NCBI GenBank assembly: GCA_028280565.1
Contig: JANQLQ010000197.1
Span: forward strand, 1-38,329
Direction: 5' to 3'
DNA: 38,329 bases
Source: Fulvivirga sp.
Lineage (GTDB): Bacteria; Bacteroidota; Bacteroidia; Cytophagales; Cyclobacteriaceae
Shown in pieces: positions 1 to 38,329 of the stretch (position 1 is its first letter; each line of letters starts with the position of its first letter). Position numbers and translations under genes: made by a program. The notes below the pieces were generated by a model. The model was not told the origin of the DNA. It searched no databases and saw nothing but the letters and a program-made list of their open reading frames with translations.

Positions 1-245
1 ACTTTGCCTATTGCTAACTTGTCGAGAACTTCCCAACTTGGCAAATAGAGTTCATTGTTTAATCCTACACGTCAGTTGAGGTATGACACGACACTAGATA
101 TTATTGATGGCCACCGCCAGGAATCCTAAGACGATGGCCAAGAGCATTTATCATCCTAAATCTTTTTCTAAAGTTAGGAGGACCCAATTTATGAGACCAC
201 CTTTCATTTTTCTAACCCCGATACTCTATTGGCTTTTTGACGGGT
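1..245. other. Non-coding stretch, no gene recognised
   Basis: I see no credible start, signal peptide or protein family in any frame here. It lies beyond the decayed T9SS-tail gene and may be the edge of the locus. Confidence 0.4.
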
Positions 246-582
246 TCATGGTTTCACTACCTTTCTCGTAATTTTATCATTCCCTGTGATGATGTGACAA
301 AAGAAGATCCCCCTAGGGGAAATTAAATGTCCATTCCATGTGAGATCTGTGAGCTTTGCACGGACAGGAAGGCTTTCCGAGTAAATCTCCTCACCTAACA
401 AATCAAGTATCTTAAGTTCCATTACTCCCGGCTGAGGCAGGTATAGCCTAAATACTGATGGGCATGATGGTTCGGTTTTCTTTTTCGCGACCAACCATTG
501 GTGCTGTTTATACAAGGCAAATTGAGAATCATACTGCTTATTGCAAATATTGTTAGAGTGATGGATTATATACTTTTTTCAT
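246..582 (-). pseudogene. Decayed small secreted protein with a T9SS C-terminal sorting domain-like tail
   Basis: The last 60 or so residues look like a type IX secretion C-terminal sorting domain: a beta-rich run containing MELKILDLLGEEIYS, then WNG, then SPRGIFFCHI and a basic end (TRKVVKP). In intact family members this tail directs export through the outer membrane of Bacteroidota and is then removed. The 5' part is broken. An ATG at 582 starts MKKVYNPSL and hits a stop. A hydrophobic, signal-peptide-like run (LTIFAISSMILNLPC) follows in a second frame, and the sorting tail is in a third. Reading these as one gene needs two frameshifts. The uninterrupted frame of the tail has no ATG, only a TTG at 515. 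It sits 59 nt downstream of the GH29 stop. A short intact protein from the TTG is possible but less likely. The cargo domain is missing or was never large. Confidence 0.45.
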
Positions 583-641
583 TTCTGTAAAATTTCGTTT
601 GTGGCGCCAATGCCTTAGAAAGTTATTTTTGGCTACCACCT

Positions 642-2246
642 TCACAACGCTCCGTTTATCCTAAAGGCAACGGGGTATTTACCAGGAACTTCACCAGGAA
701 TAATTAATTCTAAAAAATCCTTTTTCTGCTTGAATTTGATTTTTTGAGAAGTGCTGATCATATAGATGGACTTTATTTTTCCAGGACTGGTTTGCGCTCC
801 AATTCCCAATGATGGAACAATAAGTTCTCCAGGTTTTGGATTTAACGCTATCATGTACAAAATATCTCCTTTTGTTGTGAAACGAACTTCGTTGGATTCA
901 TAGGGTTCAGCATGAATGGTTCTTTCGTTCATTTGTTCTCCTTTTTTGGCTATCTCCTGCCCCTCTTCACTCACCTCACTAAATACTCGATCTTCAAATG
1001 GCTTCTTTCCTTGTATGCTAGACCCGTCCCCATATACTTCCCAAGGGCGCGTTGCATAAATGGCTTCTCCATTAACTTTTAACCAGTTCCCTACTTTCTC
1101 CATTATTTCTTTCTGATCTTTTACAATCATTCCATCCGGATAAAGTTCTACACTTACCAATAAATTGCCATTTTTGCTTACAGCATCTACTAAAACCTCT
1201 AGTATCGTTCTCTCATTGTGCCTTCTTGGGTTATCTTTTTTATAGAACCAGCTGGTAAAGGTGATGGTACCCTGCCATGTTTTATCTTTTATTTCGTTGG
1301 CGACTCCGCGTTCCACATCATAAACAATCCCCGGATCATTGGCCTTGTTTGTAATGACTGCCTCTATTTTTCCATTTTCCTGCAGGCTCCTGCTGAAGAG
1401 ATGGGCACAGACCTGCTTGCCGTATTCACCGTAGGGGAAATCATATCCATCAAACCATAGCATATCAAGGTTGTACTTATCCACCAACTCCGTGTGGCGG
1501 GCCACCCAATTTTCCTTCACCCAGGTTTCCCATCCAGGTGTCCTTTTTTTCGGGGGAAGGCCATACAACAGGGCAGGATCCAATCCTTCCCACCACTTGC
1601 CTCTTCCATCTTCAAGAGTCATGTGCCCGTCGTAAGGTACGCCTTTTTTAGGACCGGCCTGGTCAGCGCCAAAGGCTGGCAGCCACCAGCGCATGAATCG
1701 ATCATCATGAACGCTTGCTCCTACCGGCAGATCATACTTTTTAGCGGATTTAACAAATTCTCCAATGATATCACGCTTAGGCCCTACGTTGACCGAGTTC
1801 CAGGGGTGATGTGTGGAGGCAAAGTTGTCAAAGTGGTCGTGATGGTTAGCCATAGCTACATAATATTTGGCGCCTATCTCCTTGAAAAAAGCGACCAACG
1901 CATCAGTATCCAGCTTTTCGGCTTTCCATGTATGTATTACGTCTTTAAATCCTTTTTCTGAAGGGTGGCCATAGGTTTTCACATGATATGGGTAAGCATT
2001 TCTGCCCCATGCTTCCCTACCTATATCCCGCATGTACATGTGACGGGCATACCACCCCCCTCCACTGTCGGGTTGTGTTTGTGGTCCCCAGTGGGTAAAT
2101 ATGCCGAATTTGGCATCTTTGAACCAGTCGGGCACCGTATAGCCTTTTGATATTTCTTCCCAAGATTGTTCCTTGATCTCTTGGGCGTTAAGGTGAAATG
2201 CCGTTAGAAGAAGAAAAAAAGTCAACGACTTTGTAAAATGTTTCAT
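642..2246 (-). CDS. Alpha-L-fucosidase, glycoside hydrolase family 29
   Basis: A retaining exo-enzyme that removes alpha-linked L-fucose from glycan ends, probably in the periplasm or at the cell surface. From the ATG at 2246 a signal peptide follows at once (MKHFTKSLTFFLLLTAFHLNA), so I prefer it to the in-frame ATG ten codons upstream, whose codons belong to a decayed neighbour. The catalytic barrel spans roughly residues 35-380: FGIFTHWGP near 48, HHDHFD near 135, and the WFDG strand with likely nucleophile Asp266. A beta-sandwich tail follows (about 440-534). At 534 residues the size is normal for GH29. The acid/base residue varies within the family and I cannot assign it. It is the last intact gene of the susCD-side block. 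Its 5' end is fused in frame to a GH172 remnant, so its original promoter may have been lost and it probably relies on upstream transcription. Confidence 0.9.
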   Translation of the reverse strand: MKHFTKSLTFFLLLTAFHLNAQEIKEQSWEEISKGYTVPDWFKDAKFGIFTHWGPQTQPDSGGGWYARHMYMRDIGREAWGRNAYPYHVKTYGHPSEKGFKDVIHTWKAEKLDTDALVAFFKEIGAKYYVAMANHHDHFDNFASTHHPWNSVNVGPKRDIIGEFVKSAKKYDLPVGASVHDDRFMRWWLPAFGADQAGPKKGVPYDGHMTLEDGRGKWWEGLDPALLYGLPPKKRTPGWETWVKENWVARHTELVDKYNLDMLWFDGYDFPYGEYGKQVCAHLFSRSLQENGKIEAVITNKANDPGIVYDVERGVANEIKDKTWQGTITFTSWFYKKDNPRRHNERTILEVLVDAVSKNGNLLVSVELYPDGMIVKDQKEIMEKVGNWLKVNGEAIYATRPWEVYGDGSSIQGKKPFEDRVFSEVSEEGQEIAKKGEQMNERTIHAEPYESNEVRFTTKGDILYMIALNPKPGELIVPSLGIGAQTSPGKIKSIYMISTSQKIKFKQKKDFLELIIPGEVPGKYPVAFRINGAL

Positions 2247-2575
2247 TTTGTTTGGAATCTGATTATGGTTGTCCATGCTTCCCCTCCCGTATCTATTTGA
2301 GTAAAACCCTTGCCCGTCACCACTTCCAATGTAGTCTTCGATGCCCGTCTGTACCAGGCTTGCATAGTCTTTATTCCCATCCAGATAAATCTTGACCTCG
2401 CCTTGTCTTTCTCACCGGTGGGGTTTTCGGGGCTTATCCAACGGGTGGTTACCCCTGGCGGAACGTCATGGTGCATTTCTTGCCAGGGCATCGGTTCTTT
2501 TTCTCCATTTTCTTGTGCACAGGACATGCCTATCAAGACAGATACGTCCATCCATGCCAATGATCTAATTTTCAT
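2247..2575 (-). pseudogene. Remnant of a short-form GH172 (DUF2961) gene
   Basis: Two pieces of one family are joined here. The first, from an ATG at 2575, has a signal-like start (MKIRSLAWMDVSVLIGMSCAQ) and then TTRWISPENPTGEKDK, the typical N-terminus of DUF2961/GH172 proteins (usually SRxISFENPTGxKG). Near 2400 the homology jumps to another frame. That frame reads EVKIYLDGNKDY, GIEDYIGSGDGQG and SNRYGRGS, matching the family's later GTEDYIGTxWGQG region. By family layout about 200 residues are missing, including one catalytic glutamate region. The second frame runs without a stop into the GH29 gene, so the 3' end was also lost. It resembles the short canonical GH172 type, unlike the three long DUF2961 proteins elsewhere in this window. 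It probably makes no active product, though a 116-residue peptide could be translated from the first frame. Confidence 0.75.
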
Positions 2576-2613
2576 ATCGTTTTTGGTTAACAAGTTTGGT
2601 TTCGTTTTGGGAA

Positions 2614-3717
2614 TTACCTTTTCTTGGAGGGAGGAAGGTTCTTTAGCCTAAGGACATGACTCACTGTACAATCATCACCCCGGATGTTGATGCCCGATGG
2701 TGTATAAAGGTATTGGGGAACCCCATCTTTCAGCAGCACCTGGGGGCGTTCAAATTTGGCATGCCCAAAATGTTGGTTACCATAGTGGACAGCTACCTTA
2801 TCCATATCAATATCCACATATTGATTGATACGGTGGAAGCCTTTTTCGTAGGTGTTGAAAAGTATTCCGTCTTCCGAAGTCCATAGCAAGCCCGCCCCGG
2901 GTTGGATCATACCGAAGTTATCGGTTGTGAGCAGAGCAAACTTACCCTTGTACATAAAGGCGTATCCATCTTCAATGTTACGGTCGTTTGCGGTTACGGG
3001 AAATGGCATTTGCACATAAGGGCCTTCGAGATTTTCGGCAATGGCCACCCCCATCCTCGCTTTCTCTGATTTGAAATAAAGAAAATAGCCCCCATTGGGA
3101 TGTTGCAACAAAGCTGGATTATTTACTCCGTTGCTAGCGTTGTAATTCCAATAATCCTTGTTTTTTGGTGTCCTTAAAACTACTCCATCATGACCTACTT
3201 TTGTCCAGGGGCCATATAAACTCTCTGAAATAGCCAAACAGATATACTGATTTGAGGGGTGTTCCTTAATGCCATTATTGGCGATAAAGAACAGGGCATA
3301 TTTGTCACCTACCTTATGGATGGTCGGATTGTGCGGGGCATAGCCCTTTGCCGATTCTGTTTTGTCAATTACCCGATCCGGATGGGCTTTCCTTTCTTGA
3401 TCGGCTTCTATGTCTCCCTTCATCGCAAGATCGGAAAAAACAAAAGGACCTCCAGGTGAATCACCAACATAATGGGCGATTTCGCTGTGTGTGCGCCATC
3501 CCGGGTCCACCCTAAGCTCGCAGGGCCAACGGGCGGCAAAAAGGTGTACCTTTCCATCATCGCCCCAAATAGGTGAGGTTCCCCAAATGGTGTAGCCGGG
3601 TTCTTCGACCGCTGTCCCGACGTATTCCCACTGGTCGGCAAAACTCTCCTTTTCCTGGGCGGTTGAAATGGGAGCCCATACTACCAGTGCCAATAACATT
3701 CCAATTTTTAATCGCAT
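2614..3717 (-). CDS. Secreted five-bladed beta-propeller glycosidase-like protein (GH43/117/130-like fold)
   Basis: A signal peptide (MRLKIGMLLALVVWAPISTAQ) is followed by about 345 residues of repeated propeller-type blades: IWGTSPIWGDDGKVHLFAARW near the N-terminus, then THSEIAHYVGDSPGGPF, APHNPTI, KYALFFIANNG, LYGPWTKV and FERPQVL. These are typical of the broad GH43/62/32/68/117/130 superfamily, and the protein shares the same landmarks with the one at 26002-27066. I cannot place it in a numbered CAZy family, so the substrate is open; it probably acts on a terminal sugar. The ATG at 3717 is preferred because it has an AAAGAG just upstream and leads straight into the signal peptide. An in-frame extension to 3837 would add 40 residues unlike a leader. 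It lies 122 nt after the FG-GAP lipoprotein and belongs to the susCD-side block. Confidence 0.8.
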   Translation of the reverse strand: MRLKIGMLLALVVWAPISTAQEKESFADQWEYVGTAVEEPGYTIWGTSPIWGDDGKVHLFAARWPCELRVDPGWRTHSEIAHYVGDSPGGPFVFSDLAMKGDIEADQERKAHPDRVIDKTESAKGYAPHNPTIHKVGDKYALFFIANNGIKEHPSNQYICLAISESLYGPWTKVGHDGVVLRTPKNKDYWNYNASNGVNNPALLQHPNGGYFLYFKSEKARMGVAIAENLEGPYVQMPFPVTANDRNIEDGYAFMYKGKFALLTTDNFGMIQPGAGLLWTSEDGILFNTYEKGFHRINQYVDIDMDKVAVHYGNQHFGHAKFERPQVLLKDGVPQYLYTPSGINIRGDDCTVSHVLRLKNLPPSKKR

Positions 3718-3839
3718 CTCTTTTAAATTAGATGGTTGTACCAATACTTTTTCATGTTCACTTTTACGGTTCCATTTACTGTCAAAAAATAAACCGTAGC
3801 CTTTATTGACCAGGTTGGGTATTCCCTTTATTGGCATCC

Positions 3840-6800
3840 TTATCTTTTGGGTGAATTTAAATTCGAGCTGGCATGAAACCGCAGTGCCTCATTGTTGCGT
3901 ACAAAGATTATTTTGTCATTGCCGTTGGCTCCGCTTAACAGTCCAATATGCTTTACTTCGCCATCCACCAAAATCCCACTTTGCGTGGCGGGGATGGGCA
4001 CAAAGGGCATTGAACTTTTTCCATCTCCTTTAAGGAGCAGTCCGAAACTGGCATCGCTCCTTGGGGTCTCCACTTCCGAGCCATAGAGGTTCCCCGCTGT
4101 CAAAATATCCAAGATTCCATCCCCATCATAATCAAAGGGTAAAAGTGCATTGATAGAAGACAACTGTGCCATGGCAGGCAAGGGGTGCCCGATAAATTTC
4201 CCACCCCTATTTTCAAAATACATATTTGAAAAATTGTTGGCTTTATAGTGTATTGAGCTATCCAGGTTCTCCTCTCCATAGACTTCGCCCAAGGTGGCCT
4301 TGCCAAAGGCATCGTAGGATTCGAACTTCTTTTTGATAAAGGGCATTTGGTTGGAGGAGCATTCACGCCCCCTTAGAGGGAACAAATCCCCTTCATTGTA
4401 ATACCCCAGAACGATATCCAGGTTGCCCGACCGGTCAAAATCCTTTGCGTACACGTCAAAGGTTTCCTCTTTATCAGCTTTGTACTTATAGTTCTGGCCC
4501 AGGTTGCCGCAGACCATATCCATATCACCATCCCGGTCAAAATCGGCGGCAACAATGCTGTTCCACCAGCCCACTTCCTGTTCCAGGTTATGAGACCGGG
4601 ACAGGTTGATAAAGCCATTTTTTGTGTTTTTGAACAGTTGGATGCCCATCCATTCGCCGACAATGGTCAAATCGGCCAGGCCATCGCCGTCGATATCGGC
4701 CCATACGGCATCGGTCACCATACCGAGTCCATCGAGTTCAGGAATTAACTCATCGGAAACATCCACAAACCGAATGTCCCCATTTGGGCTTTGGTTCTCT
4801 AAAAGGTGACTTGATGCAGGCAGGGGATACTTGCCAGGGACCTGCCGTCCTCCGATAAAAAGATCCATATCCCCATCGTTGTCATAATCGTATGGCCTTA
4901 CACAGGAACCACTTGAAAAAGAACCTGGAATTACTCCCTTTTTTTTGAAAAAAGCGCCTTTTCTATTTTCATAAAACCGATCTTGATAGTAGCTGGAGTT
5001 TTCTTCCCGTTCGTTGCCCCCGCTGACCACATAAAGATCCATATCCCCATCGCTGTCGGCATCAAAAAAAGCCGCCCCGACATCTTCGTAACCCTTGTCG
5101 CGTGCAAAGGTTTGTTGTTTTTGTGGGGAAAAGGAGCCGTCCGGATTTTGCAAAAACAGGTTGCCGGATTGGCCAAGGGCACCACCCAGGTAAAAGTCGT
5201 CCAGGCCATCGGCATTGATGTCACCAACAGCGAACGCCGGCCCCTGTTGTGACATCTTATGGGGCAACAGGCTTTCCTTTTCAAAATCATCGTACTGGTT
5301 CTCCTTATGCATAAATCGCAGGGTCCTATCGGTGATATCCGTGAACATTTTTTGGGAAGGTTCTTGGATCGGTCGCCCACTTTTGGCCTCGGAATGTTTT
5401 AAGGCCAATGTTTGGTCCGGTTTTATGTTTTGAAGTATTTGGGATTTGCCATCCGGCCAAACCACGGCCATTTCGTCGATGTTCTCTGTTTTCCCAAGTC
5501 CAAAATACAGTCCGGGCGCCATGGAGGACTGGAACCCGCGGGTAAGATAATGCTCCCTCACTTGTAGTTGGGACCCATTTTTGACTATTACTTTTGCCCC
5601 GATGCCCAGTTTGTTTTTTTCGCTTCCCTCCAGTTTGATTTTCAAAAAACGGTTCAGTGGATGTTTTTCGGTTTGGTTCCATTGTATGTATGAAATGCTG
5701 TCCGTATTGTTTACCACCAAATCCAAATCCCCATCATTGTCAAAGTCGGCATACGCCGCCCCGTTGGAACACGTAAGCTCTCCCCCATCCCAGGTACCGT
5801 TCATCTTTTTGAACTGCATACCATCCAGGTTCCTGAAAAAGTAATTGGGCTTGTATCTCGTTGGGATTTTTCCCATGACCTTTTGAACATATAGCTGTTC
5901 GTCTAAATGTCCGATACTGTCCATTTCCCTTCTTAGGCCTTCCATATAATTTACAAAATCGTTGTTACGAAAATCGCGTTTGATCCCGTTAGAGACAAAG
6001 AGATCTTGATAACCGTCATTGTCCATGTCAAAGAACAGGGGCCCCCAGCTCCAGTCCGTGCTCGAGGTTCCAGAGAACTGGGCAATGTCGGAAAACCTTG
6101 GGATTCCCCAACCATCGGTACCATGGTTCATCTGTAGGGCGTTGAACATATATTGGTGGTGCTGTCCCATATCTACCAGTTCATGGAAGGTCCCAGGCTG
6201 CATCGAACTCATACTGGTCTTAATGCTATAATTGTCTTCGGACATCATATCCACGGCAATAATGTCCATCCAACCGTCATTGTTGAAATCGGCCATATCG
6301 TTGCCCATGGAGAAGTTGGGCACATGGTTCATGGCCTTGACCGAGGACTCTTTAAAAGACTTGCCGTTTTGGTTGATATAGCAATGGTCCTTGCCAAAAA
6401 AATCATGGCTTACGTATACATCGGGCCAGCCATCATTGTTGATGTCGCCAATGGCCAGGCCCAGGCCAAAACTGAGTTTGTTATCGACGATGCCCATTTC
6501 ATCGGTAACATCCCTGTACTTGCCATCATCATTGCGGAACAGTTTTTCACCGGTAAAGCCACCTTTAATTGATGAATAATGGGCAACCTGCTCCTTTCCC
6601 TGTACATCGATCTCATGGTTGATCAGGAACATGTCCAGGTCCCCGTCCCTGTCATAATCAAAAAAGGAGGCTTGGGTGGAAAAATGGGAAAGGTCCAAAT
6701 TGTAGTCTTTGGCGGCTTCCCTAAAATGGGGAATCCCTCCTTTATCCGTGCCAAGGTTCAGGTACAGTTCATTTTTTCTCCTTTCGGGATTTTCGATACG

Positions 6801-7241
6801 GCCCGAGGCGCATATGTAGATATCCAGCCACCCGTCATTATTGATATCTAACGTGGTGACCCCGGTTTGGAACGGAGCCTTTCCTTTTATATTGGCAAGA
6901 GGCGTGACATCCTTAAAGGAATTGTCCTTGTTGTTTAAATATAATTGGTTGTCGCCCATGGTAGCGACAAAATAGATGTCGTCAAACCCATTGTTATCAA
7001 AATCCCCTGCGGCTACACCGCTGCCATTGTAATAATACTCATAGAACAGGCCGTTCATATAGGTGCTTTCCGGGAGGGCATTTTTGAACCGGATCTTTGA
7101 TTGCTCGGAAGATGCCCGGACAAACAAGGGCTGGTTTTTACCCTGTTGGTCTTGCTCCAGCGACTTGTTGGACTCATCCTGGCCACAACGGAGCATTAGT
7201 ATTGCTAGAAGACCCAATACAAGAACTCTAAATCTGTCCAT
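3840..7241 (-). CDS. Large FG-GAP/VCBS repeat surface lipoprotein with ASPIC/UnbV domain (CRTAC1-like)
   Basis: A probable lipoprotein (Cys19 after a hydrophobic leader; the LMLRC box is atypical) of 1133 residues. It has two blocks of FG-GAP/VCBS repeats, about residues 70-525 and 632-1110. I count about fourteen calcium-binding-type DxDxDG-like loops (for example DINNDGWLD, DYDRDGDLD, DFDRDGDMD, DYDGDGILD). Between the blocks, around 530-612, is an ASPIC/UnbV domain with the signature GIGAKVIV and VVWPDGKSQ. Such repeats fold as calcium-bound beta-propellers. The biochemical role of these proteins in PULs is not settled; surface glycan binding or help to SusC/SusD is the usual proposal. It is the first gene after susD, separated by 258 nt that contain a strong hairpin, so its expression may be set below that of susCD. 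I see no catalytic signature. Confidence 0.88.
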   Translation of the reverse strand: MDRFRVLVLGLLAILMLRCGQDESNKSLEQDQQGKNQPLFVRASSEQSKIRFKNALPESTYMNGLFYEYYYNGSGVAAGDFDNNGFDDIYFVATMGDNQLYLNNKDNSFKDVTPLANIKGKAPFQTGVTTLDINNDGWLDIYICASGRIENPERRKNELYLNLGTDKGGIPHFREAAKDYNLDLSHFSTQASFFDYDRDGDLDMFLINHEIDVQGKEQVAHYSSIKGGFTGEKLFRNDDGKYRDVTDEMGIVDNKLSFGLGLAIGDINNDGWPDVYVSHDFFGKDHCYINQNGKSFKESSVKAMNHVPNFSMGNDMADFNNDGWMDIIAVDMMSEDNYSIKTSMSSMQPGTFHELVDMGQHHQYMFNALQMNHGTDGWGIPRFSDIAQFSGTSSTDWSWGPLFFDMDNDGYQDLFVSNGIKRDFRNNDFVNYMEGLRREMDSIGHLDEQLYVQKVMGKIPTRYKPNYFFRNLDGMQFKKMNGTWDGGELTCSNGAAYADFDNDGDLDLVVNNTDSISYIQWNQTEKHPLNRFLKIKLEGSEKNKLGIGAKVIVKNGSQLQVREHYLTRGFQSSMAPGLYFGLGKTENIDEMAVVWPDGKSQILQNIKPDQTLALKHSEAKSGRPIQEPSQKMFTDITDRTLRFMHKENQYDDFEKESLLPHKMSQQGPAFAVGDINADGLDDFYLGGALGQSGNLFLQNPDGSFSPQKQQTFARDKGYEDVGAAFFDADSDGDMDLYVVSGGNEREENSSYYQDRFYENRKGAFFKKKGVIPGSFSSGSCVRPYDYDNDGDMDLFIGGRQVPGKYPLPASSHLLENQSPNGDIRFVDVSDELIPELDGLGMVTDAVWADIDGDGLADLTIVGEWMGIQLFKNTKNGFINLSRSHNLEQEVGWWNSIVAADFDRDGDMDMVCGNLGQNYKYKADKEETFDVYAKDFDRSGNLDIVLGYYNEGDLFPLRGRECSSNQMPFIKKKFESYDAFGKATLGEVYGEENLDSSIHYKANNFSNMYFENRGGKFIGHPLPAMAQLSSINALLPFDYDGDGILDILTAGNLYGSEVETPRSDASFGLLLKGDGKSSMPFVPIPATQSGILVDGEVKHIGLLSGANGNDKIIFVRNNEALRFHASSNLNSPKR

Positions 7242-7397
7242 CTATAATCGATACTGCATTGTAAACACACTCTATATCCATAAAACTCCAAAAGAGTTTG
7301 ATAAAGGTTTTTAGGGAATTTGCCTATATAAGCAATTCAACGACACTGATGTCCTTCTTGGAAGTCCACTACTTGTCCAAAACCTAATGTCTACTTT

Positions 7398-7445
7398 TTC
7401 ACTAGCAATCCAGGGAATTTTTCAATTTCCTGGATTGCTAGTGAA
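7398..7445 (-). promoter_or_regulatory. Long near-perfect hairpin in the susD to FG-GAP lipoprotein gap
   Basis: Bases 7398-7419 pair with 7424-7445 around a four-base loop. The core arms are CACTAGCAATCCAGG at 7400-7414 and its exact complement at 7429-7443. In the minus-strand transcript only one of 22 pairs is mismatched (7415/7428). No T-run follows on either strand, so it is not a textbook intrinsic terminator. It lies 55 nt after the susD stop codon. It could stabilise the 3' end of a susCD mRNA, act as a processing site, or attenuate the next gene. Confidence 0.7.
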
Positions 7446-7499
7446 GCTACCTAACCCAAAACTATACTCATCAGAAGGTGAAAATAGTATTATCCAATA

Positions 7500-9074
7500 T
7501 TAATTTAAGTATCCATCATTTTGCTCCAGGTTGCCCCGCGAATTATCTATTGCATCCTGGGGTATGGGAAACAGCACGTATTGGGGCTGGAATCCTAATT
7601 GTTGGATATAGGACAAGTAATCCGGATCTTCTGAAATCCCATTGATTTTTTCACCCAATATTCCCCATCGCAAGAGATCCCAACGACGGTGGCCTTCCAT
7701 GCCCAGTTCCCAAGCCCTTTCATCGATAATGGCCTCCCTGAACGAAGCTTGATCCAAACCGGAAAGCCCGGGCAAGCCAGCCCTTTCCCTTACGGCATTG
7801 ATATAGGGATAGGCACCACCCGGACCGTTCAGTTCATTTTCGGCCTCCGCCCTTAACAACAGCACATCAGCATAACGTAGCAGGTTGATGTTGACATTAC
7901 CATTGTTCCTTACCTGCGGCACCCCAGGATCCAGGTATTTTGTGATATAGGGTCTTGGTTCGTCGTCATCGGTATTGGGTTCCCCATCTGGGCCCAGTTC
8001 GCGCCCAAAATTCCATGTAGGGCCACCATTGCTGCCATTGACCAGGTAAAAGCTCTTTTCCAACCGCTCATCGGCGGGATCGAAGCTGTTGAACCAATCA
8101 AGGGTGGGCAGTACATTGCTCCAGCCCGCCTCGGCAGGGGTCCAATCGCCAATGGATGCGAGATCGCCAAACTGGGTATGGGTCTGGGCTCCCCTGACAT
8201 TCGTTTTGTACTGCACGTCAAAGATTTTCTCCTCAACGGGTTGCCCGTTCTTATTGGGGTACAATTGGAATTCCCCGGCCGACCCCCGCCATAGATCCGC
8301 ATAATCGGCAACCAGGTCATACCGCCCCCCTGAGATCACGACGTCCGTGGCCGTAATCACATTGGCCCATTGCTGCCGTACCGCATATACCTTGGCCAAA
8401 AAGCCATTGGCCGCATCCACGGTGGCCCGCCCCCTGTCTACATCACCATAAGTGCTGGGAAGGGAACCGACCGCAGCCATCAGATCGGGCAGAATGACAT
8501 TGTTGTACACATCGTCAATGGGCTGGCGTACCTGCCCGGCAAATATTTCATCCAACGAAGTGGCCGGTTCCAAAATAATCGGAACGTCGCCAAAATACTG
8601 GGCCAGGTAAAAGTAGTAATACGCCCTGAGGAACCTGGCCTCCCCGATCAAGGCATCTAAAACAGATTGATCTTCTGGCACATTAGGGATGTTGACGATC
8701 GCGGAGTTTGCCGCAGCAATCCCCAGCCAACTTTCATTCCACATTTGCGAAGTAAATCCTATAGGGGTCCAAGGTGCGTTGTAGTTTGCTATTTCATTGG
8801 GTCTTCGGTCAAAAGCTACATCAGTGCCCCATATGCCGGGTAGAAACTGGTCCGGTCTTGGGTGCAAATGAGTGTATATGGCAATCACTGCCGCCCTGGC
8901 ATCCGCTTCATTCTGAAAAAAGTTTTCAACGGTCACAAAACTTGGTGGATCTTCTGTCAAGATATCGCTGCACGAAAGATTCATCAACAGCATCCCACCA
9001 AGAACTGACAAGGCGATTCTTTGCATTATCTCAATTTTAATCATTTTCTTGGTTATTGGATTTTTTTGTTTCAT
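7500..9074 (-). CDS. susD: SusD/RagB-family surface glycan-binding lipoprotein
   Basis: The lid and glycan-binding partner of the SusC transporter, anchored to the outer leaflet of the outer membrane. It has a leader ending LLMNLSCSD (likely lipidated Cys35, then an acidic residue), FFQNEADARAAVIAIYTHL near the N-terminus, the helical landmark RFLRAYYYFYLAQYFGDVPI around 147-166, and the usual SusD C-terminus LFPIPQDAIDNS. The 524-residue length is normal. The start ATG overlaps the susC stop as ATGA, which suggests translational coupling. Internal Met11 and Met17 are possible alternatives that would give a shorter leader. The binding specificity cannot be read from sequence. Symbol given as the family name only; the native ligand is probably not starch. 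Confidence 0.95.
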   Translation of the reverse strand: MKQKNPITKKMIKIEIMQRIALSVLGGMLLMNLSCSDILTEDPPSFVTVENFFQNEADARAAVIAIYTHLHPRPDQFLPGIWGTDVAFDRRPNEIANYNAPWTPIGFTSQMWNESWLGIAAANSAIVNIPNVPEDQSVLDALIGEARFLRAYYYFYLAQYFGDVPIILEPATSLDEIFAGQVRQPIDDVYNNVILPDLMAAVGSLPSTYGDVDRGRATVDAANGFLAKVYAVRQQWANVITATDVVISGGRYDLVADYADLWRGSAGEFQLYPNKNGQPVEEKIFDVQYKTNVRGAQTHTQFGDLASIGDWTPAEAGWSNVLPTLDWFNSFDPADERLEKSFYLVNGSNGGPTWNFGRELGPDGEPNTDDDEPRPYITKYLDPGVPQVRNNGNVNINLLRYADVLLLRAEAENELNGPGGAYPYINAVRERAGLPGLSGLDQASFREAIIDERAWELGMEGHRRWDLLRWGILGEKINGISEDPDYLSYIQQLGFQPQYVLFPIPQDAIDNSRGNLEQNDGYLN

Positions 9075-12000
9075 AGCTGTACATTTATTCCCAGTGTGAA
9101 GTTGCGGATAGCCGGATTTCTGTTGTTGTCGTATCCCCGGGTAATATTTGCCGGCGCGAAGGGCCCTGGATTACTCGATCCCGTAGTGCTATTAACATCG
9201 GGGTCAAAGCCGGTGTAGTTGGTGATGGTGAACAGATTGGTGGCCGTAAAATACATCCGGACAGAGGAGATATACCTGATTTTGTCAACAGGCATATTGT
9301 AGCCAAGCGTTATGTTCCTTAACCTCAAAAAGCTGCCATCCTCGATCCATTCCGTGGTCGCTGCATAAGCAATGGCATTGCCCACGGTTCCCGACCTGGG
9401 GATGTTGCTATCCCTGTTTTCGAATGTCCATCTGTCCCGGTACGATCGATCGGTCCATGGTACGCCCCTAAGGATATGCCCGTTCCTGGGCAAATAGTTC
9501 AGGATATCGCCCCCCACATTGTATTGTAAAAAGGCACTAAGGTCAAATCGTTTATAGGTGAAGGTATTGGTAATCCCGCCAAAGAAATCGGGATTGGGAT
9601 CGCCGATGATCTGACGGTCATCCAAATCCACGTCCCCATCCCCGTCGATATCCACCCATCGGGGGCCTCCCAATTGTTTCAAATCCAAACTATTACCAGG
9701 AAAGGCATCAATTTCCTCTTGTGTGTTCCATAACCCATCCTGCACATGTCCATAGAATGAGCCTATAGGTTTTCCTTCCTGGATAATGCCTGCGAAGTTA
9801 TCCCCGCCCCCAAGGCCTGCAAAGGCCCCGTTCACCAATACGAATCCTTCCTCGGCCGCAATCTCTACCACTTCGTTTTTGTTGGTGTTGATGTTAAAAT
9901 CGGTAGTCCATTTAAAGTCGGGCGTACTGATGTTGGTGGATGAAATGTTCACTTCCCAGCCCGTGTTTTTCATAGAGCCCAAATTCAATAAAAAGGAATT
10001 TGTTCCAGAACTGCTGGGAACCGGCACCGCTGCAATCAGATCATTGGTAGTCTTCTGGTAGTAATCCACTGTAAGGTTCAAGCGATTGTCAAAAAAGCCC
10101 AGGTCGGCCCCAATGTTAAATTGTGAGGTGGTCTCCCATTTCAGATCGGGATTGGGCAGGCTGTTTTGCTCGAATCCAATTGCCTGATCCTGATTGGGGC
10201 CCAGGATATACGTTCTATTCCGGACACGGGCCAGGGAAGAATACCGCCCGATACCGATATTCCCGACCTCACCATAACTGGCGCGCAACTTGGCCCTGGG
10301 CAATATTTGGGATGATGACAAATACTTGTCCGCTTTCCAAGCCAAGGCACCCGAAGGGAAAAAGGCCCATTTGTTGCCCTCGGCAAACTGGGAAGCCGCA
10401 TCCGCCCGGGCCGAAAAGGTGAACAAGAATTCATCGTCTAGGGAATAATTGCTCCTAAGCAGCCAGGATTCCAGGCCATCTTCCTCTTTATCGGACCGTA
10501 TCCGGTTCTGTACGGCCCCGCCGTCCAGGTTATCATAACCGGTATTATTGGTCACAAAATCAAAGGCCCTGGCGTCAAACCCCTCGAAAGTACGGGTCTG
10601 CCGGGTATATCCTGCCACCAGGTCCAAACGATCGTCCCCGATTTCCCTGGTATAGCTCAGCGTATTCTCTATCAGTACGCTAAGGTTGTCCCGGGTCGTG
10701 ATCTCGGCTGTTCCATTGTTGGGTTCTTCCGTAAGCACGTTGGGGCTATAAAATCCCCTTTTGGTGTTCTGCATGTCCACCCCGGCCTGGAGCCTGTATT
10801 TGAGTCCCTTGAACAGTTCCGCTTCAAGATAAGTCATGCCCAGTATCCTTGTCCTAAATTGTTCACGGATGACCTGGTCCTGTTCCGCCACCGGGTTATC
10901 CGTTTCCTGTGCGCCTAATAGGTTGTTCAGGGCATAGTTACCGTCCTCATCGAATACCGGAACGGTGGGGTTAAACAAATAGTTCGAAGAACCGATTTCA
11001 TCGATATAGATCCTGCTTATTTGGGAGGAAAAGCCCATTTTTAGCCAATCGGTTACCTGCTGGTCCAAGTTGACCCTAAATTGGTAGCGTTCCAGTTCGT
11101 TGTCCTCGTAGAGCCCTTCTTGACTAAAATAATTCCCGGAAAAGTAGTAGGAAGTGGTCTCGGTACTCCCGCCCACGGACAGCGTATGGCTTGTCAATAC
11201 CGCGTTCCGGCTCATCTCGTCCCACCAATCTGTGGTAGGAAGACTATTGATGTCCACGGTATTGGGATCCAACAGGGGGTCGTATATCGGGTTATCAGGA
11301 TTAAAAAATTCAACAGCCTCATTGATAATTTGCGCATATTCCGGTCCGCTTGGCAATGTTGGCCTATTGATGGGGCTTTGTATGGATAAGAAGCTGTCAT
11401 AAGTAAGCCGTGTTTTTTGTCCTTCCTTCCCCCTCTTGGTGGTGATGAGGATAACGCCGTTGGAGCCCCGTGCACCGTAGATGGCTGTGGCAGAGGCGTC
11501 CTTTAACACTTCAATGGACTCAATGTCGCTGGTGTTGATGGAGTTCAGATCCCCGCCCCCGATAAAGCCATCGATGACGAATAATGGCTCATTGTCGCTG
11601 TTCAATGAATTGCTTCCCCTGATACGGATAGTCGTTCCGCCGCCAATCTCGGACCCGGTGGATGTAATCTGCAACCCGGCAGCCCGACCCTGCAGTGCCT
11701 CATCTAACCGCACCGTGGGAAACTGGGTGATCTCCTCGCTGGACACGGAGGCGACGGAGCCTGTCAAATCTGATTTTCTTACCGTTCCATATCCAATTAC
11801 AACCACCTCGGCAAGAGTGGAAATGTCCGGCACTAGTTGAAGGTTAATGATCTCTCTCCCGGCTATCACTTCCTCTTCCTGGACATAGCCTACGTAGGAA
11901 AACACCAAGGTAGTCGCATCATCGGGAACGGTTAAGGTATAATTCCCATTGATATCGGTGACGGTACCCTGTGTAGTTCCCTTGATCAGCACGCTGACGC

Positions 12001-12451
12001 CGGGAAGGCCCTCGCCGTTCTCATCCACCACCCGGCCCTCAATCGTTTTTTCAATAGTTTCAATAACCATGCCTTTCTTCCTGTCCGCCTTTTTCAAGGG
12101 GTCAACAATAATGGTATTATTGATCCGCTTGAAACGGAGCTTGTTTACCCGGGCTATCGTAATGAGAAGTTCCTCAAGCGAGATATTTTCGTAAATCTCC
12201 AGGTTTATATTACGCTCAAGGTCAATGGAACCATCACTATATAAAAATTTAAATTCCGTTAGCCTTTCTATTTTTGAGAAGGTTTTTTCCAGCGACGTAT
12301 TTTCAAGATCAACGGATAGAAATACCTCGCTTAATTTCTGTGTCATACCTACATTGGCAAGCAAGAAATTATAGGCAATACACTGTATAATAAAACTATA
12401 TAGTAGAATTTTAGACATTTCTACCAATTGTCTAAGTAGACCTGATTTCAT
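9071..12451 (-). CDS. susC: SusC/RagA-family TonB-dependent outer-membrane transporter with STN signalling domain
   Basis: Imports oligosaccharides across the outer membrane using TonB energy, paired with SusD. Domains in order: leader (1-32), an STN domain (about 45-117; LENTSLEKTFSKIERLTEFKF and RINNTIIVDP), a carboxypeptidase-regulatory-like beta-sandwich (about 137-210; IEGRVVDENGEGLPGVSVLIKG and FSYVGYV), a plug (about 218-345; VVVIGYGTVRKSDLTGSV, then IRGSNSLNSDNEPLFVIDG and IYGARGSNGVILITTKRG), and a 22-stranded-type barrel to the end. The STN domain is what TonB transducers use to contact FecR anti-sigma factors, and a FecR/ECF pair lies immediately upstream. So substrate binding probably signals to the sigma factor as well as allowing uptake. 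The gene starts 175 nt after fecR, and a hairpin lies in its leader. Confidence 0.96.
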   Translation of the reverse strand: MKSGLLRQLVEMSKILLYSFIIQCIAYNFLLANVGMTQKLSEVFLSVDLENTSLEKTFSKIERLTEFKFLYSDGSIDLERNINLEIYENISLEELLITIARVNKLRFKRINNTIIVDPLKKADRKKGMVIETIEKTIEGRVVDENGEGLPGVSVLIKGTTQGTVTDINGNYTLTVPDDATTLVFSYVGYVQEEEVIAGREIINLQLVPDISTLAEVVVIGYGTVRKSDLTGSVASVSSEEITQFPTVRLDEALQGRAAGLQITSTGSEIGGGTTIRIRGSNSLNSDNEPLFVIDGFIGGGDLNSINTSDIESIEVLKDASATAIYGARGSNGVILITTKRGKEGQKTRLTYDSFLSIQSPINRPTLPSGPEYAQIINEAVEFFNPDNPIYDPLLDPNTVDINSLPTTDWWDEMSRNAVLTSHTLSVGGSTETTSYYFSGNYFSQEGLYEDNELERYQFRVNLDQQVTDWLKMGFSSQISRIYIDEIGSSNYLFNPTVPVFDEDGNYALNNLLGAQETDNPVAEQDQVIREQFRTRILGMTYLEAELFKGLKYRLQAGVDMQNTKRGFYSPNVLTEEPNNGTAEITTRDNLSVLIENTLSYTREIGDDRLDLVAGYTRQTRTFEGFDARAFDFVTNNTGYDNLDGGAVQNRIRSDKEEDGLESWLLRSNYSLDDEFLFTFSARADAASQFAEGNKWAFFPSGALAWKADKYLSSSQILPRAKLRASYGEVGNIGIGRYSSLARVRNRTYILGPNQDQAIGFEQNSLPNPDLKWETTSQFNIGADLGFFDNRLNLTVDYYQKTTNDLIAAVPVPSSSGTNSFLLNLGSMKNTGWEVNISSTNISTPDFKWTTDFNINTNKNEVVEIAAEEGFVLVNGAFAGLGGGDNFAGIIQEGKPIGSFYGHVQDGLWNTQEEIDAFPGNSLDLKQLGGPRWVDIDGDGDVDLDDRQIIGDPNPDFFGGITNTFTYKRFDLSAFLQYNVGGDILNYLPRNGHILRGVPWTDRSYRDRWTFENRDSNIPRSGTVGNAIAYAATTEWIEDGSFLRLRNITLGYNMPVDKIRYISSVRMYFTATNLFTITNYTGFDPDVNSTTGSSNPGPFAPANITRGYDNNRNPAIRNFTLGINVQL

Positions 12452-12510
12452 ATTTTTGACATGTTTTTGGTGAACAATTGATTTTGATTTTCATCAAATG
12501 CGTTCATGTC

Positions 12511-12554
12511 CCCCGGAAAAGCTTGTAGGGTTCGAAGTCTCAGGCTTTCCGGGG
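12511..12554 (-). promoter_or_regulatory. GC-rich hairpin in the susC leader
   Basis: CCCCGGAAAAGC (12511-12522) pairs with GCTTTCCGGGG (12544-12554), with one bulged base and a loop of about 21 nt. It stands out from the AT-rich surroundings and lies 60 nt upstream of the susC ATG. No T-run follows on the minus strand. It may be a leader structure controlling susC translation or termination, or a roadblock between fecR and susC. Confidence 0.5.
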
Positions 12555-12626
12555 AAATGAATGATCTTGTATCCAAATGATACAGATTGTTTTTTCTAAT
12601 ATTTTTTCTCCATAGGCATAGTTTGA

Positions 12627-13652
12627 TTAATAAATTAACACTTCGTTTTCGTTTATCTCATAATTAATGTCTGCCTCGAATTTTATTCCTTCCAACACGT
12701 TCTTAAGCGATTCATTCTCAAAGACCCCGGAATATGTTTTATCCTTAAATTCCTCATTATCAACACGTATTGGCTTGCCATACCAGCGTTCCAATGTCTT
12801 TATCAATCCAGGTACAGGGGTTTTATCAAAGTAAAGGATACCTTCTGTCCAGCTAAATTCAGCGCCAACACTATTTGATTTCAATAAATTTAAGTTCGAC
12901 CGATCATACTTAGCCATCTCGTTGGCATTCAAGGTCATGTTTTCTTTGAAATTTCCCTGGCGACCCTCGCCCTGTACCAACACTTTACCGGTGGCTACGG
13001 CCACAGCCGCCGTCTTATCTCCTGGATATGCCCTGATATTAAATGAAGTCCCCAATACCGTGGTAAGCATCCCCCGTGTGTGTATCAAAAACCTCCTGGA
13101 AGTGTCCCTTTTCACTTCAAAAAAAGCCTCACCTTCCAGGTAAACCTCCCTGGAAGAAGCTGAAAACTCCTTTGGGAATCTCATCTTGCTCCCGGAATTC
13201 AGTTTAATGACCGAACCATCACTTAGCATAGTAGTTAACTTTTGACCGTAAGGGGCCGTCTTTTCAACCCATTCAACTTGCCCGAACGGAACTTCTTCAA
13301 TTTGACTTACTTTATTCCAATAAAATAAGCCTAAAGGAATTAGGATGAGGGCAATCGCCGCTGCAATTCGTTGCCAAGAATACCACAGCGCCTGGCGATC
13401 TTCTTTGATCCGGCTAAAGGTTTTTACCAACTCTTTTTCACGTTCTTCCTTATCCAGTGATCGCTGGTCATTTGCGTAGATGTTTCTAAGGAGGTATATG
13501 GCTTCCTCTATTTCACTTATTTTGTCAGGATGGGACCGAATCCAATCATTCCAGAAGTGGATATCTGCAACATTTTCCTTGTAAACAAACGATCGAAAAG
13601 ATGGATCATCCAGGAAATCATCTGCACTGTAATTGCTGTACTCTTTTTTCAT
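12627..13652 (-). CDS. FecR-family anti-sigma factor (transmembrane)
   Basis: Holds the partner ECF sigma factor and receives a signal from the STN domain of SusC. It has a cytoplasmic N-terminal region of about 90 residues, one membrane helix (about 95-112; IAAAIALILIPLGLF), a FecR domain in the periplasm (about 125-225; APYGQKLTTMLSDGSVIKLNSGSKM, FPKEFSASSREVYLEGEAFFEV, VLGTSFNIRAY) and a C-terminal DUF4974 domain (about 265-341; TPVPGLIKTLERWYGKPI, YSGVFENESLKNVLEGI). The 341-residue length and architecture are standard for Bacteroidota PUL regulators. It lies between the sigma factor (14401-14958) and susC. The 0.75-kb gap separating it from the sigma gene is unusually wide, so it probably has its own promoter. 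Confidence 0.94.
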   Translation of the reverse strand: MKKEYSNYSADDFLDDPSFRSFVYKENVADIHFWNDWIRSHPDKISEIEEAIYLLRNIYANDQRSLDKEEREKELVKTFSRIKEDRQALWYSWQRIAAAIALILIPLGLFYWNKVSQIEEVPFGQVEWVEKTAPYGQKLTTMLSDGSVIKLNSGSKMRFPKEFSASSREVYLEGEAFFEVKRDTSRRFLIHTRGMLTTVLGTSFNIRAYPGDKTAAVAVATGKVLVQGEGRQGNFKENMTLNANEMAKYDRSNLNLLKSNSVGAEFSWTEGILYFDKTPVPGLIKTLERWYGKPIRVDNEEFKDKTYSGVFENESLKNVLEGIKFEADINYEINENEVLIY

Positions 13653-13689
13653 TGAGTTTTGAACTAAGTCTATTTATACAGTAGGAGGT

Positions 13690-13715
13690 GACGATAGTTT
13701 TTAACTACTCTGACG
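13690..13715 (-). promoter_or_regulatory. Candidate ECF-sigma promoter for fecR-susC-susD
   Basis: Reading the minus strand, CCGTCAGAGTAG is followed 11 nt later by CGTCACC, and the fecR ATG comes 38 nt after the second CGTC. An AT-rich tract lies upstream. CGTC is a common -10 element of ECF sigma factors, and the layout fits an autoregulated promoter. The assignment is a motif guess without a matching consensus for this sigma. Confidence 0.3.
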
Positions 13716-14353
13716 GAAAAATTTTTCAAGTTTTTTGTTAATTGAAAATAATCATTTAAATAGTTGTATAAAATGCTACTAATTTTATATATGGGAAAGG
13801 ATAGGCATCACCATAAGGCGTTATACGATGGTTGTCAGCTGCAGATTTTTAATGGATCAACAGGTATATTCCAAACTTATAACTTGCATTAAGGAATGGA
13901 CATGTATTACCACCGTAATGCCCCGGATAGGGAAATACTAAAAAATAAGCTTAAGCTGTTGTTTTGATTCTAAGGGTTTCAACGTTTCATACCTGCGTGC
14001 CAAAATACGAGTTAGTGATACCTTATTTTTTTATTAATTACATGTGTAGCATCCATTGTTACACAAAGTTCACTAAGAAGCTAAAAGGTCCACAAAGGGA
14101 AAACAGGAATGGTATCAATGCGTTCAGGCCTGGGCTTTCTCTTGATACTATCACTTTGGTCGCTTGTATTTACCCTGAACATTTAGTGATTTAGGTAGAC
14201 GTACTATTTGATTGGTCTGTTAATTTCTCCAAAAAAAACCAGCGTAAAATTCTCAATCTAGCTATAAGATCATTCAATCTTTGACGTATCGCCATTTTAA
14301 AGTAATGATGCGAAAAGTTATAAAATGTTTACCGGGACTTTACGATAATGATC
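13716..14353. other. Intergenic region between sigma factor and fecR
   Basis: About 640 nt of AT-rich DNA with no recognisable gene. One stretch on the plus strand near 14060-14100 repeats the pattern CACAAAG/TTCACTAAG/CCACAAAGG, which looks like low-complexity junk rather than coding. The width is notable because sigma and fecR genes are usually adjacent, so a gene may have been lost here. Confidence 0.4.
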
Positions 14354-14374
14354 CCTGGCCCAACTACGGCCAGG
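14354..14374 (-). terminator. Possible terminator hairpin after the ECF sigma gene
   Basis: CCTGGCC (14354-14360) and GGCCAGG (14368-14374) form a perfect 7-bp GC-rich stem with a 7-nt loop, 26 nt beyond the sigma stop codon. The expected T-run on the minus strand is absent, so termination strength is uncertain. Confidence 0.4.
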
Positions 14375-14400
14375 AAAACATCTGAATAAGCTTAAACTTC

Positions 14401-14958
14401 TCACCCAATAAGGCAAATATGTATGAGTCCCAGGAGGACAAAGTTGATCACAAATGTATCTCTAAGCACCTTTAACGCTTGATGCGATAAATTGTAAACC
14501 GTACTGGTTTTCAAGGAAGTGATAGAGGCTATCTCTTCATAATCGTAGCCTTCCAGGAACCGAAGCCTGATGATCTGCTGTTTCCTTTTTGATAATAAAC
14601 GGACTGCCTTGAGTAACCTATTTCTATCCTGTGAGTCTTCCTGACGTTCCAAAAACCTGTTTTCCGGGTTGAAGACCAATTCATTTTGCAGCTCAAAAAG
14701 TTGGTCTACCTTCCTCTTTTTCTGGTCTTTCCTGACGGCAGCGTAGATCACCCTGCTCAGATGCTTCAGTAAATAAGATCTGATGTTAACAATCTCGTTT
14801 ATTCGATTCCTTTTCACCCAAAAGTATGTGAATACTTCCTGGATACAATCTTTGGTCATATCAGGATCCATCGATAATCTTAATCCTAACCGGTAAAGAT
14901 CATCATAGTAAGTATGATATATTGAAACAAACTTATCATAATATGGATCACTTATCAT
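14401..14958 (-). CDS. ECF-type RNA polymerase sigma factor (SusCD-associated)
   Basis: Directs RNA polymerase to the promoters of its PUL when released by FecR. Region 2 is seen around residues 10-80 (FVSIYHTYYDDLYRLGLRLS, DCIQEVFTYFWVKR, IRSYLLKHLSRV). Region 4 is around 110-165 (LLSKRKQQIIRLRFLEGYDYEEIA, then LKTSTVYNLSHQALKVLR). At 185 residues the size is normal. The last 17 residues (FVINFVLLGLIHICLIG) are strongly hydrophobic, a feature seen in some Bacteroidota ECF factors that might place the protein near the membrane or its anti-sigma. It is the first gene of the regulatory block. The partner is almost certainly the FecR at 12627-13652. Confidence 0.95.
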   Translation of the reverse strand: MISDPYYDKFVSIYHTYYDDLYRLGLRLSMDPDMTKDCIQEVFTYFWVKRNRINEIVNIRSYLLKHLSRVIYAAVRKDQKKRKVDQLFELQNELVFNPENRFLERQEDSQDRNRLLKAVRLLSKRKQQIIRLRFLEGYDYEEIASITSLKTSTVYNLSHQALKVLRDTFVINFVLLGLIHICLIG

Positions 14959-15271
14959 TTATTATTACTACTTAACTAGGTGTTCGGATTAGGATTTAAT
15001 TTACTAAAAAAACATGAACCTAGTATATGCTTTACTATTAAATCAGGTGAAAAAGACCTCTTAGTTTCAAAAAGCAAGGAAGATCGTATCAAAAACATGA
15101 CTTACTGGCCTGTAGTTTTTACCGGTATCATACAGTCGGAACATCTACTGCGTAGATATCTTTATTTAATTGAAAACTACACTTAACTATAAATTATCAA
15201 CCAGTCATAAATCCATCGTCCCGTTTTTTGAGATGTATTGGAAAACAAGTAAAAGCTTAGTATCCCAATGA
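14959..15271. other. Intergenic region between the hydrolase block and the sigma factor
   Basis: About 310 AT-rich nt between the GH2 remnant and the sigma gene. A 68-codon GTG-initiated frame on the plus strand (14980-15186) has no recognisable family and I do not call it. The sigma promoter should be here, but no TTTG/TAnnTTTG pair typical of the Bacteroidota housekeeping sigma is obvious. Confidence 0.4.
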
Positions 15272-15709
15272 TCAAAAGACTGGCCTAATAGAAAACCGAA
15301 ATTCATAATCCTGTACGGGCAATTGAAATTGCTCATAAGGTCGTGCTCCCCAGGAGTTATCGCCCCCCACACCCACCTGGCGTAGATCGGTGTGAATGAA
15401 AACTCCATCTTTTTTAACAATGTCGTTGGTATGCCGGAAGTCCTGGTGGTTTTCCTGGTCAAAGTCTTCCATGGGGTTATGCAGTGTGGAAAAGCCCAGT
15501 AACGGGTCTCCTCTTATCCGCAGCCCTATGCCGTTTTGATTGCACAGCTCAAACCACCGTACATCTGTTTTGTATCCGTTTTCCTGGGGGCGAACATAAT
15601 TAAAGTACTGACCGGCCACTTTACCAGAGTACCTACCTACGAAGGCACTGGCTTTCCGGTCGTCATAGTTCTCATGAGGCCCACGGCCATAATAGGCCAG
15701 GTTGTCAAA
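15272..15709 (-). pseudogene. C-terminal remnant of a LacZ-type GH2 beta-galactosidase
   Basis: About 145 residues match the last (beta-sandwich, Bgal_small_N) domain of LacZ-type GH2 enzymes: FDNLAYYGRGPHENYDDRKA, then VAGQYFNYVRPQENGYKTDV, GFSTLHNP, and HTDLRQVGVGGDNSWG near the end. These are hallmark C-terminal motifs of that family. The sugar-binding, Ig-like and catalytic barrel domains (about 85% of a normal protein) are absent. The fragment begins five codons after the TAA of the GH172 gene at 15725 and continues in the same reading frame. That suggests a deletion that fused the tail of a lost GH2 gene to the end of the GH172 gene. There is no good start codon at the junction; an internal start would give only about 115 residues. 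It is of a different GH2 subtype from the intact enzyme at 31566-34073. Probably non-functional. Confidence 0.85.
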
Positions 15710-15724
15710 AAATAACCAAATACT

Positions 15725-17845
15725 TTATCGCCTAAGGAAATTATTCTTGACGAGGAAAAAATCCAGGCCTAACGACTGCTTTCGAGCGCTTGTTTCACCT
15801 TCCTTCGATCTGGCCACAATTTTTATGGCGAAAGCATTATTTACCGGCTCACATTCTCCCAGGTTCACAGGGGGTGACGTAATACCAATAGTCCCAGAAA
15901 AGAAGTTGTAAGTGGTTTTGAGTTCTCCATTGACGTAGATATCAAACATACCTCCGTTCCGGTCTATGGTAGCCCCTAAGAACAGCTTCGATTTTTCAAA
16001 CTGCTCAGTCAAAGTATATTCAACATAATTTCCGGCTTGATCGAAAGTAATGTCGGTATAAGCGCCACTGCTGATCTCTCCCCAGCTCCACTGGTTCCCC
16101 CTGATCTTATCCCACTCTTCTTTAGATACATTTTTAAATGATGTACCTGCACTTTTATTTGAAGCCCTGAGTATTTCTGCTTCCAATGCTCCCTCTACCA
16201 CATAGAGTTCTTTGGTTGCCCCTGTTATGAGCTTCTCCAAATCGGCAATTGTGGGAAGCTTCGCCGCAGCCTTTCCGGGTAATGGCTGACGGTTATGTGT
16301 GACACCGGGCTCTCCATACCAGAAAGTGGTCTGGGCATATTGAAGAAAGTGAGACTTACTTCTTTTACCGCATGATGACTCTATATCGAATTTTACCTGG
16401 CGCTGAAACGGAATGGCATCCAGTACACGGGTACGTGTACATACATTGTATCCTTTAGAGTTAGGGTCTGCTACAATGATATTCCCCAGGAAGGGTTTGG
16501 AAAATTCATCCGCTGAGGTAGGGACCACTCCTCCTGCCCAGCCATAATAATCTTCCGTGCCTGTGCCAAAGTGGGAGGGAAAGTTTTTGCTGATGTCATC
16601 GTCTATGTAAATCTTCTCATCGCCTTCACCCCACCAGCCTTCTATAGGATTGAGTACAGCCCATTCATCACCTACGACAACACCTTTACCTTTGGCTTCT
16701 AAAAAATTCCAGTCATAGAGTGGGAAGGTAGTCGTGGGGTCGTCCATACGCCAGGTGGCATAGAAATGCATGGAGTTGTCCGCCCATCGGTATTCGCCTG
16801 AGGTGACGGTCATAGCTGCTTTTACTTCTGCGTTACCATAGTTTTCCAGGTACAGGTCAGCTTTTCCCTTAAACGGCATTACCCAACGACAGACCATAGT
16901 ACCGTCAGGCTTTACCGTGCGCTCCCACATCTGATAGGGATGGCTTTTACCTACATTATTAAAAAAGTCACCTACAGGTGCCCATACGGTTTGCACTCCA
17001 TCGAATTCAGCGCGAAGTACCACAGAGCGGAGCGCCTGGGCTAAATTGCCTGTTTCGCTAAGTTTGATAGCGATCTCTTTGATGGCTTTACTCTTTTTCT
17101 CAAAAGTAAAGGACAGGTTTTCTCCTTTTTTCAATAAACCACTCTTTTGGTGTTTTTCTCCCTGCGTAACGGGTGTGGCGGTAAGGACACTACCTACCTG
17201 TTTCCGAAGCTTCTTTGTCTGCTCAAACTCTTTCATTGTGAAAGTCCTGATATCAGTGCCTTCCGGGTATTTCCGGTAGTTGATAATGTTGTAAAAGGCC
17301 CTGTTATCCATCGTGATCTTACAGCTTTTGGCATAGGGTATGGGGAAATAAAGATTGCCCGCCCTGGCAGACTCATCTGCAAAAGGGGCTTTCACAAAGT
17401 CCTGGCCCTTAACCAGCTTAAAAAAATTGGTGGAGATCGTGGGAATACTTTCCCCGTCAAGGTAGATGTTGATATTGGCCCCGGTGGTGTTACCTAGCCC
17501 ATAATAGAAGCATACGGCCCATATCTTGGTGATTACGCCAGGACCTTCGTCCTCCATCAACACCCACTCTTTTTTGCCATTGTTTTCTTCCGTCCGGATA
17601 AAACCTATTCCATCACTATCGGCAAACCAGCCAGGTTTGTCGGGAGAAACGGACTCACGATTGTAGCTACTCGCTTGTAGAGAACGGTAGTTGGTTTCCG
17701 GAAAACGGGTCACCTGCTCCCGGTCTATCATCTCGTTAAGCAAGGTGGTAATGTTGATTTGTTCCTGCTTTGAAGAAGCGGGGGAGCAAGCCCCCAAAAG
17801 GGATGCCGCAAAAATTAAAAGAGCTCTAAATAAGTGAATACTCAT
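15725..17845 (-). CDS. GH172-family (DUF2961) lipoprotein with extra C-terminal domain
   Basis: Probable exo-acting furanosidase. Characterised GH172 enzymes act on alpha-D-fructofuranosides or D-arabinofuranosides; the substrate here is unknown. A lipobox (LLGAC, Cys20) indicates a lipoprotein. The DUF2961 region covers about 30-530: LQASSYNRES near 56, EGPGVITKIWA near 100, LRSVVLRAEFDGVQTVWAPV near 272, MHFYATW near 359, WWGEGDEKIYIDDD near 404 and FPSHFGTGTEDYYGWA near 422. Glu410 and Glu431, 21 residues apart, are the likely catalytic pair by analogy with the two catalytic glutamates reported in the founding GH172 enzyme. Residues about 545-706 form an additional beta-rich domain (AGNYVEYTLTEQFEKSKLFL, GGMFDIYVNGE) that could bind carbohydrate. 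At 706 residues it is much longer than short GH172 proteins. It is separated from the upstream GH172 gene by 492 nt, so it may have its own promoter. Confidence 0.88.
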   Translation of the reverse strand: MSIHLFRALLIFAASLLGACSPASSKQEQINITTLLNEMIDREQVTRFPETNYRSLQASSYNRESVSPDKPGWFADSDGIGFIRTEENNGKKEWVLMEDEGPGVITKIWAVCFYYGLGNTTGANINIYLDGESIPTISTNFFKLVKGQDFVKAPFADESARAGNLYFPIPYAKSCKITMDNRAFYNIINYRKYPEGTDIRTFTMKEFEQTKKLRKQVGSVLTATPVTQGEKHQKSGLLKKGENLSFTFEKKSKAIKEIAIKLSETGNLAQALRSVVLRAEFDGVQTVWAPVGDFFNNVGKSHPYQMWERTVKPDGTMVCRWVMPFKGKADLYLENYGNAEVKAAMTVTSGEYRWADNSMHFYATWRMDDPTTTFPLYDWNFLEAKGKGVVVGDEWAVLNPIEGWWGEGDEKIYIDDDISKNFPSHFGTGTEDYYGWAGGVVPTSADEFSKPFLGNIIVADPNSKGYNVCTRTRVLDAIPFQRQVKFDIESSCGKRSKSHFLQYAQTTFWYGEPGVTHNRQPLPGKAAAKLPTIADLEKLITGATKELYVVEGALEAEILRASNKSAGTSFKNVSKEEWDKIRGNQWSWGEISSGAYTDITFDQAGNYVEYTLTEQFEKSKLFLGATIDRNGGMFDIYVNGELKTTYNFFSGTIGITSPPVNLGECEPVNNAFAIKIVARSKEGETSARKQSLGLDFFLVKNNFLRR

Positions 17846-18337
17846 AATTTTACTTTTTTTAATTTTATATTCTTTTTTTGATGCATGTTTTTAAAAATTT
17901 CTCATTAAAAAAGGTCGTCTTACTAAATAGTATCCGTTCCTTTTTGTCAAAGTCATGATAAGTCTCAGATCGTACAATTTGCCTTTACATTCTTACTATT
18001 AAGCCTTTAGCGTTAAAGATTCCATTTTTTAGTGTTTGTACACTTTGTCAATATTCCAATTGAAAAAGGAGGCACAAGCTTCAATCACACCTTTTGACTT
18101 AGAAGATACTACAGCGGTAAAATGAAGATCATAATTGGCTTGTTTACCATTCTTTTCGTTACTCATAGCCTAGATTGATCGTGTTGTAATAGCAAAGTAT
18201 TGATTGTTACTTAATGTTTACTAGCTACGGTGTTTTACTACCTGGCAGGTACCCATGCAATCGTAATAAGCCATTCGCTCAAAAACGAAAACTTATGCTC
18301 TCATTCTAACTTTATGATTAAGGCAACTGACAACACT
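17846..18337. other. Intergenic region between two GH172 genes
   Basis: The widest gap in the hydrolase block. Upstream of the 17845 start the minus strand has CTTTGACAAAAAGG followed 18 nt after its TTTG by TATTTAG, a weak match to the Bacteroidota TTTG/TAnnTTTG promoter. Apart from a tiny uncertain frame at 18029-18166, no gene is visible. Confidence 0.35.
18029..18166 (-). CDS. Tiny hypothetical ORF, 45 aa, uncertain
   Basis: An ATG-initiated frame begins MSNEKNGKQANYDLHFTAVV and ends FFNWNIDKVYKH. Its amino-acid composition is protein-like, but I recognise no family, see no signal peptide, and find no ribosome binding site I would rely on. It could be a chance ORF or the end of a lost gene, like the other remnants here. 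Confidence 0.15.
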   Translation of the reverse strand: MSNEKNGKQANYDLHFTAVVSSKSKGVIEACASFFNWNIDKVYKH

Positions 18338-20158
18338 TTATTTTACATCTCCAGGTGTCAAAGCCACCGGATACTTGGCAGCTTCAGGCGCTGGTTCAAT
18401 ATTACTCTTTACCCCGGGACGTGCATACCAATAGACCGTAGGCGCATAATTCAAACGCGACTTTTCCCAGTGCATCAACTCCATATCAAAGCGTAACTTC
18501 TTGCAGAAAGGTATACCGTCCAAAATCCTGTAACGGCCATTGATCGTAAAACCTACACTTTCATTTCCCGAACCATCGGGTTGTATGACGAAAGGAGTTG
18601 AAAAGGATGCCCCTAAGCACCAGGCATATCCGTAGTAATCCTCTGAACCTGTTCCAAAATGTGAAGGAAAAGCGTCATCGTCAACAAAAATTTTCTCATC
18701 TCCTTCACCCCACCATTTAGGACTGATATCGAATAGGGTTAACACGTCCCCAACATAGACCCCTTCGCCTTGAAGCGTGACATAGTTGAGATCACGATTT
18801 GGTTTCGAGTTAATGTTTGTGTATTGGTGCCAAGCTGAGCCAAAATGCATACTGCGTACGTCCCATTCCCAATTAACCACAGACACCTCTCCCAGGTCAA
18901 CATTGACTTCCTGGGTGCCTAAATTATGTAGTTTTATTGTACTGGTCTCGGCAAACGGCATAATCCATTGACTCAGCATTACCCCGTTTTTATCAACAGC
19001 GCCATACCAGTGCTTGGACGGGCGTATTTGATACCCTGTTCCGAAAAAATCACCTACTGGAGCCCAAACCGTCCGCTCTCCATCAAAGGAAATCTCCAAA
19101 ACAGTAGAGCGCAATGCCTGGGGAAGGTTCTCAGCCTCAATCTTCAACGAAATTTGATCAATCGCGCCACCTTTGTTAGAAGACGCCTTTAGCTCCAGCA
19201 CCTTGGATTTTTCCGGAAGGATCTTTCCTTTAAGCGATTTTACCTTTGAACGAACACTCTTGGGTACAGTAGCCGATATTAATTTTTCCTGGGTCAATTC
19301 GATGAGTTTCTTCGCCGAGGTAAGGCTTTTGGGTGAGAGAGACTCGACCTGTACGGAACGATCATATAGTCGGTAGTTGATATTGTAAAAAACCGCATCG
19401 TTGGGCCAAGCCGGTTCCCCTTCAATTAACTTCTTGCCATCCGGTCTTTCATAGGTTATCTTAATGGATTCTGAAAAAGGAATGGGTAGATAAAGGTTAC
19501 GTCCGCGTTTTACTTTGACACTTTCCCTGGCCAGGGCCATAGAAAGCGGAACAGAGGCAAAAAAATCACCGCCAACCAGGTTTTCAAGAGTACCTGAGAA
19601 TACCGGGCTGCTGTCATCATCAATATAAAACCTCAATGTTCCACCGAGCAGATCAATATTACTGGTTACACTCCAAAACCTGACGATTGCCCCGGGCCCT
19701 TCGACATCCATCATCACATGCTCGTGCCGGCCATCCTCTTTTTCTTCCACGTTCACAAAATAGGAGCGGTCTCCGTTGGCGTACCAGCCCTCATTTCGGC
19801 TTACTGTGCGCCTGTCATAACTTGAGGCCTGTAAGTTTTTGTAGGATGGCATGGGCAACCTGGCAATGAACTCCCTAGAAACCATTTCTTCTAAAAGAGA
19901 TTGAAATGTCACTTTAGTCTTGCTCTTTTGGCCCATAGCGTAACCAACATCAACCGGGGCACCTTCCTTATAAAGATTATTTGATGTTTTGCTTATTTTA
20001 TGACCAGGAGTGCTAATTCCCAATTGACCTGCTTCCATGTTTTGGATAAGTTCATCCAAAGGCGAATCGTTTACCCCGAAGGAGGTAATAAGAAAAAACA
20101 ATACACCTATCAAGAGTAATCGACTATTCACTTTTTTCGCGATCATTCGTTCTATCAT
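18338..20158 (-). CDS. GH172-family (DUF2961) secreted protein
   Basis: A second long DUF2961 protein, 606 residues, with a signal peptide (LLLIGVLFFLITSFG) and no lipobox cysteine. After an unusual 50-residue linker (about 30-80) the family region runs to the end: LQASSYDRRTVSRNEGWYA near 109, EGPGAIVRFWSV near 153, LRSTVLEISFDGERTVWAPV near 349, MHFGSAW near 437, WWGEGDEKIFVDDD near 482 and FPSHFGTGSEDYYGYAWC near 497. Glu488 and Glu506, 18 apart, are the likely catalytic pair; the spacing is three shorter than in the neighbour at 15725. The start at 20158 follows the preceding stop by 3 nt, and an alternative ATG is four codons in. Probably acts on a furanose-containing glycan in the periplasm, as part of the long hydrolase operon. 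The exact sugar cannot be read. Confidence 0.88.
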   Translation of the reverse strand: MIERMIAKKVNSRLLLIGVLFFLITSFGVNDSPLDELIQNMEAGQLGISTPGHKISKTSNNLYKEGAPVDVGYAMGQKSKTKVTFQSLLEEMVSREFIARLPMPSYKNLQASSYDRRTVSRNEGWYANGDRSYFVNVEEKEDGRHEHVMMDVEGPGAIVRFWSVTSNIDLLGGTLRFYIDDDSSPVFSGTLENLVGGDFFASVPLSMALARESVKVKRGRNLYLPIPFSESIKITYERPDGKKLIEGEPAWPNDAVFYNINYRLYDRSVQVESLSPKSLTSAKKLIELTQEKLISATVPKSVRSKVKSLKGKILPEKSKVLELKASSNKGGAIDQISLKIEAENLPQALRSTVLEISFDGERTVWAPVGDFFGTGYQIRPSKHWYGAVDKNGVMLSQWIMPFAETSTIKLHNLGTQEVNVDLGEVSVVNWEWDVRSMHFGSAWHQYTNINSKPNRDLNYVTLQGEGVYVGDVLTLFDISPKWWGEGDEKIFVDDDAFPSHFGTGSEDYYGYAWCLGASFSTPFVIQPDGSGNESVGFTINGRYRILDGIPFCKKLRFDMELMHWEKSRLNYAPTVYWYARPGVKSNIEPAPEAAKYPVALTPGDVK

Positions 20159-20161
20159 TCT

Positions 20162-20530
20162 TTAGTTTTGAAAAAAATCATTTGTCTCATAACAAAACTT
20201 TTCCGAACTGCCGCACATTTCATACCTACGCAAATCATAAGGATCAATTAAGTATAGTTCTATTTTTTGACGATTTTGTAGTTCCTCTTTACGGGTTTGT
20301 TGTCTTATATATTTTTCTTGAAGGGGATCAACGCTACTTAATATTTTCTGCTCCTTGTCGTCGAAGTTAGCGGCTATCTTTTTGTGCTGCTGAATTTGGC
20401 GGAACAGTTTATTGTTTTCAGGATCCAGTGCAACTAAGGGCACTCCTCTAGCTTTGAGAGCTTTCACCCTCTTGGAAATATGGCTTTTCCGTTTTAAAAA
20501 CTGTCTTTCTATACCTGGCTTCTTTCCCAT
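20162..20530 (-). CDS. Hypothetical protein, 122 aa, charged and helical
   Basis: I do not recognise this protein. It begins MGKKPGIERQFLKRKSHISK, has no signal peptide or membrane helix, and is rich in Lys, Arg, Gln and Glu, with a probable long helix or coiled coil over about 45-95 (KLFRQIQQHKKIAANFDDKEQ, KYIRQQTRKEELQNRQK). The C-terminal part has two cysteines (MCGSSEKFC). It fits exactly into the operon: 16 nt after the stop of the esterase fusion and 3 nt before the start of the next GH172. The tight fit argues for translation. The lack of an export signal is out of character among secreted enzymes, so it could be a cytoplasmic accessory protein or the remnant of a larger gene. No frame-shifted homology to the flanking families was visible when I read the other frames at its 3' end. 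Confidence 0.5.
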   Translation of the reverse strand: MGKKPGIERQFLKRKSHISKRVKALKARGVPLVALDPENNKLFRQIQQHKKIAANFDDKEQKILSSVDPLQEKYIRQQTRKEELQNRQKIELYLIDPYDLRRYEMCGSSEKFCYETNDFFQN

Positions 20531-20546
20531 GTTTCCCGAAGTTCTT

Positions 20547-23500
20547 TTACTTGATCACTACCCATGTGTAGCTATTTGCTTTTACGGTGACTTCTATTTC
20601 TATGGTGTATTCTCTGTCCAGGGTATATTTTTTCGAGGGACCATCGGCGATGGATATGCTGGCTTCCTTCGCAAGACCCGTGTAGTACAGGGGTACTTTG
20701 ATCTTTTTAGTGATATGCCGGTCTGTCAGTGGATTATAGATCGTAAGAATCCCTTTTTCTTTACCCTCGGGGTTGACGTTAAGCCAATAATCCAGGTCCC
20801 TTCCGTCTGCCCTGCGCAAATGGATGATGTCTCCGTCTAATACGTCACGATGTTTTTTGTACCAGTTGACCACACGTGTCACCATAGCCTTGGTTTTATC
20901 AGTATCGTAAAGGCGAGGCCCCCGGTAGTGAGCTTGAACTCCCGCACCAAGGTTGCTGGCCATCATCATTTCGTAATGATCCAGGTGTTCGTTAAGCGGT
21001 TCTATCGTGGCCGCTGCTCCTCCCCCGTGGTATTCGGTGAGGGCTACAAACATCCAGCCCATCGCCGGTATTTTTTGCCATGCGCCATCGTAGATATTTT
21101 GACGGGCATGGATAAGCTGCTGATTACGTGGCAGGCTCCAGTTGACTTCTCTATAACCCATCCCACATTTATTACCCCCTGTCATGTAATAGTAGTCGGG
21201 AATGTTGAGGTATATGCCATTGGCCCTGCACCACTGGTAAAACCGGGAAATGGTTTCATACTGCTCCCACCGGGAATCCTCAAGTCCTTTGTGACCGGGG
21301 TGATCGTTGGAGGCACAAACATCACCGGGATAAGATCCGTCATGTTCAAGCAGCGTGAAACCGGTTTTTTCATAGAAGTTGTAAAGTTTTTTAAAATAGG
21401 TTTGGCCCCACTCACTTTCGATACAAGGAGAGTTTCCAAAAGTGGGGCGCTGGCCTGGAGGCATTACTACATCGTTTCCTCCACCTACCCTGCGGGAAGC
21501 AAGTAAGGAATACCCCCCTATTTCTATGCCTTTGCTTTTGGCATAATCAGCATATTGCTTCATTTTGGCCATATAATCTTCACTATTGTCTTCGATATTA
21601 AAGCCACTACCAAAGGTGAGTATCACCATTTCAAAGCCTACCTCGGCCGCCTGGTCAATGGCTGTTTTCACTCTTTCCCAATCGGCAAAGCGCGCATGCA
21701 TCATAAGCGGATTTTCGGTGGTCCAGGGTGCCAGGGTGCGATACATTCTACGGAGCGCCATACCCTGCCGTTCCCTGTCGTAGCTATCGTAAGGAAGTAC
21801 AAAGGTGCGGAAGGTCTTGAAAGTCTCACCAGTGGCGATGGTCTTGTCAGGACCTATTTCGGGACCTACATTGAGAAGACATGGTGTGATACGCAGGTAA
21901 TTGACCTGGGTATGGTACTCGGGGTCCGGCAGCCATCGTACCGCGTGATGGTTGGCGTCCTCTACGTTAAAGCTGGAAAAGGCGTAATCGGTTTCTACAT
22001 GAAGGTTTGGCTTGGGCACATTGTATTCGCGGGTCTCCACGGCTGATCCATACTCTACAGCGGCTATGATCTCACTGGTAAATTTCTCCAGGGTAATATC
22101 TTTGCCACTGTTGTTTTTGACAGTGAGCCATTTGGCTATGACAGGGATACCATCGTAAAGTTCATAATGAACGGAAAGGGTGATATCATTTTTGTTGAAT
22201 CCTGCTTTAGTATTGCTGTCCAGGTTACCATAGGTGGCGTAATCCGCTACTTGCATTCTCACCAGCTCCCCGGGTTGCCCGGCATCTTTGCTTTCTCCCT
22301 TGGCATTGGTTTTACCTATGCGCACTTTGGAAGGCATGGTACCAAAGGGTTTTAGCCCAGTAATGGTGCGCCAGTTACCTCCCTGTGGTTTAGCTTCACA
22401 AAGAACGGCTTCTTCGGTAATGCGGTAACGGAGTGTCCAAGGTTTACTCATGTCGAGCACCTGCCGCCCCCCTGCTGACCGGTTTTCTCTCTCGCCATCC
22501 CAAAGGCCAAACATAGGCACTCCGTCGTCATAGGCATTGCCCCCGGGACGAAGGTAGAATTTCACGGTCTTATCCGGCCACACAAGAGTGATCCCGGGCC
22601 CATGGTCTTTGCTTTTATCAGTTCCTGTAAAGAAAGTAGCTTCTATGATCTTTGCTTCGGGATCGAGGTCCCTCTCAACATATACCGCCGTGTTAGCAGG
22701 GGTATAAATCTCTCCTACTTTACCTTCATTCTCGAATGAGGAACGTTCATGCCCCTGTGAGAAAGTGGTTTCCCAGGTGTCATCAAGGGTGTTAAAACTA
22801 GTGCTGTAAAGGATTTCCCTGCCATATGTACTAGGTAACAATCCCTTTCCTGCAAAAAGTGCCTGGGGATCAGGCATAGCGTAATCCATACGAAGGTGCT
22901 TTCCTTTTGGAGGCCATACGGAGTTTTTGGCATATTCTCTTACTTGTTTCCATTCAAAAGGAGCTTGGGGTTCGCTGATCTCATGACCCATGTACTGCAT
23001 AGAAGCAGGATCAGCCTGCATGGCATCCAGCCATTCACGCTTCAGGAAGGCATAGTTGGGCTGACCTTTAAGTCCTCCTACCTCGTAGTTAATGCCATCT
23101 ATTTTTACGATTGCTTCGGGTTTAACGCCACGTAAAAGGGATTCACCTGTCACTAGGTTGTCGAATCTTACGGTAGCGGCATTAGGTGCTATTCTGAAAA
23201 CGCGCCTGACAAGTCCGTTGGCCAGGACGATCTCGTCACCTCGCTCTCCCTTGTAAACATTGGCCTTATAACCATTTGCATGTAAAAGCCAGTCTGTTTT
23301 TACCGGCTTTTTCGGTTCAGATTCCAATTCCATCGTATGAAAAGCTGCCGCATATCGTTTTCCAAAAGTAATGAGGGAGTTCCGATTGAAATGTACCTGG
23401 TGGCGCTCCCTGGCAACTAATCCTGATGACTCGACAAAGGCGACTTGACGAAGCTGGCCAGGTAAATCACGAAGAGTATTCCGAACCTGGCCGATCTGCT

Positions 23501-24143
23501 GAACTCGCTGGGGAGCATTGTGATCCGGCCCTGTTCCGTAAAATTCACCAAGATCTCCTACAACAACAGGTAGTCCAGGGTTTTTAACATCAGCACGTAA
23601 GTCTTCTATGAGTTGTTTAAGTTTACCCCCATAACTATCAGCGTGTTGTGGGTCAATGGTATCGGATTCACCCTGGTGCCAAAGCATACCTTTAATTATT
23701 CCATACCGGGATGCCCATTTCACTTTAGCTATGACATCTTTATATACCTCTCCACCTTTACCTAGCATGGCTATTTCAGCTCCGCCGAAGGCAACAGGTA
23801 TCAAGGCTACGGTAATCCCGGGATGGGCATCCCGGTAAGCTTTGGCAAAAGGCCCCGCCAATCCAAACTGGTCACTCTCTAGACGGTTATGGATGGGGTG
23901 GACAGCCGGAAGCCAAGTAAATTTTTTACCCTGCTTCGTCCATCCTCTAAGCATTTTTACACCTGGTATAGGAATTTTATCCCGAGGTAACAGTTCTCCA
24001 TATCCAGCCATATTGGATTGCCCCATGAGAATAAAAATATGAGTGTTTTCTTTGTCCTTTTTGGTTTGTGCTTGCAAAGTAGTGCAAACGGTAAAGGTCA
24101 GAAACAGGAGTGCTAGGACATAAATGGCATTTCTAATTTTCAT
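20547..24143 (-). CDS. Sialate O-acetylesterase (SASA) domain fused to a clan GH-D (GH36/27-like) glycosidase
   Basis: A 1198-residue secreted bifunctional protein (signal peptide about 1-26). Residues about 34-272 are a SASA/SGNH esterase with GQSNMAG (Ser43 likely nucleophile) and WHQGESD (155-161); such enzymes remove acetyl groups from glycans. From about 285 a GH36-type N-terminal beta-sandwich begins (LANGLVRRVFRIAPNAATV, LVTGESLLRGVKPEA). It appears to be interrupted at about 440-640 by a concanavalin/LamG-like insert (SFNTLDDTWETTF, VKFYLRPGG). The sandwich then resumes (LSVHYELYDGIPVIAKWLTV) and leads into a TIM barrel (about 805-1110) with FTLLEHDGSYPGD, where Asp935 is the likely nucleophile. 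The C-terminus is an all-beta domain. The acid/base residue is not assigned. The GH-D sugar is probably an alpha-galactose-like unit. The fusion suggests that deacetylation and glycosidic cleavage happen on the same residue or branch. Confidence 0.85.
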   Translation of the reverse strand: MKIRNAIYVLALLFLTFTVCTTLQAQTKKDKENTHIFILMGQSNMAGYGELLPRDKIPIPGVKMLRGWTKQGKKFTWLPAVHPIHNRLESDQFGLAGPFAKAYRDAHPGITVALIPVAFGGAEIAMLGKGGEVYKDVIAKVKWASRYGIIKGMLWHQGESDTIDPQHADSYGGKLKQLIEDLRADVKNPGLPVVVGDLGEFYGTGPDHNAPQRVQQIGQVRNTLRDLPGQLRQVAFVESSGLVARERHQVHFNRNSLITFGKRYAAAFHTMELESEPKKPVKTDWLLHANGYKANVYKGERGDEIVLANGLVRRVFRIAPNAATVRFDNLVTGESLLRGVKPEAIVKIDGINYEVGGLKGQPNYAFLKREWLDAMQADPASMQYMGHEISEPQAPFEWKQVREYAKNSVWPPKGKHLRMDYAMPDPQALFAGKGLLPSTYGREILYSTSFNTLDDTWETTFSQGHERSSFENEGKVGEIYTPANTAVYVERDLDPEAKIIEATFFTGTDKSKDHGPGITLVWPDKTVKFYLRPGGNAYDDGVPMFGLWDGERENRSAGGRQVLDMSKPWTLRYRITEEAVLCEAKPQGGNWRTITGLKPFGTMPSKVRIGKTNAKGESKDAGQPGELVRMQVADYATYGNLDSNTKAGFNKNDITLSVHYELYDGIPVIAKWLTVKNNSGKDITLEKFTSEIIAAVEYGSAVETREYNVPKPNLHVETDYAFSSFNVEDANHHAVRWLPDPEYHTQVNYLRITPCLLNVGPEIGPDKTIATGETFKTFRTFVLPYDSYDRERQGMALRRMYRTLAPWTTENPLMMHARFADWERVKTAIDQAAEVGFEMVILTFGSGFNIEDNSEDYMAKMKQYADYAKSKGIEIGGYSLLASRRVGGGNDVVMPPGQRPTFGNSPCIESEWGQTYFKKLYNFYEKTGFTLLEHDGSYPGDVCASNDHPGHKGLEDSRWEQYETISRFYQWCRANGIYLNIPDYYYMTGGNKCGMGYREVNWSLPRNQQLIHARQNIYDGAWQKIPAMGWMFVALTEYHGGGAAATIEPLNEHLDHYEMMMASNLGAGVQAHYRGPRLYDTDKTKAMVTRVVNWYKKHRDVLDGDIIHLRRADGRDLDYWLNVNPEGKEKGILTIYNPLTDRHITKKIKVPLYYTGLAKEASISIADGPSKKYTLDREYTIEIEVTVKANSYTWVVIK

Positions 24144-24215
24144 ACTTATCTATTGTACTTTTTGTTCAATGGGTTTAACATACATGATCGCATTTTTGTG
24201 AATTGGTTTAAGAGA

Positions 24216-25949
24216 CTAATAACCCGGCACATCCTCAATTTTAAGGGCTACCTTTTGTCGTACCGCTTCAGCATTCGGTTCTGTATTCCACTGAGCCCCG
24301 GCAAAGGCATAGAAAAAGGTGGCCGGACTATAATTCATCAAGGCCCTGTAGGGATGCCATATTTCCATGTCAAATTTAAAATCCGTCGTGAAAGGAATAG
24401 CATCCAATAGTCTGTAGCGATTGTTGCTGGTATTACCAGGTGTTTTGTTGCCTTCCCCTATAGGTTGTGATACGTTAGGCGCTGAAAACCATTGAGGACG
24501 ACACCATGCGTAGCAATAATAGTCTTCTGTTCCTGTACCAAAGTGTGAAGGAAAATCTTCTCCATCCACGTATATTTTTTCGTCACCTTCGCCCCACCAG
24601 TTGATACCTGTTTCATCCGGAAAAGTGTTGAAAAGAGTCAGGTTATCGCCTACGAATATCCCTTTACCTTTTATGGCAATATAGTTTTCATCTTTGCGCA
24701 ATTTGGTATCCATACCCCTTGTTTCTTTCCAGGTAGCATGGAAATACATGGACCGTGCATTCCAATCATAGGCTTGATGGCCAACGGTAAGCTCTTCTAC
24801 AACGACCTCCTGTTTGCCATGGTTGACCAGGCTTAACCGGGCTTTTTTACCGAAGGGCATCACCCACCTGGAAGTCATTATACCTTCAGAAGTAGTATTG
24901 ATGTAAAAAGTCCTATGATGAAGCTGCCTGTAACCTACGCCATAAAACTGGCCTACTGGGCACCAAACGGTCTGTTCATTGTCAAATTCAATTTTCAATA
25001 CGGTAGACCTCAGGGCCTGCTCCTGATCGGCTGCCTTTAGCTTTGTCTGCAGGGAGGTAATTGCCCTTTGTCCTTCCAGGTCAAGGGTGAGGCTTTTCCC
25101 CGGCTTTAATGTAATGTTGTTCTTTGCGATCCGTTCACCTGCTATACCAGGGTCTTCCACCAGTTGCTTGCCTTCGGCTGCTATTTGTTCTTTGTACCTG
25201 GTAATGGTTTCCTTAGTGAAACTTTCAACCTGTGTGCCTTCCTGGTAAGTACGGTAATTGACCTGGTAGTAATGCCCTCGCCAACCTTCTATATGGTTAT
25301 ATTTATGCTCGCCGTCATAGGTGATCTTGCAGCTTTTGGCATAAGGGATAGGGAGGATCAGGTTGCGGCCTCTCCATACATCGTTCTCTGCCTTCTCAGG
25401 AGCAAAAAACGAAAAAGGCTTCCCCACTAACCCTGCCTTGCCTGCAAAATTCTGATTGTGCATTTCAATGACTGGTTCAGGATTGTCATCTATATAAACA
25501 CGATATATACCACCATATTCCGAAGGGATCCCTCCAAAAGTGGCCCAGAACCGGACAACGGCGCCAGGGCCTTTTGCTTCGAACATAACATCTTCTTTAC
25601 GACCGTCATTTTCTTCCAAACGTATGTACTGGCTGAAATCATGATTTTCAAACCACCCCTTTCCCCAATCGCGCCCCGTTACAGGTTGAAACCGGCCATC
25701 TTCTTCGCTTGTGCCTGGGGTTTTGGAATCTCGGGAATAGCTTGAGGCTTGTTTGCAGGTATAGGTGGCATCCGGCCATTGCGCAAGACTTGCCCGGTCG
25801 GTCATTTCCTCTAAAAGAGTTCCCATCGTGATGATCTTACTGCCCTGGCCATATATTGCCTGGCTCATACTGAACAAACAAAGTGTTATAAAAAAAAGGT
25901 GGTATCGCTTCCTGTAGAAAGGCTTTTTCTTTTCCTGTTTTGCGTTCAT
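24216..25949 (-). CDS. GH172-family (DUF2961) secreted protein
   Basis: The third long DUF2961 protein, 577 residues, with a basic start and signal peptide (YHLFFITLCLFSMSQAIYG). Family landmarks: CKQASSYSRDSK near 65, KGPGAVVRFWATFGG near 126, LRSTVLKIEFDNEQTVWCPV near 313, SMYFHATWKE near 400, WWGEGDEKIYVDGE near 451 and FPSHFGTGTEDYYCYAWC near 466. Glu457 and Glu475 are the likely catalytic pair, 18 apart as in the protein at 18338. Compared with that protein it has an extra 20-residue loop after the ASSYSR motif and lacks the N-terminal linker. It stops 72 nt before the esterase fusion gene and starts 52 nt after the beta-propeller gene, inside the operon. Expected to remove a terminal furanose sugar; which one is unknown. 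Confidence 0.88.
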   Translation of the reverse strand: MNAKQEKKKPFYRKRYHLFFITLCLFSMSQAIYGQGSKIITMGTLLEEMTDRASLAQWPDATYTCKQASSYSRDSKTPGTSEEDGRFQPVTGRDWGKGWFENHDFSQYIRLEENDGRKEDVMFEAKGPGAVVRFWATFGGIPSEYGGIYRVYIDDNPEPVIEMHNQNFAGKAGLVGKPFSFFAPEKAENDVWRGRNLILPIPYAKSCKITYDGEHKYNHIEGWRGHYYQVNYRTYQEGTQVESFTKETITRYKEQIAAEGKQLVEDPGIAGERIAKNNITLKPGKSLTLDLEGQRAITSLQTKLKAADQEQALRSTVLKIEFDNEQTVWCPVGQFYGVGYRQLHHRTFYINTTSEGIMTSRWVMPFGKKARLSLVNHGKQEVVVEELTVGHQAYDWNARSMYFHATWKETRGMDTKLRKDENYIAIKGKGIFVGDNLTLFNTFPDETGINWWGEGDEKIYVDGEDFPSHFGTGTEDYYCYAWCRPQWFSAPNVSQPIGEGNKTPGNTSNNRYRLLDAIPFTTDFKFDMEIWHPYRALMNYSPATFFYAFAGAQWNTEPNAEAVRQKVALKIEDVPGY

Positions 25950-26001
25950 GTCTCTTAAATAATATTGATCTTACTGTTCGCTTTATTCGTTTGATTTGAT
26001 A

Positions 26002-27066
26002 TCATTTATTATTGTGTAATTCAAACGGGATCGAAACTGTATAGGCATCATCCCCATCCCTGGCTGCAAGGCTGAGCACCACAGGCTTTCCGTTCTCCGT
26101 ATAAATAAATGGTCTTTCCAGCCGTCCTGGTTTCCACACCGTACCGTCTTCCATCCTGATATTTTTTGTGGTAACGGTGTAGTCATGGGCCTTTTCCCAA
26201 TTAAGTCCGTCAGGAGAGGTAATGAGGCCTATGAAAGTATGGGCATGAAAGACACCATAGAACCGTTGCCGTAGTTCATCATACCAGACAGACATGTCCT
26301 CGGTATCCATGTAATCGATCACTGGCTTTTCATGCATCCTGAAAGGGCCGGTAGGAGAATCGGAAATGGCTATGGCCTGGTTGCGTACAAAATTTGTGTC
26401 GTTAGGCTTGTTGCCCTTTACTACCAAATAATATTTCCCATCCTTTCCCTGGTCTATTGCCGGGTTTACAGTTAGGGTAGTAATAGGGCCAGAGGGCTCT
26501 ACCGGCGGTTGGTCCATGCGCTTCCACGGACCATAGATAGAATGAGAAACTGCCACCCCGGTACGTTGATTAGGCCGAAGGGTCTTCCAGTTTGGATGGT
26601 CGTACCCAGTTTGCGCTGTTTCTACTAACTCAGCCTGTGAAAAATCCCTGTCCCCAAGGTTAGTGGAAATATAATAGAGGTAATATTTTCCATCAAAGTA
26701 TTTGATCTTTGGATTATGAGCTGTGATGGCATCCCAATGTCCCTTTCCCCTGCCTTGCAATTCTGTCTGTTTGTATTCCCAGGGCCCCGCTGGATGCTTT
26801 GAAATAGCATGGGCGATCTCGGAGTGGGTAAGCCAGCCATAAAAGTTGTACTCTTTTTTCCAGCGGGAATAGAAAAGATGGTAAAGGCCGTTCTCATCTT
26901 TACAAATAGAGGCTCCCCAGTTATAGTAGCCCGGGGTTTTCAAAATTTGCTTTTCGGAAATTTCGGGGATCTTATTACTAAGGGTAAGATCGTCCTTCCC
27001 GGATTGCGCAATGCAGGCTATTACAAACACTTGAAACAAGATGAGGGGCAATATTAAGTTCTTCAT
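26002..27066 (-). CDS. Secreted five-bladed beta-propeller glycosidase-like protein (GH43-like fold)
   Basis: A signal peptide (MKNLILPLILFQVFVIACIAQ) is followed by about 330 residues with the same blade pattern as the protein at 2614-3717: YYNWGASICKDENGLYHLFY, then WLTHSEIAHAISKHPAGPWEY, ITAHNPKIKYFDGKYYLYYI, IYGPWKRMDQPP, PTGPFRMHEKP and DGLNWEKAHDY. The second copy keeps the THSEIAHA and HNP motifs, which are therefore probably functional. The family number and substrate are unknown. I chose the ATG at 27066 over the TTG two codons upstream; it lies 2 nt after the stop of the GH-D gene, implying coupled translation. The leader contains IAC, but without a convincing lipobox. Confidence 0.82.
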   Translation of the reverse strand: MKNLILPLILFQVFVIACIAQSGKDDLTLSNKIPEISEKQILKTPGYYNWGASICKDENGLYHLFYSRWKKEYNFYGWLTHSEIAHAISKHPAGPWEYKQTELQGRGKGHWDAITAHNPKIKYFDGKYYLYYISTNLGDRDFSQAELVETAQTGYDHPNWKTLRPNQRTGVAVSHSIYGPWKRMDQPPVEPSGPITTLTVNPAIDQGKDGKYYLVVKGNKPNDTNFVRNQAIAISDSPTGPFRMHEKPVIDYMDTEDMSVWYDELRQRFYGVFHAHTFIGLITSPDGLNWEKAHDYTVTTKNIRMEDGTVWKPGRLERPFIYTENGKPVVLSLAARDGDDAYTVSIPFELHNNK

Positions 27067-27068
27067 GC

Positions 27069-29219
27069 TCAAATTGAATTGGTAATTTGAAAGTTCAATA
27101 CTTTTACTTCCTTGGGCTTTAGGGTAATACTGATCGTATCCCCGGCCGAAGCATTTTTACCATCATGTTCTTTTCCATTGTGAAGCGGTGAACTAATGGA
27201 ATAGGTTGCCTTCATGTTTTTCACTCCCAAGGCCCGGTTAAGCGAAATGCTGTATTTTCTTGTTTCTTCAGAAGGATTATGGAAGGAGGCATAGCCTTGT
27301 TCGTTATTCCAAGCAGTGTAGCCATAAACTTCAGACCTTGCAGGAGCCCCTCCATGCATTTTGACGTTTTGGAAGGTGGGAAATACATCGTAGACCCATT
27401 CCAGGCCTTCGGCCATTACATCCCAGTCTTGTTCCGAGAGGTTTTCAGTTTTGATGTAGAATTCGATAAAGCCGGTGCCCCTGGAAAGGTTCATAAAAAG
27501 GTACTCACTGAATTGTTCTTTTGACTCCCCGGTTTCTACCTTTTTGGGTTCGTGGTTAAAAATGGCGTGCATGGGGAATTTTGTATTCTCCTTTATCCAG
27601 ATATCGTGATAAATATCGTCACGATAGACCAACTCACCGGACCGGCCTTCACCTGTTGCCCCGTCCGCAGCATTAATGAGCCACACCACATCAATATATT
27701 GCAACCACCACGGGCTCAGGTAAGCCCCATTAGTAATGGCCATAAACACCCCGGGGTTAATAGACGAAACTTTGGAAAAGATATCCACCAGGCGCTCGGT
27801 TCCAGCCACTAGGTAATAGGTTTTAAGCTCATCATACCGGCTGTCGTTAAGCCTTGGATCGGTGCTGGTAAACCCGGCGGTATTCAATTGCGACATTTTG
27901 GGGGCTCCTCTGCCGTTGAGTTCAAAGGCCCTGGTATAAAGGTGTCCGAATATGCCATCGAATTTAAAGTAAGAGATCCCCAAACGGGCAAGTTCAAGGG
28001 TACGTTTTTCAAAAGCATCCATATATTTAGGGCCGGACATGGACATGGAGAAGTCAAGGCTCTCAAAACCTTGTTCTCCAAGTTTTTTTACCATGCGGTT
28101 GGCTCCGAAAAAGCATCCGGGACTGTACCAAAGCCCCAACGTACCCTCCTGGGCCCTCACCAGTTCACGGCTGGAGGCAAAGTCCTTATCAAAGCGATCC
28201 GTATTGACTTTCCAAAGCTGATCACTCCAATCCGCATCTTCGGAAAAGCTGTCCTGCCAGCCATCATCAATGACGTAAGCATTGATGGGTTTGGCGCCTC
28301 TTTCTGTCACTAGTTCCTGGTAGATCTTCTTCACGCTTTTTTGAAATTTCTCCCGATCCACTTGCTGGTAATAGTCGAACCAGGAGTTGTATTGTACCTG
28401 GAGCCTCAGGGGACGTATCTTGATGTCATTGATATACTCATAAAATGCATCATCAATGTATTGGTAGTCATCGGTTACCCCTACTACTGCTTTGTAAGTC
28501 CGGTAGGTATCTCCTGCTTTTATCTCCTTGCCCCAAAGATACCCGCAATTAAGTTCTGTATCTTCTACGTAGTTGGTAGAAGCGGGAAATTCAACTCCCC
28601 AAAAAGTAGCGCTGTTAGTGGTGTAAAGGGGTTGTCCCAATCCAAATTTGTAATCGGTCACATTGCCCGGTCTATTGGGTCTATAGCCGGTTGGTGTGGT
28701 AATGAAGTTCATGGATTGGGCAGTGATCTGCTTGAGTTGGTAAGGCTGAAAGGCATCTTCAAAGGAGTGATTCTCAACCGTGACCTGTTCCAGTGTAAGA
28801 CTTTTTGCAGGAGTGATCTCCAGGTATTTGCGCAGGTAGGGTTGATCTTCCTCCAGTTCATAATGTACCGTAATGAGAAGAGAGTAATCTACATTTTGCA
28901 CATCAACCGATAAACCGCTCAGACCGGCTTTGTTATATTCAGAGACAGAAGTTACCTCAAAGTCTTTGGAGGTGAGCCAATGATCAGTCCCAACTTCACT
29001 GGTCCCTTTGGAAATGCGGATCTTGAATTCGTCGCTGTACTGAATGGCGACTTCCCTTTCTGCCATTTTATTTGTAATGGCTGTAGTGCTCAATGTACCA
29101 TTCGTTACACTGAGGGTTCGGGTAATATACTGATTACTAAGGGTGTAATGGTCTTGCCCGGGCACACAGCTCATCACTGTCACCAGAAAGATCAGCAAGA
29201 AGTACAGTATGGACCTCAT
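27069..29219 (-). CDS. Clan GH-D glycosidase lipoprotein (GH36/GH27-like)
   Basis: A 716-residue retaining alpha-galactosidase-like enzyme, probably a lipoprotein (TVMSC, Cys18). The N-terminal beta-sandwich spans about 25-265 (YLRKYLEITPAKSLTLEQV). The TIM barrel follows: VQYNSWFDYY near 275, the clan motif YVIDDGW near 315-321, GLWYSPG near 362, and YFKFDG with likely nucleophile Asp421. WWLQYIDVVW and the NLSRGTGFIEFY strand complete the barrel. A C-terminal beta domain runs from about 630. The GH36-like motifs are clear but the substrate is not; alpha-galactose, alpha-N-acetylgalactosamine or beta-L-arabinopyranose would all fit the clan. Stop and next start are only 2 nt apart, linking it to the propeller protein. 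It starts 14 nt after the GH89 gene. Confidence 0.85.
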   Translation of the reverse strand: MRSILYFLLIFLVTVMSCVPGQDHYTLSNQYITRTLSVTNGTLSTTAITNKMAEREVAIQYSDEFKIRISKGTSEVGTDHWLTSKDFEVTSVSEYNKAGLSGLSVDVQNVDYSLLITVHYELEEDQPYLRKYLEITPAKSLTLEQVTVENHSFEDAFQPYQLKQITAQSMNFITTPTGYRPNRPGNVTDYKFGLGQPLYTTNSATFWGVEFPASTNYVEDTELNCGYLWGKEIKAGDTYRTYKAVVGVTDDYQYIDDAFYEYINDIKIRPLRLQVQYNSWFDYYQQVDREKFQKSVKKIYQELVTERGAKPINAYVIDDGWQDSFSEDADWSDQLWKVNTDRFDKDFASSRELVRAQEGTLGLWYSPGCFFGANRMVKKLGEQGFESLDFSMSMSGPKYMDAFEKRTLELARLGISYFKFDGIFGHLYTRAFELNGRGAPKMSQLNTAGFTSTDPRLNDSRYDELKTYYLVAGTERLVDIFSKVSSINPGVFMAITNGAYLSPWWLQYIDVVWLINAADGATGEGRSGELVYRDDIYHDIWIKENTKFPMHAIFNHEPKKVETGESKEQFSEYLFMNLSRGTGFIEFYIKTENLSEQDWDVMAEGLEWVYDVFPTFQNVKMHGGAPARSEVYGYTAWNNEQGYASFHNPSEETRKYSISLNRALGVKNMKATYSISSPLHNGKEHDGKNASAGDTISITLKPKEVKVLNFQITNSI

Positions 29220-29233
29220 AAGTCGTTTTTCGT

Positions 29234-31501
29234 TTATTGATAATAATAATAAATATTGAAAATGGGTCTGTATTTTTCTATGATGGTATTCACCACGGTC
29301 ACCTCATCGCCCCTTGGTGTTGGGTCAATATTTTTTTGACTTTCAACCCACTCGATCTCCCAGTTGGCCAATTCATCATAAAACTTGTTAGCCCTCAAGG
29401 CTTCCCTTCCATAGACCTGGGGCAGACCTTCTTCGACATAGACCGTATCATTAACCAGGTGCTGGCGTAACATGGCGTAAAATTTATGCCACCTGGGCAG
29501 ATAATAACTGTCAATGAGCCCACTCCACTCTCTCCAGGAATAATCGAAGATATGTGAATCTTCATCAGACCCCCAAATAGTGACCAGCATGGAGGCATTT
29601 TTCTCGTATAGGTTTTTCTCTTGTTCGTTGGTCCCCCAAGACCTTGCATCAGCCACCCATTTGCCAAAAGAGAATTCTTCCCTGGTTTTGAGCAATTTGT
29701 CCACATCCTCCAGCAGTACCAGGAAGGCCTTTGAATGTTGATCAAACTCGGCGAGATCTCTGTCTTTGAAGGCCTTTGCCGCCCTTTTATGGATTTCCTG
29801 TCCCAGATTACTCAGCACCTGCCTGGCCAGGTCAACCAAATCAAACCGGTAAGGTTCGGAACTATTCAACCGGCCAGCATCTTTTGTCAAAAGGTAGAGG
29901 GCCTCCTGTAATTCTCCGGGATCATAAGGGATATGAAAACCTGCGTTAGGTCCTGACTTTTTTACGTCTATTGCTGGGCGGGCACAGATGATAGAGCTGT
30001 TTTCCACCCCGTTGGTGCCTCGAGTGTAAGGTCCTTCGAGCAGTTTGATCCAAGCTTGACAGGCATTTTCTGAGGCAGCACCATACCTGCGTTCAATCGC
30101 CTTTTTCAGCCAAGCCCGGATATCCACTTCATCCTTATGAAAAGGCATTTCAAAAGCCAGATCGTAATATACGGGATTTTGGTTGACTGCTTCCATAAAA
30201 AGACCACTTCCTACCGCCGTACCGGTATTTTGCAGGGCTTTTTGAAATTGGTTCGAGGCCAGTAACTGAAGGTCACCATGCATATTGATGCGTCCTCCGA
30301 AGTTGTGGAGGTTACCTGCCACAAAGTTGTACTCCCAAAAGTTGTCTTGCTTATAACGCTCACCGTTCAGGTCCAGTATGAGTAACCGGTCTTTAGGCAC
30401 TGCGCTGGCAATGTCTTTTCTTATAGACCAGGCTTGCATCGCCCATTTGGCTTCAGGATCAAAATCCGTCATAAGGCTTATAATGGCCTTTCCCACTTTA
30501 CCAAGGTATTCTTCACCCTCTTGCGGCGGTTCTCCCTCATGGAAAGGGTCCGCCGCATACAGGCCATGCGCTCCAAAGATCTCTTTTTGGGTATTCAGAA
30601 AGGTTGTGCCGAATTTCTTGAATAAAGGGTCTAACGGATCCAATTGCATGGTACCTTTAAAGCCCAGCCAGGTGGTTTCCTGCTTCAGCGCTGCTTCCGG
30701 GAATTTTTCTTTGAAGGCCCTAGGTACATAGCCTGAAAACCCTTGTTGTATCGGCTGCATTCCAAGCTCCAATTGCCGCTCCATGATCTTTTTCCCAAGC
30801 TCAATGTGGCGGTCTATCCAGCTTTTGGGCAGAGGCCCTCCATGGCTTTGGATGTTGGTCATCCACTGCCATGCAAAATAGGCAGGCCCTACCAGGAACT
30901 CCCTGACTTCTTCATCGGTAAAACCTGATTTGAGCAACGTATGATACCATACACCTTCCAGCCCAACCACCGAAAGCGGGGTATTCACTCCATTCATAGC
31001 CAAAAAATCAATCTCACGCTCCCATCGTTCCCAATCCCACCACGCAGCGGTATAGCTAATGGTGCAATAATTAAAGTGTACGCGATACTCTGCCTCAATA
31101 ATGTTTTTATATGGGACTTGAGGAAGGGGGAGCTTTGCCGGCAGGTCCAGCTGGTCCCCCGTCCAAGAAAGATGAGCATTACACTTATACTTCAAATACC
31201 AGTTAAAAGCTGAGGCAAGTGAAACGCCATTATTACCTTTAAGGTGTATTTTCCCGTTTTTATTCCCTATCTCGAATACATCTTTGCCCTCTTCCCACGG
31301 AATGACTTCCAATATAAACTGCTTCGAATAACCAGGTATAACACGTTCTATCAGGTCATACACAGGACGCTTCATTGCATCTTCCGAGGAATGTACTGAA
31401 CCACAGGCAGCTAACAAGTACAATACTGAACACAGAACAAAATATCCAACCCTTGTAATAGGTTTCGCACACTTGACGATCATTCCAGAATTACTTTTCA
31501 T
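29234..31501 (-). CDS. Alpha-N-acetylglucosaminidase, GH89 (NAGLU-like) lipoprotein
   Basis: Removes terminal alpha-linked N-acetylglucosamine. The lipobox LLAACGS puts the lipid on Cys33. The N-terminal domain (about 45-130) contains GNNGVSLASAFNWYLKYKC. The barrel follows with NYCTISYTAAWWDWERWERE near 144, FLAMNGVNTPLSVVGLEGVW near 166, PIQQGFSGYVP near 250 and FHEGEPP, where Glu322 matches one of the two catalytic glutamates of the family. LHNFGGRINMHGD near 398 and LFMEAVNQNPVYYDL follow, where Glu437 matches the other. A helical C-terminal domain (about 480-755) includes RPAID and DYSWREWSGL. The 755-residue length is normal. Its presence is the best clue to the substrate: alpha-GlcNAc ends are known from gastric mucin and heparan sulfate and are rare otherwise. 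Confidence 0.95.
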   Translation of the reverse strand: MKSNSGMIVKCAKPITRVGYFVLCSVLYLLAACGSVHSSEDAMKRPVYDLIERVIPGYSKQFILEVIPWEEGKDVFEIGNKNGKIHLKGNNGVSLASAFNWYLKYKCNAHLSWTGDQLDLPAKLPLPQVPYKNIIEAEYRVHFNYCTISYTAAWWDWERWEREIDFLAMNGVNTPLSVVGLEGVWYHTLLKSGFTDEEVREFLVGPAYFAWQWMTNIQSHGGPLPKSWIDRHIELGKKIMERQLELGMQPIQQGFSGYVPRAFKEKFPEAALKQETTWLGFKGTMQLDPLDPLFKKFGTTFLNTQKEIFGAHGLYAADPFHEGEPPQEGEEYLGKVGKAIISLMTDFDPEAKWAMQAWSIRKDIASAVPKDRLLILDLNGERYKQDNFWEYNFVAGNLHNFGGRINMHGDLQLLASNQFQKALQNTGTAVGSGLFMEAVNQNPVYYDLAFEMPFHKDEVDIRAWLKKAIERRYGAASENACQAWIKLLEGPYTRGTNGVENSSIICARPAIDVKKSGPNAGFHIPYDPGELQEALYLLTKDAGRLNSSEPYRFDLVDLARQVLSNLGQEIHKRAAKAFKDRDLAEFDQHSKAFLVLLEDVDKLLKTREEFSFGKWVADARSWGTNEQEKNLYEKNASMLVTIWGSDEDSHIFDYSWREWSGLIDSYYLPRWHKFYAMLRQHLVNDTVYVEEGLPQVYGREALRANKFYDELANWEIEWVESQKNIDPTPRGDEVTVVNTIIEKYRPIFNIYYYYQ

Positions 31502-31565
31502 TGTCCAACATTTTTCCTACCTGTGACAGAATGATATGCTTTTCATACTGCTTGATTTTAATTCT

Positions 31566-34073
31566 TTAATTGAGGGCCATGGTTATATTTTGGGGCTTCA
31601 GCTTGTCAGCAGTAGCCTTTACTATAACTGTTCCTCCTTTATCTCCTGCCTTTACTATCGCCAACGCTTTACCGTTAAAGGCCTTACGGTTGGGAGCATT
31701 GTCCAATTCATAAGCGGATGGGTTACCATTATGAGTGCCGACAATAGTTGCATTTCCTTCTATTTCAAACCGAATACGATTGTCCGCAAGCGGAACGGGT
31801 ATGCCTTGCTTATCCACAATTTCAGCATGGATAAAGCCTATATCCTTTCCATCGGCTTTTATCGAAGCTCTGTCTAGAGTTAACCGAATGGTATGGGGAG
31901 CACCTGAGGTTTTTATTTCATCTTCAGAAACTTTTTTACCATTTTTATAGCCTATGGCTTTCAGGGTCCCCTTCTTAAACTCAACCTGAAACAGCAGGTA
32001 TCCATAAGGCTCCATGGTCTTTGTTTCCAGTTTTTTTCCATTTAAAAAGAGGGTCACCCTGTCGGCATTGCCGTGGATCAGCACCGGAATTTTTTGCCCC
32101 TCATTTCCTTCCCAATTCCAATGGTTGGCAATGTGCATCACGTCTTTATCTGTCCACCAGGATTGGTAGTAATAATAGATATCCTTAGGGAATCCTGCCA
32201 GGTCCATTGCCCCGAATTGTGAACTGTTATTAGGGTAAGTGCTGGGCCATGTTTCTCCATTATAGTCAAACCCGGTCCACAAAAAGCTGCCTGCCAGGTA
32301 TGGTCTTTCCCCATAAAACTTTACGGACTTATAGGCCTGTTCATTGGTTTTGACATTGTTAGCCGCAATATGTTGTTCGAATTTCCTGTTTTCTTTATAT
32401 ACACCTTCAGGAGTATAGTAGCCTCCTATACCGTCTTTGACTTCTATACCTTCTCCACCAAGCGTGTACACTCCCCTGGTAACAGTAGCGTTGGTCACTT
32501 CCGTGCCAATAATAGGCTGGTTTGGGTGGTCTTCATGGTACTGGTCAATAAACTCAAAACTATAGTTGAAGCCCATAACGTCTATTTCTTCGGCAAATCC
32601 ATAGTCAGCCTTGCTGCCCCAGGCATTTACCCCGGCAGTGACCAGCCTAGATGGGTCCAACTGGTGAGACCGGGCTACCATTTTACGCATGTAACGTTTG
32701 CCAATGACATTTCGCTGGGTACCACCTTCTTCATTTGCCATGGACCAGATGATAATGGAGGGGTGGTTTCTATCACGCAGGATCATGGATGTTAGCTGGT
32801 CCATGCTCTCCTGTGTGCTTCCTGTAGCTCTTGTTTCGTCCATCACCAGCATCCCGAGGCTATCGCAGGCAGTCAACATAGCTGGGGAAAATGGATAGTG
32901 GGAACGAACGGCATTTACACCCATTTCTTTGAGCAGTCGAATGCGGTAATAGTGCATGGCTTCCGGCATACCTGATCCTGCTCCCGCAAAGTTTTGATGG
33001 ATACAAGCTCCGTTGAGCTGAACCCGCTCTCCATTGAAGAAAAAACCCTTGTCAGCATCAAAGCGAACGGAACGAATGCCGAACCTGATATTCATTTTGT
33101 CTATGTCTTCTCCTTCTTTTTTGAGGGTGCTTACCAAGGTGTAACGTTTGGGTGAAGTCACAGACCATAGTTCGGGTTTCGGCACGTTCAGTTTTTGGTT
33201 TAACACCCAGTCAGTTCCATCAGCTATTTCTTTAACAGACGAGGTATGCGATGCTACCGTTTGCCCTGAGCCATCGAGTACCTGCAAGGTAAGAGTGACA
33301 CTGACTGGCTTGAAACCTTCGTTAAGGACTTTGGTTTGTACGTTCATTTCCGCATTCCCTCCCGGAAGTAGTGTGGTAGTAATGAAAGGGCCATAGTTAT
33401 CGATGTGTGTTATGCCTGACTTGATAAGCCATACTTCTTTTTGGATGCCGGCCCCCTCATAAAACCATCCTTCATGCAAAGATGCGTCTACACGAACGGC
33501 TACTATGTTTTTCTTACCATAGCTCAGGTAATCAGAGATGTCCATTTCAAACCCTGAATAACCACCCCAATTACGTCCTATGAAAAACCCATTTACCCAG
33601 ACGATACAGTTCCGGAAGACACCATCAAAGCGAAGGCTGATCTTTTTTCCTTCGTCCGTGGCAGCTATACTGAATTTTTTGCGATACCATCCAATGGAGG
33701 TTTCCGGGTATTCACGGCCCACAGGTTTGTAGCCATACCGATTGCCCATGGAAGGGTTTTGAAGACTGTCATAGGGTAATCCCACAGCCCAGTCATGGGG
33801 TACGTCTGTTGTTTCCCAGTCAGCATCATCAAATGAGGCCAATGTACCGGGTATACCATGACCTCCATAAGGAGGAGGTTCCAGTTTGGCAATTTGCAGT
33901 TTTGTGCCCGTTCCAAATCCAAAGTCCTTTTGGATGTCATAGCTATGCCCTAAATGGAACTTCCAGTCACTGTGTAAAGGGGTGACTTCCCGCTGGGCAC
34001 TTAACGAACCCGCAAAAAATAGCAGAACGAATAAGGTAAATGTTCCGAAAATGTTTTTATTCATTTTTCTCAT
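31566..34073 (-). CDS. Glycoside hydrolase family 2 enzyme (beta-galactosidase-like)
   Basis: A secreted retaining exo-beta-glycosidase of 835 residues. It has a signal peptide (about 1-27), a sugar-binding jelly roll (about 30-215; HDWAVGLPYDS, RYGYKPVG, SIGWYRKKF), an Ig-like domain (220-335), and a TIM barrel with GFFFNGERVQLNGACIHQN, VNAVRSHYPFSP, WSMANEEGG (acid/base about Glu448) and IIGTEVTNA (nucleophile about Glu525). DUF4982 and Ig-like C-terminal domains follow from about 640 (GNADRVTLFLNGKKLET). A TTG codon could start one residue earlier, and another ATG lies three codons in. The subtype is common in Bacteroidota PULs, where members act on beta-galactosides or related sugars, so galactose is likely but not proven. 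It lies 12 nt after the GH29 gene and 64 nt before GH89. Confidence 0.92.
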   Translation of the reverse strand: MRKMNKNIFGTFTLFVLLFFAGSLSAQREVTPLHSDWKFHLGHSYDIQKDFGFGTGTKLQIAKLEPPPYGGHGIPGTLASFDDADWETTDVPHDWAVGLPYDSLQNPSMGNRYGYKPVGREYPETSIGWYRKKFSIAATDEGKKISLRFDGVFRNCIVWVNGFFIGRNWGGYSGFEMDISDYLSYGKKNIVAVRVDASLHEGWFYEGAGIQKEVWLIKSGITHIDNYGPFITTTLLPGGNAEMNVQTKVLNEGFKPVSVTLTLQVLDGSGQTVASHTSSVKEIADGTDWVLNQKLNVPKPELWSVTSPKRYTLVSTLKKEGEDIDKMNIRFGIRSVRFDADKGFFFNGERVQLNGACIHQNFAGAGSGMPEAMHYYRIRLLKEMGVNAVRSHYPFSPAMLTACDSLGMLVMDETRATGSTQESMDQLTSMILRDRNHPSIIIWSMANEEGGTQRNVIGKRYMRKMVARSHQLDPSRLVTAGVNAWGSKADYGFAEEIDVMGFNYSFEFIDQYHEDHPNQPIIGTEVTNATVTRGVYTLGGEGIEVKDGIGGYYTPEGVYKENRKFEQHIAANNVKTNEQAYKSVKFYGERPYLAGSFLWTGFDYNGETWPSTYPNNSSQFGAMDLAGFPKDIYYYYQSWWTDKDVMHIANHWNWEGNEGQKIPVLIHGNADRVTLFLNGKKLETKTMEPYGYLLFQVEFKKGTLKAIGYKNGKKVSEDEIKTSGAPHTIRLTLDRASIKADGKDIGFIHAEIVDKQGIPVPLADNRIRFEIEGNATIVGTHNGNPSAYELDNAPNRKAFNGKALAIVKAGDKGGTVIVKATADKLKPQNITMALN

Positions 34074-34085
34074 CAATAATGGTTC

Positions 34086-35498
34086 TTACCAAATGTTGTA
34101 GACAGCAAATTTCCTGATCCTGGGTGATGCAATGGATTCAGGGATGCATAACCGCAGACTGCTTACCTTTACCGCCTCAAATTCCTGAATTCTTTTATGA
34201 CCTACACTTTCGCCCTCAGCGAGTAGCTTCCATGCTCCATTCAGCTTACCTTCTATTTTATATTTCCTTATTCTCTCTCCTTTTGATATGTCCTCCATTA
34301 TTACCACATGATCTATTTCGGTGGGGGCGTTAAAATTCAGCACTACTTTGTCTCCTTCCCCGGCCGTTTCTGCTAGGCTGGTGCCGAATCTTCTTTTTAT
34401 CTCATCACCAAAAGCTTTCAAGGCCTTTACATCTGCATCGGGTACCAGTCCTCTTGTATCTACAACCACCCCTATTAACAAATTGGTATTGCGGCCTACG
34501 CTGTGGTAGTATTTATGGAGCATTTCTTCCTGGGAGTTGATCATATGATCCTGTCCCTCATGCCAGAACCACCCTCCCTGCCAGGAAGAATTTTTGCGCA
34601 ATGGTGCATCCGCCTCTCCAGGGCACCAGATCGGTGAATCAGGATTTCCATGAAGGCCCTGCACCACTACGGTACCATCAGCGTTGGTAGTGCTGTCAGC
34701 GGTGGCCCAGCTGGGGTAAGCGGCCAGTCCTTCTTCGTTACCTACCCAGCGCACAAGGTTTTTAGTGCCATACGGACCTTGAAAGACCACGGCGTCGGGT
34801 TGTTTTTCCTGTAAAATAGGAACAATGTCCGGACCTCCTTTTGATTTTGGAAGCACACCTCCATCAAACCATATTTCGAAAAGGTCACCATAGTTTGACC
34901 ATAGCTCAGTCAATTGGGTCTCCACTACTTTGTTATACTCTTTTTGGGTAATACTATCCCCAGTAACCACTAACCCTGGGTTATCTACTTTGAAGTAGCC
35001 GTTTGCAGCCGCACTGGCATAAATGCCAGGTTTCACACCGTATTTTTTGCACGAAGCCACAAAATCGGCTACAACATCGCCTTCGCCACTTCTCCAGGGA
35101 GAACTCTTCACACTGTAGTCATGGGCTTCGGTGGGCCAAAGGCTAAACCCTGTACAGTGCTTGGCTACAAGAACAGCATAGTTGGCCCCTGCATCTTTGG
35201 CCGCTTTTATCCATTGGTCCGTATCCAATTCCGTAGGATTAAAAATTTCGGGATCAGGGTTGTAGTCCCAGTCTCCACGCCAGTTATATTCGGGTTCATA
35301 TACGTTAATGTCAAAATGGATCAATACGCCTATTTCGGCATCAGCCCATTCCATCTGACGAGGGGTAGGCAATACTAATTCCAGAGGTACTGTAGCTGAA
35401 GATGTGATTTTTTCTTTTCTATTTCCACAGCCAAAGGCTACCAGGGAAACAGCGAATAGGAATGTTGCTTTGAAAATTAACCAGTTCATGATATTCAT
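34086..35498 (-). CDS. Alpha-L-fucosidase, GH29, lipoprotein
   Basis: The second GH29 enzyme, 470 residues. The ATG at 35498 is chosen: it has AGAAAG just upstream and leads into a leader ending LVAFGC (Cys24), so it is a lipoprotein. A GTG six codons earlier overlaps the GH31 gene and seems less likely. Barrel motifs: EIGVLIHFD near 55, YAVLVAKHCTGFSLWPTEAH near 107, VKPGIYAS near 155, and LFEIWFDGG with likely nucleophile Asp212. The C-terminal 100 residues form a discoidin-like beta-sandwich (VVLNFNAPTEIDHVVIMEDI, then LRLCIPES). It differs clearly from the GH29 at 642-2246, so the two probably recognise different fucose linkages. It is tightly packed between GH31 and GH2 in the operon. 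Confidence 0.9.
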   Translation of the reverse strand: MNIMNWLIFKATFLFAVSLVAFGCGNRKEKITSSATVPLELVLPTPRQMEWADAEIGVLIHFDINVYEPEYNWRGDWDYNPDPEIFNPTELDTDQWIKAAKDAGANYAVLVAKHCTGFSLWPTEAHDYSVKSSPWRSGEGDVVADFVASCKKYGVKPGIYASAAANGYFKVDNPGLVVTGDSITQKEYNKVVETQLTELWSNYGDLFEIWFDGGVLPKSKGGPDIVPILQEKQPDAVVFQGPYGTKNLVRWVGNEEGLAAYPSWATADSTTNADGTVVVQGLHGNPDSPIWCPGEADAPLRKNSSWQGGWFWHEGQDHMINSQEEMLHKYYHSVGRNTNLLIGVVVDTRGLVPDADVKALKAFGDEIKRRFGTSLAETAGEGDKVVLNFNAPTEIDHVVIMEDISKGERIRKYKIEGKLNGAWKLLAEGESVGHKRIQEFEAVKVSSLRLCIPESIASPRIRKFAVYNIW

Positions 35499-35505
35499 AA
35501 TCTTT

Positions 35506-37698
35506 CTAGTGAGCACTACTGCTCTTTGTCATAAATTTCCAGTGGACTTCCTTTTTGTAGTTGAAGAAATCTGCTTTGTCTGTTTGCAGACTCCCTTTTA
35601 GCTGGTTGTCAGCGTTCTCCACTTTTAGTGCCGTCCAACTGCGGTTGCCCAGTTCATAGTCGAACGTAGTACCATCATCATCGTAAAGCCTGAATTCCCC
35701 GGCGATTTCACCATAATGGCGTACTTCAAGGGGGAGTATTTCACCGGGTTTGGGCATTTGGTTCCTTGCAGCGATCATAGGGATGATGCCTCCTTCCTTA
35801 ACGAAAAGTGGTATTTTATCCAGGCCTGGGGTCACGGTAATTATTTCTTCTTCACCCACCAATTCTCCGGTGTAAAAGTCGTACCACCTTCCTTTTGGCA
35901 ATATGATCTGGCGTGATCTTTCTCCGGTAAACATAGGGGTCACCAGCATGGCTTCTCCCATCATATACTGGTACCTGATTTCTTTGGAAGTGGCTGTTCC
36001 GTAAGGGTTGGTAGTACCGTCTAATTGTCCCTTTACCTGCTCAGCCCTGGTGGAAAAGCCTTCGACCAGTTGCATAGCCCTGAATGGCGGAATGCCTTCA
36101 TACTTGTATCGGGCAAAGGCGGTGTAGATGTAAGGAAGGAGCTGCATCCTTAGCCGTGCCACCTCCCTTACTTCATCCTCCACTTCAATGAACGACCAGG
36201 GCCTTGTACCATCTGCCCAGGCATTGAGCATAGCCATGGGCGAAAAACAGACAGACTGCATCCTTCGTAACCATTCCTCGGAAGAATTGGATGCCCGCAC
36301 TTCCGGGGTCCATAGTACACCAATGAAACTGCTATTGATTAGGGCTGTGACGAAGTCTTTATGACTGTAGTAGTCATTGTAAATGACATACGGAAGACTG
36401 TTGGTTCCGGCATTGGCGGCCCTTACAAGCCCATAGGTACGTTGGTTCTTTTCTTTGTACCATTCGGCAGTCGTCTTTTGCACAAGTGTACCATAAATCT
36501 GACGCATTTCTTCACCGGTCGTACCCGAAGGAAAGGTAGCCACATCCGGCCAAAGCCACTGGTCAAAGCCATCGACCTCATCAATCTTATAACCGCTCAC
36601 CCCTATGCTGAGATGATGGTCAATGAAGTGTTTCCTTAACAGGGATCTTGCTTCTATTAAGGTTAGGTCAGGTACCACACCATTCCAAACGGTGTGCGAT
36701 CCTGAAAGGGGTTTGATCTCCGGATATAGGCTACTTGCAGGTGATACATAGGGGTTAAGCCAAAGGTTTACACGCACTCCTTTTTCTAACAGCCCGTTAA
36801 GGAAGCGTTCAGGATCGGGAAAACGTTTTTTATCCCATTGGAATGTGCAAGGGTAGGCCATGGAGTGCCAACCTGGCTCTACACCGACAAAGTCAAGGGG
36901 GAAATTGTGCGCTTCAAAATCGCGTACTTCCTGTTCTATATCAGAAGCGGAAAACAAAGTGGGCACCCGCTGGGTAAAACCCAGGCCCCATTTGGGTGGC
37001 AGCACACCGCCTCCGTTAAAAAGGTTGTAGCGCTGTACTACTTCCAGCATAGATCTCCCTCCAAATATGTAGATGTCTGTTCCATCCGCAGGAACCAATA
37101 TCTCCACTGCATCTGAGTAGGGCTGTGCAGCCCACTCCTTATCAGTATTCCTGTCATATAATGTGGGGGGATGATCCGCATTTACGCGCACACCGGTTCC
37201 TGCATATACCGTTATGTATCTCGCTGCATCGATCAACACGCCATACCCTCTTGTAGACACATAGAAGGGCACCGGGGCGTGGGTACGACCATCATCCCTA
37301 CCTCCATAATGATCTGCACGAAGATTATAAATACGTCCGCGCTGATGATGACTTTTGTACTGAAGGCCGAGACCGAATAGTTCTTCTTCACGCTCTAGAG
37401 GGAATCGCAGGTATACCTTGCCATCTATTATCCGGGCATTGATCTTCGATCTCTCCAACGGGAAGCCCGGTGAAGAAAGCTTTTCGATAGCTGGTAAATC
37501 CGGCTGAATTTCAGCAGCTTTCAGAAGGGTGATGTCCTGAGGCTGGCCAGCAGATGCTTTCCAGACACCCGGATGAATCTCCACCCATTGAAGCCGTTCG
37601 GAACCGTTTTGTGTTATTTCTGATGATGGTTGGCAGGCCATCACTATCAGGAGCAATAAAAAGTAATACCATAATTTTGAAGTTTGCTTCCGTATCAT
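35506..37698 (-). CDS. Glycoside hydrolase family 31 lipoprotein
   Basis: A retaining alpha-glycosidase of 730 residues with lipobox VMAC (Cys22). The N-terminal beta-sandwich (about 35-225) includes ELFGLGLQYKSHHQRGRIYN and PVPFYVSTRGYGVLID. The barrel begins with LPPKWGLGFTQRVP near 233 and carries GYKIDEVDGF, where Asp373 is the likely nucleophile. VIYNDYYSHKDF probably holds the acid/base aspartate. Proximal and distal C-terminal beta domains follow (MMGEAMLVTPMFTG, LPKGRWYDFYTGE, then YDDDGTTFDYELG). GH31 covers alpha-glucosidase, xylosidase, galactosidase and N-acetylgalactosaminidase activities, and the motifs do not let me choose. It begins the tightly spaced run of genes; a 130-nt upstream gap holds a perfect palindrome that could be an operator. 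Confidence 0.92.
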   Translation of the reverse strand: MIRKQTSKLWYYFLLLLIVMACQPSSEITQNGSERLQWVEIHPGVWKASAGQPQDITLLKAAEIQPDLPAIEKLSSPGFPLERSKINARIIDGKVYLRFPLEREEELFGLGLQYKSHHQRGRIYNLRADHYGGRDDGRTHAPVPFYVSTRGYGVLIDAARYITVYAGTGVRVNADHPPTLYDRNTDKEWAAQPYSDAVEILVPADGTDIYIFGGRSMLEVVQRYNLFNGGGVLPPKWGLGFTQRVPTLFSASDIEQEVRDFEAHNFPLDFVGVEPGWHSMAYPCTFQWDKKRFPDPERFLNGLLEKGVRVNLWLNPYVSPASSLYPEIKPLSGSHTVWNGVVPDLTLIEARSLLRKHFIDHHLSIGVSGYKIDEVDGFDQWLWPDVATFPSGTTGEEMRQIYGTLVQKTTAEWYKEKNQRTYGLVRAANAGTNSLPYVIYNDYYSHKDFVTALINSSFIGVLWTPEVRASNSSEEWLRRMQSVCFSPMAMLNAWADGTRPWSFIEVEDEVREVARLRMQLLPYIYTAFARYKYEGIPPFRAMQLVEGFSTRAEQVKGQLDGTTNPYGTATSKEIRYQYMMGEAMLVTPMFTGERSRQIILPKGRWYDFYTGELVGEEEIITVTPGLDKIPLFVKEGGIIPMIAARNQMPKPGEILPLEVRHYGEIAGEFRLYDDDGTTFDYELGNRSWTALKVENADNQLKGSLQTDKADFFNYKKEVHWKFMTKSSSAH

Positions 37699-37754
37699 AT
37701 ATTTTCTTGAGTCTTTTCTTTACTTTGTTGTAACAAGATTTCTTTTTATTGTTT

Positions 37755-37779
37755 ATCAAACTAAGGCTAATCGTTTGAT
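37755..37779 (-). repeat. Inverted repeat upstream of the GH31 gene
   Basis: ATCAAAC (37755-37761) and GTTTGAT (37773-37779) are perfect inverted copies separated by 11 nt, just inside the larger palindrome at 37786. On the minus strand the second arm also supplies a TTTG, so it may overlap promoter elements. Confidence 0.4.
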
Positions 37780-37785
37780 CCCATC

Positions 37786-37801
37786 TTTTGAACGTTCAAA
37801 A
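37786..37801. promoter_or_regulatory. Perfect 16-bp palindrome, candidate operator
   Basis: TTTTGAACGTTCAAAA is an exact palindrome with a central CG, the shape of many LacI-family operators (for example the AAACGTTT core of PurR sites). It lies 88 nt upstream of the GH31 ATG, in the only sizeable gap near the head of the hydrolase run. No regulator gene for it is visible in this window. Confidence 0.45.
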
Positions 37802-37828
37802 AGGCAGACCAAAATCAAGATGGCTATT

Positions 37829-38329
37829 TTACTTTTCATCCTTCAACATTTCGCCCACCTTCAACAAAATGTCAACACTTTCTTTAGGGATCTCACCGTT
37901 TCCGTCCGGACCAACATTAAGCAGCAGGTTCCCTCCTTTGGCGTTTATGTCTTTTAGTTTATCGAAGATCGTTTGTGGTGATTTCCAGCTGTTATCACTT
38001 TTTTTGAAGCCCCAGGAATGATTCATGGTATAACAAGCCTCCCAGTAATGCCCTAGTGAGCCTCCCGGGTGCTGCTGCTCCGGTGTACCAAAGTCCTTTT
38101 TGAAAAGCCGTCTTTTGGCTACCCGGTTATTGATGATGATCCCCGGCTTTAACTCCCGGATGTATTGATATAACTCTGTGCCGGTGGCCATATCCCACCA
38201 ATGGACCCAATCTCCATCAAACCATAGTACATCCGTATCGTATTCTTCCACAAGCTCCCTGATCTGATCCTTCATGTAGGCCACATATCCTGCTTTTCTA
38301 CCGGTTTTCATACGTACTTCACCCCAGTG
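37829..38329 (-). CDS. Alpha-L-fucosidase, GH29 (C-terminal part, cut by window edge)
   Basis: The final 166 residues of a third GH29 enzyme; its 5' end lies beyond base 38329, since the frame stays open to the edge (HWGEVRMKTGRK). Visible landmarks: YVAYMKDQIRELVEEYDTDV, the nucleophile strand LWFDGDW, IINNRVAKRR, and the GH29 closing motif GGNLLLNVGPDGNGEIP. It ends 14 residues after that motif and so has no long C-terminal sandwich, unlike the other two GH29 proteins. Its stop is 130 nt upstream of the GH31 gene, so it may be in the same operon or a separate one. Confidence 0.93.
   Translation of the reverse strand, partial: HWGEVRMKTGRKAGYVAYMKDQIRELVEEYDTDVLWFDGDWVHWWDMATGTELYQYIRELKPGIIINNRVAKRRLFKKDFGTPEQQHPGGSLGHYWEACYTMNHSWGFKKSDNSWKSPQTIFDKLKDINAKGGNLLLNVGPDGNGEIPKESVDILLKVGEMLKDEK

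What the first reader, a model, noticed from the sequence alone, without database searches (positions are those of the whole stretch)
15725..25949. Three divergent long GH172 (DUF2961) enzymes in one PUL, pointing to a furanose-rich glycan
The proteins at 15725-17845, 18338-20158 and 24216-25949 all keep WWGEGDEK and FPSHFGTG(T/S)EDYY with two invariant glutamates, so all are probably active. They differ in anchoring (one lipoprotein), in inserts and linkers, in catalytic-loop spacing (21 against 18 residues) and in an extra C-terminal domain. Characterised GH172 enzymes are D-fructofuranosidases or D-arabinofuranosidases. Having three beside GH89, GH29 and a SASA fusion is a combination I do not know from a described PUL.
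Basis: partly seen in the sequence, partly recalled or inferred. Interest (0 to 1): 0.75.

Follow-up and report, generated by a model that had tools for sequence, protein, structure and literature searches.

The report
Untested long GH172 enzyme clade
A bacterial gene cluster for taking up and digesting an unknown sugar polymer carries three enzymes of a little-studied sugar-cutting family, and they fall in a branch of that family with no tested member that I could find, so what they cut is still open.

Summary
Three PF11175/DUF2961 (GH172) proteins lie in one PUL on the minus strand, keep both catalytic glutamates and differ as described. All three are "1.5-domain" long forms: an added N-terminal jelly-roll-like domain (A), then a jelly roll without its N-terminal part (B), then the catalytic one (C). 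That layout was already noted for DgGH172b. They are not its close relatives: with 29 others they form a clade (94/82) holding none of the characterised enzymes I could place. I propose a dimeric six-jelly-roll ring with C/A' active sites (inferred; no model could be made). Three GH172 in one PUL is not unprecedented: D. gadei PUL42 has three. D-arabinan markers (GH183, GH116, fucose/D-arabinose isomerase) lie near 4 of 24 loci of this clade against 18 of 22 DgGH172b-type loci (a biased set), and are absent from the window. P0003 and P0001 belong to a cassette shared with two relatives, beside two weakly alpha-galactosidase-like proteins. P0002 is absent from that cassette there and about 80% identical to a paralogue elsewhere in this genome. 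Retaining furanosidases are likely; a furanose-rich glycan is not shown.

The parts
15725..17845 (-). P0001, long GH172, putative lipoprotein; profile hits at residues 9-186 (A) and 214-701 (B+C and tail); catalytic Glu 407 and 431 (24 apart); Gly at the position I count as Trp298 of alphaFFase1
18338..20158 (-). P0002, long GH172; first ~76 residues not shared with its paralogue; catalytic Glu 485 and 506; DNA about 80% identical to a gene on contig C70 of the same genome
24216..25949 (-). P0003, long GH172; profile hits at residues 9-237 (A) and 275-570 (B+C); catalytic Glu 454 and 475
20162..20530 (-). 122-aa ORF of unknown nature between P0004 and P0002, no Pfam match
20547..24143 (-). P0004: SASA esterase domain (34-268; PDB match to an acetylxylan esterase related enzyme) fused to family 'A1' (280-1198), weakly alpha-galactosidase-like; cassette member
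26002..27072 (-). weak GH43/GH117-like hydrolase
27069..29219 (-). family 'A2', weak Melibiase match below cut-off; cassette member
29234..31501 (-). GH89 alpha-N-acetylglucosaminidase
31566..34076 (-). GH2 beta-galactosidase (NCBIfam GalA, 931.7 against cut-off 900)
34086..35516 (-). GH29-family (Alpha_L_fucos) protein
35506..37698 (-). GH31 protein (best NCBIfam model alpha-xylosidase, far below cut-off)
37829..38329 (-). C-terminal part of a GH29 protein cut by the window end
14401..14958 (-). sigma-70 family factor (ECF type by size and setting)
12627..13652 (-). FecR-type anti-sigma factor
9071..12451 (-). SusC-like TonB-dependent transporter
7500..9074 (-). SusD-like protein
3840..7241 (-). 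FG-GAP/UnbV_ASPIC repeat protein
2614..3837 (-). weak GH43/GH117-like hydrolase
642..2276 (-). GH29 alpha-L-fucosidase family protein

Best explanation
The three proteins are exported, exo-acting, retaining glycosidases of the GH172 fold and mechanism, in a clade with no assayed member that I could find. Each chain has three jelly-roll-like units (A-B-C). C carries the two catalytic glutamates. A, not B, keeps the N-terminal segment (QxSSYxR...[ND]xD) of the kind that in short forms comes before the first jelly roll and in alphaFFase1 reaches into the neighbouring chain's active site. I infer a homodimer whose six jelly rolls form the usual ring, with C/A' interfaces as active sites: two per ring in place of three. 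By family stereochemistry the likely bond is alpha-D-arabinofuranosyl, alpha-D-fructofuranosyl or a similar furanosyl cap (inferred). P0003 and P0001 act with A1 and A2 on side chains of a fucose/GlcNAc/galactose-containing heteroglycan taken up by the SusCD pair (inferred from the gene set). P0002 is an added paralogue. Shown: homology, catalytic motifs, domain order, clade, shared cassette. Inferred: dimer, trans active site, sugar, glycan.
For: PF11175 over cut-off in all three. Second catalytic Glu kept in 32 of 32 rows of the clade; the first lies in the motif by which 31 of the 32 were picked, so it is no independent count. A short-form GH172 profile hits long proteins twice, about model 20-227 then 82-465, in 31 of 32 of this clade and 22 of 23 DgGH172b-type; the exceptions are a row with an upstream DUF2961 fragment in its ORF and a locus-edge truncation. 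[ND]xD before an EGPG-like motif in A in 31 of 32 and in B in 0 of 32 by a regular expression (weakness in the Against line). N31, D33, E85, K147, Y187 of alphaFFase1 found in the chain; their roles from PMC8605356 (passages). DgGH172b, same layout, is a dimer by SEC-LS (PMC10115798, passages). Clade support 94/82. Cassette in two relatives, partly in a third.
Against: Column check: at the profile columns where DgGH172b-type A domains have N-x-D (22 of 22) and short forms often do (74 of 130), this clade has it in 0 of 32; its own [ND]xD lies some residues later, and alphaFFase1's also falls elsewhere, so residue equivalence is not settled. The expression also needed a G-x-G motif that B lacks, so B's zero is partly built in; for row L181 it looked at the wrong stretch. 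B+C hits mostly start after those columns (both gapped in 25 of 33). PDB search found only 4 short-form chains; structure prediction was off. P0001's subclade has lost the Trp298 counterpart. The P0003 relative in G029 (L045) and the P0001 relative in G138 (L187) have neither A1 nor A2 within 9.5 kb. No enzyme for a released furanose is in the window.
Confidence: 0.5

Rival explanations
1. The PUL targets D-arabinan or another alpha-D-Araf-rich polymer, the three GH172 acting as exo-alpha-D-arabinofuranosidases as in D. gadei.
For: D. gadei PUL42 has three GH172 including a 1.5-domain one (PMC10115798). In L093 a protein of the window's clade sits in a cluster with GH116, a fucose/D-arabinose isomerase and an FGGY kinase. 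In L231 a P0001 orthologue sits with such an isomerase. The genome has one DUF4185 match over the cut-off (53.6 against 39.5 bits, partial), on another contig.
Against: No GH183, GH116 or isomerase in the window. GH183 near 0 of 24 loci of the clade; any of the three markers near 4 of 24, against 18 of 22 for DgGH172b-type (biased set, one locus in it twice). In L231 the isomerase lies beside GH29-type genes and may serve L-fucose. The genome's DgGH172b-type gene, next to an isomerase, is on contig C131.
Confidence: 0.15
2. The enzymes remove a different furanose (for example L-Fucf or L-Galf, which share ring stereochemistry with D-Araf, or alpha-D-Fruf) from a fucosylated heteroglycan.
For: GH29-type genes and a fucose isomerase in cassette L231; GH29 genes in the window; remodelled loop in the P0001 subclade. 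The stereochemical argument is from general knowledge.
Against: No direct evidence of such a sugar. Within 9.5 kb GH29 is near 2 and GH29-like near 2 of 24 loci; those of the window and L231 lie just beyond that limit.
Confidence: 0.2
3. The target is a sulfated algal or animal glycan, GH172 being tied to sulfatases.
For: 14 of 88 neighbour ORFs match the Pfam sulfatase family; three sulfatases lie beside the P0001 orthologue in G090, two confirmed by Pfam, the third by a profile made here.
Against: By locus, sulfatases lie near 6 of 24 loci against 7 of 20 background stretches: no enrichment; none in the window.
Confidence: 0.07
4. The long forms are catalytically idle or weak and kept for glycan binding.
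For: Extra domains and divergence; DgGH172b, same layout, was weak on several substrates (PMC10115798).
Against: Both Glu are retained over a deep clade (with the selection caveat for the first).
Confidence: 0.08

Closest known systems
DgGH172b of Dysgonomonas gadei PUL42 (GH172, '1.5 DUF2961')
   Same: A-B-C layout, SSYxR segment in A, both catalytic Glu, a C-terminal tail (by eye), two other GH172 in the same PUL
   Different: Separate clade (its group 100/100), FFEGDD in place of WWGEGDEK, N-x-D at a different profile column, D-arabinan marker genes around it. I used the gene at the matching place in Dysgonomonas sp. UBA7710 (whose DgGH172c piece is 98% identical), not the D. gadei sequence itself
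alphaFFase1 of Bifidobacterium dentium (PDB 7V1V)
   Same: Glu270/Glu291 pair, same Glu spacing (21) as P0002 and P0003
   Different: Two jelly rolls, hexamer, likely intracellular (PMC8605356, passages); outside the clade
ExoMA1 (PDB 8IC8) and DgGH172a, exo-alpha-D-arabinofuranosidases
   Same: Family and catalytic motif
   Different: Short form, GEGE motif, together 100/99 in another clade
DgGH172c (8AH3) and BACUNI_00161 (4KQ7)
   Same: Family and catalytic motif
   Different: Short form, WYGEGD, in a separate group 100/100

Membership tests
GH172 / PF11175 | Pfam DUF2961 above curated cut-off | tested here: met
   203.6-215.7 bits against 27
GH172 / PF11175 | Two catalytic Glu in WWGEG and GTG[TS]ED | tested here: met
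   all three
GH172 / PF11175 | Ca-site NxD delivered to the neighbouring chain's active site | tested here: inconclusive
   DSD, NGD, NHD in A by pattern but not at the profile columns used by DgGH172b-type (0 of 32)
GH172 / PF11175 | Retaining furanosidase activity | not testable with these tools
   no assay; catalytic residues only
DgGH172b-type long GH172 | 1.5 DUF2961 layout | tested here: met
   two profile hits per chain
DgGH172b-type long GH172 | Same clade as DgGH172b | tested here: not met
   separate clades; one clade of all long forms not rejected, p-AU 0.116
D-arabinan PUL (D. gadei PUL42 type) | GH183 (DUF4185) endo-D-arabinanase | tested here: not met
   none in the window
D-arabinan PUL (D. 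gadei PUL42 type) | GH116 and fucose/D-arabinose isomerase | tested here: not met
   none in the window; the contig end is not passed
PUL | SusC/SusD pair with adjacent CAZymes and regulator | tested here: met
   SusC, SusD, sigma factor, FecR

The most novel reading that the evidence does not exclude
These proteins define a separate GH172 subfamily of three-jelly-roll, dimeric-ring furanosidases whose physiological sugar is neither alpha-D-Araf nor alpha-D-Fruf, working with two undescribed alpha-galactosidase-like families (A1, A2) on an undescribed furanose-capped heteroglycan.
Probability: 0.2. Interest if true: 0.65.

Novelty: new variant of a known kind. Interest (0 to 1): 0.42.

Why it matters
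GH172 shares ancestry with the double-jelly-roll capsid proteins of viruses (PMC8812541, abstract and passages), and the solved GH172 rings are built from two-jelly-roll chains. A clade that would build its ring from three-jelly-roll chains is a natural test of how such rings evolve. No assayed member of the clade was found in the papers searched, and the cassette P0003-A1-P0001-A2 names concrete targets for a new furanosidase specificity.

Tried and rejected
Sulfated-glycan reading: suggested by neighbour counts (14 of 88 ORFs) but not by the background control (6 of 24 against 7 of 20 loci). D-arabinan reading: tested by marker genes and disfavoured. A1 and A2 against PDB and Pfam gave only weak hints (2xn0 alpha-galactosidase E 0.0012; GH36N E 0.0039; Melibiase E 8.8e-5 below cut-off). 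Neighbours of A1 (85 ORFs) gave no clear substrate. Coral-mucus and marine D-arabinose literature (listings and abstract starts only) gave nothing usable. A class-wide draw for a close DgGH172c relative found none at E <= 1e-60 (0 of 395).

Counts and rows dropped: neighbour scan A4 used 88 of 100 ORFs, the 12 over 1000 aa left out, and covered 19 of 24 clade loci (not the window, L040, L043, L231, L093). Scan A5 used 85 of 86, one A2 homologue left out, and 4 over 1000 aa had been left out before. In the FastTree run 5 incomplete rows were dropped and short forms were sampled (130 of 202); the IQ-TREE run used 79 of these. The jelly-roll tree used 68 sampled segments. The 24 and 22 loci are not independent: several come from one genome, L093 is in both sets, and in the 22 one Bacteroides locus is held twice (L063, L174), so distinct loci are 17 of 21. 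Of the 22, 13 were fetched because they lie near a DgGH172c-like gene, and 8 of the other 9 come from genomes chosen for such a gene, so the figure is biased upward. Marker profiles were built from one to four sequences each. The 20 background stretches come from 8 relatives and were chosen by round coordinates.
Full report
What was checked. The three ORFs exist at the stated coordinates on the minus strand and match PF11175/DUF2961 with 203.6-215.7 bits against a cut-off of 27; no NCBIfam model matched at 0.001. The genome (9.05 Mb, 337 contigs) has ten DUF2961 genes over the cut-off on five contigs (my tally by frame). One genome of the window's family group (G084, L034) encodes a GH172 protein identical from residue 21 on to that of Fulvivirgaceae bacterium JP3-4 (L127), a family NCBI places in Cytophagales. 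The species is not known.

The cluster. In the direction of transcription: GH29 (cut by the window end), GH31, GH29-family, GH2 GalA, GH89, A2, a weak GH43/117-like gene, P0003, P0004 (SASA fused to A1), a 122-aa ORF, P0002, P0001, sigma factor, FecR, SusC, SusD, an FG-GAP/UnbV protein, a second GH43/117-like gene and a second GH29. No GH183, GH116 or isomerase was found in it.

Domain order. A profile built here from short GH172 proteins hits each long protein twice: first with about model 20-227, then with about 82-465. This is the '1.5 DUF2961' layout noted for DgGH172b, a dimer by SEC-LS (PMC10115798, passages). In alphaFFase1 the active site lies between protomers: Glu270 and Glu291 from one chain, Tyr187' and the Ca-site residues Asn31' and Asp33' from the neighbour, with Glu85' and Lys147' near the +1 site (PMC8605356, passages; residues located in the chain). 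By a regular expression, domain A of the clade has [ND]xD (DSD, NGD, NHD in P0001-P0003) in 31 of 32 rows and B in 0 of 32. A stricter column check weakens this: DgGH172b-type A domains have N-x-D at fixed profile columns in 22 of 22 and short forms in 74 of 130, but this clade in 0 of 32, its [ND]xD lying later; the expression also needed a motif B lacks, and it read the wrong stretch for L181. What stands is that A keeps the N-terminal SSYxR segment (invariant in the six rows) and that B+C hits mostly begin after it. The dimeric ring with C/A' active sites is my inference; no model could be made.

Tree. On 79 rows of the catalytic region the clade (32 rows) has support 94/82 and the DgGH172b group 100/100. 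ExoMA1 with DgGH172a, alphaFFase1, and DgGH172c with 4KQ7 lie outside the clade. P0001, P0002 and P0003 are in three separate subclades. One clade of all long forms is not rejected (p-AU 0.116). In a quick tree of 68 jelly-roll segments the A domains of both long groups stand together (SH-aLRT 99), apart from B domains and short-form jelly roll 1, one A segment of the clade falling with the DgGH172b-type ones. That suggests a shared origin of A, with short segments (mean 156 residues) and a short search.

P0001 subclade. All five members held share a 3-residue insert in the catalytic loop and, counting from the second Glu, Gly where alphaFFase1 has Trp298.

Cassette. Two relatives (G016, G090) have P0003 (73%, 70%), A1 (50% and 57% for two copies, 72%), P0001 (65%, 62%) and A2 (53.5% both) together, without P0002. 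A third (G159) has P0001 (67%), A2, A1, GH29-type genes and a fucose/D-arabinose isomerase, without P0003. Against it: the P0003 relative in G029 and the P0001 relative in G138 have no A1 or A2 within 9.5 kb. A1 matches occur in 40 of 196 genomes of the family, three of them only weakly; strong A2 matches in 6 of 196, all six also with A1. Long matches to P0003 occur in 14 of 196 by my reading, a lower bound because at most 6 candidates a genome were scored. P0002 resembles a gene on contig C70 (80.6% of 530 residues; 80% DNA over 1677 bases that runs about 82 bases past the stop, the first ~76 residues not shared). So three is two cassette members plus one added paralogue.

Neighbourhood tests. 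Any of FucI, GH116 or DUF4185 lies within 9.5 kb of 4 of 24 loci of the clade (FucI 2, GH116 2, DUF4185 0) and of 18 of 22 DgGH172b-type loci (FucI 11, GH116 8, DUF4185 4); the second set is biased and holds one locus twice. The genome's single DUF4185 match is partial, over the cut-off and on another contig. Its DgGH172b-type gene on C131 lies beside a divergent isomerase. Sulfatases are not enriched: 6 of 24 against 7 of 20.

Literature. The library holds 13 papers with 'GH172' and 5 with 'DUF2961' (listings and abstract starts). Passages were read in PMC10115798, PMC8812541, PMC8605356, PMC10509167, PMC11748540 and PMC9905522. Nothing I saw describes this clade or combination. Further searches gave 1, 0 and 0 papers. 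This is limited to that library.

Verdict. New variant of a known kind.

Noticed in passing
window 20547-24143: The SASA domain is fused to A1 only here among the matches: the frame is 1200 aa, while the other listed matches lie in frames of at most 998 aa.
   Followed up: partly
window 20547-24143 and 27069-29219: A1 and A2 have no Pfam family above cut-off and are weakly alpha-galactosidase-like; both occur in six of 196 genomes searched, near each other. Candidates for new GH families.
   Followed up: partly
L093:7833-16553: Dysgonomonadaceae MAG with four DUF2961 genes of different groups in one cluster with GH116, a fucose/D-arabinose isomerase and an FGGY kinase.
   Followed up: partly
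L052 (G000:C131:48000-63666): DgGH172b-type long GH172 next to a divergent fucose-isomerase-like gene in the window's own genome: a possible separate D-arabinose locus.
   Followed up: partly
window 3840-7241: FG-GAP/UnbV_ASPIC protein just after SusD; homologues recur near GH172 genes (G016, G090, contig C264); role unknown.
   Followed up: no
window 20162-20530: 122-aa ORF without any Pfam match between P0004 and the added paralogue P0002; may be a trace of the insertion.
   Followed up: no
window 18338-20158: First ~76 residues of P0002 are not shared with its C70 paralogue, which by eye starts with a lipobox; the N-terminus may have been replaced.
   Followed up: partly
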